A model generated the notes under the pieces. The model was not told the origin of the DNA. It did no database searches and saw only the letters and a program-made list of their open reading frames with translations. Positions 1 to 64,000 of a stretch of DNA of 64,000 bases are shown one piece after another (the first letter of the stretch is position 1; each line of letters starts with the position of its first letter). A program made the position numbers and the translations under genes. Source of the DNA: Paludibacteraceae bacterium (GTDB lineage: Bacteria > Bacteroidota > Bacteroidia > Bacteroidales > Paludibacteraceae); contig JAGBVI010000005.1 of the NCBI GenBank assembly GCA_017630395.1, positions 79,952 through 143,951 on the forward strand, written 5' to 3'.

Positions 1-1
1 A

Positions 2-3000
2 AAACCGATTCCGGAAGTAACAATTTCGGGTAACGAAAAGATATGTCCTAAAACTGCGACCAATTTAACTGCAGTAAACACAAATAAGGATGCAATCATC
101 TCTAAATGGCAATGGCACAAAGTAAACGAAGACAATACACTCACAGAGTTATCTGAGACAAAGAGTTTTATCAACACAGGAGATTTAAATGAAAATACTA
201 CATACATTGCAACAGCAACATCAAACTCCAATTGTGTTGGAAGGGACACTGCAACGATTCAACTTCATGACACCGTTGTCGTAGCTATTGAAGGAGTAAA
301 TTATATATGTGAAGGAGGAACAATAAATCTGAAGGCAAATACAACACCATCAGGAGAAAATTATATATACAATTGGTCACCTCAAGGCGCAAAACAAGTT
401 CAAACCGGAGATATACCATTATTGGAAACAACCACATTTAATTTAAGTATTACTGATGATAACAACTGTATCAGCAACGCAAAACCAAAGGTTGTTGAAT
501 TAGTACCACTACCAAGAATTTCTATTTCTCAAAATCCAACCGGACAAATTTGTGCAGGTAACAATATTGTAACCCTAACGGCATCCTCTTCTAACAAAGA
601 TGCAGCAGCAATGAAAAGCTACAATTGGTTTAGAATTAACGATGCAATTATCAATGATGATAACAATGTTGCCATTGAAACTGACGACATAACATTCAAC
701 GATTTAACTTCAACAACTACAATAAAAGCAATAGGTGTTGACACATTCGGATGTCAATCTGAGAAAGAGATACATGTAATTGAGATACAAGATGCACCTG
801 ACTTGACTATAACCGGAGTTACAAAAGCTTGTAAAGGTGATATAGTTCAATTAACAGCATCATCAAGTAAAAGTGAACCTATAAAATGGGAAAACGGAGA
901 AGAAGCAAATGGTCCGCGCCAAATTACACTCGATGAAGTTGGAACAATCTCATTCAAGGCCGAAATCACCGTAAATGGATGTACAACTATCAAAGAACAT
1001 GAAATTGAAGTGTTTGATGTTCCAAGTGTAGAAATTACAAGTATTAATGAAAAAAATTATGTATGTGAGGGCAATTCATTAGATTTGAAAGCCAACACAT
1101 CTTCAACAGATATTTCAACCATTAAATGGAATATTTCATCCTCAGAGACATACGAAGCGAGAATCACTCCAACAAGTAGCCCTACAACTTGTAGCGTAAC
1201 CATTACCAACAAGGCAGGATGTAGCGCAACCCATTCGTTTGATATAGAGATAAAATCAAATCCAATAATCTACATCAACGATGAAACAAATGGAGAAGAA
1301 GCGGTTTGTAAGGGAGAAATATTTAATTTAACGGCTAGTGGAAATGACAATTCTAATTACACTTGGTATCGAAGTGAAATGAAGGACGGAAATGAAATTG
1401 AAGGAGCAAACGGAGAGGTATATTCACCAACCATTAACAGCACAGAAAAATATGTGGTAAAAGGAGAAAATACATTTGGTTGTTTAGGCTCTGCGGTATT
1501 CACCGTAAAAGCTAAAGAATATCCGACATTCACTGCCAATGATACTACATCTTGTAAGGGAATGCCATCAACGGTAAAAGTAAAAACAGGAAATGCAGAC
1601 TACTATACTTGGACATGGCATAACAATGGTAAACAAGAGAGTATAAATGGAACTTCATATTCTGAAATTTTAACAGCCACAAGAACTTATCAATTAACAG
1701 GAACTAAAGAGGGATGTACAACTACACCTATAACTGTAACCGCAAATGTAAATGAATTACCAATCCTAACAATCAATTCAAAACAAAACATTGGAGAAAC
1801 ACCTATCACAATGTGTTTCAATGATATAGACACATTGATTGTAAGTGGTGCAAATGACTATACATGGTCGAACAACAGCGGTTTGACACAAAACAACGAG
1901 CGCAGCAATGAAGCAGAAATTATGCCTACATCTGTAGGAGAACATATCTATAGTGTGACCGGAACCGACTTAAACAATTGTACAAACACACAAGATATTG
2001 TTGTAAAAGTAAATCCTCTTCCAATTGTTAAAATTAGCGCTACTCCACTAATATGTGAGGGCGAGGAGACAGACCTCAAAGCAGAAGGAGCATTGTCATA
2101 CGAATGGAGCTGGATGGAAAATAGCAACAACCAAAGTGCGACAACTCAAGAGGTAAAAATCCCATTAAATACAACTACCATATTTAAAGTAACCGGAACA
2201 GATGGAAACAATTGTAAAAGTTTGCCTGTACAACAGGTTATAACGATAAAAGAGTCACCGTCATTAAGTTGGAATCCAGATACTCTCAATATCTGTGATG
2301 GTGAAAATGCAACACTCACAATCAATGGGGCAACATCCATAGAATGGGAAGATGGCGAAAAAACCGGTTCTACAAGAACATTCTACAATTTGAATGCAAC
2401 AGATGCTGTCAATGGAATTATTAAATACAAATTTACAGCCATGAATAATGGCTGTACCAAAGATTCTTCTATTGCAATTAGAGTAAATACACTTCCAGAA
2501 ATTTCGTTTGAAACAACAAGCGGAAGAGATAAAAATGGAGTAAGAATTGTCTGTGTAAACGAAGAATTCGAACTAAAAGCTGTTGCCGAAAATTCAAGTT
2601 TTATTTGGAACACAACAGAAAACAGTGAAACAATCACTAAAAAACACCAAAATACAGGTAGCGTAAATTACATTGTTACAGCAACAAACAAAACAACACA
2701 ATGTAGTAACAAAAACACCTATACCGTAAATGTGGTAGAAAATCCTATTATTAAAATCAATGATGAAATTGCAGGAGAGAGCGCCGTTTGTGAAAATAGT
2801 GAAATAACACTAGAGGCAAGCGGACTTAATAATGGTAACTACATTTGGTATGACGAGACTGATAACACTCAGAAAGAGATTGCCAACTCAACAGAGGAAT
2901 ACACAACAACAATTACAACAAACAAAAAATATCGAGTTGAGGGTAAAGATGAAAACGAGTGTCCTGGTAGCGCAACGTTCAATATAACAACGAAAGGAAA

Positions 3001-6000
3001 TCCAACATTTAAGTTCAACCACTCCCCTATTTGTGTGGGTGAAAATGCGGTTATTAGCTTGACAGAACGTTCTGAGAATACCCGTTTTGCATGGTCATGG
3101 GAAAATGGTTTAGGTTCATTAGAAAATGCTACGTCAGTAAATCACAAATTAGAGTCGGATAGAAAATATATTGTTACTGCAATAAAGGACAACTGTATCA
3201 AGACAGACTCTACTATAGTGACGGTTAATCCATTGCCAGAGTTTGAAATAGTTGAAGATACAGCTATTTGCTATAATGAACCGATTGAGTTAAGCGTAAA
3301 AAGCGACAACAATAATCAATATTCTTTCGAATGGACAGATAATAGTGGAAAAAATATTGGATCAGAATATAAAATAACTGAAAATTTAAATGCTTCAGCT
3401 ATCTACAAAGTAAATGTAAAGAATACGATAACTCAATGTTCAAAATCCAAGAATATTAATATAAAGGTACATCCATTACCACTATTACAAATAAAACAAG
3501 ACAATGCTGCATGTATTGGAAATATTGTAGAGTTGTCAGCAAGTGGAGCAGATGAAAGCTACAAGTGGTTAAATAAAGACAAAGAAGAAGTTTCAGAAAC
3601 TAACAGTACCATCTTCATTCCAATTACAGAAAAAAGCGCAGAAGATACAATCGTATACGTAATAGGTAAAAATATCACCGGATGTATAGATACAATTAGA
3701 CATCAACTCACAAAATTAGAAAAACCGGTAATAACAATTAGCGGAATCAATGATCGTTGCGAGGGAGATGGAGAGAAAACAATCGTATTATCCGGTGCAA
3801 GTAGATATGTATGGACATCAGAAAATAATCATGTAGGAAATACATTCACAGAAGCACTTACATCCGATAAAGAATATACTGTAAAAATCGAATCCGGGGC
3901 ATGTAAAGCAGATACTTCATTTACTGTAAAAGTAAATGAACTTCCAGATGTGTACATCACAGCAAAAGGCGGAATCAACAAAATTGATACAACCATCTGT
4001 TTGAATGATGAAATTCAATTAGTTGCACACGCTGCTAATAGTGAATATGTATGGAATACACAAGAAACGAGCGAAACAATTCCGGCAAAAGCCAATTCAC
4101 TCATCTCTATGAAATACAATGTAGTGGCGACAGACAAAGTAACTAAATGTTCAAACAAGGCAGAATATACTGTTAAAGTGAATCCACTACCTAACGTTCA
4201 AATAGAGAGTAAAGAGCTCGCATATTGTAAGGACTTGAAGATTGATTTAAAAGCAAACAACAACTATACCAGCTATAAGTGGAGTGTTGCAGGAACAAAC
4301 ATTAGTAGTGCAAATGCTATCGAGTATGAACTAAAAGAGAACACTAAATTCCGATTGGATGTGGTGGACGAGAATAATTGTCACAATCACGATACAATCG
4401 AAATTATCGCTAAGGAGTACCCAATTATAGCCATCAATGCACCTGCGGTTTGTTATGACAAATATCCAACATTAACGGTAAAGAAACCCGAAAGTACAGC
4501 CGACTATTACGTATGGTCTGATGGTACAAGCAATAATTCATCTTGGACAGCATCTACTCCAATAAAAGAGAACACAACTTATAAGATTACAGCTTACAAA
4601 GATGGATGCTTACAAGAGAAAAATATTAGTGTCAACATACATACACTTCCTCAAATATCATTCAAAATAAATGATATAGAAAGTAATGGAAACTATATGG
4701 TATGTGCAAACGACAATGAATTAAAAATTGAGGCTGTCGTAAATCAAAATAATGCATCCGATATTAAATATGTATGGGCACAAGGAACTACTACACCAAT
4801 CATCAATGTCACACCAACAGAAAAGACTAATTATACAGTTACAGTTACAGATGGCAATGGTTGTGTTAATAATGCTACGCAAAATATCATCGTAAACGAA
4901 CCTAGTATCGTGACTATTGATGGTATTAAAGAGATATGTCAGGGAGGAGAGTTTACATTAACAGCAAACGGAGCCGAAAGCTATACTTGGAACGTTACAC
5001 CGGATGATAATAGTAAATATTCCATCGAAGATAACAAATTAACCTACAAGAATATCCAAGATACTATTCGTTTCAGTGTGGTTGGAATAGATAACAATAA
5101 TTGTACTTGCAAAGAGGCAATTCACATTGTGAATATGATACCACAACCTGTAATAACAATTATTCCTAACGCAGCTAATCGAGAAGTATGTAAAGGAAGT
5201 AATTTAAATCTGACTGCAACAGCAGGAGCTAATGTTGCTATACAATGGGAAAATGCTGAAGTTGGGTACTTAGACTATATCTTTAACGATGACACCGCCG
5301 GAGAGAAAGAGGTAAAAGTTTATGCAACAACAACACAAGGATGTAAGAATGATTCTACAATAAAAATCAAAGTAAATGAACTTCCTGCATTTACAGTAGA
5401 AGGAAATGACTTCTGTATTGGAACAACCACAGAGCTAAAAGCAAGTGGAACAGATATAAATTTCTCATGGGTTGGATTTACTAAAAATATCAATCCTGTA
5501 AATGCAAGTAAAAGCGGGACCTATAAAGTAACTGGCGTTGATCTTAACGGATGTTCAAGAATAGATTCGATAACAGTTACAGCTTATAACAATCCAGAAT
5601 TTATCATCACTCAAGAGGGATTGACTTGGAATGATGACAATACAGCTTGTAAAGACTCTTCTATAACTCTATTAGCGAATGGAGGAAACTATACTTACGA
5701 TTGGTATATAAAAGAAGGAACTACATTGACTGACTTCCAAAAAGAGACTCCAACAATCACTCCAAAAGTGACATCAGACATCGTATTTACCGCAATAGCA
5801 ACTTTAAAACACAAAGAAAATTTACAATGTCAAAGTCAAAAAGATTATGCTGTAAAGATAAAAGAAGCTCCTAAGTTTGAATTAGCTGCAGCTACCGTAT
5901 GTGCCGGAAACTTATCTCGTATAGAGGTAAAAAATGGAGTTGCCGGAACAACCTATAATTGGAGTTGGGACAATGGAACTCAATCCGGTGGAACATATTA

Positions 6001-9000
6001 TGAAGAAAAACTTACTGCAGACAGAGAATATACTGTAATTGGTACAAAAGATCACTGCTCATACACTGTTGTCGCAACTGCACAAGTATATGCATTGCCA
6101 ACTATGAATAATATTCTAACAGATCCGGCTAATAAAGACGAAATTTGCTTAAACGAGAAGATTTCTCTAATTGGAAATGCAAATTCTGAAAATGAGCCAA
6201 TAGACTATAGTTGGAAAGCTAATAAAGATTTGAATAGCATAACAAACAAAACAAATGAGATTACAGAAATAGCACCAACACTGATTGGAGAAAGAACTTA
6301 TACATTAACTGCAACTGATGAAAAGGGTTGTAGCAATACCATCTCCAAAAATATCATCGTCAATCCTCTTCCTATCGTTAATGTAATCGGAGAAACAGAA
6401 ATCTGTAAAGGAGACTTCACAGATCTAAGTGTAGAAGGTGATTATCAAACAATTTGGTACGAATACGATAAAGAAAACAAAAACATTGGAACTCAATTAT
6501 TTGATAGCAAAACAAATACAGATAGCAACTTTAAATATCTGATTGAAGAAGCTAAGAGTTTCTATGTTGAAATTATCGATGAAAATGATTGCAAGAATGG
6601 AAAGGTGGTTGATATAACATTAAAAACTATTCCTAACATTCAATTTGTAGGTGAAACCTCTATCTGTGAAGGAGGAAGCACAACAATTTCCATTTTAGGA
6701 AACTCCGGAGGTAAAAATTATTTCTTTGATAAAACAACTGGAAAATATGAAACTACTTCCGTAACATCAAAGGTTTTGGCTCCTACTGCCACAACAACTT
6801 ATAATGTTAAACTCATAACTTCCAACAATTGTGAAATCGACACAACTATAACTATCACAGTTAATAAACTTCCTATAATAACCATCAATGGAGAAAAAGA
6901 TGGTAATTCAACAATCTGTTTGGGAAGCAGTATCGAATTAACCGGAGAAGCAGAATCCGATTGCAACTTCACATGGAACAATAGACAAACAAATGCTACG
7001 ATTGAGGTTATGCCATTAACCAACGCACAATACTATGTGGTTGGTACCGACAAAACAACCGGATGTAGAGATACAGCAAAACACACTCTAAACATCGTTC
7101 CGTTGCCTATTATAAACATCTCCGGAAATTCTGTAGTATGTCGCGATAGTGTCGTAAATCTAAAAATCACCAACGCAATTGCTGGCTTTGAATACGATTG
7201 GGGTAATGGAAACATGGGGGTAAATTATTCTCCAGTAATTACCAAAGATAGTGTAATACGTGTTACCGCAACTGATAATACAGAACAACATTGTAAAGCT
7301 ACAGAGACATACAAAGTTAGCATCAAAGAAAATCCAATAATTACACTCAACAGCGAAAATCCTTTTGTTTGTAAAGGTGACTTTGTGAACATCAATGTAA
7401 CATCAAATTTACCTTCAAGCACCTACCTATGGGAAGGAACTGCACATGAAAATAAAACTAGCTCTTTAAAAGAGAAAGTTGATGCAAAAAAAGAGTACAA
7501 AATTCACGTAACCAAAGATGGCTGTACAGCAAGCAAAGACATTAATGTCACTGTTTGGGAACTTCCTACCGTTACTGCTGAATTAACCAATGATAAACGT
7601 GGCGATACTATCTGTATTAATACTGCAGCCGAATTAACTGCAACAGCAGAAAATGGTACAGCTCCATATTCATTCAATTGGATTAGCAACGTTATAAACG
7701 GAAATAATACCAATGCTACAATTCAAACCAATAATCTAACCAATACAAATACTCCATACTCATTGGTAGTGGAAGTGTCTGATAAAAACAATTGTAAAGG
7801 ATTAGATACAATAGAGGTAAAAGTAAAAGCAAATCCTATCATCAGAATCTCAGGAGACAAGTTTGTTTGCGAAGCAATGAACGGAACGTTAACTGCTGTT
7901 GGTGCCGGAGAAGATGGAACTTATCTATGGAGTACTGACGAAACTACAGAAATTATCACTCCAACTATTACATCAGACTCTGCATTCACAGTAAATGGTA
8001 CTGATATGTATGGATGTACTGGAACATCAAATCCGTTCAAAGTTGCTAAAAAGAATTTACCAAAATTAACAATCTATGGTGCTACTACCATTTGCGAAGG
8101 ATCATCTACAAAAATTTCACTCTCAGGAGCTGGCGCAAATGATGAAAATTATGTATGGTATGAAGGTGAAAATAGAATCATGAGTTCTAACAGAACCCTC
8201 TCTCCTACCCAAACCACAACATATTATGTAAGTGGAACACTTAATGGATGTACTTCAGATACATCATTCACAATTACTGTAAATAAAGTTCCTGAAATCA
8301 ATATCAACGGAGTTAATAATGGTAAAGCTGAGATTTGTTTAAATAATGATATTACACTAACTACAAACGTTTCTGATTCTGAGACTTACTCCTATTTATG
8401 GAATAACAACTCAACAGAAAAGAGTATTAACGTAAATCCAACAACAACCACTAAATATAGTGTACAAGTGTGGAATAGCAATACTCAATGTTCTAAAAAA
8501 GATACTTTTGAAGTAATTGTTAATCCTCTTCCGCTATTTAAGTTAGAGGCAGAAGAGGCTGTGTGTATGAATAGCACTTCAGTGGTTACCTTAATCAATA
8601 CGGATGGTGCTCCAAAAGCAGATAAATATGATTGGACTAAAGATAATGAGCAATTAACCGTAACAAACAATAGTTATTCAGAGGTATTAAACTCTGAAGT
8701 TAGTTACTCTGTAACCGCAAAAATCAATTCAACACAATGTAGCTACACACAATCTATTTCTGTTGGTGTCAAGGAAAATCCTACAATAAAAATCGAGGCC
8801 GACAACAGCATTTGTTATGGTGAAAATGTAAAAATTGAAGCAGAAGGCGTTGTAGCAGCAAACTATCTATGGCCGGATGGAAGAGAAATTCCGATGACAA
8901 CTTGGATAGAAGAAGAGATAAAAGAGGTTGGTACATACAAATACAAGGTTAAGGCAATTAAAAATTATCCTTTATCGAATAGTAAAACATTGAATTGTAC

Positions 9001-12000
9001 TGCTGAAGACTCTATAGATATAACTATCAATCCATTACCAAATATTGAAATTGTAGGACCAGCAATCGTATGTAAGGAAGAACCTATAACACTTACCACT
9101 AAAGAGAATAGTAATCCTATTCAAGAGATAAAAAAATACGAATGGAGCACTGGTTCCGAAGAAGAATCTATTGTGGTAACTCCAACTAGAGATATAACTC
9201 CATACACGTTGAAAGTAAGCAACAAATATGATTGTATAGCTAATGTTACTTATCAATTAAATGCGTTTGACAAACCGACATTCAATTTTGGAGGAGATAC
9301 TGCTTATTGTGTAGGTACTAAAGGTTCGATTTCCGTAATAGGCAACAATATTCAATCAATTACATGGAGTGCCATTGAACAGGGAAGCGGAAACGATGTT
9401 GCTATCACAGAAAATAAAACTACAAATAGTGCTACATTTACAGTAGATACAGCGTTAACTGTAAAAGCAGTAGTTGTTAGCAATGACGAATGTTCTTCCG
9501 AAAGAACTATCGATATAAATACAAAAAGCTATCCTAAGATCAATGCTACATATAATAAAAATGTATGTAAAGGTGGTAGTGTAGAAATTAAAGTTAACGG
9601 TGCTGATACATGGAAATGGCTCAATTCGGAGAAAAAATCAAATGTGTTTACGGATGTAAATATCACAGAGGACAAAGAATACACAGTAGAAGGGACAACA
9701 GAAGGCTGTACTTCTTACGAAACATTCAAAATAACAGTGCTTAATTTACCGAATGTTAAAATAAATGATGGAAAAGATACTGCTATTTGTGAGGGAGAAT
9801 CTATTGTTCTAAGAGCTACAGGCGCAAAATCATTTGAATGGTTGGATATGTATAACGAAACCGATAGTGAGATTACAAAGGAACCGAAAGAGATAACCAT
9901 GTATGCTGTTAAAGGAATAGATGACAATAATTGTGTAAATAGTGACACTATCATCGTCAACGTGAACAAACTTCCTAATATTGAACTTGAATATATCAAT
10001 AGTGTTTGTGATGGTTCTAATGTTGTTATCACAGCTCTAAATAACGATATTAAATATCAATGGAGTGCTCAATCCGATTATGAAGAGAATAGCAGTCACA
10101 CCATCGAAAACATAATAAATGATATTACCGGTGAAGTGTTTGGTATGGATAAAAATAATTGTGTAAACAAAGCTCCATACGAGATAAAGAGAAAACCTAA
10201 CCCTCAATTGACATTAACAGGTGAAGATGTTTGTTATAATAATAAAGCAACTATTGAGGTTGTAGATAATTCCGAAAATACCAGATACCAAACAACGTAT
10301 GTTTGGGAAGGAAACGATAGTAAAATAGGAATAAACTATGAGAGTGAAGAACTTCTCAAAGATAAGATATTTAAAGTCGTCGCAACCAAAAATGGATGTA
10401 TTACAGAAGATTCTATTGAGATAAAAGTTAGAGATTTGCCAAATATACTAATTAATGATGGAGATGAATTTGCATACGTTTGTAAGGGAGACTCAGTAAA
10501 ATTGTTAGCATCCGGAAGCGATATCAATAGCTATATTTGGGATAATAAAAATAGCGAAAATAGAAACAACTATACAGTAAGACCTATCAATGATGAAACG
10601 GTATATTCATTAGAAGGTAAAGATAATTTTGGTTGTACTAATAGAGATAATATTACCGTTATTGTGACTCCTACTCCATCATTTGAAATTATTGGAGAAA
10701 ATATGGTATGTATCAATGATGAAGTAACATTGGTTGGCTCTGACAAAAATTTGGAATATAGCTGGAAAAACAAAAATGGTGATGAAATCAGTTCTTTAGC
10801 AAGTGCTACAATAACAATTACACAAGATACAACCTTAATCATAACCGGAACAGCTAAAAATGATAATGGAACAATCTGTTCAAGTACAATTGAATACGTA
10901 ATTAGAAAGAAGGATCGACCTACAATCAATGCTAATTATAACAATGCAATTTGCTATGGAAGTAGTGCTATAATTAACGTATTTGGAAGTTCAGACAACT
11001 ATGAATGGTACAAGAATGGAGAGTTAATTTCTACTAAAAATAGCTATGAACAAGTTATTACTGAACCACAGAAATATCTTGTTAAAGGTTACATGAATGG
11101 TTGTGATGACAGTATATCAATTGACATTGCAGTAAAAGAAATTCCTACAATTGAAATAACAGGTGCAAATGAAATCTGTTTCAACGACTCTGTAATTCTT
11201 AATGCTACTGCCGGATTAAATTCATACCAATGGAAAAATTTAACTACTTCAAGTACCTTACCAAGTACATCTGATGTAATTAAAATTGCTCCAAAAGTAG
11301 ATTCCAAAATTGAGGTAATTGTATCTAATACAGAGGGCTGCGAAAATAGAGATTCCTTTGACGTAATCGTTAATCCTTTGCCTTCATTTACAATTAGTGC
11401 AAATGAAAATAGCGTATGCGAAAATAGTGAAGTAGAACTTACAACCTCTAATGACAAGTTGACCTACAAATGGCAAAATGAAACGGAATTTAGTTCAAAT
11501 CTAAACAAGATTTTTGCAATGGGCAGCTTCCCAATGACAGATACATTCAGAGTAACTGCCATGAGTGAAAAAGGTTGTATCAAGTCTGACTCAATTCGTA
11601 TTACAACAAAGGCAAGACCACAATTAAACATCGTATATACAGATTCTATTTGCTTTGGCAAACAAGCAACAATGACCGGACATAACAATACTGCAAAATA
11701 TAAGTGGTATGATGTAACGAATGGAATAGAAAATTTGTTATCAGAATCTAGTAGTTATACAACAGACATTTTAACTGAAAATCACCTATTTAAAAGCATT
11801 GCAACTTCCAATGGGTGTGAATCTGACACTACATTTGAAGTAGCAATCAGAGAATTGCCAAAAGTTAAAATCGAAAATAGTCCGATAATTACAATATGTA
11901 ACAATACGAGCCTAACAATTAATGCTGAAAGTGAAACAGCTAAAGAATATAAATGGGACAATAATTCATACAGTAACAATAACTATTATGAAGTATTTCC

Positions 12001-15000
12001 TATAAAAGATACTACACTATATCGCTTAATTGTTAAAGACATGTTTGGTTGTGAAAACTTTGATTCTGTATATGTTGTCATCCAAGAGAATCCAATATTT
12101 GAGATTATTGGAAAAACAGACACTTGTCAAGGTGATGATATTGAATTAAAGGCTTCTAACGAATCATTAAGCTATGTTTGGAAAAACAATTCAAACGAAA
12201 CATTGACAGAAGATATAGAGTTCACTATAAGAGTAACACAAGATACAATACTTAAAATTTCAGGATACACTAATGATAATTTGAAATGTGAAACTACCAT
12301 TGAACACATTGTAAAAGTTAATCCTTATCCTGTAATTACGGTTGTTAAAGATACAGACAATGTATGTTATGGAACACAAGCCTATATAGAGGTTAAGAGT
12401 GACGTAGATGCTACTTATAGTTGGAATAGTGGCGAAACAGATCGTTACATTCAAAAAGTAATTACGGAAGAAAGTAAATTCACTGTAAAAGCAACTAGCA
12501 TAAAAGGAGGTTGTATTAGCGATACATCTTTCGTAGTGAACAAATGGGATTTACCAATTATCAATGCAGAAAATGTAGCAATCTGCTATGGCGACACTGC
12601 TGTCCTTGAGGCCCAAAGTGAAAGTAACAACGTTGTGTTCAGATGGCAAGATGCTTCTGTAGATGGGGCTAAGTATGTAACCCCTACTCTAACCTCTCAA
12701 ACACAATATAAGGTTTTGGGTACCGATGAAAATTCTTGCGTAGGAGAAAAGAGTGTTATTGTATCTATTAATCCACTCCCTCAATTCCAATTGAGTACTA
12801 TAACTCCTGTTTGTAGAGGTACAGAAACTACTATTACAGCAGATAATGAGGAATTAAAATATCTATGGGGAGGAGACAACTACACTGACAATAACTCATA
12901 TACCATAGCAATTGCTAACGATACGACATTCAACGTATGGGGAGAAGATAATAATCAATGTAAGAGCATGAAGAGCATTAAGGTGGGTGTTAAAGAATAC
13001 CCAGTTCTTCAATTAAGAATCGATAACGACACCGTATGTTATGGAGGTTCTAAAACATTGTATGTCTCAGGAGCGAACAACGGATATAAATGGATTGATG
13101 GTTCTACAAAAAATTTCATAACCATTGACAACATAACAGAAGAGATTACAGTATCCGTAGAAGGTACAACCAATGGATGTACTAGCAAAATTGATACAAC
13201 CATTAAGGTTTGGGAGCTTCCTAACATAGAGATTGAAGCATCTGAAAATACAATATGTTACAACGATAATGTTCAATTAATAGGAAAGAATGGAGTATCA
13301 GGAAAATACAGATGGAGTCACAACGGTGTAACTGCTGATGAAGTAATTGTGGTACCTAATAAGGTGGGTGAAAACAATTATTCTGTAACCGGATATGATA
13401 TTCATGGTTGTAAAAATGTAGGAGAAATTACAATCAATGTTAATGCACTTCCTATCGTAAATATCGAAGGAGATGCTTACGTATGTCGCGATGAAAACGC
13501 ATCATTGGAAGCAAAATCAGAAACTGATGCAACTTTCCAATGGATAAATGGTAACGACATTTTAATGGATGGAGCTACTTTCAATCCTACAATCAGTAGC
13601 GACGATACAACATTTACAGTGTTGGCAACAGACAACAATAATTGTCAATCTACAGCCGAATTCAATGTTTATGTAAAAGAGTTCCCTGTATTATCATACA
13701 GAACAAATACTGGCAAAGATACGGTTTGTATTGGTTCTCCTGTTGTAATTTACATGAGCGGTGCTGATGAGTACGTTTGGGCAAGCGACAACTCAACAGA
13801 AAATTCTTACTCCGAAACTATTAATGGGGAAAAGACATTTATCGTATCTGGAACAACTAATGGATGTACAAGCGACACTGCAATTACTATTGCGACATGG
13901 CAATTGCCTGAATTTGGTATCGATGGAGACTCAACTATATGTTTGAATGATACTGCTCTATTATTCACTTATCCTAAAAATAATGAGGAGTTAACGTTTA
14001 AATGGAAACACAATGGAAGTTCAAACGATACTACATACGAGACTCCGACTATAACTAAAACATTCTATGCTACAGCAACAGATATCAATAATTGTAAGTC
14101 GCAAAAAGAATTTGAAGTTAAAGTTAATGCGCTTCCTACTGATATTAAGATTGATGGCGCAAGAGCGGTTTGTTTAGATTCTACCGTTACTCTTACCGTA
14201 TCAGGATCAGCCCTTCATTACGAATGGAGAAATGGAATAGAGGGAACAAGCATAGAAGCTCCTATTTCTTCAAAAGATTCAACATTCTATGTAATAGGAA
14301 CTAATGAAAATGGATGTAAATATGAAACATCTTACACAGTTACATCAATAGACCATCCTACTTTAATTCCAAATGCTCCGGATTCTGTTTGTTATGGTTC
14401 TAAGATCAACATCTCTATCAAAGGTGCTGCCGAATATCTATGGGATGACAATAGTACAAAGAATTATCGTAGTGTAGAAATTACTAAAGATACGTTATTC
14501 GTTGTAAAAGGTACTTCCAATGGTTGTACATCAACAGACACAATAAAAATTGGTAAACAAGATCTTCCAAACATCCTAATTGCATCGGAAAACACCTTAG
14601 GAATGATTTGTCGCAACGACTCTCTGAAATTAATGGCTATCGGTGGAGAAACTTATACTTGGAATACCAAAGAAGAGAGCGATGTTATCCTTGTCAAACC
14701 TCTTGGTTCTACACAATATATCGTTAGAGGTGTAGGTGCAAATGGATGCCAAAACAGTGATACATTTAATCTCACTGTTAATCCATTACCGATTGTAAAC
14801 ATCATCGGCGAAAAGAATATCTGTGAAGGAGATAAAGTTGAATTGAAAGCTGAAAGTAGCAATGAATTTACAATCACTAACTATCTGTGGGGTAACGGAA
14901 AAACAGATCAAACTGTAGAAGAAGAAATATTGGATACTACTTACTTCAAAGTAACATTAACAGATATTAATGGTTGTAAGAATAGTGATTCGATATTAAT

Positions 15001-18000
15001 TCAATCAAAACCTTACCCTATTGTAACAATCGATGCACCTGAATATGTATGTTTCGGCCAATCTGCAATCATTTCAGCAGAGGGTGCAAACAATTATGTT
15101 TGGGGAACTAAAGAGAGCGGAAAAATTGATAGAAGTTTTGCAGACACTCCTAAAAATGATACTACATACACGGTTTATGGAACTACAAACGGTTGTACTA
15201 CAAAAGCTACAGAAACAGTAATCGTTAGATCTCTTCCAAATGTAACAATTACCACTTCTGATAGCACTTTTGCAATTTGCTTACAAGATTCTATCAAATT
15301 GACAGCAAATGGTGCAGAAACATATTCATGGAATACAGGTATAATCAGCGAATCAATCGTTGTTACTCCAATGAGCAATACCGATTATAAAGTAACCGGT
15401 ACGGATGAATTTGGTTGTCAAAATACAGGTACATACACAATACAAATTAATAAATTACCGGAATTTGAAATTAAAGGTAACGACCTAATTTGTGAAGGTG
15501 ATGTGGATACTGTATGGGTAGAAAGTGAGCATGAATTAACGTATGTATGGAATTATCTAAATTCTACTTCCGATACCATCTATCCGGTAATCGACCAAAA
15601 CACAACTTTTGAAGTAACTGCAACCAATAACAATGGTTGTACAACAAATAAAAGTTACACTGTAAGAAGTAAACCTTATCCTGTATTGGAATTCAATCAT
15701 CAAGAGGCTATCTGCCGCGGAGAGAAAGCTGTAATTGTGGTGTCAGGTGCAATTGATTATGAATGGCAAGATGGTACAACCGGTAACTCATTTATCGATG
15801 AGCCTCAAAACAGTACCACTTACACCGTAACCGGAACAACACGCGGATGCACAACAACAGCAAGTACTAACGTTAAGGTGTGGTCTCTCCCTAATGTAAC
15901 AATTACTGGAAACCAAAAAGATATTTGTACAAATGATCCTATTACATTATCAGCTTCAGGTGCAAGCTCTTACTTATGGAATACCGGAGATACTCAAAAT
16001 TCAATTACTATTATTCCAAATGGAACTACTGCGTTTAGTGTAACAGGACGAGATATAAATGGTTGCGAATCTACTGATACATTCTTGGTTACAGTTCATC
16101 CTCTTCCAATTATCTCTATTGATGGTCCAGATGCTGTTTGTGCAGATAGCATCACTACCCTTACGGCAAACGGTGGTTTAACTTATTTGTGGAATACAAA
16201 TGAAAATACTCAATCCATCACCCCTAAAGTTACTAACACAAGAACTTATGTTGTAATTGGTTATGATGAGTATAATTGTAAATCAACTGCTTCTAAAACA
16301 ATTCGTAAGAAAGAGTATCCTGTAATAACTCATACGGCTCCAACTAGTGTATGCTATGGTACAATGGCTAATATTAGTGTAATAGGTGCTTCTCAATACA
16401 TTTGGCAGGATGGTTCAACCGGTAACACATACTCCGATTCCCCAGAAGAGAATACAACTTACACTGTGATTGGTATTACCGAAAATTGTAGTACAACAGT
16501 TGATATACCTGTTAATGTACTTGCATTACCGGATGTTAATATCTCTGGTACTAATGAAATTTGTATCAATAAACAGGTAACACTTGTCGCTCATGGTGCA
16601 AAAAGCTATGCATGGAGTACTGGTCTGCAATCTGATAAGTTAACCATGACTCCTATGAGTACTGGAACTTACATTGTAACCGGTACTGATGAAAACAATT
16701 GTAAAGATACAGCTAGCTACACTGTCAAAGTGAATCCTCTCCCTAATATTTCAATTAAGGGTGAAAATTATGCTTGCTACGAAAGTTTAATTACTTTGAC
16801 TGCCGTTGGTAATGAAGGATGTACTTACAATTGGAGCAATAATACTACCGGGGAAACATTATCTGAAGTTATCAAGGAATCTACTACCTATATTGTAACT
16901 GCTAAAGATACCAACGGATGTATGGCTGTTGCTACTCATAATGTAACAAAAGTTGATTACCCTGAGTTAACTTATCAAGCTCCGGATACAATATGCTACG
17001 GAGAGTTCGTTTCCATTACTGCAAGCGGGGCTAATGAGTATTTATGGTCAAATAATTCTACAACAAACCAAATCTCAGATCAACCTCAAGCTTCAACTAT
17101 CTACAAAGTTGTTGGAACCACAAATGGCTGTTCCGATTCAATAAATATCCCAATAGAGGTTCTTGCTTTGCCGAATGTTACATTCCAAGGTGATACAATT
17201 GTTTGTGAAGGTAATAAATTGGTTTTGGAAGCTAAAGGGGCTAAAACATACCAATGGAATACCGGTATTAGTAATAATATTTTGGAAGCTTTCCCTACCA
17301 AAAGTACTAAGTATATCTTAACTGGTACAGCTGAAAACGGATGCTCAAACTCAATAGAAATCCAAGTTAGAGTTAATCCGAAACCTCAATTTGAAATATT
17401 GGGTGACGAAGAGGTATGCGAAAACTCTCCTATTAGCTTGACTGCTTCCGGTGATGGAGAAACATACTATTGGAGTACTGGTAGTGCGAGCTACGATAAA
17501 TTTGTTACAAATAATAATGTTGCACTAAATATTCCAATTAATCAACCTACATTCGTATTTGTCAAAGGTATTGACGAACATGGATGCGAAAATGTTGCAC
17601 AGAAATCTATCAAAACAATAAATCCTCCTGAACTTAGCTATCGCGGTAATGTTGAAGTTTGTGAAGGAGAAAAGATAGAGTTGACCGGAGAGGGGGCTAA
17701 AAATTATCGTTGGAAATTAGGCAATAAATATTCTACTGATAATCCGTTTGTCTTCGAACCTAATATTACAGATAAAGTAACTCTTATCGGTACTCTCGGA
17801 AAGTGTTCTTCAGAGTTAGAAATCGAAACAAGAATTAAGCCATCTCCTAAAGTAATAATTTCCGGAGATTCTGCTACTTGTAGAAATGACTTTGTAACAC
17901 TTACTGCTGATGGTGCTGTTCGATACATATGGTCAACAGGAGAACAAACAAAGAGTATCACTAAAAAGATTGCTAATACAAACAGCTACACTGTAACCGG

Positions 18001-18841
18001 ATATAGCTCTAATGGCTGCTCTAATAGTGTCTCTAAAATCGTGAAAGCAAGAGATATTCCTAAAATTTCCGCTGATTATAGCAGAAAGGGCTGTCCTGAA
18101 ACGGGTACTATTGTTAGCTTGATTGCTAAAGGTGCGAACTCTTTGGTTTGGGAAAGTAATCCTGACAACAATGATATAGATGATGTTCCTGTTACTCCTT
18201 CTGATGTTACGGATGTTACTATTTTTGAAACAACAAGATTTGTCGTTACAGGAACGGATGATTTTGGTTGCGTTAATACTGATACATTAACTGTTGAACC
18301 GCTTACTTTTGAACAAATGGAGTACGATATCACACCTCGTATAATTGATTCAGACAATCGTGTTGTTGGTTTCTTAGGTATTAAACCAATAACCCAAAAT
18401 TGGACATGGATTACGGGTGACGAAATAGAGCCTATAAGAGGAAAAGATGTAAACTTTACCTACACAGCTGTTACTCAAGACTCATTTGAAGTGAAAATTA
18501 TTGCAGTTGATGATAGTGGTTGTGAATACAAAGATACTGCATTCATCTATGTTTGGAAAGATTTTTGGGCTCCGAGTGCATTTACACCAAATGAAGATAA
18601 TTTGAATGATCAATTCAGATTTAAGGGTACTGAATATATGACCGAATTTGAATTTAGAATCTTTGACCGTCTTGGTACAGTGGTATTCGAAGGATACAGT
18701 AAAGATGATGCTTGGGATGGTACATTCAAAGGTGAGCCTTGTCCTTGGGGAGTTTACGGATATGTGGTAAAATATCGTAGTAACTACAAAGGTCTCGAAA
18801 AAGAAGGAGAACGTAGAGGTGAAATTACTTTGATACGATAG
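2..18841 (+). CDS. Giant T9SS-secreted repeat adhesin (SprB-like), 5'-truncated by window edge
   Basis: The reading frame is open from base 2 to the TAG at 18839-18841, at least 6279 residues; the true start lies left of the window. The first ATG/TTG-type codon visible (TTG at 422) is internal, because the same domain pattern continues upstream of it. About 78 tandem domains of 70-85 aa share one pattern: an early Cys (IC.G/ND), then LTA.GA..Y.W, then TTY.VTGTD.NGC, then a linker ending PLP or YP. This is an Ig/PKD-like beta-sandwich pattern with two Cys per domain, probably a disulfide. The last ~90 aa (from about 18560, FWAPSAFTPN, then FRIFDRLG, WDGTFKGEPC and YGYVVKY) match the gliding-motility-associated C-terminal / T9SS type B sorting domain. 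Role inferred: exported cell-surface adhesin, comparable in size and layout to Flavobacterium SprB. Substrate is unknown. Confidence 0.9.
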   Translation, partial: KPIPEVTISGNEKICPKTATNLTAVNTNKDAIISKWQWHKVNEDNTLTELSETKSFINTGDLNENTTYIATATSNSNCVGRDTATIQLHDTVVVAIEGVNYICEGGTINLKANTTPSGENYIYNWSPQGAKQVQTGDIPLLETTTFNLSITDDNNCISNAKPKVVELVPLPRISISQNPTGQICAGNNIVTLTASSSNKDAAAMKSYNWFRINDAIINDDNNVAIETDDITFNDLTSTTTIKAIGVDTFGCQSEKEIHVIEIQDAPDLTITGVTKACKGDIVQLTASSSKSEPIKWENGEEANGPRQITLDEVGTISFKAEITVNGCTTIKEHEIEVFDVPSVEITSINEKNYVCEGNSLDLKANTSSTDISTIKWNISSSETYEARITPTSSPTTCSVTITNKAGCSATHSFDIEIKSNPIIYINDETNGEEAVCKGEIFNLTASGNDNSNYTWYRSEMKDGNEIEGANGEVYSPTINSTEKYVVKGENTFGCLGSAVFTVKAKEYPTFTANDTTSCKGMPSTVKVKTGNADYYTWTWHNNGKQESINGTSYSEILTATRTYQLTGTKEGCTTTPITVTANVNELPILTINSKQNIGETPITMCFNDIDTLIVSGANDYTWSNNSGLTQNNERSNEAEIMPTSVGEHIYSVTGTDLNNCTNTQDIVVKVNPLPIVKISATPLICEGEETDLKAEGALSYEWSWMENSNNQSATTQEVKIPLNTTTIFKVTGTDGNNCKSLPVQQVITIKESPSLSWNPDTLNICDGENATLTINGATSIEWEDGEKTGSTRTFYNLNATDAVNGIIKYKFTAMNNGCTKDSSIAIRVNTLPEISFETTSGRDKNGVRIVCVNEEFELKAVAENSSFIWNTTENSETITKKHQNTGSVNYIVTATNKTTQCSNKNTYTVNVVENPIIKINDEIAGESAVCENSEITLEASGLNNGNYIWYDETDNTQKEIANSTEEYTTTITTNKKYRVEGKDENECPGSATFNITTKGNPTFKFNHSPICVGENAVISLTERSENTRFAWSWENGLGSLENATSVNHKLESDRKYIVTAIKDNCIKTDSTIVTVNPLPEFEIVEDTAICYNEPIELSVKSDNNNQYSFEWTDNSGKNIGSEYKITENLNASAIYKVNVKNTITQCSKSKNINIKVHPLPLLQIKQDNAACIGNIVELSASGADESYKWLNKDKEEVSETNSTIFIPITEKSAEDTIVYVIGKNITGCIDTIRHQLTKLEKPVITISGINDRCEGDGEKTIVLSGASRYVWTSENNHVGNTFTEALTSDKEYTVKIESGACKADTSFTVKVNELPDVYITAKGGINKIDTTICLNDEIQLVAHAANSEYVWNTQETSETIPAKANSLISMKYNVVATDKVTKCSNKAEYTVKVNPLPNVQIESKELAYCKDLKIDLKANNNYTSYKWSVAGTNISSANAIEYELKENTKFRLDVVDENNCHNHDTIEIIAKEYPIIAINAPAVCYDKYPTLTVKKPESTADYYVWSDGTSNNSSWTASTPIKENTTYKITAYKDGCLQEKNISVNIHTLPQISFKINDIESNGNYMVCANDNELKIEAVVNQNNASDIKYVWAQGTTTPIINVTPTEKTNYTVTVTDGNGCVNNATQNIIVNEPSIVTIDGIKEICQGGEFTLTANGAESYTWNVTPDDNSKYSIEDNKLTYKNIQDTIRFSVVGIDNNNCTCKEAIHIVNMIPQPVITIIPNAANREVCKGSNLNLTATAGANVAIQWENAEVGYLDYIFNDDTAGEKEVKVYATTTQGCKNDSTIKIKVNELPAFTVEGNDFCIGTTTELKASGTDINFSWVGFTKNINPVNASKSGTYKVTGVDLNGCSRIDSITVTAYNNPEFIITQEGLTWNDDNTACKDSSITLLANGGNYTYDWYIKEGTTLTDFQKETPTITPKVTSDIVFTAIATLKHKENLQCQSQKDYAVKIKEAPKFELAAATVCAGNLSRIEVKNGVAGTTYNWSWDNGTQSGGTYYEEKLTADREYTVIGTKDHCSYTVVATAQVYALPTMNNILTDPANKDEICLNEKISLIGNANSENEPIDYSWKANKDLNSITNKTNEITEIAPTLIGERTYTLTATDEKGCSNTISKNIIVNPLPIVNVIGETEICKGDFTDLSVEGDYQTIWYEYDKENKNIGTQLFDSKTNTDSNFKYLIEEAKSFYVEIIDENDCKNGKVVDITLKTIPNIQFVGETSICEGGSTTISILGNSGGKNYFFDKTTGKYETTSVTSKVLAPTATTTYNVKLITSNNCEIDTTITITVNKLPIITINGEKDGNSTICLGSSIELTGEAESDCNFTWNNRQTNATIEVMPLTNAQYYVVGTDKTTGCRDTAKHTLNIVPLPIINISGNSVVCRDSVVNLKITNAIAGFEYDWGNGNMGVNYSPVITKDSVIRVTATDNTEQHCKATETYKVSIKENPIITLNSENPFVCKGDFVNINVTSNLPSSTYLWEGTAHENKTSSLKEKVDAKKEYKIHVTKDGCTASKDINVTVWELPTVTAELTNDKRGDTICINTAAELTATAENGTAPYSFNWISNVINGNNTNATIQTNNLTNTNTPYSLVVEVSDKNNCKGLDTIEVKVKANPIIRISGDKFVCEAMNGTLTAVGAGEDGTYLWSTDETTEIITPTITSDSAFTVNGTDMYGCTGTSNPFKVAKKNLPKLTIYGATTICEGSSTKISLSGAGANDENYVWYEGENRIMSSNRTLSPTQTTTYYVSGTLNGCTSDTSFTITVNKVPEININGVNNGKAEICLNNDITLTTNVSDSETYSYLWNNNSTEKSINVNPTTTTKYSVQVWNSNTQCSKKDTFEVIVNPLPLFKLEAEEAVCMNSTSVVTLINTDGAPKADKYDWTKDNEQLTVTNNSYSEVLNSEVSYSVTAKINSTQCSYTQSISVGVKENPTIKIEADNSICYGENVKIEAEGVVAANYLWPDGREIPMTTWIEEEIKEVGTYKYKVKAIKNYPLSNSKTLNCTAEDSIDITINPLPNIEIVGPAIVCKEEPITLTTKENSNPIQEIKKYEWSTGSEEESIVVTPTRDITPYTLKVSNKYDCIANVTYQLNAFDKPTFNFGGDTAYCVGTKGSISVIGNNIQSITWSAIEQGSGNDVAITENKTTNSATFTVDTALTVKAVVVSNDECSSERTIDINTKSYPKINATYNKNVCKGGSVEIKVNGADTWKWLNSEKKSNVFTDVNITEDKEYTVEGTTEGCTSYETFKITVLNLPNVKINDGKDTAICEGESIVLRATGAKSFEWLDMYNETDSEITKEPKEITMYAVKGIDDNNCVNSDTIIVNVNKLPNIELEYINSVCDGSNVVITALNNDIKYQWSAQSDYEENSSHTIENIINDITGEVFGMDKNNCVNKAPYEIKRKPNPQLTLTGEDVCYNNKATIEVVDNSENTRYQTTYVWEGNDSKIGINYESEELLKDKIFKVVATKNGCITEDSIEIKVRDLPNILINDGDEFAYVCKGDSVKLLASGSDINSYIWDNKNSENRNNYTVRPINDETVYSLEGKDNFGCTNRDNITVIVTPTPSFEIIGENMVCINDEVTLVGSDKNLEYSWKNKNGDEISSLASATITITQDTTLIITGTAKNDNGTICSSTIEYVIRKKDRPTINANYNNAICYGSSAIINVFGSSDNYEWYKNGELISTKNSYEQVITEPQKYLVKGYMNGCDDSISIDIAVKEIPTIEITGANEICFNDSVILNATAGLNSYQWKNLTTSSTLPSTSDVIKIAPKVDSKIEVIVSNTEGCENRDSFDVIVNPLPSFTISANENSVCENSEVELTTSNDKLTYKWQNETEFSSNLNKIFAMGSFPMTDTFRVTAMSEKGCIKSDSIRITTKARPQLNIVYTDSICFGKQATMTGHNNTAKYKWYDVTNGIENLLSESSSYTTDILTENHLFKSIATSNGCESDTTFEVAIRELPKVKIENSPIITICNNTSLTINAESETAKEYKWDNNSYSNNNYYEVFPIKDTTLYRLIVKDMFGCENFDSVYVVIQENPIFEIIGKTDTCQGDDIELKASNESLSYVWKNNSNETLTEDIEFTIRVTQDTILKISGYTNDNLKCETTIEHIVKVNPYPVITVVKDTDNVCYGTQAYIEVKSDVDATYSWNSGETDRYIQKVITEESKFTVKATSIKGGCISDTSFVVNKWDLPIINAENVAICYGDTAVLEAQSESNNVVFRWQDASVDGAKYVTPTLTSQTQYKVLGTDENSCVGEKSVIVSINPLPQFQLSTITPVCRGTETTITADNEELKYLWGGDNYTDNNSYTIAIANDTTFNVWGEDNNQCKSMKSIKVGVKEYPVLQLRIDNDTVCYGGSKTLYVSGANNGYKWIDGSTKNFITIDNITEEITVSVEGTTNGCTSKIDTTIKVWELPNIEIEASENTICYNDNVQLIGKNGVSGKYRWSHNGVTADEVIVVPNKVGENNYSVTGYDIHGCKNVGEITINVNALPIVNIEGDAYVCRDENASLEAKSETDATFQWINGNDILMDGATFNPTISSDDTTFTVLATDNNNCQSTAEFNVYVKEFPVLSYRTNTGKDTVCIGSPVVIYMSGADEYVWASDNSTENSYSETINGEKTFIVSGTTNGCTSDTAITIATWQLPEFGIDGDSTICLNDTALLFTYPKNNEELTFKWKHNGSSNDTTYETPTITKTFYATATDINNCKSQKEFEVKVNALPTDIKIDGARAVCLDSTVTLTVSGSALHYEWRNGIEGTSIEAPISSKDSTFYVIGTNENGCKYETSYTVTSIDHPTLIPNAPDSVCYGSKINISIKGAAEYLWDDNSTKNYRSVEITKDTLFVVKGTSNGCTSTDTIKIGKQDLPNILIASENTLGMICRNDSLKLMAIGGETYTWNTKEESDVILVKPLGSTQYIVRGVGANGCQNSDTFNLTVNPLPIVNIIGEKNICEGDKVELKAESSNEFTITNYLWGNGKTDQTVEEEILDTTYFKVTLTDINGCKNSDSILIQSKPYPIVTIDAPEYVCFGQSAIISAEGANNYVWGTKESGKIDRSFADTPKNDTTYTVYGTTNGCTTKATETVIVRSLPNVTITTSDSTFAICLQDSIKLTANGAETYSWNTGIISESIVVTPMSNTDYKVTGTDEFGCQNTGTYTIQINKLPEFEIKGNDLICEGDVDTVWVESEHELTYVWNYLNSTSDTIYPVIDQNTTFEVTATNNNGCTTNKSYTVRSKPYPVLEFNHQEAICRGEKAVIVVSGAIDYEWQDGTTGNSFIDEPQNSTTYTVTGTTRGCTTTASTNVKVWSLPNVTITGNQKDICTNDPITLSASGASSYLWNTGDTQNSITIIPNGTTAFSVTGRDINGCESTDTFLVTVHPLPIISIDGPDAVCADSITTLTANGGLTYLWNTNENTQSITPKVTNTRTYVVIGYDEYNCKSTASKTIRKKEYPVITHTAPTSVCYGTMANISVIGASQYIWQDGSTGNTYSDSPEENTTYTVIGITENCSTTVDIPVNVLALPDVNISGTNEICINKQVTLVAHGAKSYAWSTGLQSDKLTMTPMSTGTYIVTGTDENNCKDTASYTVKVNPLPNISIKGENYACYESLITLTAVGNEGCTYNWSNNTTGETLSEVIKESTTYIVTAKDTNGCMAVATHNVTKVDYPELTYQAPDTICYGEFVSITASGANEYLWSNNSTTNQISDQPQASTIYKVVGTTNGCSDSINIPIEVLALPNVTFQGDTIVCEGNKLVLEAKGAKTYQWNTGISNNILEAFPTKSTKYILTGTAENGCSNSIEIQVRVNPKPQFEILGDEEVCENSPISLTASGDGETYYWSTGSASYDKFVTNNNVALNIPINQPTFVFVKGIDEHGCENVAQKSIKTINPPELSYRGNVEVCEGEKIELTGEGAKNYRWKLGNKYSTDNPFVFEPNITDKVTLIGTLGKCSSELEIETRIKPSPKVIISGDSATCRNDFVTLTADGAVRYIWSTGEQTKSITKKIANTNSYTVTGYSSNGCSNSVSKIVKARDIPKISADYSRKGCPETGTIVSLIAKGANSLVWESNPDNNDIDDVPVTPSDVTDVTIFETTRFVVTGTDDFGCVNTDTLTVEPLTFEQMEYDITPRIIDSDNRVVGFLGIKPITQNWTWITGDEIEPIRGKDVNFTYTAVTQDSFEVKIIAVDDSGCEYKDTAFIYVWKDFWAPSAFTPNEDNLNDQFRFKGTEYMTEFEFRIFDRLGTVVFEGYSKDDAWDGTFKGEPCPWGVYGYVVKYRSNYKGLEKEGERRGEITLIR
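1530..18200 (+). repeat. Three-domain (A-B-C) higher-order tandem repeat, 24 copies
   Basis: Within the giant gene the Ig-like domains are not equivalent. Every third one (type A) starts after YP or a similar linker, has VCYG/ICxG at its first Cys and ends TTNGCT. Type B has ICxND and SYxWNTG; type C has VCEGD and ends near K-YP. The first Cys codon of the A domains lies near 1553, 2293, 3032, 3758, 4451, 5189, 5900, 6664, 7370, 8093, 8813, 9565, 10231, 10952, 11651, 12365, 13037, 13727, 14390, 15050, 15712, 16352, 16994 and 17660. Spacing is 640-765 bp throughout. The six domains before 1530 fit the family but their phase is less clear. Copies are similar as protein but diverged as DNA. Confidence 0.8.
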
Positions 18842-18876
18842 CTTAAACTTTGTATAATAGAGCTGTCTATATAATG

Positions 18877-18911
18877 AAAGAGGGTGTGTCAAAAATCGAT
18901 ACGCCCTCTTT
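18877..18911 (+). terminator. Hairpin terminator after the giant gene
   Basis: AAAGAGGGTGT pairs with ACGCCCTCTTT (one G-U pair). The stem extends inward by three more pairs around an A-rich loop, and TTTTCT follows. It lies 36 bp after the stop codon. It belongs to the GAGGGTGT hairpin family also found at 29898, 38697, 41028 and 45876. Confidence 0.8.
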
Positions 18912-19032
18912 TCTATAAAGAATATCAATTGAAAATAAAACAATTAGCTCCTTTTTAGGCCCTATCACTTCTATATAACTTTCGCAAGTTACTCTCAAAG
19001 AATTGTATTTCTTATAACATAAAAAACTTTTA

Positions 19033-20937
19033 CTATTCCTTTCTTCTACTCAACATCTTAAGCATGTTACTCAGATTCTTAGGGTTATAGGGATTTTTTG
19101 CTTGTACTGAATAGGCATATTTTATCTCTTTGTTATATAATTGCTCAACAACAACAGGGTCTATCTCTTCACAATAGTATTCTCCATTCTTGCGAAACTC
19201 TATCCTTTCTCCTAAAATCACAAATGTTTTAGGTAATGATATATTTGAGAATTGATCTTTTAATTCTGTAGTAATATTTCTTAATGAAGCATACAGCAGT
19301 CGTATCGCCTCCCGAACTTTTTGCTCGTCTCTCAGAGATGGATTCAGATTTGATAGAATGGCCTGCCTATTGGGAACAACCAACATAACGGCAAAATCCA
19401 TACCGGAATTGGACAAAAAACATTGACTAATAAAGGGCGAACGAAGATAAAATGCCACCTCAATCGGATGTGGAGAAAATTTTTCTCCTATAGAATTTTT
19501 TATATAAGAGTGTAGAACTCCATCAACAAATAAAAAACCGTCCAAATCCATAAATCCAAACCATTTAGTAGAATACCAATCCTCCACAGATTTTGGGATG
19601 GGATTCTTACTATCTTTTAAATCAACTGTTACAATAGATTCAGATCGAATATATATTTCACCGATTTCCCCTACAGACAAAGGATTCTTATTTAACGGGT
19701 CAACAATTTTTAAACATGTATTGTGAAATGGCTTGCCAGAAGAACCTAATTTATAACAATCATTTTTTTTGAAATTTAATGATACTAACGAACTACTCAT
19801 GACAGTCCCAAACCCTCTTAAAACAGGAATTCCTATCGACAAAAAAAACAACTCTGTTTGTCTATCTAAAAAAGGACCTCGTAAGATAAAATACTCTATA
19901 TCTCCTCCTAAAGCCTCTCTAATCTTTTTACATATCAAAGAGTCAATAATCTTAGCAAATGGTGATAATACCCCCATTAATTTGAAATCCCAATACCCTG
20001 AAGAGCGTAAAATAGTAGATTCTACCAACTTTATATATTTTTCCAACAACAACAAATAGAACTTTCCATAATGCGCAATAACCTCCTCTATCCTATTTTT
20101 TATTGTTTTAATTGCTGATAAAGATAAATAGACAAAATTAGGACGAATATCATGTAAATCTCTAAAAAATGAATAACAGAAACAATCTACAGCAACCTTC
20201 GGTACAACAATGGTAGAACCATTAAACATAATCAACATCAACGAAATTTGATGAACATAGATATCACTCCATGGTAACATCATGTATGAGCGCTTCCACT
20301 CCCCTATTTGCATTAAAAAGGACATTTGATCTACTTGTGTTACCAAGTTTCGATGGGTATATGACACTACTTCTTTTTTTGTTTGAACATCCGTATAATA
20401 TATCATCGCTACGTCATCATAAGAAATGGACCGAATTAGCGCTGATAACTCTTCATTCATAGCTTCATATAAATCTCGACCTAAAGCATACACTCTCTCC
20501 GAAGAGACTACATCAAACTCATTTCCTAAATACTCTGCCAATAGAATAATAAGATTTAGGCTAGGAAGAGAATCTTTCATTTTAGAAATCGAAGCATAGA
20601 ATTTTTCAGAAACAACAATACCTCTGCACTTTGAATGGAGTAAACAATGTTTCAACTCTTGTTCATCTGTCATGGATTGTGATAAAGGAACAACTACTGC
20701 TTTGATACAAAATAAGGAGAATTCCGCAACTAACCAATCCGTTCCACTATCGGCATACAACGCCACTTTATCCCCGGGCTTGATTCCCAAAGCCAATAAA
20801 CCAATAGAAAACTTTTTCACTTTGTTATATATATCTTGGTATGAAAGTGAAAGATATTCGTTATTTTGTTTCTCCATTATCATAGGATTACTTCCATAAC
20901 GAGAAATACAATCCTCAAAAATTTCAATTATATTCAT
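19033..20937 (-). CDS. Degenerate acyl-CoA synthetase / AMP-binding family protein
   Basis: The 634-aa protein has the length and N-terminal layout of a bacterial long-chain acyl-CoA synthetase (LSYQDIYNKV, GIKPGDKVALYADS near 50-64). The adenylation motifs are eroded. The P-loop-like A3 position (178-196) reads IYYTDVQTKKEVVSYTHRN, where YTSGTTGxPKGV is expected. A5 reads GFGTVMSS (375-382) where GYGxTE is expected. A7 reads STKWFGFMDLDG (456-467) with TGD lost. The C-terminal Lys motif (TxxGKxxR) is absent, replaced by RIEFRKNGEYYCEEID. I infer loss of normal adenylation activity, but the frame is intact, so the protein is probably made. It is divergent from mutS2, whose promoter lies just beyond its start. 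It could be a structural or regulatory paralogue. Confidence 0.75.
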   Translation of the reverse strand: MNIIEIFEDCISRYGSNPMIMEKQNNEYLSLSYQDIYNKVKKFSIGLLALGIKPGDKVALYADSGTDWLVAEFSLFCIKAVVVPLSQSMTDEQELKHCLLHSKCRGIVVSEKFYASISKMKDSLPSLNLIILLAEYLGNEFDVVSSERVYALGRDLYEAMNEELSALIRSISYDDVAMIYYTDVQTKKEVVSYTHRNLVTQVDQMSFLMQIGEWKRSYMMLPWSDIYVHQISLMLIMFNGSTIVVPKVAVDCFCYSFFRDLHDIRPNFVYLSLSAIKTIKNRIEEVIAHYGKFYLLLLEKYIKLVESTILRSSGYWDFKLMGVLSPFAKIIDSLICKKIREALGGDIEYFILRGPFLDRQTELFFLSIGIPVLRGFGTVMSSSLVSLNFKKNDCYKLGSSGKPFHNTCLKIVDPLNKNPLSVGEIGEIYIRSESIVTVDLKDSKNPIPKSVEDWYSTKWFGFMDLDGFLFVDGVLHSYIKNSIGEKFSPHPIEVAFYLRSPFISQCFLSNSGMDFAVMLVVPNRQAILSNLNPSLRDEQKVREAIRLLYASLRNITTELKDQFSNISLPKTFVILGERIEFRKNGEYYCEEIDPVVVEQLYNKEIKYAYSVQAKNPYNPKNLSNMLKMLSRRKE

Positions 20938-20947
20938 AGATTTTAAT

Positions 20948-20955
20948 TATCTTTG
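20948..20955 (+). promoter_or_regulatory. -7 box of the mutS2 promoter
   Basis: TATCTTTG matches the Bacteroidetes -7 consensus TAnnTTTG. It lies 29 bp before the mutS2 ATG in the divergent intergenic gap, giving a 5' leader of about 20-25 nt. Confidence 0.6.
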
Positions 20956-20984
20956 TCCCACTCTATAACAACAGAGATTAAGAT

Positions 20985-23438
20985 ATGGTTTTCACTACTA
21001 ACGTTGAAACAAAAATAGGATTTGATAAGATCCGACAACTTTTAGTTAAGAACTGCCTATCCCCTTTAGGAACAAAAAAGGTGGATACGATTACCGTTTC
21101 AACTAATTACGAATGGATTCTTGAGCAACTTAACCAAACAAATGAATTTGTAAAAATTCTTGTTAATGAAGAGGATTTTCCCATAGACTCATACTTTGAT
21201 ATTCATGAAAGCTTATCTAAGATAGCTACAGAAGGTACTTTTATAGAAGTTCAAGAATTGTTCAAATTAAGATGTTCCTTGCATACAATTGGACTGATAG
21301 TTACCTTTTTAAATCAAAAAGAGGAGTGCGATTTCTTTTATCTGAAAAATCTATCCAAAGAGATTGATACTTTCCCTGCAATTGTTAAATCAATTGACCA
21401 TATTTTAGATAAATTTGGAGAAATAAAAGATAATGCATCTCCGGAATTACAAAATATTCGGAGAAACATTGATGAAGAAAAGAGTAGTATCTCGCGGGCT
21501 ATTCAGAAAATTTTACATCACGCAAAGTCTGAAGGCTATGTTGAACAAGATGTTAATCCTACAGTGAGAGATGGAAGATTGGTAATTCCCGTACCTCCTG
21601 CTCACAAAAGAAAAATCAGAGGTATTGTTCATGACGAGTCAGCAACAGGAAAAACTGTTTTTATTGAGCCGGACGTTGCTGTCGAAATAAACAATCGAAT
21701 AAGGGAACTTTTGGCAGATGAAAAGCGAGAAATCATTAAGATTTTAACGCTGATAACCAATGAGATTCGTCCCTATTCATATCAACTAACAGAAGCTTTT
21801 GACTTTCTCGGCACAATCGATTTTATAAGAGCAAAAGCCCTATTTGCGATTGAAACTAACTCAACATTACCATCTATACAAGAACTTCCAATTATTGATT
21901 GGAGCGTTGCAATTCATCCAATATTGTACCTAAATCATCTAAAAATAGGGAAAGAGGTTGTTCCTTTGGATATTAAACTATGCGACGAGAAACGGATCTT
22001 GATTATTTCAGGTCCAAACGCCGGTGGAAAGTCTGTATGCCTAAAAACCGTTGGATTACTACAATTTATGATGCAAGCCGGACTATTAGTCCCATTGCAT
22101 TCTTCCAGTAGAATGGGCATATTTCATGCAATTTTGATAGATATTGGAGATGAACAATCCATAGAAAATGATTTGAGCACCTATAGTTCTCACTTAACTA
22201 ATATGAAATATTTTGTTAGGAATTGTGACAATCGCTCTTTGCTACTAATTGATGAATTTGGAAGTGGTACAGAACCCAATATTGGAGGAGCTATTGCAGA
22301 ATCTCTTCTCAACCATTTTAATCAAAAGAAAGCTTTTGGAGTAATAACAACTCACTACACAAATATTAAAAATTTTGCAGAAGAAAATGAGGGGATAATA
22401 AATGGAGCCATGTTGTATGACAGACATTTAATGCAACCTCTTTTTCGATTAGAAATAGGTAATCCGGGAAGTTCATTCGCCATTGAAATTGCAAGGAAGA
22501 TAGGACTACCAGAAAGCGTCATAGCAGAAGCCACAGAAAAGGCAGGAAAAGATCTTGTGGATATGGATAAATATCTACAAGATATTGTTCGCGACAAACG
22601 TTATTGGGAAGCTAAACGCCAAAATATTAGACAAAAAGAAAAACGTCTTGAAGAGATAACCGAAAAATATGAACAAGAATTGACTCTTCTTGCCAAAGAA
22701 AAAAAGGAGGCAATGAAAGAGGCTAAGCGGGAATCAAAACGGCTGTTGGAACAAGCTAATTCTGCCATTGAAAATACAATTCGGAAAATAAAAGAGGCGC
22801 AAGCTGAAAAGATTCAAACTAAAGAAGTTCGTAAAGAGTTTGAACAGTTTAAGGAAAATTTTGATTCTGAAGAAATAGATGATACAGCTTTTAATAAAAG
22901 AATTGAAAGATTGCGCAAACTAAAAAAAGGGAAAGAAAAAACTTCCGGAAAAGAAGAAAAAGAATCAATAAAAATCGGCTCAACCGTCAGAGTAAAAGGT
23001 CAGGATGGATATGGTCAAGTTATTGAAATAAAAAAAGATAATGTAGTGATTGCTTTAGGACAATTTAAACTTCCTGCAAAATTAGATCAACTTGAAATCG
23101 TCAGCAACAACAAAATAAAAAAAGAGAACCGGAATAAAAACTCCTATATCGTCTCTTCAACTATTGAAGATATAAGAGAAAGAAACTTAAATTTCAAGAG
23201 AGAAATAGACGTTAGAGGCATGCGAGGAGATGAAGCTTTACAAGCTGTAACGTATTTCATTGATGATGCAATAATCGTCAATGTAGAGCAAGTCCGAATT
23301 TTACATGGAACCGGTACAGGAATATTACGAGAATTGATAAGAAAATACCTTAAAACCATACCGGCTGTCAGCTCCTTTGCAGACGAACATGTACAATTTG
23401 GAGGAGCCGGAATAACTGTAGTAAAATTTAAATGTTAA
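20985..23438 (+). CDS. mutS2: MutS2 family ATPase/endonuclease with Smr domain
   Basis: The 817-aa length is normal for MutS2. In order: the MutS2-type core, Walker A GPNAGGKS (about residues 343-350), the signature/Walker B region LLLIDEFGSGTEP (about 415-427), a long charged coiled coil (about 520-650), and a C-terminal Smr nuclease domain with DVRGMRGDEAL and HGTGTGILRE (about 740-817). MutS2 proteins act on branched DNA or collided ribosomes rather than in mismatch repair. The start ATG sits just after the -7 box. The barrel gene follows 21 nt downstream and is probably co-transcribed. Confidence 0.95.
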   Translation: MVFTTNVETKIGFDKIRQLLVKNCLSPLGTKKVDTITVSTNYEWILEQLNQTNEFVKILVNEEDFPIDSYFDIHESLSKIATEGTFIEVQELFKLRCSLHTIGLIVTFLNQKEECDFFYLKNLSKEIDTFPAIVKSIDHILDKFGEIKDNASPELQNIRRNIDEEKSSISRAIQKILHHAKSEGYVEQDVNPTVRDGRLVIPVPPAHKRKIRGIVHDESATGKTVFIEPDVAVEINNRIRELLADEKREIIKILTLITNEIRPYSYQLTEAFDFLGTIDFIRAKALFAIETNSTLPSIQELPIIDWSVAIHPILYLNHLKIGKEVVPLDIKLCDEKRILIISGPNAGGKSVCLKTVGLLQFMMQAGLLVPLHSSSRMGIFHAILIDIGDEQSIENDLSTYSSHLTNMKYFVRNCDNRSLLLIDEFGSGTEPNIGGAIAESLLNHFNQKKAFGVITTHYTNIKNFAEENEGIINGAMLYDRHLMQPLFRLEIGNPGSSFAIEIARKIGLPESVIAEATEKAGKDLVDMDKYLQDIVRDKRYWEAKRQNIRQKEKRLEEITEKYEQELTLLAKEKKEAMKEAKRESKRLLEQANSAIENTIRKIKEAQAEKIQTKEVRKEFEQFKENFDSEEIDDTAFNKRIERLRKLKKGKEKTSGKEEKESIKIGSTVRVKGQDGYGQVIEIKKDNVVIALGQFKLPAKLDQLEIVSNNKIKKENRNKNSYIVSSTIEDIRERNLNFKREIDVRGMRGDEALQAVTYFIDDAIIVNVEQVRILHGTGTGILRELIRKYLKTIPAVSSFADEHVQFGGAGITVVKFKC

Positions 23439-23459
23439 TATAAATTTAATAAGAAAAAA

Positions 23460-24155
23460 ATGAAAAAAATTTTATTGTTAATCGCATTACTTTGTGGAAC
23501 ATTTCTTACAGTCTCTGCAGAAGAAAATAGTTATTACAAATCAAAAAAAACTGTTCAATTTGGGTTTGATTTTGGAATTGGATATGCAGACCAATGGGGA
23601 AATGCTTATGATCCGTACGGGAAGAGCGGGTTATTTGGATTTACTTTTGGAGTAGATTTAGATGTTAATTTTGGAAAATACTCATTTGTTGAAGTTGGAA
23701 TGGCCTTTACAAGAAAAGGATGTAAATTCGAGGGGAATGAATGGAGTAAAGATGGAGGACCTTGGCAAATTTATGACAATGAGAGTTGTAAAGCAAATCT
23801 ATTTTACTTAGAGTGGCCGGTATTGTATGGTCTATCAGTTCCTTTAGAAGGTGATATTGCATGGAAAATAATGGTTGGACCTTACTTTGCTTGCGGTGTT
23901 GCAGGAGACAGGAAATTCAACTATGTTGAGCAAGGAGAACGTTTAAGTTTAATTAGCACCTTCTCTGAGGATAACGATTATGGATACAGAAGATTTGATG
24001 TAGGAGGAAAAATCCAAACCGGTATAGAAGTTAATAAACTATCATTTATGGTTGCATACCAAATGGGGTTCTTTGACACACTATTCTCTAATCAATACCA
24101 CGAAATGAAAGCAAGAAATAACAGCATAATGGCAATTGTTTCTTTTAGATACTAA
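23460..24155 (+). CDS. Outer-membrane beta-barrel protein, PorT-like
   Basis: The 231-aa protein has a clear signal peptide (MKKILLLIALLCGTFLTVSAEE). It continues with alternating aromatic beta strands (FGFDFGIGYA, FGFTFGVDLDVNFG, SFVEVGMAF, KIMVGPYFACG) and ends in a strand with terminal Tyr-rich SFRY, as in porin-like barrels. This fits the outer-membrane-beta-barrel families common in Bacteroidetes. No specific ligand or transport role can be read. It lies directly behind mutS2 and before a strong hairpin, so it is the last gene of that unit. Confidence 0.75.
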   Translation: MKKILLLIALLCGTFLTVSAEENSYYKSKKTVQFGFDFGIGYADQWGNAYDPYGKSGLFGFTFGVDLDVNFGKYSFVEVGMAFTRKGCKFEGNEWSKDGGPWQIYDNESCKANLFYLEWPVLYGLSVPLEGDIAWKIMVGPYFACGVAGDRKFNYVEQGERLSLISTFSEDNDYGYRRFDVGGKIQTGIEVNKLSFMVAYQMGFFDTLFSNQYHEMKARNNSIMAIVSFRY

Positions 24156-24185
24156 TCAATTTAGGCTTGTAAAAAGGTAATTTCT

Positions 24186-24235
24186 ATAAATTAGATGGAA
24201 AGTAATTTATAGAAATTACTTTCCATCTAATTTAT
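24186..24235 (+). terminator. Perfect 23-bp hairpin, likely terminator
   Basis: Arms 24186-24208 and 24213-24235 are exact inverted complements with a 4-nt loop (ATAG). It sits 30 bp after the barrel gene and 42 bp before the DciA-like gene. There is no U-run, so it may be a processing or mRNA-stability hairpin instead. Confidence 0.6.
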
Positions 24236-24276
24236 CTCAAAATTGCAGAGAATAGACTCACCGCACAAACAACTTT

Positions 24277-24567
24277 ATGAAAAGAACTGATTTTCAGCCT
24301 ATAAAAGAAATCTTAAAAGATATTCTGAAGGAAGAGCGATTCCGAAGCAAATTAGGAGAAGCCCAAATTATTGAACATTGGGAAATTGCAGTAGGAGCAA
24401 CAATAGGAAAAGAGACAGAACGAATCTTTATTAAGAACCGAAAACTCTTTGTAAAAATAGGTTCTCCCATGGCAAAAAACGACCTTTTATACAGAAGGAA
24501 AGAATTAATCAAAACACTTAACAATTACGTCAATGACTCAATCATAGACGACATAATTTTCATATAA
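24277..24567 (+). CDS. DUF721 / DciA-like protein
   Basis: The 96-aa protein fits the DUF721 family: helical N-terminus (FQPIKEILKDILKEERFRSKL), a conserved WEIAVGATIGKETERIFIKN stretch, then LFVKIGSPMAKNDLLYRRKELI, which resembles the KH-like fold of DciA. DciA-type proteins help load the replicative helicase in bacteria lacking DnaC; a role here is inferred from family only. Only one nucleotide separates its stop from the thioesterase ATG, so the two are translationally linked. Confidence 0.8.
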   Translation: MKRTDFQPIKEILKDILKEERFRSKLGEAQIIEHWEIAVGATIGKETERIFIKNRKLFVKIGSPMAKNDLLYRRKELIKTLNNYVNDSIIDDIIFI

Positions 24568-24568
24568 A

Positions 24569-25015
24569 ATGGACCATACTCTATTGGATATCAATCAAAT
24601 TGAATTTAACCACCAACAAGCTATACAAATTCGCTTTAACGATGTGGATGTAATCGGACACGTAAATAATGCCGTTCAACTGAGTTATTTTGATTTAGGT
24701 AAAGTAAAATATTTTGAAGCCTTAAAAAATCAAGTGATAGATTGGAATGGAGCCGAATTGGTCATCGTAAACCTCAATGTCGATTTCGTACAACCCATAT
24801 TTATGAATGATGCTATCGTTGTAAAGACAAAAATTTACGAAATTGGAAATAAAAGTGTTAAATTGGTTCAAGTATTATACGATGAAAATACCGAATCAGT
24901 GAAGTCAGTTTGTAGAACTATCATGTGCGGATTTGATCCTAAAACCAACACGTCATTACAAATATCTAAAGAATGGAGAGATTTAATTTATAATTACGAA
25001 AAATTCCATCCTTAA
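24569..25015 (+). CDS. Acyl-CoA thioesterase, 4HBT hotdog fold
   Basis: The 148-aa protein carries the hallmark hotdog thioesterase segment RFNDVDVIGHVNNAVQLSYF (Asp of the active-site DxxGHxN near residue 29), followed by LVIVNLNVDFVQPIFMNDAIVVKTKI. Family reaction: hydrolysis of acyl-CoA (or acyl-ACP). It overlaps functionally with the DciA-like gene only by position. Substrate cannot be deduced. Confidence 0.88.
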   Translation: MDHTLLDINQIEFNHQQAIQIRFNDVDVIGHVNNAVQLSYFDLGKVKYFEALKNQVIDWNGAELVIVNLNVDFVQPIFMNDAIVVKTKIYEIGNKSVKLVQVLYDENTESVKSVCRTIMCGFDPKTNTSLQISKEWRDLIYNYEKFHP

Positions 25016-25117
25016 ACAAAACCATCAACCGAAAGAAGTTAAAAAAAGACTTTAAAGAAAGGTAAACTTAAAATAGAACAAAATATTGTGTGAAAAAATA
25101 AAAAAAAAGCAAACTTT

Positions 25118-25150
25118 TTTGGAAATAAAGAAAACGAAGCATATATTTGC
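25118..25150 (+). promoter_or_regulatory. Full Bacteroidetes promoter (-33 TTTG, -7 TATATTTGC)
   Basis: TTTG at 25118-25121 and TATATTTGC at 25142-25150 are separated by 20 nt, matching the Bacteroidetes sigma-factor consensus in both boxes. The predicted start of transcription, about 25155, lies only about 13 nt before the ATG at 25168. The box overlaps the upstream in-frame TTG at 25147, which rules that codon out as the start. Confidence 0.75.
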
Positions 25151-25167
25151 CATCAATAAAGAGCTTT

Positions 25168-25494
25168 ATGAAACAAATATATACGTTCATATTATTATTT
25201 GCATTGGCTACTACCTCAAATTTCACTCTTTTAGCGCAAGAGTTAGAGGGGCAGCAAGATGTGGAGATAAATTCTGCAAATAAGGATTTATCTATCACTA
25301 TCGGAGTGTACAACAATACACTGTACATTCTCAATGCCAAAGAAAATGAAAAAGTGGACATTATGAATATGTTAGGAGAAAACATCCTTTCATATATCAT
25401 AAAGTCCCAAGAAGAACGTATTCAACTCAATTTAAAGAAAGGATTCTATATCGTAAAAATTAACGACAAAGTGCAGCGAATCGTTATAAAGTAA
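25168..25494 (+). CDS. Minimal T9SS protein: signal peptide plus sorting-type C-terminal domain
   Basis: The protein is 108 aa from the ATG at 25168. It has a signal peptide (MKQIYTFILLFALATTSNF, then TLLAQ), a short acidic linker, and from about residue 40 a T9SS type A-like CTD: LYILNAKENEKVDIMNMLGE, then IQLNLKKGFYIVKIN and VQRIVIK at the C-terminus. Almost no cargo remains once the signal and CTD are removed. The frame also opens at TTG 25147, but that codon lies inside the -7 box. It is followed 13 nt later by the DUF4105 gene. It could be a small surface protein, an orphan sorting substrate or a gene remnant. Confidence 0.75.
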   Translation: MKQIYTFILLFALATTSNFTLLAQELEGQQDVEINSANKDLSITIGVYNNTLYILNAKENEKVDIMNMLGENILSYIIKSQEERIQLNLKKGFYIVKINDKVQRIVIK

Positions 25495-25507
25495 TTTGGT
25501 TCCAACT

Positions 25508-26662
25508 ATGAAACGAATTATTATTCTACTTCTTTCCTTTTTTACCTTAGTAAGTTTAGTCGAAGCAAAAACTCAAGTTAGTCTTCTAACAAGTACAGCA
25601 TGTAACAATGCTATTTATACTGTATGGGGACACTCTGCTATACGAGTAAGAACAGAACAAGACGACAAAGTTTATAATTATGGAGTATTCTCTTTTGGAG
25701 ACGGATTTCTATATAATTTTGTCACAGGACAAACCGATTATAAAGTAGATTGCGATGAGGCGATTTGGAGTTCGATACGAAGTGCACAGAGAAAAAATGT
25801 ATATTTGTATGAACAAATATTAAACCTTTCCGAAGAAGAAGCTAATGAAATTGCAAAAAACTTAGAAATAAATAGTCGTCCGGAAAATTGTTACTACCGC
25901 TATAACTTTTTCTATGACAATTGTGCCACTCGACCACGAAAGATGATTGAGAAAACTATAAAAAATATAGAATATCCTAGATTTAACAATCAGAAAACTT
26001 ATCGAAATATCATTCATGAACTAACAGCAGACCTTCCATGGTTTACAGTTGGAATTGACTTATGTTTAGGTAGTAAAACAGATAAAGTTGTTAGCGATAG
26101 TTTAATGTTGTTTCTTCCAATAGAATTACATAAAGCAATGGAACAAGCAACAAGAATAGATAGTGCAGGCAAGAAAGTTCCAATGATAACAGATAGTCTT
26201 GTAAGAGTAACTCCTGAAGAAAAAACGATTGATAAAAATAACTACTCCCCTACTCTAATTCTATTCGCAATATCAATTACACTTATAACTCTAATCATTA
26301 TAGGCTACAGAAGGTGGAATCAAAGACCTATGGATATACTTATATTTGGTATATATGGTGTTGTTGGCTCACTAATATTTTTTCTTTCACTCTTCTCCGA
26401 ACACCCCTGCACATATCCAAATTATAATCTCCTTTGGTGCAACCCTTTACAGCTTATATTTGCAATATTGTTACCATTTGAGAAATTTAGAAATTGGGGA
26501 ATAAAATACCAATATTTTAATTTAGCCACCATAGCTATAGCATTGATTATTGGAATTTTCAACATACAAGTATTTCACATAACTTTTTATCCTCTTATGA
26601 TATTAATATCCTTGCAATCCATTTCATACATAAAAAGGAATGGAGAAAAAAAATTGGGGTAA
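25508..26662 (+). CDS. DUF4105 domain membrane protein
   Basis: The 384-aa protein starts at ATG 25508 (signal peptide MKRIIILLLSFFTLVSLVEA). The upstream TTG at 25496 would only add four residues before that Met. The N-terminal half is the DUF4105 domain (VWGHSAIRVRT, NYGVFSFGDGFLYNFVTGQTD, and YNFFYDNCATRPR). The C-terminal half has about five hydrophobic segments from residue 240 onward. Family function is unknown; the His/Cys-containing motifs suggest a hydrolase-like fold on the periplasmic side. It follows the CTD mini-protein closely and may share its promoter. Confidence 0.85.
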   Translation: MKRIIILLLSFFTLVSLVEAKTQVSLLTSTACNNAIYTVWGHSAIRVRTEQDDKVYNYGVFSFGDGFLYNFVTGQTDYKVDCDEAIWSSIRSAQRKNVYLYEQILNLSEEEANEIAKNLEINSRPENCYYRYNFFYDNCATRPRKMIEKTIKNIEYPRFNNQKTYRNIIHELTADLPWFTVGIDLCLGSKTDKVVSDSLMLFLPIELHKAMEQATRIDSAGKKVPMITDSLVRVTPEEKTIDKNNYSPTLILFAISITLITLIIIGYRRWNQRPMDILIFGIYGVVGSLIFFLSLFSEHPCTYPNYNLLWCNPLQLIFAILLPFEKFRNWGIKYQYFNLATIAIALIIGIFNIQVFHITFYPLMILISLQSISYIKRNGEKKLG

Positions 26663-26759
26663 AGTCACTTCAAAGAAGAAAACAAGAGAGTACACAGATT
26701 ATTTTTCAACAAGTAATATTTTTTTTCAAAAAAAGTATTTCATTATTAAATAAAAAATT

Positions 26760-26768
26760 TAAATTTGC
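26760..26768 (+). promoter_or_regulatory. -7 box for the micro-ORF/gapA unit
   Basis: TAAATTTGC matches the Bacteroidetes -7 box. It lies 12 bp before a 47-codon ORF and about 460 bp before gapA, after 97 bp of AT-rich sequence following the DUF4105 gene. The -33 region is only weakly matched. Confidence 0.6.
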
Positions 26769-26780
26769 AGAGAATATTAG

Positions 26781-26924
26781 ATGCAGAAGAATTTTCTAAT
26801 ATTCAAAGAAAAATATGTAAGTATTGAAGATATAACTATAGAGAGAATTGGGAATAAGCATCGATATAGTAATAATATTTACAGACGGAATAAGAAATTA
26901 ACAAAATTAGGGGTAACCCTATAA
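26781..26924 (+). CDS. Small ORF, 47 aa, unknown
   Basis: ATG at 26781 opens directly after a predicted transcription start and runs 47 codons to TAA at 26922-26924. The product is basic (MQKNFLIFKEKYVSIEDITI, then ERIGNKHRYSNNIYRRNKKL), with no signal peptide and no family I recognise. Support is position only: first ORF of a putative operon, with 21 nt to the next start. The end of the ORF overlaps a small hairpin (TAGGG-GTAA-CCCTA, 26909-26922), so the stretch could instead be an untranslated leader. Confidence 0.35.
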   Translation: MQKNFLIFKEKYVSIEDITIERIGNKHRYSNNIYRRNKKLTKLGVTL

Positions 26925-26945
26925 ACTTAATACACTTAGAAAAAT

Positions 26946-27074
26946 ATGAAATTAGTAAAGGTAATTATTGCAGCCGCTATGTTATTGGCACTTATGAGCT
27001 CATGCAAACAACAATTATGTCCGGGTTACGGAGAGTTAAATAACGCTACTCAACAAGTTGAAGAAAGAGCATAA
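26946..27074 (+). CDS. Micro-lipoprotein, 42 aa
   Basis: ATG 26946 to TAA 27072-27074. The signal MKLVKVIIAAAMLLALMSSC ends in a lipobox with Cys20, so the mature lipopeptide is only 23 residues (CKQQLCPGYGELNNATQQ, then VEERA). The second Cys and the CPGYG motif stand out. Such tiny lipoproteins are common but poorly annotated in Bacteroidetes. It is separated by one nucleotide from the next ORF, suggesting coupled translation. Confidence 0.7.
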   Translation: MKLVKVIIAAAMLLALMSSCKQQLCPGYGELNNATQQVEERA

Positions 27075-27075
27075 T

Positions 27076-27159
27076 ATGTATCAATATTTAAAAATAGCCT
27101 TAATGATAATGGTGACCCTACTTGTTGTATCATGCAAGTCGGGTTGTGGTTGTTTTTAG
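27076..27159 (+). CDS. Micro-lipoprotein, 27 aa, Cys-rich tail
   Basis: ATG 27076 to TAG 27157-27159. The sequence is a hydrophobic signal with a lipobox (LLVVSC, Cys20) and a mature part of only eight residues, CKSGCGCF, with three cysteines. Below the size limit of normal gene callers. The start follows the previous stop by one nucleotide (TAATATG). gapA begins 71 nt downstream. Function unknown; a lipid-anchored thiol or metal-binding tag is possible but speculative. Confidence 0.6.
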   Translation: MYQYLKIALMIMVTLLVVSCKSGCGCF

Positions 27160-27230
27160 CCTATTGTAACTTTAAGAAAAAATTAAGAAGAAAATTTAAT
27201 TATTGTTTAACATAACAAAATTTAAAAAAA

Positions 27231-28259
27231 ATGGTAAAAGTTGCTATTAATGGTTTCGGACGCATCGGTCGTCTTGCATTCCGTCAAATGTTTGAAGCAG
27301 ATGGTTATGAAGTAGTTGCAATCAACGACTTGACAAGCCCTGCAATGCTTGCTCACCTTTTGAAATATGATACTGCACAAGGTGGTTTCGCTGGAAAATT
27401 CGGAGAAGGAAAACACACAGTTTCTGCTACTGAAGATTCAATCATCGTTGATGGAAAAGAAATCAAAATCTCTAAAGAAGCTGACGCTAACAACTGCCCA
27501 TGGGCTAAATACAACGTTGACGTAGTTCTTGAGTGTACAGGTTTCTATACTTCAAAAGATAAAGCACAAGCTCATATCAATGCTGGAGCAAAGAAAGTTG
27601 TAATTTCTGCTCCTGCTGGAAACGACCTTCCAACTATCGTTTACAATGTAAACCACAATACATTGAAATCTGAAGACAAGATCATCTCTGCAGCTTCTTG
27701 TACTACTAACTGCTTGGCTCCAATGGCTGACGCTTTGAACAAATATGCTGCTATCCAATCTGGTATCATGTCTACAATTCACGCGTACACAGGAGACCAA
27801 ATGATCTTGGACGGTCCTCAACGTAAGGGTGACCTTCGTCGTTCTCGTGCAGGTGCTCAAAACATCGTTCCTAACTCAACTGGTGCTGCTAAAGCTATCG
27901 GTTTGGTTATCCCTGAATTGAACGGTAAATTGATCGGTTCTGCTCAACGTATCCCTACTCCAACTGGATCTACTACTATCTTGATCGCTGTTGTTAAAGG
28001 TAAAGACGTTACAAAAGAAGGTATCAATGCTGCAATGAAAGCTGCTGCTAATGAATCTTATGGATATACTGAGGATGAAATCGTTTCTTCTGACGTTATC
28101 GGTATGAAGTTCGGTTCTTTGTTCGATGCTACTCAAACTATGGTTTCTAAGATCGACGAAGATACTTACCAAGTACAAGTTGTTTCTTGGTATGACAACG
28201 AGAACTCTTATACTTCTCAAATGGTTAGAACTATCAAGTTCTTTGCTGAGCTTGCTTAA
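27231..28259 (+). CDS. gapA: Glyceraldehyde-3-phosphate dehydrogenase
   Basis: The 342-aa protein is a class I GAPDH. It has the NAD-binding INGFGRIGR at 6-14, the active-site [10 protein letters not shown] with catalytic Cys157, the phosphate-site residues in [17 protein letters not shown], and the C-terminal [13 protein letters not shown]. It oxidises glyceraldehyde-3-phosphate to 1,3-bisphosphoglycerate in glycolysis. Codon choice is visibly more restricted than in neighbours (frequent GGT, GTT, TTC), as expected for high expression. The start ATG follows an A-rich stretch rather than a Shine-Dalgarno. Confidence 0.98.
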
Positions 28260-28278
28260 TTTAAACTCATTTAATAAT

Positions 28279-28314
28279 AAAATAGGTGTAAATTATTTTG
28301 CACCTATTTTTTTT
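28279..28314 (+). terminator. Intrinsic terminator of gapA
   Basis: A 14-bp stem (28279-28292 with 28297-28310, one G-U pair), a 4-nt loop TTAT, and a T8 run. It starts 19 bp after the gapA stop codon. Confidence 0.9.
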
Positions 28315-28446
28315 ATCATAGCAATCATTTTTGTAACTTGAAACATTTCTATAAATTGATTTGGAAACAGATATAAATATCTCCAATCAAAACTTATAAA
28401 TGTTGACATAAATTTTAATCAAAACTATATAATATTTCTTAAGCAA

Positions 28447-28652
28447 TAAGAAGTTATTTAAATTTTATTTCGAGCCTATTTGAGAGAGAGATTTTTAATT
28501 TATTTTTCTACTATCGTTTTGTAAAAAATAGAAGACTATTAGCAAAAAAGAATTATAAAAATAGGTTAAAAAGAATCTCAAAGATACTATACTAAAAAAG
28601 AAGAGAGTTAAGCTCAAAGTCAATTTAATAATAAAATTTAAAACAGCTTCTA
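28447..28652 (+). repeat. MITE-like dispersed repeat, copy 1 (complete, 206 bp)
   Basis: This non-coding AT-rich block is bounded by imperfect terminal inverted repeats at 28447-28469 and 28630-28652 (core TTTAAATTTTATT on both). Its interior aligns along its length with the reverse complement of 31824-32010 (for example ATTTGAGAGAGA, AGACTATT and GAATCTCAAAGAT). Its right third aligns with the reverse complement of 63784-63862. No transposase is seen. It fills the 446-bp gap between gapA and the next gene together with the gapA terminator. Confidence 0.7.
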
Positions 28653-28706
28653 AGTTTACAATATATAGTTGAGACTCATGTTGAAATTATTTAGCCAATT
28701 ATCTTC

Positions 28707-29054
28707 ATGAAAAAGTTAGATATAATTTTATTATCTGTTGCATTTGTTTTAATAGTCGTACTATTAGGAGGGAAATCAGATGTTACAACAAACTTATTTG
28801 ATTATTCTATCATAGTAAAATTATTTTCAGCACTCTTTTTACTATTCTATATATTAGGTTGGAAATTACAATCATATGAAGACAAAACATTTCCAAGAAT
28901 AAAAAAAATCTTATCCATCTACAAGGAAATCAATAGCAAATTACACCAAACATTTCAATTCTTACCTAGTATAGAAATTGGCAATAGGCTTAAGATTGAT
29001 AGTTTAGAAATTGTAATAATATCTTTCGTTTTAATCTTTTTAATCATATTGTAA
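28707..29054 (+). CDS. Small integral membrane protein, unknown
   Basis: The 115-aa protein has three hydrophobic segments (about residues 5-20, 32-52 and 94-114) separated by basic loops. I recognise no family. The stop codon is one nucleotide before the SPFH gene ATG (TAACATG), so they form a two-gene unit and may form a membrane complex, as small multi-pass partners do with SPFH proteins elsewhere. This partnership is an inference from position. Confidence 0.65.
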   Translation: MKKLDIILLSVAFVLIVVLLGGKSDVTTNLFDYSIIVKLFSALFLLFYILGWKLQSYEDKTFPRIKKILSIYKEINSKLHQTFQFLPSIEIGNRLKIDSLEIVIISFVLIFLIIL

Positions 29055-29055
29055 C

Positions 29056-29859
29056 ATGAAATCATTTAGAGTAATATTAATTGCATTTATCATTATTATC
29101 GGGACAATTACATTCTGCAAGTTTTTTGTAGGTGTCGAACGAATAGACGCCGGCTGTGTAGGTATAAAAGTAAACCTTGTTGGAGACAATCGTGGCGTCG
29201 ACGACATAACTGAAGTTACCGGTTGGGTATTTTACCTTCCTTTATTTACTCAAATCCACGAATTCCCCACTTTTACACAAGTAAAAGATTATACTCCATT
29301 CTACGTGAATGCAAAAGATGGATCTGAGTTTACTGTTGATCCTACATTTTCTTATTATGTTAACAGAGAATTGGTACCTCAAATGTTTCGCCAATATCGA
29401 AGAAGTTTAGGGGAACTGGAAAATGGCTACATTAGAAATGTAATTATGGATAGCTATCGAATTGTAGCAAACCAATTCCCTTCTGATTCCCTAATTAGTA
29501 ATAGACAAGAATTTGAATTGGCTGTTCAGAAAATGCTTATCGACGAATTAAGTGACGAAGGTTTCATTTTTCAACAACTAACTTCTAATATTACAGCTCC
29601 TCAATCACTTAAAGATGCTATTGATGCTAAAAACAGAACAACTCAAGAAGCTTACCAAGCAGAAAATAAATTACGCCAAGCAGAAGCGGAAGCTAAGGCG
29701 AAAATTATTGCTGCAGAGGCTGAGAAAAAAGTTAATGAGTTAAAGTCATCTGCATTAACTCCTCTCATTATACAGCAAATGTACATTGAAAAGTGGGATG
29801 GAAAACTTCCTCAATATGGAGAAGTTCCAAAGTTATTTAGAGATGTAAGCAATAAGTAA
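29056..29859 (+). CDS. SPFH/Band 7 (prohibitin-like) membrane protein
   Basis: The 267-aa protein has one N-terminal membrane anchor (residues 5-25, VILIAFIIIIGTITFCKFFV). A Band 7/SPFH domain follows (RIDAGCVGIKVNLVGDNRGV, then SEFTVDPTFSYYVNRELVPQ). After it comes an Ala/Glu/Lys coiled coil (AENKLRQAEAEAKAKIIAAE, about 197-235), typical of prohibitin oligomers. Family members form large ring or patch assemblies at membranes. It is translationally adjacent to the small membrane protein and followed by a terminator. Confidence 0.9.
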   Translation: MKSFRVILIAFIIIIGTITFCKFFVGVERIDAGCVGIKVNLVGDNRGVDDITEVTGWVFYLPLFTQIHEFPTFTQVKDYTPFYVNAKDGSEFTVDPTFSYYVNRELVPQMFRQYRRSLGELENGYIRNVIMDSYRIVANQFPSDSLISNRQEFELAVQKMLIDELSDEGFIFQQLTSNITAPQSLKDAIDAKNRTTQEAYQAENKLRQAEAEAKAKIIAAEAEKKVNELKSSALTPLIIQQMYIEKWDGKLPQYGEVPKLFRDVSNK

Positions 29860-29897
29860 AATTAAAATATATGTTCTACATAACTATATTTTGAGTA

Positions 29898-29939
29898 AAA
29901 GAGGATGTCTCAAAATTCAATTTTTGATACATCCTCTTT
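29898..29939 (+). terminator. Hairpin terminator after the SPFH gene
   Basis: The arms beginning AAAGAGGATGT (29898) and ending ACATCCTCTTT (29939) pair over about 18 bp with one mismatch and a TTCAA loop. TTTG follows. A member of the GAGGGTGT hairpin family. Confidence 0.8.
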
Positions 29940-30083
29940 GTTTTAAAACGATTTAATAAAGAATTTCAATATAAAACACTGATAAACAAAAGAATACACC
30001 TCATCTCGATTATAGTTATACATATAAAAAATTTTTGTTAAGAAAAAAGAGTTTTAACCTATACTAATCAAGAAATAATTAAT

Positions 30084-30092
30084 TATATTTGC
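30084..30092 (+). promoter_or_regulatory. Orphan -7 box in the gap before the Mur ligase
   Basis: TATATTTGC is a perfect TAnnTTTGC match, 246 bp before the Mur-ligase ATG. No ORF follows within the next 200 bp, so it either drives a small RNA or a long leader. Confidence 0.5.
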
Positions 30093-30098
30093 AATAGA

Positions 30099-30224
30099 GT
30101 AGTAAAAAAACATAGTGCAATGTAAGAAAGTGTTTAAATTAGTCTTTAGATTATTTGAGAAAAAAAGCCGAACTATGACGCTTTAATCAAAAATCCAAAA
30201 GAGCCGATAGTTCGTATATTTTTT
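30099..30224 (+). ncRNA. Candidate small RNA of about 125 nt
   Basis: It begins about 7 nt after the -7 box TATATTTGC. It ends at a hairpin whose outer 8-bp stem is CGAACTAT (30169-30176) with ATAGTTCG (30207-30214), followed by TATATTTTTT. It contains no usable ORF. The part at 30122-30168 resembles the left end of the MITE-like element (TAAGAAAGTGTTTAAATT, then ATTTGAGA), so it may be a decayed copy rather than a dedicated RNA gene. The rest of the 478-bp gap holds only AT-rich sequence and a 9-codon ORF at 30301. Confidence 0.35.
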
Positions 30225-30337
30225 AAACAATTTAAGTAGAATAAAAGCAAATAGAACACAAATCATAATAAACACAACTATAACAAGTTTGTTTTTTTTT
30301 ATGAGAAATCGAAGTTTAATCAAAAAATAATTTCGTT

Positions 30338-31708
30338 ATGGTGACATTTTCAGAGTACAATCATTTTTTCTTTATAGGAATAGCGGGAACAGGAATGAGC
30401 GCAATTGCTCAATATCTGAGAGGTATTGGCAAAAATGTTTCAGGAAGCGACCGACTATTTACCGGCGAAAAAATGACCATTCAAACACAATTTGAAGACT
30501 TAGGTATAAAATGTTACAACCAAGATGGAAGCGGTATTGACAGAACTATTGATGTTATCGTAATTTCTACAGCCATAGAAGATACCAATTTAGAACTTAT
30601 CAAAGCAAAATCATTAAATATAAAAGTCATCAAACGTTCAAATCTATTAGCCTCAATATCAAAAACAAAAAGGACTATCGCAGTTGGAGGAACATCAGGA
30701 AAATCAACTACAACTGCTATGATTTTCCATATACTAAATCAATGTGGAAAGTCTCCATCCTTAATGAGTGGAGCCGGGTTGACAGCGCTTCAAAAACAAG
30801 GACTAATTGGGAATTCATACAATGGTAAAAGTGAATGGTTGGTTATTGAAGCCGACGAATCTGATGGTTCAATTGTAAATTACACATCAGAAATTGCACT
30901 CTTGCTAAATATGGATAGAGACCATAAGGAATTTTCTGAATTAATTCAACTATTTGAAACATTCAGAGCAAACACAACTCACACTTTTATTGTCAACCAA
31001 AGTCATCCAATGAGCAAAAAATTATCCATAAACCCGGAAGATGACTTCGGAGTGGATAATCCTGAAGTAGGATTCAACGGAACTGAGTTTTCACAAAACG
31101 GCTTCACAATACGTTTTAAATGCAATGATAACCTCGTAAATCTATCTGCGATAGGAAAACATAACATGGAGAATGCTTTGGCAGCAATAGCCGCTTGCCA
31201 TGCTACCGGAATTGAGATTTCTGACGCAGCAAGAGCATTGTCAACCTACGAAGGTATATACAGGCGAACTCAAATTGTAGGAAAAAGTGACAACAAAATT
31301 GTCATAGATGACTTTGCTCATAATCCTGCAGAAGTGGTATGTGCCATTAGATCTTGTCAAAATATTGGGAAAAGAGTAATAGCATGGTTCCAACCGCATG
31401 GTTATGGACCTCTAAAGTTTATGCATAAAGAATTAATTCATGAAGTATTAAATGTATTAAGACCCAATGACTTATTCATCTTATCTGATGTTTATTATGC
31501 AGGAGGAACTGTAAATAAAGAGATTACAGCAGAAATGGTCGCCAACGAACTAAGACGTTTTACCTCAAACGCACTCTATTTTGCGAATAAAGAAGATATA
31601 ATTCCTTATTTAGATAAAAATAGTAAGAATGGTGACGTAATCTTAACAATGGGGGCTAGAGACCCTTATTTGCCTCAATTTGCTCAAAAAATTTTAGATG
31701 CAATATGA
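30338..31708 (+). CDS. Mur ligase family protein (MurC/Mpl-like)
   Basis: The 456-aa protein has the three-domain Mur ligase layout: N-terminal FFIGIAGTGMSAIAQYLRG (nucleotide-sugar domain), the ATP P-loop GGTSGKSTT at 117-125, EADESDGS at 171-178, and DDFAHNPAEV in the C-terminal domain. MurC and Mpl normally read GTHGKTTT at the P-loop. Here Ser replaces His, and KST replaces KTT. MurC joins L-Ala to UDP-MurNAc; Mpl recycles the tripeptide. The gene is not in a division/cell-wall cluster, so it may be a paralogue acting on a different substrate. Confidence 0.8.
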   Translation: MVTFSEYNHFFFIGIAGTGMSAIAQYLRGIGKNVSGSDRLFTGEKMTIQTQFEDLGIKCYNQDGSGIDRTIDVIVISTAIEDTNLELIKAKSLNIKVIKRSNLLASISKTKRTIAVGGTSGKSTTTAMIFHILNQCGKSPSLMSGAGLTALQKQGLIGNSYNGKSEWLVIEADESDGSIVNYTSEIALLLNMDRDHKEFSELIQLFETFRANTTHTFIVNQSHPMSKKLSINPEDDFGVDNPEVGFNGTEFSQNGFTIRFKCNDNLVNLSAIGKHNMENALAAIAACHATGIEISDAARALSTYEGIYRRTQIVGKSDNKIVIDDFAHNPAEVVCAIRSCQNIGKRVIAWFQPHGYGPLKFMHKELIHEVLNVLRPNDLFILSDVYYAGGTVNKEITAEMVANELRRFTSNALYFANKEDIIPYLDKNSKNGDVILTMGARDPYLPQFAQKILDAI

Positions 31709-31722
31709 TTTAACAAACGATA

Positions 31723-31748
31723 TAGAACTATTACAAAAAATAGTTCTA
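31723..31748 (+). terminator. Short hairpin after the Mur ligase gene
   Basis: TAGAACTATT (31723-31732) and AATAGTTCTA (31739-31748) are perfect complements around ACAAAA. It starts 15 bp after the stop codon. No T-run, so it is probably an mRNA 3'-end stabiliser ahead of the stronger hairpin downstream. Confidence 0.5.
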
Positions 31749-31786
31749 ATCATAAAGAGACAATCTACTCCCTTCTATATGAAGAA

Positions 31787-31817
31787 AAAAGAGGTCGAAA
31801 TAATCTCAACCTCTTTT
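31787..31817 (+). terminator. Intrinsic terminator of the Mur ligase gene
   Basis: AAAAGAGGT (31787-31795) pairs with ACCTCTTTT (31809-31817) around a 13-nt loop, ending in T4. It lies between the ligase gene and repeat copy 2. Confidence 0.7.
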
Positions 31818-31823
31818 GACTAT

Positions 31824-32010
31824 ACAAATTTTATAAAAAAAAATACTTTAAAGTTTCACTCTCTTATTTTCGGCATCTTTGAGATTGTTTTTAATCTATT
31901 TTTATTATTCTTTGTTAACAATAGTCTACTATTAACTAAAAAAAAATAATAAAAATAATCTTAAAAATCTCTCTCAAATATACTCGAAATAAAATTTAAA
32001 CAACTTCTTA
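31824..32010 (-). repeat. MITE-like dispersed repeat, copy 2 (inverted relative to copy 1)
   Basis: The reverse complement of this block aligns with 28447-28640 for nearly its whole length. The terminal repeat at 31988-32010 differs from the left end of copy 1 at about one position in 23. The other terminal repeat is eroded next to the ligase terminator. With the two hairpins before it, it accounts for the 318-bp gap between the ligase and mltD genes. A short open frame here (31698-31949) is just repeat sequence read through. Confidence 0.7.
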
Positions 32011-32026
32011 GAATTACCAATCATTA

Positions 32027-33340
32027 TTATTTCATCTTCAAGCGTTGACCAATATAGATTCGGTCAGACTTCAGATTGTTCCATTTTTTTATTGTTGCAA
32101 CAGAAACTTTTCTTCTTTTTGCAATACCAGATAGAGTATCTCCTTTTTTTACAACATAAACACCTTTACCAATAGCACCTTTTCCTGCTCGATAATAAGG
32201 GTCTCCCTGAGCCGGAATCACCACTACCCTATTCACATTAAAAGAGTCTGCCTTATGCTTTAATATAGAATCCTTTAAGGTAATAAAACCATCAACATGA
32301 CCTTGAGGCAAACAAAGAGAATACGGAGTACCATTACCAGGAATAATGTCTTTACGATACTGAGGATTTAAACTCTGCAAAACAGAAAGATCAACACCTA
32401 ATACTTCTGCCACTTGCGACAAGTGCAAACGTTCATTTAACATAACTGTATCACAAACCATTGGCATTTCAATTTTTGCTGGACAAATACCATGTTCTTT
32501 GTAATAAGTCATCGCATAAGTTGCTCCAATAAAAGCAGGAACATACCCTCTTGTTTCACGCGGAAGATAAGGATAAATTGCCCAATAATCCCTCTTACCA
32601 CCTGCACGTCTAATCGCTTTATTAACATTTCCCGGTCCACAATTATAAGCAGCAATAACCAAAGACCAATCATTATATATGTTATGTAAGTCTCTAAGAT
32701 AACGAACAGCTGCATTCGTAGCTTTAATTGGATCACGACGTTCATCAATTAAACTATTTCCAACCAGACCATATACCTTACCTGTTCCATACATAAATTG
32801 CCACAAACCAGAAGCTCCAGCTACTGAGTATGCCTTGGGGTTAAGAGCAGATTCGATAACCGGAAGATATTTCAACTCTATCGGTAATCCAGCCGCATCC
32901 AAAGCCTGCTCAAAAATAGGAAAATAGTAAGCTCCAACACCCAACATATACTCCATCTGCTTTCGCTTTTTTACGGTATATAACTCAATATAACTCTTAA
33001 CGATTGGGTTATAAACCAACTCCATAATAGCAGGAATTTTTTGCAACCTTTCCATATATTGAGTATCTGACAGCACAGGTAATATAGAGTCCGAAACACA
33101 ATCAGAAGGTAGTACAGAAGAATGAAAAACACTTAACAATCCATCCAAATTTTTACCAAAAGTGATCGGCATACCATCACCATCTAAAGAATCTTTATTC
33201 AAAACAAAATCTGTCGAATCCGATACGACCTCAATAGAATCAGATTCAGTATCATCATTCGAGTCATCTTGAGCCATTAAACAAATTGGTAAACAAACAA
33301 AAAACGCAATCAAAAAATAACGAAATTTGACAAACATCAT
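32027..33340 (-). CDS. mltD: Lytic transglycosylase MltD-like with C-terminal LysM
   Basis: The protein is about 437 aa, with a signal peptide (FVKFRYFLIAFFVCLPICLM) and an acidic linker. The SLT transglycosylase domain has the catalytic Glu in LPVIESALNPKAYS, then GASGLWQFMYGTGK, AAYNCGPGNVNKA and PRETRGYVPAF. One LysM domain sits at the end (VYVVKKGDTLSGIAKRRKVS). It cleaves peptidoglycan to 1,6-anhydro-muropeptides in the periplasm. Start codons cluster as GTG-ATG-ATG; the ATG at 33340 overlaps the upstream TGA as TGATG, so coupling to the DUF5683 gene is likely. Last gene of the parA unit. Confidence 0.93.
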   Translation of the reverse strand: MMFVKFRYFLIAFFVCLPICLMAQDDSNDDTESDSIEVVSDSTDFVLNKDSLDGDGMPITFGKNLDGLLSVFHSSVLPSDCVSDSILPVLSDTQYMERLQKIPAIMELVYNPIVKSYIELYTVKKRKQMEYMLGVGAYYFPIFEQALDAAGLPIELKYLPVIESALNPKAYSVAGASGLWQFMYGTGKVYGLVGNSLIDERRDPIKATNAAVRYLRDLHNIYNDWSLVIAAYNCGPGNVNKAIRRAGGKRDYWAIYPYLPRETRGYVPAFIGATYAMTYYKEHGICPAKIEMPMVCDTVMLNERLHLSQVAEVLGVDLSVLQSLNPQYRKDIIPGNGTPYSLCLPQGHVDGFITLKDSILKHKADSFNVNRVVVIPAQGDPYYRAGKGAIGKGVYVVKKGDTLSGIAKRRKVSVATIKKWNNLKSDRIYIGQRLKMK

Positions 33341-34107
33341 CACTTAAATTTTAAACAACATTGAACACCAACCGAAGGACGGTAACTAGATATTGAATAA
33401 TTTTCGATTACCGGTTCCACTCGAAAAGAGAGGTCATTAGAGACCTCAAAATCATACAAATGAGCATCAACAAATGCATCGATTACACTCACAACATATA
33501 AAGCAACACTTCCAAAAATACTTAAATCACGAGTACGTCTAAAACCAGTAGTTTTCGTTTTTAGAGAATTTGTCAATTTTTGCTTCTCTTCGGGAGTTCC
33601 TTTGTAGTTAGGAGATAAATCTAAATAACTATTAGTGGTAGGGTCATCATCAGAAATATCGAAATAAGCATTTCGATAATCATTATACATACGTCCATTC
33701 CAACTAATTAGATAGGTAAAGACTAATACCCCTCCATAAACGATAGGAAGTTTCCAATAACTCCTATTATATATCTGACCTAAACCCGGGCAAACAATAG
33801 CATACCATGTAGCCTTCTGCGGATTAGGCAAAAAAGGTTCTTTTATACTTAAACGTTTCTCTCTTCTGCTTAAAGATAGATTATTTCCAGTCGATTCCAT
33901 AGCTGGCTCATCGACAATCAAGAGTGTATCAAATTCTGCATTCACAATCTCTTCTTGCAAATCATTCTCCACAGATAAAGAGTCCACCGTTTCCAATTTA
34001 GAAGCATAACTTCCTAAAGAAAAGGCAAAAAAAACGAACAACAATACTATTTTCAAATCCCTTAGTAACACGAAATCAGTGATTTTGAATAGAATCAAAA
34101 AATTCAA
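33340..34107 (-). CDS. DUF5683 family membrane-associated protein
   Basis: The protein is 255 aa from ATG 34107. That start overlaps the end of parB by 32 nt; a GTG at 34071, just after the parB stop, would give 243 aa with a normal signal peptide (LLRDLKIVLLFVFFAFSLGS) and I consider it equally likely. The DUF5683 core is ATWYAIVCPGLGQIYNRSYW followed by KLPIVYGGVLVFTYLISWNG, with FGSVALYVVSVIDAFVDAHL near the C-terminus. Function unknown. The order parA-parB-DUF5683-mltD is a familiar Bacteroidetes arrangement, hinting at an envelope role linked to growth or segregation. Confidence 0.85.
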   Translation of the reverse strand: MNFLILFKITDFVLLRDLKIVLLFVFFAFSLGSYASKLETVDSLSVENDLQEEIVNAEFDTLLIVDEPAMESTGNNLSLSRREKRLSIKEPFLPNPQKATWYAIVCPGLGQIYNRSYWKLPIVYGGVLVFTYLISWNGRMYNDYRNAYFDISDDDPTTNSYLDLSPNYKGTPEEKQKLTNSLKTKTTGFRRTRDLSIFGSVALYVVSVIDAFVDAHLYDFEVSNDLSFRVEPVIENYSISSYRPSVGVQCCLKFK

Positions 34108-34957
34108 GAATTTTCAAAAACTCATCATCATTCTTAAATGATATAGTAATCTTTCCCTTTCCTTTAGCATCACAAGAAAGGTCAACTTTCGACGAAAACA
34201 AATCAGACAACCTCGACTTCAATTCTGAATACTCCTCTTTCAAATCAAGTTGAGAACTCTTCGCCTTTGGCTTTTTCTCCACGCCCAAATTACGCACCAG
34301 TTCTTCTACTTTACGGACAGACAAACCCTCAGCTAAAATTTGAGAAAAGATATTTAATTGAGCAACAGGATCTTCCACACTAACCAAAGCACGAGCATGC
34401 CCCATATCAATTTTCTTATCTTTCAATGCCATTTGAATATCAGCAGGAAGACGCAACAAACGCAAATAATTGGTAACAGTAGCTCTTTTTTTTCCAATAC
34501 GTTCACTCAATTGTTCTTGCGTATAATTACATTTTTCCATCAAATTTTGACAAGAAAGAGCAATTTCTATAGCATTCAAATCCTCACGTTGGATGTTTTC
34601 GACCAAGGCCATCTCCATCATCAAATCATCATTTACCTCGCGTACATAAGCAGGAATAGTTGTTTTTCCTGCCATTTTTGAAGCCCTAAATCGACGCTCT
34701 CCGGCAATAATCATATACTTGCCATTCTCCAATTTTTTCAACGAAATAGGCTGGATTACTCCAACTTGACGAATAGACTCTGCCAACTCTTCCAAAGACT
34801 CTTCATCAAAATCCTTCCGTGGCTGATCCAAATTTGCTTCAATTTCAGCGATAGAGATCTCATTAATAGAACTTGCTCCATCAACAATCATATCGTCACC
34901 ACTAGAGATCAAAGCATTCACGCCTCTACCTAAGCCTCCAACTCTTTTTACTGCCAT
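34076..34957 (-). CDS. parB: Chromosome-partitioning protein ParB
   Basis: The 293-aa protein contains the ParB/Spo0J N-terminal nuclease-like CTPase domain (IEANLDQPRKDFDEESLEEL, the GERRFRA box, then ENIQREDLNAIE), a helix-turn-helix segment (TQEQLSERIGKKRATVTNYL) and a C-terminal dimerisation region. It binds parS and spreads as a CTP-dependent clamp. It begins 8 nt after parA ends. No palindromic parS consensus was found beside the operon. Confidence 0.97.
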   Translation of the reverse strand: MAVKRVGGLGRGVNALISSGDDMIVDGASSINEISIAEIEANLDQPRKDFDEESLEELAESIRQVGVIQPISLKKLENGKYMIIAGERRFRASKMAGKTTIPAYVREVNDDLMMEMALVENIQREDLNAIEIALSCQNLMEKCNYTQEQLSERIGKKRATVTNYLRLLRLPADIQMALKDKKIDMGHARALVSVEDPVAQLNIFSQILAEGLSVRKVEELVRNLGVEKKPKAKSSQLDLKEEYSELKSRLSDLFSSKVDLSCDAKGKGKITISFKNDDEFLKILEFFDSIQNH

Positions 34958-34965
34958 TTTGCTTC

Positions 34966-35742
34966 TTATTTATTTTCTAATTCATTTTTGTCCAAAAACT
35001 CTTTTGCCAATTGCATGTAACATAAAGCCCCTTTCGACTCTGCATCATACATAACCACAGGCAATTGAAAACTTGGTGCCTCACTTAATTTAATATTTCG
35101 TTGGATTATCGTATCAAATACCATATCTCGGAAATTAGCACGAACATCCTCAACAACCTGATTATTTAAGCGGGTTCTTGAATCATACATTGTCAATAAA
35201 AATCCTTCAATTTCTAACGTTGGATTTAGTTTTGACTTCACCAACTTGATTGTACTAAGAAGTTGAGCAATACCCTCCAACGCGTAATACTCACATTGAA
35301 CAGGAATAATTGTAGAATCAGTTGCTGTCAACGCGTTCAAAGTAATTAAACCCAACGAAGGAGAACAATCTATAAATATATAATCGAATTCATCACGAAT
35401 TTGTTCCAATACATTCTTCATAAACATTTCGCGATTCTCCAATTGTACCATTTCAACTTCAGCTCCAACCAAATTGACATGTGAAGGAATAATCTTCAAA
35501 TTCTCCAAATCAGTATCACATATTGCGACATGTGGATCTATACTTCCCACCAAACACTCATAAATTGTATTCTTCAAATGACGAACATCAATTCCTAAAC
35601 CTGACGATGCGTTGGCTTGAGGGTCTGCATCTACAATTAGTACCTTCTTTTCCAACACAGCCAACGATGCTGCAAGATTCACAGTGGTGGTGGTCTTTCC
35701 TACTCCACCCTTCTGATTTGCTATAGATATAATCTTTCCCAT
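34966..35742 (-). CDS. parA: Chromosome-partitioning ATPase ParA/Soj
   Basis: The protein is 258 aa from ATG 35742 (MGKIISIANQKGGVGKTTTT). It shows the deviant Walker A KGGVGKTT, VDADPQANAS and DYIFIDCSPSLG. The frame extends upstream to 35769, but a -7 promoter box at 35767-35774 overlaps that extension, so the internal ATG is the right start. ParA forms ATP-dependent dimers on the nucleoid and moves ParB-parS. First gene of a four-gene minus-strand unit. Confidence 0.96.
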   Translation of the reverse strand: MGKIISIANQKGGVGKTTTTVNLAASLAVLEKKVLIVDADPQANASSGLGIDVRHLKNTIYECLVGSIDPHVAICDTDLENLKIIPSHVNLVGAEVEMVQLENREMFMKNVLEQIRDEFDYIFIDCSPSLGLITLNALTATDSTIIPVQCEYYALEGIAQLLSTIKLVKSKLNPTLEIEGFLLTMYDSRTRLNNQVVEDVRANFRDMVFDTIIQRNIKLSEAPSFQLPVVMYDAESKGALCYMQLAKEFLDKNELENK

Positions 35743-35766
35743 AAAGACATAATTTTTATCACTCCA

Positions 35767-35774
35767 CAAATATA
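35767..35774 (-). promoter_or_regulatory. -7 box of the parA operon
   Basis: TATATTTG on the minus strand, ending 24 bp before the parA ATG. It decides the start codon, because a longer parA would begin inside the promoter. Confidence 0.6.
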
Positions 35775-35956
35775 GATAAAATTTTAATACCTACGAAAAG
35801 CAACTCGACTTATATACTACTTTAACAAAAATAAAGTATTGACTACCATAGAAATAGAAAGTTTTTAATAACTTTTCAACAATGTAATTTAAGTTGAATA
35901 AAACGATGTATTAAAAATTAATTATCAAAGAATGTAAATTGCAAAGCACTTTTTAT

Positions 35957-35965
35957 TAAATTTGC
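35957..35965 (+). promoter_or_regulatory. -7 box of valS
   Basis: TAAATTTGC, a perfect match to TAnnTTTGC, 36 bp before the valS ATG, leaving a leader of about 28-30 nt. Divergent from the parA promoter across a 190-bp AT-rich gap that shows nothing else. Confidence 0.65.
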
Positions 35966-36001
35966 AGTAAAATTTTATAAAAATCTATAACGCATTATTT
36001 A

Positions 36002-38671
36002 ATGGAGGAATTAGCTAATAAATATAACCCTGCTGAGGTTGAATCTAAATGGTACGAATATTGGTTGAAAAATGATTTTTTCAAATCTAAACCTGATGGT
36101 CGTGAACCTTATACAATTGTTATCCCACCACCTAATGTAACAGGTGTACTTCACATGGGACACATGCTTAACAACACGATTCAGGACATCTTGATTCGTC
36201 GTGCCAGAATGATGGGCAAAAATGCTTGCTGGGCTCCCGGTACAGACCATGCATCTATTGCGACTGAAGCTAAAGTGGTTAATAAATTAGCTCAAGAAGG
36301 AATAAAAAAGAGTGATCTTACTCGCGACCAATTTTTAGAACATGCATGGGAGTGGACTCATAAACATGGTGGCATAATACTTGAACAATTGAAAAAACTG
36401 GGTGCTTCTTGTGATTGGGATCGTACTGCATTCACTATGGATGAAACTCGCAGTAAAAGCGTTATAAAAGTTTTTTGTGACTTATACAAAAAAGGTCTTA
36501 TATACAGAGGTGTAAGAATGGTCAATTGGGATCCTCAAGCGCTTACAGCTCTTTCAGACGAGGAGGTTATTTACAAAGAGGAAAATAGCAAATTATTTTA
36601 CTTAAAATATTACGTAGTTGATGATTCTTCTGAACCGGCTAAAGAGGGGGAAGTTATACACGAAGATGCCAAAGGTCGTTATGCCGTAGTTGCTACTACT
36701 CGTCCTGAAACAATTATGGGAGACACTGCAATGTGCATTAACCCTAATGACCCTAAAAATCAATGGCTAAAAGGAAAAAAGGTTATTGTTCCTATCGTAA
36801 ATCGCGTTATTCCGGTCATTGAAGATGATTATGTTGATGTCGAATTTGGTACCGGTTGCTTGAAAGTAACACCTGCTCACGATGTGAATGACTATATGTT
36901 GGGAGAAAAATATAACCTTCAAACTATAGATATTTTTAATGACAATGGAACTCTTAGCGAAGCTGCCGGTATTTACATCGGGAAAGATCGTTTTGAGGTT
37001 CGAAAAGAGATTGAAAAAGATTTGCAAGATGCGAACTTATTGGAAAAAGTTGAAGCTTATACCAACAAAGTGGGATACTCAGAAAGAACTCACGTCGTAA
37101 TCGAACCTAAATTATCTATGCAATGGTTCTTGAAAATGGAGCATTTGGCCAAAACAGCTCTTGAACCGGTTATGAAAGATGAACTAAAGTTCTACCCAGC
37201 AAAATATAAAAACACCTATCGTAATTGGTTGGAAAACATCAAAGATTGGTGCATTAGCCGTCAATTATGGTGGGGACACCGCATACCGGCTTACTTCTTA
37301 CCTGAAGGTGGCTTTGTTGTGGCTGAGACTGAGGATGAAGCAGTGAAATTGGCGCAAGAAAAAAGTGGAAATTCATCTCTGACCATAAATGATTTAAGAC
37401 AAGATGAAGATTGCTTGGACACTTGGTTCTCTTCTTGGCTATGGCCTATTTCTTTATTTGATGGAATAAACAATCCTGGTAATGAAGAGATTAAATATTA
37501 CTACCCTACCAGCGTATTGGTTACCGGCCCGGATATTATCTTCTTCTGGGTTGCCAGAATGATTATGTCCGGCTACGAATATGAAGGAGATATGCCGTTT
37601 AAGAGTGTATATTTCACAGGTATTGTTAGAGATAAAATTGGACGTAAGATGTCTAAATCGCTCGGCAACTCTCCTGACCCATTGGAACTTATCGAGAAAT
37701 TTGGTGCCGATGGCGTTCGTATGGGAATGATGTTATCTGCTCCTGCAGGAAATGATATATTATTTGATGAAGCTCTTTGCGAACAAGGAAGAAACTTTAA
37801 CAACAAAATTTGGAATGCATTCCGTTTGGTAAAAGGTTGGAGTGTAAACAAATCTTTAGAACAAAGCCAATCTTCTAAAATTGCTACAGAGTGGTTCCAA
37901 GAACAACTAAATAAAACGATTGCAGAAATTAATGATTGCTTCGAAAAATATAGAATTAGTGAAGCATTAATGGCTGTATATAAGTTATTCTGGGATGAGT
38001 TCTCTTCTTGGTATTTGGAGATGGTTAAACCAGCCTATCAACAACCGATAGACGAAAAGACATACAATCAAACATTAGATTTCTTCGAAACTCTATTGAA
38101 ATTGTTGCATCCTTTCATGCCGTTTATTACGGAAGAGTTGTACCAAAATATTAAAGAGCGTAGCGAAAAAGAGAGCATAATGGTGAGCTTGCTTCCTACT
38201 GGAAAAGAAATTAAAGATATTTTGATTACCAAAATGGAAACAACTAAAAATATCATTGCCGGTATTCGTAATATTCGCGCAGAAAAAGGTATTTCACCTC
38301 GCGAGACATTCAACATGTTCTTTAAAGGTGATTTCGATGAATCCAACAATGCCATTATAATGAAATTGGCAAATATTGATGGAATTGCGACATACAATGG
38401 AAACAATGACAATTGCGTCTCCTTCATCGTTGGAACAACCGAGATTTCAATTCCATTAGGCAACAATATTAATGCTGAGGAAGAAATTGCCAAAATGGAG
38501 AATGAAATAAAATATTTGGAAGGTTTCTTGGTTTCTGTAGAGAAAAAATTGAACAACGAAAAGTTTGTTGCCAATGCCAAACCGGAAGTTGTTGAAAACG
38601 AACGCAAGAAAAAAGCCGATGCAGAAAGTAAGATAGCTACTTTGAAGGCGAATATTGCTTCGTTGAAATAA
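36002..38671 (+). CDS. valS: Valyl-tRNA synthetase
   Basis: The 889-aa class I aminoacyl-tRNA synthetase has the HIGH motif as HMGH (51-54) after PPPNVTGVL, and an editing domain with [19 protein letters not shown] lies near 549-553 ([14 protein letters not shown]). A C-terminal anticodon-binding domain and the terminal coiled-coil arm typical of ValRS follow ([20 protein letters not shown] onward). It charges tRNA-Val. Length and all motifs are normal. Confidence 0.98.
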
Positions 38672-38696
38672 AATAATTTTTATTACCCAAGAATTT

Positions 38697-38730
38697 AAAG
38701 AGGGTGTATCAAAATAGATATGCCCTCTTT
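38697..38730 (+). terminator. Intrinsic terminator of valS
   Basis: AAAGAGGGTGTATC (38697-38710) pairs with GATATGCCCTCTTT (38717-38730) through two wobble pairs. Several T residues follow. Same hairpin family as 18877, 29898 and 41028. Confidence 0.88.
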
Positions 38731-38806
38731 TTTTTGCTTTATCACTGGAAATCATCCATTACTCCTCTTATTTGTATAACACCTTGTACAAGGTAACTGA
38801 TAAAAT

Positions 38807-40600
38807 ATGATAAACTACAATGACATATCACAATTCTTTGAATTGGAAGCAGAAGCAATAAAAGAAAATTGGGATGCATTAATGAAACAACCCATCAAAG
38901 AGCGTATTCGCAAACGTAAAGCAATAAGCGCAGTTTATCTAGATAAAGAATATAGTGAACAGTCTGAAGAAAACTATCGGTTATTTAAGGTAACTTTCGA
39001 AAAGAACTTATCTGATTTCAAGGAAGGAGAATGTCTTGTACTTCATAAAGAGGAAGAGATTGTATCCGGTATTAAATGTACTATCAATAGGTTTGAAGAT
39101 GATAATACAATGGTGATAGAAGTGTTTCCTCTTAACATCCCCATTGATATAGAATCTTATTATGATATTCCGTTATGTTTAGACAAAGATCTTGTTGATT
39201 TGCGCAGGCATGTTTACGACAATTTCATGATAAAACTGTCGCATGAGAGAGATTTCTGGAACAACCTTATATTAAACACAAAACAAACTCCCTTATTTTC
39301 AGATAGATAAAAAGTAAAAGAAGCGTTAAAACTAGGCATTGATGAGTTCGGATACAATCTTCTTCCGCGTCAGGAAGAAGCTGCATTAAACAGTATAACT
39401 GCAGAAGATTATTACCTGATTCAAGGCCCTCCCGGAACTGGGAAATCATTTGTCCTCTCTATAATCATAATGATAGAGTTGGCCATTTTGAATAATAAAG
39501 TCATAATCATTGGGCCTAACCACATGGCCATTAATAACACATTAATTCAAGTTGTCAAGAACTTTCCATATCTATATCCTATAGTGTACAAAGTAGGGCA
39601 AAGTTATAATGCTCCCAACTATAAAGTCAATACAGATGGTCTAACACAAGAGATTAAGGATTACTTAGAAAATAATGGCGAAGAATTGTATCTAAAGAAT
39701 ATACCCTACCTTAATACTTCGTATGTCAATCAGTCCGAACATCCCATTGCAATAGGTATGACTTCTCATAGTTTATATACAAAAAGAGCAAGTGGATTGG
39801 AATGTGACACACTCATCGTAGATGAAGCCGGTCAAATGACAATACCATTAGCTCTAATGGGTATGATTAAAGTTAAAAAAATAATTTTTGCCGGTGATTA
39901 TAAACAGCTGCCACCCATTGTATCATCCGACAAAATACGGAACGAAATGAAACAATCTGTATTTCAGGCTCTAATTTCTAATACAAATTGTACAATGTTA
40001 GATGTTAGTTTCAGAATGTGTGAACCTATATGTAATTTCGTTTCAGAACTATTTTATGATGGAGAATTAAAACCAATGAAGCATGGATGTGGAGATAGAA
40101 TAATAAATACTAATCCTCTTTATAGTTTCTATGCACCAATTATTATTCAGCATATAGGTGATTGCGGAGAGCAATACTCAGACAAGGAGGCTGAATTTAT
40201 TGCAGAAATAACTGGAGACTATCTTAATCAAGGATTACCTGCGACAGAAATAGCTATTTTGTCACCATTTAGGGCTCAAGCTGCCAATATACGAAGACAT
40301 ATTGGCAAAAACGAATATATAACTGAAGAGAATCGAAATTTACTTTCAATTGATACTATTGATAAAATGCAAGGACAAGAGAGGGAGGTTATCATATTCT
40401 CCCTTGCTGCCGGTAATATAGAGTATATGACCGAAATGGCAGATTTCTTATACAATCCCAATAAACTTAATGTTGCTTTTTCAAGGGCTAAGTCAAAGCT
40501 AATAATTGTCGGAAACATAGACAATCTAAAATATATAGATACAGAAAAGTTCCCTCATATTAAGAAAATGTTAAACTCTCAATATGTGAAATTAATTTAA
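38807..40600 (+). pseudogene. Superfamily I DNA/RNA helicase (DNA2/NAM7-like) broken by one in-frame TAA
   Basis: Two open segments, 38807-39310 (167 aa) and 39470-40600 (376 aa), lie in the same frame. Translating through the TAA at 39308-39310 joins them into one 597-codon gene. The helicase P-loop GPPGTGKS (39425-39448) lies in the stretch between them, in frame but with no ATG before it. Further motifs: VDEAGQM (Walker B), GDYKQLPP (III), IDKMQGQEREVIIF (V) and NVAFSRAKSKLIIVG (VI). All helicase motifs are intact, so this looks like a very recent nonsense mutation or a sequencing error. The 3' segment alone would lack the ATP-binding loop. Confidence 0.8.
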
Positions 40601-40628
40601 CGATAGTCGTTTACACAAATTTGAACTT

Positions 40629-40901
40629 TTATCGCATTGTTAATTTATAAATACAACCACGTATCTTCGTTTCTAATAATTTTTCTTTTTTTAGATATTG
40701 AATAATTTTTTGTTGATTCAATCCTCCGCCAAGAATACTTAAAGTAACCCAAGGTACTCTTTGAGGTATTTTCTTCATACTATCACTATTATTATCGCAA
40801 TAATAAAACTGTATATGATTACTAGTGATATAGTCTATATTTCGGCTATAAATAATAGTTATTGGTTTTCGATTACATAAATTAACCTTAACAAACGTCA
40901 C
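40629..40901 (-). CDS. Uncertain small ORF, 90 aa
   Basis: A GTG-initiated frame opens just after an upstream stop. The product has protein-like composition (for example RVPWVTLSILGGGLNQQKII, then QYLKKEKLLETKIRGCIYKL) but no recognised family. It sits convergent to the broken helicase gene, 28 bp from its end, in a 493-bp gap. It could be a real small gene or the tail of a decayed one. No promoter box precedes it. Confidence 0.3.
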   Translation of the reverse strand: MTFVKVNLCNRKPITIIYSRNIDYITSNHIQFYYCDNNSDSMKKIPQRVPWVTLSILGGGLNQQKIIQYLKKEKLLETKIRGCIYKLTMR

Positions 40902-40946
40902 AAATTACGAACAAAAAAATGCTTTTTCTTCGTTGTAGTGAGTTAT

Positions 40947-40992
40947 GTTGTGAGCGTCATTGCCGAGTGCGCACAACTCCGTCCATACGGAG
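40947..40992. other. GC-rich nested hairpins of unknown origin
   Basis: GTTGTG (40947-40952) pairs with CACAAC (40972-40977). A second hairpin, CTCCGT-CCAT-ACGGAG, spans 40977-40992. The segment is richer in GC than its surroundings and contains ATTGCCGAGTGCGC, which resembles ATTGCCGTGCG near 63917. No coding potential. Possibly an end fragment of a lost mobile element or a structured RNA. Confidence 0.4.
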
Positions 40993-41027
40993 AAAAACAG
41001 AATATCATCGGCTAAACATTTTGTAAT

Positions 41028-41069
41028 GAGGGTGTCTCAAAATTCAATTTCTGAAACACCCTCTTTTTT
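41028..41069. terminator. Bidirectional hairpin between helicase and ALDH genes
   Basis: GAGGGTGT(C)TCA at 41028 pairs with TGAAACACCCTC ending at 41063 around a TTCAA loop, then T6. On the minus strand it lies 25 bp past the ALDH stop codon. Family member with 29898, which it closely resembles. Confidence 0.75.
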
Positions 41070-41093
41070 ATTTCTTAAATTACCACAAAAGCT

Positions 41094-42476
41094 TTACAAC
41101 AACTTTTTAATCCATTTGAAATATTTATATGGCATGTAACGAAGTGGCAAATCGAAACACTTAGGTGTAGTAACAACTGTCCGCCTGTGCGAGAATGCAA
41201 GAAAACTATCTCTACCATGATAACTACCCATCCCAGAATTACCCACTCCACCGAAAGGAACGTTTTCATTTGCGATATGCATAATGGTATCATTGATACA
41301 TGCACCTCCTGATGATGTTCTACGAATCAATTTCCACCCCCTCTTCTCATCTCCAAAATAATATAAAGCCAAAGGTTTATCACGCTCATTTACAAATTGT
41401 ATCACCTCATCAATATCCTCAAATTCATGAAGCGGGAATATCGGTCCAAAAATCTCTTCCGTCATCAATGGGGAATCCATTGCGACATTTTCTATCAACG
41501 TAGGTTCGATATAACGTGTCTCACTATTACTCCTTCCGCCAACAACTACATCTCCGTCGTCCATATAAGAAAGGACTCTATCAAAAGCACGGTCATTGAC
41601 TAAACGCACATAATGCAAACTCTTTTCCACATCCTCTCCATGCATATTTTTCAACTCCTCTTGAAACGCCTTTTTAAATGCCTCTTTAACTGATTTATGA
41701 ACAAATAGATAATCCGGCGCAATGCAAGTCTGACCGCAATTTAGAGTCTTTCCATAAACAATACGACGTGCAGCTATTCTGACATTACATTCCTTATCCA
41801 CAATACACGGGCTTTTCCCACCTAACTCTAAAACTAATGGAGTTAGATACTGAGAGGCTGCTTTCATTACCAATTTCCCCAAGGAAGGACTTCCTGTAAA
41901 GAAAATCATATCATATCGATACGACAATAATTGAGCATTCACCTCGCGATTTCCCTGAACAACAGCAACATACTCTTCGTCAAAAGTTTCTGCAATCATT
42001 TTTTCGATAACAGAGGAGACGGTTGGAACATACGGAGATGGTTTTAGTATAGCCGTACAACCAGCCGAAATAGCACCTACCAACGGATTTAATAACAATT
42101 GAACCGGATAATTCCATGGAGCAATTATCAGCGCATTCCCCAATGGTTCCTTCACAATATATGTTTGAGAAGGGAACATCTTAAGAGGTGTTGAGACTTT
42201 TTCACGGGATGCCCAATCTTTAAAATTGTCTAAGTGATTCTTTATTTCACCATAGACAATACTGATTTCTGTCATATAAGCCTCCTCATACGACTTATGC
42301 AAATCAACATATAAAGCATCCGATAACTCTTTCTCCCAGTGTTTCATCGCTTTTAATAAGCGTTTCAACATTTGCTTTCTGAAGCCAAATTTCAAAGTGG
42401 ACTCACCTCTATAATACTCTCTTTGTTTTACTATTAGCTCTTCAATTCTCGAAGACGATGTATTTTGTATGTTCAT
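41094..42476 (-). CDS. Aldehyde dehydrogenase, ALDH3/fatty-aldehyde type
   Basis: The 460-aa protein has the short N-terminus and basic/hydrophobic C-terminus of class 3 ALDHs. It carries IIAPWNYPVQLLLNPLVGAI, FFTGSPSLGK, the catalytic Glu in LELGGKSP, the catalytic Cys in NCGQTCIAPDY, and EEIFGPIFPL. It oxidises aldehydes to acids with NAD(P)+; ALDH3 members favour long-chain aldehydes. It starts 2 nt after the SDR gene ends, so the two are co-transcribed and probably interconvert alcohol, aldehyde and acid. Confidence 0.93.
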   Translation of the reverse strand: MNIQNTSSSRIEELIVKQREYYRGESTLKFGFRKQMLKRLLKAMKHWEKELSDALYVDLHKSYEEAYMTEISIVYGEIKNHLDNFKDWASREKVSTPLKMFPSQTYIVKEPLGNALIIAPWNYPVQLLLNPLVGAISAGCTAILKPSPYVPTVSSVIEKMIAETFDEEYVAVVQGNREVNAQLLSYRYDMIFFTGSPSLGKLVMKAASQYLTPLVLELGGKSPCIVDKECNVRIAARRIVYGKTLNCGQTCIAPDYLFVHKSVKEAFKKAFQEELKNMHGEDVEKSLHYVRLVNDRAFDRVLSYMDDGDVVVGGRSNSETRYIEPTLIENVAMDSPLMTEEIFGPIFPLHEFEDIDEVIQFVNERDKPLALYYFGDEKRGWKLIRRTSSGGACINDTIMHIANENVPFGGVGNSGMGSYHGRDSFLAFSHRRTVVTTPKCFDLPLRYMPYKYFKWIKKLL

Positions 42477-42478
42477 AA

Positions 42479-43291
42479 CTAACTTTTTTTGCGTCCAGTA
42501 AAATTATCCATTGTGTGATAAACTCCACATACATTTCCAATGATATAATCAAACCATGAAAATGGTAAAATTCCTTGCAAAAAGCGAATAAAATGAAACC
42601 CGAAAGGCATTCCTTTAAAGTTCCGATTGCTTTCTATTGCTTTGATGATTTTATTCGCAACTTTCTCTGGTTCTAAGATTGGAAATAAGCGAGATTGTAC
42701 CCCATCAAACATACCTGTACTAATATAATAAGGAGCTATGGTAGTACTTTTAACATTACTCTTCATCTCTTTTAACTCGATACGAATAGACTCAGACCAA
42801 CCCAAAGCTGCCCATTTACTTGCTGCATAAACAGACATTCTTGGATTAGAAAGCATTCCAGCAGCAGAGGCAATAGTACAAATATGTCCTCTATCTCTTT
42901 CTACCATATCTTTTAAGAAAGGAAGTGTAACATACATTGGTGCTATAGCATTAATTTTCATAGTCCTATCAATGTCTGATACATTCAGATTGAAAAAATG
43001 ATTGTTACTCGTAACCACCCCTGCACAATTAATCAAAATATCAACATTACCACACTCCTTCTTCACTGTTTGGTAGGAGTGTTGCACCATTTCAAAATCT
43101 GAAACATCAACAAGAAAACCATAAACTTTCCCTTTTGAAGAAAATTCTGTCACAACAGCATCCAGATTTTGTTGGTTAACATCCCAAATTATTAAACTAT
43201 CAGCTCCTTTTTCTAAAGCTATTCTACCCATGATTTTTCCAATTCCGGAAGCACCTCCGGTAATAAGAACTTTTGTTCCTTTAATCTTCAT
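42479..43291 (-). CDS. Short-chain dehydrogenase/reductase
   Basis: The protein is 270 aa from ATG 43291 (MKIKGTKVLITGGASGIGKI); the frame extends three codons further to 43300. It has the Rossmann TGGASGIG motif, the NAG-equivalent NCAGV, the catalytic YAASK, and a hydrophobic C-terminus (FHFIRFLQGILPFSWFDYII) like membrane-associated retinol/fatty-alcohol SDRs. Pairing with the ALDH gene suggests lipid aldehyde metabolism. A TAAATTTGC box lies upstream. Confidence 0.88.
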   Translation of the reverse strand: MKIKGTKVLITGGASGIGKIMGRIALEKGADSLIIWDVNQQNLDAVVTEFSSKGKVYGFLVDVSDFEMVQHSYQTVKKECGNVDILINCAGVVTSNNHFFNLNVSDIDRTMKINAIAPMYVTLPFLKDMVERDRGHICTIASAAGMLSNPRMSVYAASKWAALGWSESIRIELKEMKSNVKSTTIAPYYISTGMFDGVQSRLFPILEPEKVANKIIKAIESNRNFKGMPFGFHFIRFLQGILPFSWFDYIIGNVCGVYHTMDNFTGRKKS

Positions 43292-43334
43292 ACAAAACAA
43301 TTAAACTTAAAACAACATCTATAAACTACAATGT

Positions 43335-43343
43335 GCAAATTTA
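43335..43343 (-). promoter_or_regulatory. -7 box of the SDR-ALDH operon
   Basis: TAAATTTGC on the minus strand, 43 bp before the SDR ATG. The remaining 200 bp up to the flippase gene end is AT-rich and shows no gene or clear terminator. Confidence 0.6.
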
Positions 43344-43552
43344 GTTAAAACCATCTGAACGAAATTTATAGACACTTACTATACTAACAATAAATCAAGC
43401 GACAAAGTTACTGATTTTAACTAGTATAATGCAATATTTATGATATAATTTAAAGTCTGCTTCTATAAATTGCGATTTTTATTATCTATGTTATATTCTC
43501 CATTTTGGATGCTTTTGAAAAGATCTTTAAGAATGAATTCGCAATTTTATAA

Positions 43553-44746
43553 TTACTTTGCAACCTGCTTTTTGTCAAAGAAATATGCGCCCCCAAGCAC
43601 CAACGAACAAACAAAGTTTGCCATCAAGTTCACCCAACATGCTCCTTTAACTCCCAAAGCAGGGACTAAAAGTAAAGAAAGAACAAGGGCAACAATCACC
43701 CCCGACAACGACTTAAAAATCAAGATTTTCAGTTCTCCGAAAGCAGAAAAATAATGTCCCCATACATTCGAAACAGCAACAGCTAACACCCCTGGAGAAA
43801 GAAACATTAAAATCGATTTAGCCTCAACAAACTCATCACCAAAAACCCAACCATATATTGGCGCCGGAATCATAAATGCAATCAACAAAAACAACAACGT
43901 AACACCGCAACACAACCATGCCATTTTAGTTGTAACACTCCTCGCCTCTTGATTTTTATTCTGACTCAACAATTGTGAATATTGAACAGTAGAAATACTT
44001 CCGCTTAACTTCCACACAATTTCGGATAAAGAGACTCCTATCGAGAAAATTCCCACGGCAGCCAATCCGGAATAATACCCTAAGAAATAATAACTTAAAC
44101 GATAATTAAAAAATTGCAAAAAATTACTCAACTCTGTCTGCATTCCAAATTTCAACAACGAGAGACTCACCTCTTTATACGAGTGTTTAGAGATAAGCAA
44201 AGGGGTATCATTCATAAAAAAACAAAGACTCAACAAAACCATCAACGATGTACATTGCGCATAAAAATAGGAGAAATAAGATGTGTCAAACAAATAAAAA
44301 ACCATCAAAAACAAAATCATCAAAAAAGGTTGTAAAACAACAATAAGATTATATCTGTTAATAGATTGTTTACCTACAAACAGCGAATTAAAGAAGGTGA
44401 TACACCCTAGTAAAGTAGAAGAAATAAATAAGAATAACGAATACTCCGTTCTTCCTAAAATATGAAAAGAAACTGCCCCAAAAAAAGAGATAATAAATGC
44501 CCAAAGGAACACAGGAAGAAATAAATCAGCAGGCAGAAATTTTCTCAAATTAAAAGAGGTACTACTTCCTGAAAAAATAGATGTAAAAATAGAAATAAGT
44601 CCTAAATCAGTAGCAAAAAGGGCTATCAATCCTCTACCTTCGGCCCCCCATAATCTTGTTGTAGCCAACACTAACAAGAAATTGAGAAGCAACAACGCAG
44701 CCCTACTCAACATCGTAAACAATATATCTCTCCTTACCTTACTCAT
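43553..44746 (-). CDS. Polysaccharide/lipid-oligosaccharide flippase (Wzx/MATE-like)
   Basis: The 397-aa protein is very hydrophobic with about 12 membrane spans. Its N-terminal RDILFTMLSRAALLLLNFLL resembles O-antigen flippases, and TTRLWGAEGRGLIALFATDL follows. Such proteins flip undecaprenyl-linked glycans across the inner membrane. Its start overlaps the end of the upstream glycosyltransferase gene by 8 nt, so they form a two-gene surface-glycan unit. No polymerase or ligase is beside it. Confidence 0.8.
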   Translation of the reverse strand: MSKVRRDILFTMLSRAALLLLNFLLVLATTRLWGAEGRGLIALFATDLGLISIFTSIFSGSSTSFNLRKFLPADLFLPVFLWAFIISFFGAVSFHILGRTEYSLFLFISSTLLGCITFFNSLFVGKQSINRYNLIVVLQPFLMILFLMVFYLFDTSYFSYFYAQCTSLMVLLSLCFFMNDTPLLISKHSYKEVSLSLLKFGMQTELSNFLQFFNYRLSYYFLGYYSGLAAVGIFSIGVSLSEIVWKLSGSISTVQYSQLLSQNKNQEARSVTTKMAWLCCGVTLLFLLIAFMIPAPIYGWVFGDEFVEAKSILMFLSPGVLAVAVSNVWGHYFSAFGELKILIFKSLSGVIVALVLSLLLVPALGVKGACWVNLMANFVCSLVLGGAYFFDKKQVAK

Positions 44747-45824
44747 TTCTCACTTTATTTATAAAATCAACAAAAGAATCTTCAATCTTTGACCAATCAT
44801 ATTTATTCCTCGCTAAGAATTCTGCATTATGACAATGCTCTACATAAAAATCTTCTCGGTCTATATACTTCAAAAGAGCCTCAACAACTTGCTTTTCATC
44901 AGACGGATTAACCAAAACACCAAATTTCTCAATTTCCGGAACCCCGATAGGAATTGCTTTTAAATCCGAATAGATAACCACACGTCCTGATGCCATATAA
45001 TAAAATAATTTTATAGGTAAACAGCGTGTATTTTCAAAATCAATTTTTCGCAAATCAAAATAGATATCTGCATCTCCAATTGTAGAACAAAAGTCTGTAA
45101 AAGAAAGATAACCACACCAATCTAATTTTATGTTGGATGGCAACAAATGTTCTATTGCAGGCTTTTCTGAAGAAAAGAGTTTAAATACAAAGGAATGATT
45201 TGGTCTAATTTGTGCTACCTGAGTAATTACTGACAAAACCTTATTAAAACCCTTTTCGTTAGTCAAACTTCCTGAATAACACAATTTCCATTCTGCATTA
45301 TTTTGTCTTATAGGGAAACGCTTTAATTTATTAAAAGTAGCATAATAAGACAAATAGAGATGCTTTTTAGAAGGAAAAACAAGATGAAAAGGGAGTGCCT
45401 TATGATGTTCACCAAAAATAAATGCCGTAGTCAGAAAACCTGCCAAGCAAGAAAAAAGAGACAACGCAATCCATTTAAATGGTCTGAGAAAAAGTGAGCA
45501 ATTCGTCATATTTTTTTTGGACGGAATCCACTCTGTCACATCATACACTAAGCGAACATCGGAGGCATAACATTTTTTGTAACGGAATGCAGCAAGAATA
45601 ACAATGGGAGAATCCCCAACAATGATACTCGGATTTTTCCTCTTAAACACCTCAATAAGATGAGCCAGCTTTTGCTTCAGAGAAAAAGTTCCATCCATCA
45701 AACCATCATCAATCAAAGAGACAACAGAAGTTTGAAACCCATGTCTATTCAGGGTCTCCATCTGTTGAAAGAAGACTCTTTCATCTTCCGTTCTATGAAT
45801 TGACAATGCAAATAAAACCATCAT
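44739..45824 (-). CDS. Glycosyltransferase, GT-B (GT4-like)
   Basis: The 361-aa protein contains the GT-B C-terminal pattern: LCYSGSLTNEKGFNKVLSVI (nucleotide-sugar domain start), SEKPAIEHLLPSNIKLDWCG, then CLPIKLFYYMASGRVVIYSD with Glu/Lys binding residues, and AEFLARNKYDW near the end. It transfers a sugar to an unknown acceptor, probably the glycan exported by the overlapping flippase. The start is a double ATG lying only 5 nt after a -7 box, so the mRNA may be leaderless. Confidence 0.82.
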   Translation of the reverse strand: MMVLFALSIHRTEDERVFFQQMETLNRHGFQTSVVSLIDDGLMDGTFSLKQKLAHLIEVFKRKNPSIIVGDSPIVILAAFRYKKCYASDVRLVYDVTEWIPSKKNMTNCSLFLRPFKWIALSLFSCLAGFLTTAFIFGEHHKALPFHLVFPSKKHLYLSYYATFNKLKRFPIRQNNAEWKLCYSGSLTNEKGFNKVLSVITQVAQIRPNHSFVFKLFSSEKPAIEHLLPSNIKLDWCGYLSFTDFCSTIGDADIYFDLRKIDFENTRCLPIKLFYYMASGRVVIYSDLKAIPIGVPEIEKFGVLVNPSDEKQVVEALLKYIDREDFYVEHCHNAEFLARNKYDWSKIEDSFVDFINKVRNE

Positions 45825-45829
45825 AACGC

Positions 45830-45837
45830 CAAAGATA
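45830..45837 (-). promoter_or_regulatory. -7 box abutting the glycosyltransferase start
   Basis: TATCTTTG on the minus strand, followed by GCGTT and then ATGATG. This places the predicted transcription start at or within 1-2 nt of the first ATG. Confidence 0.55.
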
Positions 45838-45871
45838 GCACAATTAGCTGAATAATTGATTTAGAACAAAC

Positions 45872-45899
45872 AAAAAGGGCATGCCCGAAAGCACACCCT
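45872..45899 (-). terminator. Terminator of the ferredoxin gene
   Basis: On the minus strand AGGGTGTGC pairs with GCATGCCCT (two wobbles) around a TTTCGG loop, followed by TTTTTG. It lies 27 bp after the ferredoxin stop. Related to the GAGGGTGT family. Confidence 0.7.
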
Positions 45900-45925
45900 C
45901 TCCATTTTTCGATTAATCGACCCGA

Positions 45926-46096
45926 TTACTCTGCTAATGAGATAGCTCCTGCAGGACAAGCGTCTGCACAAGTACCACACTCAGTACAAGCATCAGCATC
46001 AATCTTATAGATATCGCCTTCAGAGATAGCCTCAACTGGACACTCTCCAATGCAAGTACCACAAGCAACACAATCTTCACTAATAACGTAAGCCAT
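45926..46096 (-). CDS. 2[4Fe-4S] ferredoxin, 56 aa
   Basis: ATG at 46096 to TAA at 45926-45928. Two clusters of the form CxxCxxCxxxCP occur: CVACGTCIGECP (Cys 9, 12, 15, 19) and CTECGTCADACP (Cys 37, 40, 43, 47), each followed by a conserved Ala-Ile. This is a clostridial-type bacterial ferredoxin, a soluble low-potential electron carrier. It is too short for many ORF cut-offs, and a longer spurious frame overlaps it. It has its own promoter and terminator. Confidence 0.97.
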   Translation of the reverse strand: MAYVISEDCVACGTCIGECPVEAISEGDIYKIDADACTECGTCADACPAGAISLAE

Positions 46097-46124
46097 AATT
46101 TTTTCTTTTTTAAAATTTCACACC

Positions 46125-46133
46125 GCAAATGTA
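46125..46133 (-). promoter_or_regulatory. -7 box of the ferredoxin gene
   Basis: TACATTTGC on the minus strand, 28 bp before the ATG, with TTTTTG 17 nt further upstream as the -33 element. One of the best-matched promoters in the window. Confidence 0.7.
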
Positions 46134-46206
46134 ACTCTTTTGTTAGAATTCAAAAAGAATTTTAGGTATATTTTTCAAAAAAAATCCAAATTAATTTCCA
46201 ACAAAT

Positions 46207-49200
46207 TTATAACATAATGTTTAGTAGGATATTATAAGCAGAATCAACATCTTCAACATCAATAAATAAGATAGAACGTTTCCCTCCTTTTTCCCTCAAC
46301 TGACATCTGATAGCATGGTTTTGCATATAATCAAGAATAGCCCCAAAAGCCGGAGACTGATAATATACAGAATTCTCATCCTGCACAAAATATCCTACCA
46401 TGCGATTTTGTTTTAAAACCAACTTTTCAAATCCCAATCGTTCAGCTCTCCAACGAATACGAACTAAATTTAAAAGATTTTTTGTTTGAATCGGCAATTT
46501 TCCAAATCGGTCTATCAGTCGTACTTCAAAAGCACCCAACTCTTGCTCACTCTTCACATTATCCAACTCTCGATAAAGAGACATACGTTCCGAGACACTT
46601 TCAATATATTCCGGAGGAAATGTCAATTCCATATCAGTTTCTACCACACACTCAGAAACATATTTCTTCTCTTCAATCCGAACATTATCTTCCTCTTTAA
46701 ACAGATAAGAAAACTCTTGCTCCTTCAACTCTTCTACCGCAGCATTTAACACCTTTTGATAAGCTTCATAACCCAAATCGGCAATAAAGCCACTCTGCTC
46801 TGCTCCTAATAAGTTACCGGCACCTCTGATATCTAAATCTTGCATTGCGATATTGAAGCCGCTTCCCAACTCCGAAAAACTCTCAATAGCCTGTAAGCGT
46901 CTCTGAGCTTCTTTTGTCATCGCCACCGCAGAATCTACCATAAGGTAACAAAAAGCACGACGATTGCTCCGCCCCACTCGTCCTCTTAATTGATGTAAAT
47001 CACTGAGTCCAAAATTTTGAGCTCTATTAATAATAATCGTGTTACAATTAGAAATATCAATCCCCGACTCAATTATAGTTGTTGCCAGAAGCACATCATA
47101 CTCTTGATTTACAAAATCCATCATGATTTGCTCCAACTTTTCGCCCTCCATCTGACCATGCCCAATAGCCACTCGTACACCCGGCACCAATTGACGAATA
47201 AGAAGGGCCAAACCATCCAATTCCTTAACATTATTGTTTACAAAAAAGACTTGACCATTGCGGTCCATCTCAAAAGAAATAGCCTCACGAATCACCTCTC
47301 TATCAAAGGTTAAAACCTCAGTCTGAACCGGATAACGATTAGGAGGAGGAGTACTGATAACAGATAAATCACGCGCCCCCATCAATGAAAACTGTAAAGT
47401 TCGAGGAATAGGTGTTGCTGTCATTGTCAGCGTATCGACATTCACTTTCATCTGCTTTATCTTTTCCTTAACTGCAACACCAAATTTTTGTTCTTCATCA
47501 ATCACCAACAACCCTAAATCCTTAAATTTCATATTCTTACCAAGGATTTTTTGCGTTCCAATAATTATATTAACTTCTCCACTCTCCAACTCTTCCAACA
47601 CACGTTTTACATCTTTAGAGGAACGAGCCCTATTTAAATAATCGACCTTACAAGGAAAATCCTTTAACCTTTCTGTAAATGTTTTGTAGTGTTGGAAGGC
47701 CAAAACGGTTGTAGGAACTAAAACCGCCACTTGCTTATTATCACAAACAGCTTTAAATGCGGCACGGACAGCGATTTCTGTTTTTCCGAATCCAACATCT
47801 CCACAAATTAAACGATCCATAGGCAAATCTCGCTCCATATCACGCTTAACGTCTAAAGTTGTTTTTAGTTGATCCGGAGTATCCTCATAGATAAACGAAG
47901 CCTCTAACTCAGACTGTAAAAAACCATCCGGAGAAAAAGCAAAACCTCTCTCCTCTCTACGCTTAGCATATAATAAAATCAAATCTCTGGCTATATCCTT
48001 TAAGCGTTTTTTTGTCCGCTCTTTCATATTTTGCCAAGCAGAGGTTCCCAACTTACTAATTGTCGGAGCCTCTCCCTCTTTACTCTTATATCGAGAGATT
48101 TTATGCAAAGAGTGAATACTCACCAATAACAGATCGTCGTTCTTGTAGAGCAATTTTATCACCTCTTGTTTTTTTCCATTGGCATCAATTTGAATAAGAC
48201 CTCCAAAACGGGCAACACCATGATCAATGTGAACAACATAATCCCCCATTTTAAAACTATTCAACTCTTTTAATGTCAAAGCCACTTGCCCCGCTCTCGC
48301 CCTATCAGAACGCAACGAATACTTATGGTATCTATTAAATATCTGATGGTCTGTATAACAAGCTAACTTTAAATCATGAGAAATAAACCCTTCATGCAAA
48401 GTTTTATTAATAGTAGAATAAGCGAAAGTATCACCTCGATCACTAAAAATAGAATTCAATCGTTGCAACTGATGCTCATTATCACTCAAAAAACAGATCG
48501 AATATCCATCTGCTTGCAATTGAATTAAATTCTCACTTACGAGATCAAAATTCTTATTAAAAGCAGGCTGAAGCGAAGAAGAAAATTCAATCGTCTCCGC
48601 ATCATTCCAATAAGGATTTTTAGAGAGATTAATTTTTCTGAACCCATCCAATTTATCCTTTAAGAGGAAAGCAGAATAAAGTTCTTCACTATCGCTCTTC
48701 TCCTCTAATAGAGAAGTTAAATGGTCATATATTAACCGATAATTAGAAAACCCTAAAATAACATTATCCGGTAATGAATCCAGAAACAGTTCTTCGTTAT
48801 CCGTCTCATGAAGATTGGGAACTATATCCAACGACTCTTTTATCTCTTTCGATAATTGACTTTCCACATCAAACGTTCTAATAGAATCGACCTCGTCACC
48901 AAAGAAATCTATTCGGTAAGGATACTCCGAAGAAAAAGAAAAAACATCAATCAAACTACCTCTTACAGAGAATTGTCCCGGTTCATACACAAAATCAACG
49001 CGAGAAAAACCATTCTCCAACAATAATTGCTCTATAACAGTTAAGTCTGCAAAATCCCCTTTACAAAGATGAATGATATTTTTCAGCAGTTCAGCTTTTT
49101 TTACCACGGGTTCTACTAACGCGTCTGGATACGTAACAACTATAAAATGAGAATCAGGAGAATTAATTGCAGTTAATGCCTCTGTCCTCAAGATCTCGTT

Positions 49201-49542
49201 TGCTGCATCCACCCGATTTACTTTAGCACTGCGATACGAGGAAGGGAAGAAGAACAAATTACTATTTTTACCCAATAACTGATCCAAATCGTGATAAAAA
49301 TAGCCGGCAGACTCCGAATCTTCTAATACAAGAAGCACTCTTTTTTGCACATTTTTATAAAAAGAGGCAAATAAAATAGAGCGTAACGAGCCTTCCGTTC
49401 CCGTCACGTTCAAATTTCCTTCATATTTATCAGCCCATTTTTTTAACTTAACAAACTGATTATTAGAAGAAAACAAACTAACTAAATTATTTAATCCCAA
49501 AATATTTAAAATTTTTCCCAAAGATACAGAATAAAAATTCAA
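46207..49542 (-). CDS. mfd: Transcription-repair coupling factor Mfd
   Basis: About 1111 aa if started at TTG 49542; the frame is open to 49689, but that extension overlaps the divergent GT2 gene and its promoter and is low-complexity hydrophobic, so it is not credible. No ATG is available near the expected start. Order: UvrB-like N-terminus (LRSILFASFYKN), the RNA-polymerase-binding CarD-like domain (MGDYVVHIDHGVARFGGLIQ), helicase Walker A GDVGFGKTE, DEEQ box, motif VI QLRGRVGRSNRRAF and the TRCF C-terminal domain. It removes stalled RNA polymerase and recruits excision repair. Exact start uncertain. Confidence 0.95.
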   Translation of the reverse strand: MNFYSVSLGKILNILGLNNLVSLFSSNNQFVKLKKWADKYEGNLNVTGTEGSLRSILFASFYKNVQKRVLLVLEDSESAGYFYHDLDQLLGKNSNLFFFPSSYRSAKVNRVDAANEILRTEALTAINSPDSHFIVVTYPDALVEPVVKKAELLKNIIHLCKGDFADLTVIEQLLLENGFSRVDFVYEPGQFSVRGSLIDVFSFSSEYPYRIDFFGDEVDSIRTFDVESQLSKEIKESLDIVPNLHETDNEELFLDSLPDNVILGFSNYRLIYDHLTSLLEEKSDSEELYSAFLLKDKLDGFRKINLSKNPYWNDAETIEFSSSLQPAFNKNFDLVSENLIQLQADGYSICFLSDNEHQLQRLNSIFSDRGDTFAYSTINKTLHEGFISHDLKLACYTDHQIFNRYHKYSLRSDRARAGQVALTLKELNSFKMGDYVVHIDHGVARFGGLIQIDANGKKQEVIKLLYKNDDLLLVSIHSLHKISRYKSKEGEAPTISKLGTSAWQNMKERTKKRLKDIARDLILLYAKRREERGFAFSPDGFLQSELEASFIYEDTPDQLKTTLDVKRDMERDLPMDRLICGDVGFGKTEIAVRAAFKAVCDNKQVAVLVPTTVLAFQHYKTFTERLKDFPCKVDYLNRARSSKDVKRVLEELESGEVNIIIGTQKILGKNMKFKDLGLLVIDEEQKFGVAVKEKIKQMKVNVDTLTMTATPIPRTLQFSLMGARDLSVISTPPPNRYPVQTEVLTFDREVIREAISFEMDRNGQVFFVNNNVKELDGLALLIRQLVPGVRVAIGHGQMEGEKLEQIMMDFVNQEYDVLLATTIIESGIDISNCNTIIINRAQNFGLSDLHQLRGRVGRSNRRAFCYLMVDSAVAMTKEAQRRLQAIESFSELGSGFNIAMQDLDIRGAGNLLGAEQSGFIADLGYEAYQKVLNAAVEELKEQEFSYLFKEEDNVRIEEKKYVSECVVETDMELTFPPEYIESVSERMSLYRELDNVKSEQELGAFEVRLIDRFGKLPIQTKNLLNLVRIRWRAERLGFEKLVLKQNRMVGYFVQDENSVYYQSPAFGAILDYMQNHAIRCQLREKGGKRSILFIDVEDVDSAYNILLNIML

Positions 49543-49551
49543 ACCATTTTT

Positions 49552-49560
49552 TAAATTTGC
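49552..49560 (+). promoter_or_regulatory. -7 box of the GT2-pyrC unit
   Basis: TAAATTTGC, 28 bp before the GTG start at 49588. It also overlaps the likely 5' end of the divergent mfd transcript, so the two genes share a very compact promoter region. Confidence 0.65.
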
Positions 49561-49587
49561 AAAAAACACAGTAAAAATTTTTAGAAA

Positions 49588-50337
49588 GTGAAAGATAGTG
49601 ACGGAATTGTAATTATACCAACGTACAACGAAAAAGAAAACGTAGAAAATATAGTACGTGCGGTATTGAGTGAACCGAAGAATTTCCATGTGCTAATCAT
49701 TGATGATGGTTCGCCCGATGGAACAGCTTCCATAGTAAAAAGTCTTCAAAAAGAATTTCCTGAAAAGCTTCATATCATAGAGAGAGAGGGAAAATTGGGC
49801 TTAGGAACGGCATACATTACCGGTTTCAAGTGGGCTTTGGAACATCAATATGAGTATATTTTTGAGATGGATGCTGATTTTTCACATAATCCGGATGATT
49901 TGATCAAGTTGCACAAAGCATGTTCAGAGGAAGGTGCAGATGTTGCTATCGGCTCTCGCTACATTAGCGGTGTTAATGTAGTGAATTGGCCCATGGGAAG
50001 GGTATTGATGTCCTATTTTGCTTCAAAGTATGTGCGTATCATAACAGGATTGCGTATAGCAGACACAACAGCCGGCTTCAAATGCTACCGTAGAGAGGTG
50101 TTAGAAACAATTGAATTAGATAAAATCAAATTCAAGGGATATGCATTCCAAATTGAGATGAAATTCACGGCCTACAAATGCGGATTCACTATAAAAGAGG
50201 TTCCAATTGTATTTGTCAATCGAGTATTAGGCAATTCAAAAATGAGTGGCGGTATATTTGGCGAAGCTATCTTGGGGGTAATTCGCCTAAAATGGGATAG
50301 TCTATTCCGTAAATATCCACAAAAAAAGAACAAATAA
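49588..50337 (+). CDS. Polyprenyl-phosphate mannosyl/glycosyltransferase, GT2
   Basis: The 249-aa protein starts at GTG 49588 (KDSDGIVIIPTYNEKENVEN). It has the GT2 signature IIDDGSPDGT, the metal-binding DxD-type motif EMDADFSHNP, GSRYISG, and the C-terminal EVPIVFVNR typical of dolichyl/polyprenyl-phosphate mannose synthases. It makes a lipid-linked sugar donor at the inner membrane. It lacks C-terminal membrane spans. The GTG is placed by the promoter and the absence of an ATG upstream. pyrC starts 14 nt after its stop. Confidence 0.9.
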   Translation: MKDSDGIVIIPTYNEKENVENIVRAVLSEPKNFHVLIIDDGSPDGTASIVKSLQKEFPEKLHIIEREGKLGLGTAYITGFKWALEHQYEYIFEMDADFSHNPDDLIKLHKACSEEGADVAIGSRYISGVNVVNWPMGRVLMSYFASKYVRIITGLRIADTTAGFKCYRREVLETIELDKIKFKGYAFQIEMKFTAYKCGFTIKEVPIVFVNRVLGNSKMSGGIFGEAILGVIRLKWDSLFRKYPQKKNK

Positions 50338-50351
50338 ATCACATTAATAAT

Positions 50352-51698
50352 ATGAAAAACATTCTAATCCACAAAGCTAAGATTATCAATGAGGGAAACT
50401 CTTTCAAAGGCTCAGTGCTAATTGAAGGTGAAAAAATTACAAAGATTTTTAAAGATGAGGTTCCAGAAAATATATTAAAAAATGCCGAAATTATAGACGG
50501 AGAAGACAAATGGTTATTACCCGGTGTGATTGACACTCATGTGCATTTTCGCGAACCTGGACTTACAGCAAAAGCAGATTTTCACACAGAGTCAAGAGCT
50601 GCCGTAGCAGGAGGTGTTACCAGTATTATGGATATGCCAAATACAGACCCTCAGACAACTACAATGGCTGAAATAGATAAAAAAATCGCTATTGCAGAGT
50701 CTAAATCATTGGTTAATTTCTCTTGTTACTTAGGTGCAACAAACGAAAATATTGATGAAGTCGTAAATGTTGATAAAAATAAAGTGTGCGGTATAAAAGT
50801 ATTCTTAGGAGCATCTACCGGGAATATGCGAGTAAATGATCCTAAAGTTTTGGAACGTATATTTGCTGAATCTCCAATTTTAGTGGCAACTCACAACGAA
50901 GATGAGGAGATAATTTCAGCCAATTTAAAAAAGGTAAAAGAGGAATTGGGCGATCAACCTATTCCAATATCCTATCATGAAATTATCCGCAATTCTGATG
51001 CTTGCTACAAATCAACTTCTAAGGCAATTGATTTAGCTACAAGATATGGAACTAGATTACACGTACTGCACTTAACAACCGCAAAAGAGTTGGCATTATT
51101 CAGTAACAAACCTGCAACAGAAAAAAAGATTACTGCAGAGACTTGCGTTGGTTATCTTTGGTTTGATGACAATGACTACGAACGTCTTAATGCAAAAATC
51201 AAATGTAACCCTGCTATCAAAAAGGAAAAGAGTCGCGTCAATTTGTTGAAAGCAATTGAAATGGGATATATTGATACCGTTGCAACTGACCACGCCCCTC
51301 ACCTACTATCTGAGAAAGAGGGTGATTGTTTGCAAGCTGTATCCGGATTCCCATCCATTCAACACTCTTTGCCGATGATGTTGAATTTAGCTAAAAAAGG
51401 GAATTTTACTCGCGAACAAGTCGTTGAAAAAATGTGCCATAATCCGGCAAAAATTTTCAATATCGAAAAAAGAGGATTTATTCGCAAAGGATTTTTTGCT
51501 GATTTAGTATTGATTGAACCCAATTACCAATACACTGTAGAACAAAAAGATTTAGAATATAAATGTGGTTGGTCTCCTATGGAGGGTGCCACTCTAAATT
51601 ATAAGGTTTGTAAAACTTTTGTAAATGGGAAATTGGTTTACGATGAAGGGAAAATTGATGATTCACAAAAAGGTAAATTATTAACTTTTACTAGATAA
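50352..51698 (+). CDS. pyrC: Dihydroorotase
   Basis: The 448-aa class I-type dihydroorotase/amidohydrolase has the zinc-binding HVHFREPGLT motif, GGVTSIMDMPNTDP, a candidate carboxylated Lys in GIKVFLGASTGNM, a His in ATHNEDEE and the catalytic Asp in ATDHAPH. It converts carbamoyl-aspartate to dihydroorotate in pyrimidine synthesis. Downstream of the GT2 gene and ended by a bidirectional terminator. Confidence 0.95.
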   Translation: MKNILIHKAKIINEGNSFKGSVLIEGEKITKIFKDEVPENILKNAEIIDGEDKWLLPGVIDTHVHFREPGLTAKADFHTESRAAVAGGVTSIMDMPNTDPQTTTMAEIDKKIAIAESKSLVNFSCYLGATNENIDEVVNVDKNKVCGIKVFLGASTGNMRVNDPKVLERIFAESPILVATHNEDEEIISANLKKVKEELGDQPIPISYHEIIRNSDACYKSTSKAIDLATRYGTRLHVLHLTTAKELALFSNKPATEKKITAETCVGYLWFDDNDYERLNAKIKCNPAIKKEKSRVNLLKAIEMGYIDTVATDHAPHLLSEKEGDCLQAVSGFPSIQHSLPMMLNLAKKGNFTREQVVEKMCHNPAKIFNIEKRGFIRKGFFADLVLIEPNYQYTVEQKDLEYKCGWSPMEGATLNYKVCKTFVNGKLVYDEGKIDDSQKGKLLTFTR

Positions 51699-51716
51699 TA
51701 GACCTATTCAACAAAT

Positions 51717-51758
51717 AAAAAGTGTGCTGAAAACCATATTGATTTCGGCACACTTTTT
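51717..51758. terminator. Bidirectional terminator between pyrC and the GH30 gene
   Basis: AAAAAGTGTGCTGAAA (51717-51732) pairs over 16 bp with TTTCGGCACACTTTTT (51743-51758) (one G-U), with T runs on both strands. It serves the convergent pyrC and glycosidase genes. Confidence 0.88.
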
Positions 51759-51837
51759 TTATCCTATTTTAGAAGTTGTCAAAAAAACTTCTTATAGCCA
51801 AAGAGAGTAAAAAAACAACCTTTCTTTTTTCTACTTT

Positions 51838-54800
51838 TTACTTTACAAGAACTTTTTGAGAAGCAACCTTTCCTGCTAATTCGTATTTAATAACATATAT
51901 TCCTGAAGACAACGGAATATCTATCCAATCTGCGACGTCTTCACCACGCATGAGTAATGTACCATCCACTCTATATACCTCGTAGGCGAAGAGTCCCTCC
52001 ACAAATTTTATAACGCTAAGTTTAGCAAATTCAGAAACAAAACAGAGAGAATCATTCATCTGAACTATCGGGATATCCACCTCTTCTTCTCCATAATCAC
52101 TCTGAGAATATGGGAAAGATAATATTCTCCATTCTCTATGAGCGTTTGCACCTGTTGCATCACCCTTCCACAATCCCACATTGGTACCAATAGAGGTATT
52201 CACACCCTCTAAATCAAATAATTTATCGTTGGAAACGGAACTGATTTTGAAACAATTTTCACCTAAAGAAAGGATAGCAAATTGTTGATTGATATCGCCA
52301 GTCAATTCTAACATTTCAGGCCAATATGAGCCATTATCAGTAATAGCCATTTTTTTACCATCTCGAAGCGTATAAATTGCATAATTTCCGCCTTCTAACT
52401 TATCAAAATACCACCTTTGCATCGTATCCATTGCACAGAACGAAGATAAAGACAAAGAATTACCGGAAAGCGACATTGGATAAGGACAACTACGAGGGAC
52501 AATCAAATAGGGCATCTCATCCATAAAAGGATCAATTCCTTTGCTTCCCTCAACAGGAATAACAATTGTAGCAATCTCCTCACCACCCATTTGGTAAGAA
52601 AGCTGACCATTCTCTATTGAAAAATCTGTCGCCTCGCTACAATTTTCTTGTCTGTTCGTCAGGTATAAAGAAGCATTAGCATTATTTAATCCCGTGAACA
52701 AGGAAAGGTCGATGAAGAATAGTTTTTCATCTGTTGTAGTGTTCAGCATCACCAAAACCACCTCATCTTGTTCTGGACTCAAAGCTGCCAACAAATCATT
52801 TCTACCAGTCATTAGGAAAGTATAACCCTGCTTAATAAAACGAGATACTTGCATACGGATGTAGAAATTTTTGATTATCTCATATGTTTGAGCAGAAAAA
52901 TTCCCTTTCACCAAGCACCATTGATCATTGCCTTCTTCCACAAATTGCCAATCTATCCATGCTTGAGGAATCAAGTAATTAAGGTCGTCAAACATTCTTT
53001 GAGCCATAGCTAAATTTCCGGCTATCCCTGTTCCTCCGGCACCGGTTTCAGACATCCATAGTGGTAATTTAAGTTCATGCACTAAATCTTTCAGATTTGC
53101 TTTATCCATAACAGAACCACCATACGTATGCACATTAAACTGACCCAACATAGGCACGATATCCCCTTCTGACTTATATAGTTGCAATTCGCCGATGGCA
53201 GTTGTAACACTGGTCTCATCACAAGCAGAAATAACGGTATTAAGTCCGGAAGCTTTTAACTTAGGATAAAGAACTCGCAACAAATTAACCTGAGACTCAG
53301 GGTCAAAATGACACCCCTCTTGTCCACCATTAGCACCCCAATAATTGGTGTTTGGTTCATTAAATGGATCTAACGTCTTAAATTCAATTCCATAAACCTC
53401 TTTATAATGCTTGCAAACATTAATCAAATAATCACAGAATTGAGAATAATACTCCGGCCTTAAATTATCCTTACCGGCATCGGTATTTCCGGCAGAACAA
53501 CCACTGTAGGTCATCCAATAGGGAGGCGAATTAGAAAATGCCTCAAAAACAGCATCAGGCCTCAACTCCTTTATTTTCAACATAATCTTTCGCTGACCTT
53601 CATCCGCAGACCAATTATATGCAGCTCCTTCAGAAGGCAAGAACCCCTCCATTTCAGCCCGTTTCCCTTTCCCATTACACATGTGACCATTGTAGTGAGA
53701 GGGATGGTCTCCACCTCCAATATTGTAGCGAAAAATATTATAATTTAACTTATCCTTATCCACCAAGAGATGTACCAGTTTATCAATTTTATCATCACTC
53801 CACTTTCCACACATATTAGCCCACCAACAAAGAGATACTCCCCACCCCTCTAAATTTTGCTGAGGAGTAGCAGGATTTATGCGAGCAGAACTAACCTTAG
53901 AAGGAGCATATTTCGCTAAAAGATTCATATACTCCTGCTCTGTAATACTTACAACAGAACCATGTCTCATTACTGATGGGAGAGAATATTGGTCTGAGCT
54001 TAATTGAGTAAATTGACCTGAATTTAAATCTGTTGTAACAAGTGGATAATAACCTTTCCCACCAAAATCATCCAAGAAAAGACACCACTTATCCTCTCCA
54101 TTAAACTTGAAACAAGTTGGTCCTTCCACATAAGCAATCTGACTCATATCCGAACGGATTTCACTCCAATTCCCCAATAACGATGACGATTTCTCCATGA
54201 TAATATACTTCCCAGACGTAGGAAAACCTTGCTTATGAGCATGAGTTGCCTCATTTTTCTTAAACCTATAGTAGGTATCTCCCACCTTTATTGCAGTGGC
54301 ATCTATAACACTAATTGCCTGATTGGAAGAATTTCTTAATTCTATCCAAACTTTCGTATCTGAAAAAGAGCGAAAATCCTTTGTTGTACAATAATAGACT
54401 CTATGTGTATTATCATTATTAGAGACCGACTGATTTCCAGGAATTTTAGAAGACCAAAAAAGAATATACTCTTCATTTTCTTCGTCATAAAAAGCTTCCG
54501 GCGCCCAAGTGCAACCCGCACCACGAGGTGCTACATGACACATTCTCTGTTCCGACCAATTCACCAAGTCTGAAGACTCCCATATCATAACAGACTGACT
54601 ACCTGTTGTTTGAGCAGCTGTCCAATCATTATTCCCATAAATCTTCAAATCTGTGGCAATTACAAAAAACTTACTTCCATCTGCCGAGCGCATAATAAAA
54701 GGATCTCTTACCCCTTTTTCACCCAAAGAGGAAGTTAGCACCGGTTTCCCTTCATTTAAGTCGGTCCAATTTAATCCATCACGACTGATGGCAAAATAAA

Positions 54801-54945
54801 TTTGCTCGCCTTGAGCCAATCCCTCACCCTTAAAATAGGCAAAGAGATAAGCAGAAAAATCCTGCTGTTGACCCATTAATACTATTGGTACTGAAAATAA
54901 AATTAAAGCAAAAAATAGGTGGCTACGTAATATAAATGTCTTCAT
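51838..54945 (-). CDS. GH43-GH30 fusion glycosidase with T9SS C-terminal domain
   Basis: The 1035-aa protein has a signal peptide (1-25). Residues about 28-345 form a GH43-like five-bladed propeller (RDPF at 80-83, WAPE at 147-150). Residues about 355-800 form a GH30 barrel (GWGVSLCWWANMCG at 367-380; acid/base Glu530 in DPFNEP; nucleophile Glu633 in WMSETG). The GWG.SLCWWA start resembles endo-beta-1,6-galactanase-type GH30 more than glucuronoxylanase GH30. Residues 850-945 look like a ricin-type beta-trefoil (LWKGDATGANAHREWRI). The last ~70 aa are a T9SS type A CTD (LSSGIYVIKYEL, then KVLVK). Exact specificity is inference. Confidence 0.85.
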   Translation of the reverse strand: MKTFILRSHLFFALILFSVPIVLMGQQQDFSAYLFAYFKGEGLAQGEQIYFAISRDGLNWTDLNEGKPVLTSSLGEKGVRDPFIMRSADGSKFFVIATDLKIYGNNDWTAAQTTGSQSVMIWESSDLVNWSEQRMCHVAPRGAGCTWAPEAFYDEENEEYILFWSSKIPGNQSVSNNDNTHRVYYCTTKDFRSFSDTKVWIELRNSSNQAISVIDATAIKVGDTYYRFKKNEATHAHKQGFPTSGKYIIMEKSSSLLGNWSEIRSDMSQIAYVEGPTCFKFNGEDKWCLFLDDFGGKGYYPLVTTDLNSGQFTQLSSDQYSLPSVMRHGSVVSITEQEYMNLLAKYAPSKVSSARINPATPQQNLEGWGVSLCWWANMCGKWSDDKIDKLVHLLVDKDKLNYNIFRYNIGGGDHPSHYNGHMCNGKGKRAEMEGFLPSEGAAYNWSADEGQRKIMLKIKELRPDAVFEAFSNSPPYWMTYSGCSAGNTDAGKDNLRPEYYSQFCDYLINVCKHYKEVYGIEFKTLDPFNEPNTNYWGANGGQEGCHFDPESQVNLLRVLYPKLKASGLNTVISACDETSVTTAIGELQLYKSEGDIVPMLGQFNVHTYGGSVMDKANLKDLVHELKLPLWMSETGAGGTGIAGNLAMAQRMFDDLNYLIPQAWIDWQFVEEGNDQWCLVKGNFSAQTYEIIKNFYIRMQVSRFIKQGYTFLMTGRNDLLAALSPEQDEVVLVMLNTTTDEKLFFIDLSLFTGLNNANASLYLTNRQENCSEATDFSIENGQLSYQMGGEEIATIVIPVEGSKGIDPFMDEMPYLIVPRSCPYPMSLSGNSLSLSSFCAMDTMQRWYFDKLEGGNYAIYTLRDGKKMAITDNGSYWPEMLELTGDINQQFAILSLGENCFKISSVSNDKLFDLEGVNTSIGTNVGLWKGDATGANAHREWRILSFPYSQSDYGEEEVDIPIVQMNDSLCFVSEFAKLSVIKFVEGLFAYEVYRVDGTLLMRGEDVADWIDIPLSSGIYVIKYELAGKVASQKVLVK

Positions 54946-54994
54946 AAACCGTTTATAATAATGATTTTAAAGATTCAACAATTTGAAAACCGCG

Positions 54995-55002
54995 TAAAAG
55001 TA
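54995..55002 (-). promoter_or_regulatory. Weak -7-like box before the GH30 gene
   Basis: TACTTTTA on the minus strand, 50 bp before the ATG, differs from TAnnTTTG at the last base. It closely resembles TACTTTTG before the GH43-GH43 gene, so both may respond to the same regulation. Confidence 0.3.
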
Positions 55003-55063
55003 TATATAAAAAAAATTAAAAACAAAAAAAAGAAAAACTAAAAAGTTGTCGTAGAAAAAAAAT

Positions 55064-55093
55064 AAGTGAGATACCATCACTGGCACCTCACTT
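55064..55093 (-). terminator. Terminator of the GH43-GH43 gene
   Basis: AAGTGAG (55064-55070) pairs with CTCACTT (55087-55093). An inner CCA/TGG helix sits across a 3x3 internal loop, and on the minus strand a long T run follows. It separates this gene from the GH30 gene 119 bp further on, so the two are probably independent or only partly read through. Confidence 0.75.
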
Positions 55094-55119
55094 CCCAAAA
55101 AAAACATTTTATGATACCA

Positions 55120-58100
55120 TTATTTCACAATAACTTTTTGAACTACAATATTCAAATTTATATCATAAATACGAAGTAAGAATTTTCCTGATAGTGAGGC
55201 AGGTATATCCATTTCATCCGTTTCAGATGAAGAGATTACCACACCATTTAAGTCTAACAATTCCATTTTCAACAAATTATCCATACCGGTTACTTTGATA
55301 TACTCAGTTGCCGGATTTGGAGATACTTTGCATTCAACAGAAGAATTTTCATGCACATAAGTTGTTGATTTTTGTTGTATAGTAATTGTTACACTTTCAG
55401 CCACAACATTCTCTACTCCTGATTTATTCAAATAAATAGGAGTTTGAATATTTTTACCAATTTTAAAGAAGTCGAAATCAACATATCCCCCTGTAGCTTT
55501 TGTTCCATAATTAAACAAGCCATAACGATACCCCATAAAGTGAGTCAACTCATACTTCATAGAGAGTGTATTACCAATAGCTTTCCAACTATCACCATCC
55601 AAACTATAATAGAACGTAGCCTTATCCGTTTGATTTGTAAAGTCCATATCAATACGCAACCAAACACTCTCCTGCGACAACGGAACACTTTCTACTTCTG
55701 ACGCAGAACCACTTCCATTATTTACCATCACGATTGATTTAGAACCATTATTCATTTTTACAGCTACAAATCCATATAAATCTTGAAGGGCACACAATCC
55801 TGCATAATCACCATTTTTCATTCCATAGGTATTAACTTTAGTCCAAGCGGAACATTTCGGACCAAAAGTTCTCTGCGTTAGAGTATTTTGAGTACTAACC
55901 AAATTAGCATCTACCCTACCATTTGTTAATCTTAAAGCACCATTATCAATGGACCAATACTCTTTAACAGGATTATGATTCCATTGCCATTCCAAAGGCA
56001 ATTTATCACTTTCAAACTCATCTGAAGTTACCATTCCATACCCCTCTTCTTGACTTGCCGACAATTGCAACGTAGAAGGAACTTTACCATTATTGCCCAA
56101 CACCGGCCAATCGCTACTCCAAGAAACAGGAGTCAAATAAGGAATACGCCCAACCGAACCATTATCACGGAAGAACATTCCATACCAATCCCCCTCTGGA
56201 GTATCAAAAATTCTACCTTGAGCTACACCATTGTCCTGCAATAAAACTTTACCTTCAAAAGTTCCAGTCAACGATTTTGAACGATAACAAAGAACTGTTC
56301 GGCACTTACCTGCAGGCCATGAAATCAAGAACACATAATAGTAATCGCCCTTCTTCATAATTTGCGCACCTTCGCATTCAACATAAAAATCACTTCCTGC
56401 GATAGATGCCGGAGATTTAAGCAAGACATTGGACGTAGCACCGGACTTAACCGACATAGCATCAGAAGACAATTCTATAATACTGATATTTCCAGAACCG
56501 TACACTACATATACCCGACCATCATCATCAAATAACAAAGATGGATCATGATAGAATGGCAATGTAGCGGTTTGCCACTTCCCGGACTCGATATCAGTTG
56601 TTTTATAAATATGAGTTTTCCCTGTAGTATAAGAAGGAGTTAAAACATACCAAGCACCATTATGATACTTAATACTGCTAGCCCAGGAACCTTTCCCATA
56701 AGCATTTTTACCTCCATTCATAGAGATAGCATCTCCGTTATCCAAAGTTTGATAGGCATAATTAATAGTCCTCCAACGAGCCAAATCCTTAGAAGCCATA
56801 ATCGGTACACCCGGACTCATGTGCATAGTAGTGCTAACCATGTAATAAGTATCCCCAACACGAATAACAGAAACATCAGGAACATCAGCCCAAATTAATG
56901 GATTATTGACAATATGAGACTCACCATCAAAATCAGAAGGAATTAAACCTCCTGTAACCTGAGACAACGTATAATATCCACTTTGACCAGCAAAATTATC
57001 CGGAATAATAGCTTTGTAGGTCCCGGAAGAGGCAACACCTTGTTTCAAAATCATAGATTCACCCTCTTCACTCACCCAATTCAAGCTGTAAAGTTCGCCG
57101 GTTTCCTCAGAAGACTTCCACGACACCTCGAAATTATCACCAGCTATAACCTCTGTATCAACATTAGGTGAAGTAAATTCAATCTCTATCGGTTTTGTTT
57201 TAGCAGTAAAAACAATTTTATCGATGTTACAATAAGAATTTTCTATCAATAATTTCAATATATGTTTTCCTTTAGTCAAAGCAGCAGTTGTACCAGAAAT
57301 TGTAGTATAAGTACCCCAGTCTTCTGTATTTGGGACAGCTATTTCTCCTGTAATATCTTTATCGTCACAATACAATCTGAAAGAAGAACCATCCAACCCG
57401 GAAGCTACAGAAGCTACAAAATTATACTGATCATTCTCCAAAACATTTATAGTATACTCAACCCATTCATCGCTCATAGTCCAACCTAAAACATGTCCAC
57501 CATCGGCATTCACATCAAGGTCAACACCTTCGTCAGCACGAAATACACCACCTTGATTTTCTGCTTCACTATCTTTATAAGCATAACCTTCCCCACCAAC
57601 ATCGTAACGTTCTACCTCCAATACACCAGGAAGTGTTTGAGCAATTCCCTCGTATGGGCCTTGAGCAAGACGAACCTTCACTTCAACGGCAGGCGTCTCA
57701 TACTCTTTACCATTTTTATCAATCATTATCGCATAGAAGGCATATTTGCCCTCTTTTAAATCTTTGACATCACAAGTATATGGAGCATTAAATGAAGATC
57801 CAATCTTAACATCATCTTGGTAGAAATCAATTTTTGCAATATTACTCTCTGTTGATTTCGCTGTTAAAGTAAGAGTTGCAGGAGCCTCCAAATCAACTTC
57901 AGAAGCCTCTAACGTTACATCTGCAGTTTTGAACATCCAATAGTCGAATTCAAAACTTCCAGAAAAAACAAAGAACAAATCATGAACACCAGAAATAGCC
58001 TTATCCAATTTGGCAGAAACCTCTTTCAAAGCACCTCCGGTATTAGGGACTTCCATGTATCCGATTACCTCACCATCCACCTTATCTTTACAGATTTTGA

Positions 58101-59424
58101 TAGCAACATTACCAGATGTAGAAGATACGTTAGCAGTAAACGTAGTAGCTCCTTCACCAAAATCAACACCGGAAAGACCTATCCAATCCCCTTTATGAAT
58201 CTCATTAACAATCATATTTGAGCCTCCATATCGAGTATTAACACCCCCCATCCATGCCATTGTTTCGGCCTCTGTCCGTTCAAACGGATTTAGATATTGA
58301 ACTTGTTTAACACCGGCCGTTGTACCTGTTGCTTGAGAAATTGTTCCATTTGACGTGTTAACAGGAATATAATCTATATGACTAGACCGATACCCGCCAC
58401 TGATTCCCATGCTATTTTGGAGAACCATAGCATGATAGGTAATATACCACTGCCCTTTGAATTCAAAAATCGCATGATGGTTATTTCCCGAACTTCCGGG
58501 GAAGAAGGTCCCCGGATTTTTAAAGACCATACCAGAATAAGTAAAGGGGCCTAACGGAGAATTACTTGTCATATAACAAATTTGAGCATTACTCATTGGA
58601 TTACCCGTACAATTCCAATTTGAGCAATAACTATAGATATACTTACCTGCGATTTTGTTTGCGCCTGCATCCTCAAATAAATAGGGAGGATTTATGGCTG
58701 TTGGAGTTCCAACAATGCTAGTATAATCACTACCCAATTTCACTACACGAGCTGTACCTGGGTCTGCTTGTTTACCGGTAGGCACACCTCCACCAAAATA
58801 GAGATAAGCAGAGCCATCATCATCCATCAAAACAGCAGGATCAAAGAGCCATGTTACGTTGGCACAATTCGGGGTATTACGAGAAATTAATTCTCTTCCG
58901 ATTGGATCCACCCAAGGTCCGTATGGGGTATCACTTGTAACGACACCAATACCACTACCATTATTAGCGAAATACAAGAAAAATTTATCCTTGCCATTCA
59001 CCTTTGCATGCATAGCAGAAGGAGCCCAAGAACAAGTAGCCCACTTGGCTGCCCCTGCACTATTATTTCGCCCTGCTATATTCATACTGCCATGATCGGT
59101 CCAATTGACCATATCCTTTGAAGAAATACAATTGATGGTATTAATTTTACCATACGAATTGGTTGTTAAATTTCCATTTCCATCGTATTCATAAACATCA
59201 TTCGTCATGTACACGAAAACTTCATCATTGTAAACCATTGCATAAGGGTCTGCACCAAAACGCTGAGTCATCATCGGATTATGAGCCGATTGAGCTTTAT
59301 ACCCCTTTGTAGGATTCACTCCACTAAAATAAGAAGATAAATCTGCACTGAATAGAATGGCAGAACAGAACAATAAAAGTTGTAATAAAAGAAACTTCAT
59401 TGTAAATAATTTTTTGCTTTTCAT
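55120..59424 (-). CDS. Multimodular arabinoxylan-type GH43-CBM6-CBM6-GH43 enzyme with T9SS domain
   Basis: The 1434-aa protein has a signal peptide (1-27). GH43 #1 spans about 48-375 (GADPYAMVYNDEVFVYMTND; Asp59, Asp195 in LFDPAV), of the arabinofuranohydrolase kind. CBM6 spans about 380-500 (ERTEAETMAWMGGVNTRYGG), followed by an Ig-like spacer 503-585. A second CBM6 spans about 595-740 (LEVERYDVGGEGYAYKD). A Kre9/Knh1-like linker spans 745-835. GH43 #2, beta-xylosidase-like, spans about 842-1115 (WADVPDVSVIRVGDTYYMVS; Asp850, Asp960, Glu1018). Residues 1130-1325 are a concanavalin-like beta-xylosidase C-terminal domain. The CTD (1365-1434) ends KVIVK. It is predicted to remove arabinose and xylose from hemicellulose at the cell surface. 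Confidence 0.9.
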   Translation of the reverse strand: MKSKKLFTMKFLLLQLLLFCSAILFSADLSSYFSGVNPTKGYKAQSAHNPMMTQRFGADPYAMVYNDEVFVYMTNDVYEYDGNGNLTTNSYGKINTINCISSKDMVNWTDHGSMNIAGRNNSAGAAKWATCSWAPSAMHAKVNGKDKFFLYFANNGSGIGVVTSDTPYGPWVDPIGRELISRNTPNCANVTWLFDPAVLMDDDGSAYLYFGGGVPTGKQADPGTARVVKLGSDYTSIVGTPTAINPPYLFEDAGANKIAGKYIYSYCSNWNCTGNPMSNAQICYMTSNSPLGPFTYSGMVFKNPGTFFPGSSGNNHHAIFEFKGQWYITYHAMVLQNSMGISGGYRSSHIDYIPVNTSNGTISQATGTTAGVKQVQYLNPFERTEAETMAWMGGVNTRYGGSNMIVNEIHKGDWIGLSGVDFGEGATTFTANVSSTSGNVAIKICKDKVDGEVIGYMEVPNTGGALKEVSAKLDKAISGVHDLFFVFSGSFEFDYWMFKTADVTLEASEVDLEAPATLTLTAKSTESNIAKIDFYQDDVKIGSSFNAPYTCDVKDLKEGKYAFYAIMIDKNGKEYETPAVEVKVRLAQGPYEGIAQTLPGVLEVERYDVGGEGYAYKDSEAENQGGVFRADEGVDLDVNADGGHVLGWTMSDEWVEYTINVLENDQYNFVASVASGLDGSSFRLYCDDKDITGEIAVPNTEDWGTYTTISGTTAALTKGKHILKLLIENSYCNIDKIVFTAKTKPIEIEFTSPNVDTEVIAGDNFEVSWKSSEETGELYSLNWVSEEGESMILKQGVASSGTYKAIIPDNFAGQSGYYTLSQVTGGLIPSDFDGESHIVNNPLIWADVPDVSVIRVGDTYYMVSTTMHMSPGVPIMASKDLARWRTINYAYQTLDNGDAISMNGGKNAYGKGSWASSIKYHNGAWYVLTPSYTTGKTHIYKTTDIESGKWQTATLPFYHDPSLLFDDDGRVYVVYGSGNISIIELSSDAMSVKSGATSNVLLKSPASIAGSDFYVECEGAQIMKKGDYYYVFLISWPAGKCRTVLCYRSKSLTGTFEGKVLLQDNGVAQGRIFDTPEGDWYGMFFRDNGSVGRIPYLTPVSWSSDWPVLGNNGKVPSTLQLSASQEEGYGMVTSDEFESDKLPLEWQWNHNPVKEYWSIDNGALRLTNGRVDANLVSTQNTLTQRTFGPKCSAWTKVNTYGMKNGDYAGLCALQDLYGFVAVKMNNGSKSIVMVNNGSGSASEVESVPLSQESVWLRIDMDFTNQTDKATFYYSLDGDSWKAIGNTLSMKYELTHFMGYRYGLFNYGTKATGGYVDFDFFKIGKNIQTPIYLNKSGVENVVAESVTITIQQKSTTYVHENSSVECKVSPNPATEYIKVTGMDNLLKMELLDLNGVVISSSETDEMDIPASLSGKFLLRIYDINLNIVVQKVIVK

Positions 59425-59490
59425 TGGTTATATAAATTAGTATTCATTTTATCTTCTTCAAAGTCATTATTTTTGAAAATAATCACGATA

Positions 59491-59498
59491 CAAAAGTA
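59491..59498 (-). promoter_or_regulatory. Probable -7 box of the GH43-GH43 gene
   Basis: TACTTTTG on the minus strand, 67 bp before the ATG. The rest of the 304-bp gap to the 55-aa gene is AT-rich, with only the hairpin at 59661. Confidence 0.45.
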
Positions 59499-59660
59499 TC
59501 CCCAAACAAGCAACTGAAATAGGATTATCCAACTAAAAATCGTAAAAATCCGAGCAAAACGACTATAAATATCGATGCAAAAACCAAACAAAACAAAGTG
59601 TAAAAATCTAATTATCAGATATTAACAAATAAAACACTTAATTTTCCTAGATATCTGTAT

Positions 59661-59700
59661 GGTGGGGCATTGCAAATAAAAATTGTCCAATGCTTCCACC
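59661..59700. terminator. Hairpin between the 55-aa gene and the GH43 gene
   Basis: GGTGG(GG)CATTG pairs with CAATGCTTCCACC with one bulged base and a wobble. It lies 29 bp past the 55-aa ORF stop. The A/T run lies on the + strand side, so termination of the minus-strand transcript is plausible but not ideal. Confidence 0.45.
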
Positions 59701-59728
59701 TATAAAAAAAATAAAATTTGATGCAAAA

Positions 59729-59896
59729 TTAGGCATCAAACAAATCAAAAGATTCTGCACCCTCAAAGGCATCATCATCACAAGCCATCCAAACAAATCT
59801 CTCACAAAACTCATCATTTAAATTCATGTTGCCATTTTCATTTACGTTAAACAATCTTTGCAAACACGTAAAAATTCCTTTAATTTTTCTTTTCAT
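59729..59896 (-). CDS. Small protein, 55 aa, unknown
   Basis: Starts at ATG 59896 (MKRKIKGIFTCLQRLFNVNE). It has a basic amphipathic N-terminal half and an acidic C-terminal half (CDDDAFEGAESFDLFDA) with three Cys. I recognise no family. Its credibility comes from its own promoter, TAACTTTGC with TTG 18 nt upstream, placed about 50 bp before the ATG, and a hairpin after it. An upstream TTG would add 10 hydrophobic residues but is less likely. It may be a regulator or peptide partner. Confidence 0.5.
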   Translation of the reverse strand: MKRKIKGIFTCLQRLFNVNENGNMNLNDEFCERFVWMACDDDAFEGAESFDLFDA

Positions 59897-59946
59897 AAAA
59901 ATCACATTTAACAATAATAGGAACAAACTAAACCATTAATTTCGCG

Positions 59947-59955
59947 GCAAAGTTA
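59947..59955 (-). promoter_or_regulatory. -7 box of the 55-aa gene
   Basis: TAACTTTGC on the minus strand, with TTG 18 nt upstream. Predicted leader of about 45 nt. Confidence 0.55.
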
Positions 59956-60043
59956 AAAATATTTTTTCAAAACAATTATGTTTTTTATGTTAAAAAACAT
60001 TGTTTTGCGATATAATTAAATATGCAAACAAAACAAAAACAAA

Positions 60044-60079
60044 AGTGCCAGAATTTGCACACAGACAAATTCTGACACT
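60044..60079 (-). terminator. Terminator of aqpZ
   Basis: A 14-bp stem (60044-60057 with 60066-60079) pairs fully only on the minus strand, where the odd position is a G-U pair; a T-rich tail follows. It lies 24 bp past the aqpZ stop. Confidence 0.8.
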
Positions 60080-60103
60080 GATTCAAAAAAGAGACTAAAC
60101 TAA

Positions 60104-60766
60104 TTAATCTTCACTTGCAACAAATTTCCAAACAAAAGCACTTAAAGCAGCACCAACGAAAGGACCCACGATAAAAATCCAAAGTTGACTTAATGCAGCG
60201 CCACCTTGAAATAGAGCAGGAGCAATACTACGAGCAGGATTAACGGAAGTTCCGGTATAAGCAATACATACCAAGTGAACTAAAACAAGGCTTAGACCAA
60301 TTGCCAAACCGGCAAAGTTACCAGCTCCTTTTTTAGCATCAGTAGTACCAAGAACAACCAACACAAAAATAAATGTAAAGACGATTTCAGCAATCAGTCC
60401 TCCCACAACGCTTACTCCGGCTTGACAAGTATTAGCACCAGTACCTTCCAACCCGCTATTAGCTGTCAAAGCATACAAAATAGCAGAACCAAGGAAAGCA
60501 CCAATAACTTGAAATACCATGTACATACCCGCTTCTTTAGCCTTCATTCTTCCTGATAACAAACAGCCCAATGTAATAGCCGGATTAATATGACATCCAC
60601 TAATTCCTCCGATAGTATAAGCCATAGCCACTACAGCCAAACCAAATGCCAAAGCGGTTCCAACAACTGATGCAGTATCAACACCACAATTAAGACTAAC
60701 TGCAACACCACAACCCATTAGGACAAGTACCATTGTTCCAATCATTTCTGCAATATACTTTTTCAT
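60104..60766 (-). CDS. aqpZ: Aquaporin Z / MIP family channel
   Basis: The protein is 220 aa from ATG 60766 (MKKYIAEMIGTMVLVLMGCG); the frame opens seven codons earlier at 60787. It has six membrane spans and both NPA boxes (GCHINPAITLG and GTSVNPARSIAPAL). The narrow-pore Arg follows the second NPA, as in water-selective aquaporins. It mediates water flux across the inner membrane. A 16-bp palindrome lies 55 bp upstream. Confidence 0.95.
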   Translation of the reverse strand: MKKYIAEMIGTMVLVLMGCGVAVSLNCGVDTASVVGTALAFGLAVVAMAYTIGGISGCHINPAITLGCLLSGRMKAKEAGMYMVFQVIGAFLGSAILYALTANSGLEGTGANTCQAGVSVVGGLIAEIVFTFIFVLVVLGTTDAKKGAGNFAGLAIGLSLVLVHLVCIAYTGTSVNPARSIAPALFQGGAALSQLWIFIVGPFVGAALSAFVWKFVASED

Positions 60767-60820
60767 ACAAATAAATTTTATTCCCAAAAAACGGGTACAA
60801 TGATTAATTATAAAATATCA

Positions 60821-60836
60821 CCTTACCAAGGTAAGG
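60821..60836. promoter_or_regulatory. 16-bp palindrome, possible operator of aqpZ
   Basis: CCTTACCAAGGTAAGG is a perfect 7-2-7 inverted repeat. It lies 55 bp upstream of the aqpZ ATG and 46 bp from the pgk terminator. Size and position suit a dimeric regulator site. No regulator gene lies nearby. Confidence 0.4.
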
Positions 60837-60882
60837 CATAAAAAAATTCCTTAAGATTAGATGTCAATCCCAAAAAAAAATA

Positions 60883-60922
60883 AAGAGGTTGCGAAAAAAA
60901 TAAATATTCAACACAACCTCTT
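60883..60922 (-). terminator. Terminator of pgk
   Basis: AAGAGGTTG (60883-60891) pairs with CAACCTCTT (60914-60922). On the minus strand it is followed by TTATTTTTTTTT. It begins 28 bp past the pgk stop. Confidence 0.85.
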
Positions 60923-60949
60923 CAATAATTCTATAAACTATTTTGAAAA

Positions 60950-62209
60950 TTATTTTCCACGGATAGCTTTGATACCAGGAAGAACTTTACCTTCCATGTA
61001 TTCCAACATAGCACCACCACCAGTAGAAACGTAGCTAACTTTGTCAGCCAACTTATTTTTATTGATTGCAGCAACAGAGTCACCACCACCAATCAAAGTA
61101 AATGCACCATTTTCTTGAGTAGCTTTTGCTACAGCTTGAGCAACGGCAGAAGTACCTTTGGCAAACTTATCAAATTCAAACACACCCATTGGACCATTCC
61201 AAAGAACTGTTTTAGAGTTTGAAATAACATCACTGAAAGTTTTGATTGTTTCATCAGCGATATCCAATCCCATCCAACCTTCTGGAGTTTCATTTGTTTT
61301 AGATGTATTAGTGTTAGCATCTTTATCGAACTTATCTGCATTAACAGCATCAGTAGGCAAAAATACTTTCACACCTTTAGCTTCAGCCTTCTTCAAAACT
61401 TCTAAAGCAAGATCCAATTTATCCTCCTCACAAAGAGAGTTACCAATTTGACCACCTTGAGCTTTGATGAAAGTATAAGTCATACCACCACCGATAATCA
61501 AGTTATCAACACGATCAAGCAAGTTTTCGATAATCATGATTTTATCAGAAACCTTTGCACCACCCATAATTGCGGTGAATGGTTTTTGAGCTTCATTCAA
61601 CACCTTATCCATTGCTTTCAACTCGTTATTAATCAAGAATCCAAACATCTTATTAGGCTCATCGAAGTAATCAGCAATAACAGCAGTTGAACCATGAGCA
61701 CGGTGTGCAGTTCCAAAAGCATCATTTACATATACATCAGCATAAGAAGCCAATTTCTTAGCAAAATCTTTTTGTTTCTCTTTCAACGCATTTTTTGCAG
61801 CTTTTTTCTCTTCATCAGAAGCAAATTCACCGCGAGGTTTACCTTCTTCTTCCTCATAGAAACGAAGGTTTTCCAATAGCAAAACTTCACCTGGCTTCAA
61901 AGCAGCTGCTTGTTCGTCTGCTTTCATGCAATCATCGCAGAATTGGATAGATTGTCCTAAATTTTTCTCAATCGCAGAGATAATTTGTTTCAAAGAGAAT
62001 TTTGGATCCGGATTTTGTTTTGGACGTCCCATGTGAGACATTAAAATAGCAGAACCGCCATCAGCAATAATTTTTTTGATAGTTGGAAGTGCACCACGGA
62101 TACGAGTATCATCACTCACTTCTCCTGTCTCTTTGTTCAATGGAACATTAAAGTCCACACGTACGATTGCCTTCTTGCCGGCAAAATTAAAATTGTCAAT
62201 TAATTGCAT
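60950..62209 (-). CDS. pgk: Phosphoglycerate kinase
   Basis: The 419-aa length is normal. N-terminal [10 protein letters not shown] with the substrate-binding Asp/Asn, [30 protein letters not shown], and the nucleotide-binding GGGDSVAAI near the C-terminus. It transfers phosphate from 1,3-bisphosphoglycerate to ADP in glycolysis, the step after gapA in this window. Codon use is restricted, as for gapA. Single gene with its own promoter and terminator. Confidence 0.98.
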
Positions 62210-62250
62210 AATATTTCAAAATTAAAAATCTATTACTTCAAATTTTCTCA

Positions 62251-62258
62251 CAAAGATA
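62251..62258 (-). promoter_or_regulatory. -7 box of pgk
   Basis: TATCTTTG on the minus strand, 42 bp before the pgk ATG. Confidence 0.6.
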
Positions 62259-62300
62259 ATTATTTCCTTAATTCTTAAAAACAGAAAACAATCTTTCTTA

Positions 62301-63566
62301 TTACTTTTTGATCAGTTTCCCTACTTTAACGCCTTTAGGAGTAGCCACATTTAAAATATAATCACCTGATAACAAACTACTTACATCAATAGAAGTCCCA
62401 TCACAAATTCCTTTTAAAATTAAAGTTCCCTGCAAAGAAAAGATTTCATACTCTCCCATTTCAGATAGATAGATGTAATCTATTGCCGGGTTAGGAGACA
62501 AGGCGATCACTTGTTCACTCTCTATAGCCTCCACATCTAAACCAAATTTATCACCCCAAAAGAATCGTCCACACTCGAAAATATGATCAATATCATTAGG
62601 ACCACTAACATAATCTGACACAAAAATATCGGCATGAGTAGCATTATCCGATTTAAACAAATGAATCTTAGGGTGAGTTCCATCGTCGTAAATTGTTTTC
62701 TCAATCGTATTTCCATCGGCTGCAATATCCTCAATCTGCATCACTTTGCTTTCTCCGCTAAAACCACTATTCTTAACAAAAGTTTGAACAATTGTTTGAA
62801 TTCCATCATTGATAGGGCCGCCATCATATTTAACAGTAGAATCTGCCGCACTATGAAAAACACATATCGGGAAAGTAATTTTTTCAGGAATTGCAATCTC
62901 TTTACCTACAAAACCATTTACAACAGCGATACCCTTAACCGGATTTCCGCCTGTAAAACCATAACGATAGGTCATGGCACCTCCCATTGATGCACCTGCC
63001 ATATAAAGGCCATCTTTATTAGCATTTTCGTTAGCAACAAGTGCATTTACCAATTCGTCAATAAACTTTACATCATCAACATTTTCATTAAATACCATTT
63101 TTCCCTTTGACATAGTATTAGGAATAAGCAGACTTAACATAGCACCATAATTCCCAGCCATATCTTTCAAAAAATCTGCATTTACACTTGCCCCGGAATT
63201 CCAAACCGCAGTAGTTGCGAATCCAGGAACATCTATCCCTGCAAGTGATAAAGTTGAAAATAACTTTTGAATCTCTTCATTTTGCTCATCCAAAGCTTGA
63301 GGATAAACAACAATTACATTGTTAATATCACTAATTGCCTGAGGATTAGAGATACTAACAAAATCATCTACAGTAAATCCGTTTGGATGCATAATAAAAA
63401 GCAAATCATAAGGGGTTTCATTAGTAACAGAATACTCCTTAGGATAGAAAATTTGATAATAACGTTCAACTCCATCCACAATAAAAGTACGTTCTTCAGC
63501 ACTTATTGTCAAAGCACCAAGCAAGGATAGAGCTACCATAATAATGTGTAAAAAAATCTTTTTCAT
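62301..63566 (-). CDS. Secreted CE1/PHB-depolymerase-like esterase with T9SS domain
   Basis: The 421-aa protein has a signal peptide (1-23) and an alpha/beta-hydrolase domain (25-345). PYDLLFIMHPNGFTVDDF is the oxyanion-side strand, and GASMGG holds nucleophile Ser193. Asp242 in SAADSTVKYDGG and His311 or His328 (DIDHIFECGRFFW) complete a triad. This is the polyhydroxybutyrate-depolymerase/feruloyl-esterase fold family. A type A T9SS CTD follows (350-421; SPNPAIDYIYLSEMGEYEIF, ending GKLIKK). Next to GH43/GH30 enzymes, a feruloyl or acetyl-xylan esterase role is the most likely reading. Substrate not proven. Confidence 0.85.
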   Translation of the reverse strand: MKKIFLHIIMVALSLLGALTISAEERTFIVDGVERYYQIFYPKEYSVTNETPYDLLFIMHPNGFTVDDFVSISNPQAISDINNVIVVYPQALDEQNEEIQKLFSTLSLAGIDVPGFATTAVWNSGASVNADFLKDMAGNYGAMLSLLIPNTMSKGKMVFNENVDDVKFIDELVNALVANENANKDGLYMAGASMGGAMTYRYGFTGGNPVKGIAVVNGFVGKEIAIPEKITFPICVFHSAADSTVKYDGGPINDGIQTIVQTFVKNSGFSGESKVMQIEDIAADGNTIEKTIYDDGTHPKIHLFKSDNATHADIFVSDYVSGPNDIDHIFECGRFFWGDKFGLDVEAIESEQVIALSPNPAIDYIYLSEMGEYEIFSLQGTLILKGICDGTSIDVSSLLSGDYILNVATPKGVKVGKLIKK

Positions 63567-63600
63567 ATTTTATCTGTTTAAGGTTCTAACTTTCTACAAA

Positions 63601-63608
63601 CAAAGATA
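63601..63608 (-). promoter_or_regulatory. -7 box of the esterase gene
   Basis: TATCTTTG on the minus strand, 35 bp before the esterase ATG. The rest of the 434-bp right flank holds AT-rich sequence, a repeat copy and a GC-richer segment. Confidence 0.6.
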
Positions 63609-63783
63609 GTTAAATTAATAATTTATTTTTCAATTATTATGTTAAATTTTAGGGTTTTTCAACATATAATTTAATTATTCTACTAATTTTAAAGCAGTTA
63701 TAACAATATAAGCATCATCACGAGTACAACAACTACCCTTTGCTGGAATTTTAAAACTCCTATTCAACTTATCTAAGCGAGCT

Positions 63784-63862
63784 TAAAAAGCTGTTTAAAT
63801 TTTATTATTAAAAAATATTTTAGAGTTTCACTCTCTTATTTTCGGCATCTTTGAGATTCTTT
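63784..63862 (-). repeat. MITE-like dispersed repeat, copy 3 (partial)
   Basis: Its reverse complement aligns with 28567-28652, including the terminal repeat. 63822-63857 is nearly identical to 31853-31888 (GTTTCACTCTCTTATTTTCG, then GCATCTTTGAGAT). After 63862 the similarity stops, so the copy is truncated. Confidence 0.65.
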
Positions 63863-63907
63863 AGGTGGGTTCTATAAATTCATTTCGAGGAATTTTTGAA
63901 TTTATTT

Positions 63908-64000
63908 CGAGTAAATTGCCGTGCGAAAGGAAGGAGCAGTGCGAGCACTGTGACCGACTGACAAGCAGCAAATTGCCGAAAGAAATCAAAAATTACCGAA
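63908..64000. other. GC-richer structured segment at the right edge
   Basis: It contains AAATTGCCG twice (about 63915 and 63970) and a related AAATTACCG near 63991. Between them is a GCAGTG-CGAG-CACTGT hairpin. No ORF. Sharply different in base content from its surroundings and cut by the window edge. Its nature is unclear: repeat-element end or structured RNA. Confidence 0.35.

Follow-up and report, generated by a model that had tools for sequence, protein, structure and literature searches.

We found that two adjacent giant genes of a Paludibacteraceae bacterium, here called G1 and G2, each encode 90 Ig_7 domains in 30 successive A-B-C triplets, and that the two genes hold these 90 domains in all 11 genomes of the genus with intact copies, long past synonymous saturation. 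Bacterial adhesins are generally expected to vary in their number of repeats. The best match of the G2 protein, by sequence and by fold, is grappling hook protein A (GhpA) of Aureispira sp. CCB-QB1, which we take to be a substrate of the type IX secretion system (T9SS). We put at about an even chance the reading that G1 and G2 are T9SS-exported, surface-held giants forming the shaft of a long fibre, built like that of GhpA, with the triplet as its structural repeat. The likeness to the GhpA shaft suggests a long surface fibre whose design is now testable, and it offers a concrete structural hypothesis, namely that distant Bacteroidota, including those of the gut, may build their T9SS surface shafts with the triplet as the period. 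A sequence-only reading of the same DNA had described a strict three-domain super-repeat in a giant adhesin; new here are the paralogous second giant, a 90:90 count and a register that do not vary, the test for synonymous saturation, and the three-domain period in common with GhpA.

Layout of the two giant genes

The window, that is, the whole stretch of DNA analysed (64,000 nucleotides of contig C37), contains the reading frame of G2 from position 2 to 18841 with no internal stop. The complete gene (C37:75414-98792, 7,792 aa) has a further 1,513 residues (4.5 kb) 5' of the window start, and directly upstream of it lies G1, a second giant Ig_7 gene (C37:51290-74917, 7,875 aa). The two proteins have a common layout, in which a unique N-terminal region of about 540-600 aa is followed by the Ig_7-like array, a degenerate domain and near-alike C-termini, and each array consists of 90 Ig_7 domains, or 30 A-B-C triplets. 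Cutting the window part of G2 at its cysteine pairs, with six extra cysteines left out by eye, yielded 78 domains, or 26 triplets (Table 1). The sequence-only reading had placed 24 triplets of constant phase at 1530..18200; its period and phase are borne out (z 22.2, next section), but the array is longer, with 26 triplets in the window (2-18310) and 30 in the gene. Three of the six domains 13-18, which precede those 24 triplets, were called as expected by the leave-position-out models described below. The coding strand of G2 has a strong positive AT skew (0.13-0.27) over window positions 1-16000, declining toward the 3' end of the gene. Elsewhere in the window, on the minus strand at 51838-59424, there are two adjacent large genes with polysaccharide-degradation domains, one combining a GH30-like domain with a ricin-type lectin and the other GH43 with CBM6.

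Table 1. Features of G2 within the window
Feature	Position	Strand	Basis
Domains 13-90 of the 90-domain Ig_7 array (26 A-B-C triplets)	2..18310	+	cysteine cutting
Two additional in-phase triplets (domains 13-18), ahead of the start in the sequence-only reading	2..1522	+	
The 24 triplets of the sequence-only reading (domains 19-90)	1523..18310	+	
Two triplets modelled in the structure prediction (domains 79-84, A-B-C-A-B-C)	15680..16960	+	
Example of a class A domain (VCYG)	16319..16528	+	
Example of a class B domain (VNPL at its end)	16529..16741	+	
Example of a class C domain	16742..16960	+	
Partial degenerate domain preceding the C-terminal signal (approximate boundary)	18311..18571	+	
CHU_C / T9SS type B C-terminal sorting domain	18572..18838	+	PF13585, TIGR04131
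Stop codon of G2	18839..18841	+	

The period of three and the A, B and C classes

For the 78 in-window domains, the mean pairwise domain score was high at lag 3 (71.6) and lag 6 (76.0) and stayed within 41.5-47.2 at lags 1, 2, 4, 5, 7 and 8. Over the full 90-domain arrays, the period-3 excess reached z 22.2 in G2 and z 16.0 in G1 relative to 1,000 shuffles of the domain order. No longer triplet-level period rose above the shuffles in either array (z -2.0 to 0.85), and a period of six was rejected, the triplet-level period of two not being significant array-wide (G1 p 0.35, G2 p 0.17). Lag 6 nevertheless scores slightly higher than lag 3, a weak short-range six-domain signal.

Because the domains match a single Pfam family, Ig_7 (PF19081), A, B and C are subtypes rather than the distinct domain types originally proposed; that they recur as three classes is nevertheless evident both from profile models, a check that had been suggested, and from a tree. 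Hidden Markov models of A, B and C, trained without the tested position in either paralogue, assigned the expected class to 77 of the 90 domains of G2 and 72 of the 90 of G1, where about 30 are expected by chance, and in a tree of all 180 domains the class label changed 34 times, whereas 100 shuffles by index gave 68.2 changes on average and never fewer than 58. Still, 31 of the 180 domains were not placed in their own class, so the description of the super-repeat as strict fits the phase and not the single domain. Seventeen of 72 columns were class-specific above the maximum of a sampled null, with the top two at the inter-domain joints, and the clearest differences among the classes lie at these joints and near the second cysteine. 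For instance, a K stands close to the end of class C in 53% of cases, and the position ahead of the NGC turn is D in 57% of B and 53% of C domains, compared with T (21%) or K (14%) in class A. The A/B/C phase is constant, single domains are sometimes unrecognisable, and class identity is spread over many columns. The exact motifs that had been offered as class tags are ruled out as markers by their counts in the 24 triplets: TTNGCT occurs in 3/24 A domains, VCYG or ICxG in 13/24 A domains (also in 3/24 B and 5/24 C), ICxND and WNTG in 6/24 and 3/24 B domains, respectively, and VCEGD in 0/24 C domains.

Domain number and register across the genus

Using the N-terminal region of G2 as the query against 150 genomes of the family, we obtained matches in 80, among them 13 members of the genus including the genome of the window. 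Both giants are intact in 11 of these 13 genomes, with frames of 7,792-8,449 aa (22 giants in total). The other two are G143 and G147; in the latter, which is 88% complete, the longest frame among the matches listed has 3,959 aa. The giants of G143 are in pieces on two contigs (C28 and C65; open frames of 4,983, 640 and 279 aa), through either gene decay or assembly breaks. Twelve named loci belong to Paludibacteraceae or Bacteroidales MAGs, and the sources stated for the named relatives are goat omasum, water-buffalo rumen and reticulum, yak rumen and horse faeces. A literature search combining Paludibacteraceae with expression and microscopy terms returned nothing.

The period of three is present in all 22 giants, and the array has 90 domains in each of them, both by profile and by cysteine pairs, with at least two cysteines in 1,979 of the 1,980 domains; the cysteine count is independent within the array and borrows its end points from the profile. 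The profile count depends on the gap rule: a stricter one gave 63-64 domains in five of the 22 giants and 91 in one giant of G074, and a relaxed rule with merged split hits gave 90 in 21 giants and 92 in the G074 giant, from which two weak N-terminal hits were subtracted. Domain-level alignment to G2 was unbroken in 10 of the other 21 giants and had paired local gaps in 11. When the arrays were compared with both giants of the window's genome, offset 0 was the best register in 42/42 whole-array comparisons and in 375 of 378 ten-domain blocks, the remaining three blocks being displaced by plus or minus 6. In 40 of the 42 comparisons the runner-up register was a shift by six domains in either direction rather than by three. 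Mean same-index identity was 30-37% between G1-type and G2-type giants, 34-92% for G2 orthologues compared with one another and 33-93% for G1 orthologues. Class models built from the window's genome assigned 1,559 of the 1,800 domains from the 10 other genomes to the expected phase; one of these ten, G120, is a near relative and accounts for 179 of 180. The register test firms up the domain count; it bears equally on the shaft explanation and on its main rival discussed below.

Other genera and short relatives

A second genus (g4) has three giants, 10,465-10,533 aa long, in each of which we counted 120 domains, the first domain having been set by eye, and three weak N-terminal hits and one pre-C-terminal hit dropped, in all three. 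Their A/B/C calls are in phase for 73-77 of 120 domains (chance 40). The fourth g4 genome, G036, has no frame of about 10,500 aa among the matches listed. Three mid-size g4 proteins (L085-L087; 3,138, 4,329 and 3,835 aa as fetched) behave differently, two peaking at lag 6 and one lacking period 3 (z -0.1). The lag-6 peak belongs to the 4,329-aa and 3,835-aa Ig_7 proteins, on G003_C39 and G036_C78, and hints at a six-domain unit. Cysteine-cut parts of giants from two further genera, g5 (G063) and g6 (G005), have period 3 at z 10.5 (69 domains) and z 3.8 (38 domains), respectively, where the 38-domain set is the C-terminal part of a 56-domain chain and the N-terminal halves of the g5 and g6 giants are too diverged for counting.

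A short relative of 1,495 aa (L118) is encoded about 13 kb upstream of G1 (C37, ~34.2-38.7 kb) and has 12 full Ig_7 domains and one partial domain. Twelve full domains were counted in 11/11 proteins of this type (L118 and ten from other genomes, of 1,528-1,711 or 1,495 aa), and two relatives of 1,278 aa have nine full domains and a partial one. The period is weak in these 13 short proteins of 9-12 full domains, with lag 3 the best in 10 and lag 2 in three. Hence the three-domain unit is not universal, as these three short relatives and the mid-size protein with z -0.1 demonstrate. L118 adjoins a PorP/SprF-family gene (C37:33235-34173), and another such gene (987-1919) lies near L121, a 1,278-aa relative on contig C60.

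Age of the period and protein-level constraint

Four-fold degenerate sites agree between same-class domains of G2 at a frequency of 0.366 (0.376 expected), between domains at lag 3 at 0.399 in G2 (0.375 expected) and 0.409 in G1 (0.380 expected), and between same-index domains of G1 and G2 at 0.396 (0.379 expected), compared with 0.752 between close orthologues in the window's genome and G120. Since agreement at these sites is random or close to it, neither recent duplication nor recent gene conversion is the source of the period. Past lag 3, amino-acid identity in G2 is 0.296 within classes and 0.273 between them. The period is instead explained by protein-level constraint on sites that go back to ancestral domains of classes A, B and C. 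That the duplicating unit comprised three domains, as had been proposed, is well supported by period 3 in 22/22 giants of the genus, by arrays of 90 and 120 domains and by the period of GhpA. The accompanying claim that domain identity has been kept by selection holds in so far as class and position signals persist where four-fold sites are at or near random, which indicates constraint on the protein. It does not extend to selection on the period itself, since an array descended from an ancient triplet would have the same period; nor does constraint prove selection for the number 30, because diverged repeats may be unable to recombine.

The strongest rival to the shaft builds on this last point, and we regard it as a serious contender, although at somewhat less than an even chance: an ancient triplet multiplied, its copies diverged past recombination, and number and phase were left frozen as a historical relic in a single-chain tether, the triplet having no structural role. 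It agrees with how little substrate for recombination is left, given the near-equal identities within and between classes and the synonymous saturation, with the constant 12 full domains of the short relatives (11/11), and with the frequent growth of domain repeats by several domains together, reported by Bjorklund et al. 2006 (PMC1553488). It sits less easily with 90 domains in register in 22/22 giants at 30-93% same-index identity, with the 17 of 72 columns that are class-specific, and with the recurrence of the period in GhpA, a former of multi-strand shafts.

Colinearity of G1 and G2

G1 and G2 are colinear: the score between same-index domains was 116.2, compared with 53.8 where the class was the same but the index differed and 42.3 for other classes, and the maximum same-index score in 1,000 permutations of the triplet order was 67.7. 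The best G2 match lies at the same index for 52 of the 90 G1 domains and the same-index domain is among the best three for 68. This colinearity could mean that the two proteins run alongside each other in matching register within a single fibre and therefore have 90 domains each, a reading that we consider unlikely. It would also accord with both giants being intact in 11 of the 13 genus members that the N-terminal search retrieved, and with the counts in G054 and G103, where the giants are on separate contigs, 5 kb or more away from the ends, and yet have 90 domains each. However, changes in domain length did not co-vary significantly between G1 and G2 (r 0.07, 0.14 and 0.16; p 0.25, 0.09 and 0.06), so this test gave no significant sign of lateral pairing; three of the four g4 genomes have a single frame of about 10,500 aa, with no second of like length among the matches listed; and equal counts could arise without contact through descent from one 90-domain gene. 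The fuller version, in which G1 and G2 together make a titin-like, hetero-oligomeric cable that is exactly 30 triplets long and acts as a molecular ruler secreted by the bacterium, with class-specific lateral contacts by A, B and C, is doubtful to the same degree; if it were true, every domain would have a fixed address and neither gene could gain or lose a lone domain. Finally, chance or an error of segmentation or assembly as the origin of the period, which might appeal to the 31 misassigned domains of 180 and to a first domain-counting rule that needed correction, is refuted by the permutation z of 16-22, the cysteine-only count of 90 in 22/22 giants and the 11 separate genome assemblies.

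Export, N-terminal region and proposed mechanism

Scored on the window part of G2, the C-terminus matches PF13585 of Pfam with 59.3 bits (cut-off 27) and TIGR04131 of NCBIfam with 55.6 bits (cut-off 35). The same genome encodes T9SS machinery, with an SprA_N match of 530 bits and eight PorP/SprF matches over the cut-off. The earlier assignment of the protein to T9SS export is thus supported by a type B signal together with SprA and PorP/SprF genes. The N-termini of G1 and G2, where a putative signal peptide would lie, are hydrophobic by eye, and a Pfam search of the N-terminal regions of two orthologues (L088 and L092) gave nothing over the cut-off. The predicted N-terminal structure of L088 is beta-rich (mean pLDDT 70); the best match in a fold search was an Epf adhesin domain (E 8.6e-6, query TM 0.17), query-normalised TM being about 0.2 for the best matches, and the match to CBM61 (target TM 0.56, E 2.7e-3) is a lead only. 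This weak likeness of the model to Epf and CBM61 would be weakly consistent with an adhesive tip.

Under the shaft reading, type IX secretion would export the giant chain, which would then be retained at the cell surface as the shaft of a long fibre of GhpA-like build, with several copies side by side. The three-domain unit would be the structural repeat, with every class forming a distinct joint to the domain that follows it and, probably, a distinct contact to neighbouring strands. Phase and triplet number that are fixed despite sequence divergence would follow from such class-specific joints or contacts; a constant number does not by itself mark a long shaft, because the short relatives with 12 full domains are constant too. 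The cysteine-paired domains presumably form disulphides, and both the multi-strand assembly and the role of each class are inferred. By analogy with a filament of about 180 nm that has 49 DUF11 domains, according to PMC13319060, 90 domains would span very roughly 0.3 micrometre, a rough figure since domain sizes differ. The product may be a fibre for adhesion or capture, tipped by the N-terminal region, and plant fibre, mucus or other cells are possible targets. The earlier suggestion that the triplet may form a repeating unit of binding or packing is supported indirectly, by way of GhpA.

Comparison with known systems

GhpA (PDB 9flp, 9fls, 9flu, 9flv, 9flw, 9flx, 9fly, 9g8b) forms a multi-strand shaft, as described in PMC13319060. 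Like G1 and G2, with which it is homologous, it is a long array of related Ig-like domains with a three-domain period (about 249 residues) and with A followed by B in the same order. Over the 43 GhpA domains read, the lag-3 correlation was 0.62, with phase slips close to both ends. Phase 0 was best matched by A in 9/14 domains and phase 1 by B in 12/15, uncorrected for the higher overall scores of the B profile. Class C was not recognisable in the third phase, where the average scores were 7.5 (A), 11.4 (B) and 7.9 bits (C), absent C scores having been entered as -3. The predicted structure of G2 domains 79-84 matches the six-domain geometry of GhpA; its pTM is 0.56, so the inter-domain angles are uncertain. 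On the other hand, GhpA is shorter (5,898 aa compared with 7,792 in G2 and 7,875 in G1), its successive units score nearly equally whereas those of G1 and G2 have diverged, and the window's genome has two paralogous giants. The heptamer and the hook are features of GhpA. We file the G2 protein as a GhpA relative of shared architecture, not as a GhpA orthologue.

GhlA of Litorilinea aerophila is likewise a giant chain of beta-sandwich domains and forms a polar filament, but it has 49 DUF11 domains, is three-stranded (probable C3) and comes from the Chloroflexota; the available text of PMC13319060 from which this is taken does not mention a three-domain period in GhlA. Among the titles and abstract openings listed by literature searches, none names a super-repeat of three domains in T9SS proteins, although one may have been published. 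The super-repeats of the titin A-band and nebulin, the latter with a seven-domain unit, have a fixed higher-order period as well (PMC1553488 for nebulin). These are muscle proteins with other periods, and no homology is claimed; the ruler feature of titin, a domain number and order fixed across species, has its likeness in the 90 in-register domains of all 22 giants. Another known group is the Ig_7/CHU_C surface proteins of Bacteroidota (PF19081 with PF13585), which have the same domain and C-terminus families as G2; many of the relatives found are about 1,300-1,700 aa long, and the 13 of these that we cut have 9-12 full domains, against 90 in each of G1 and G2.
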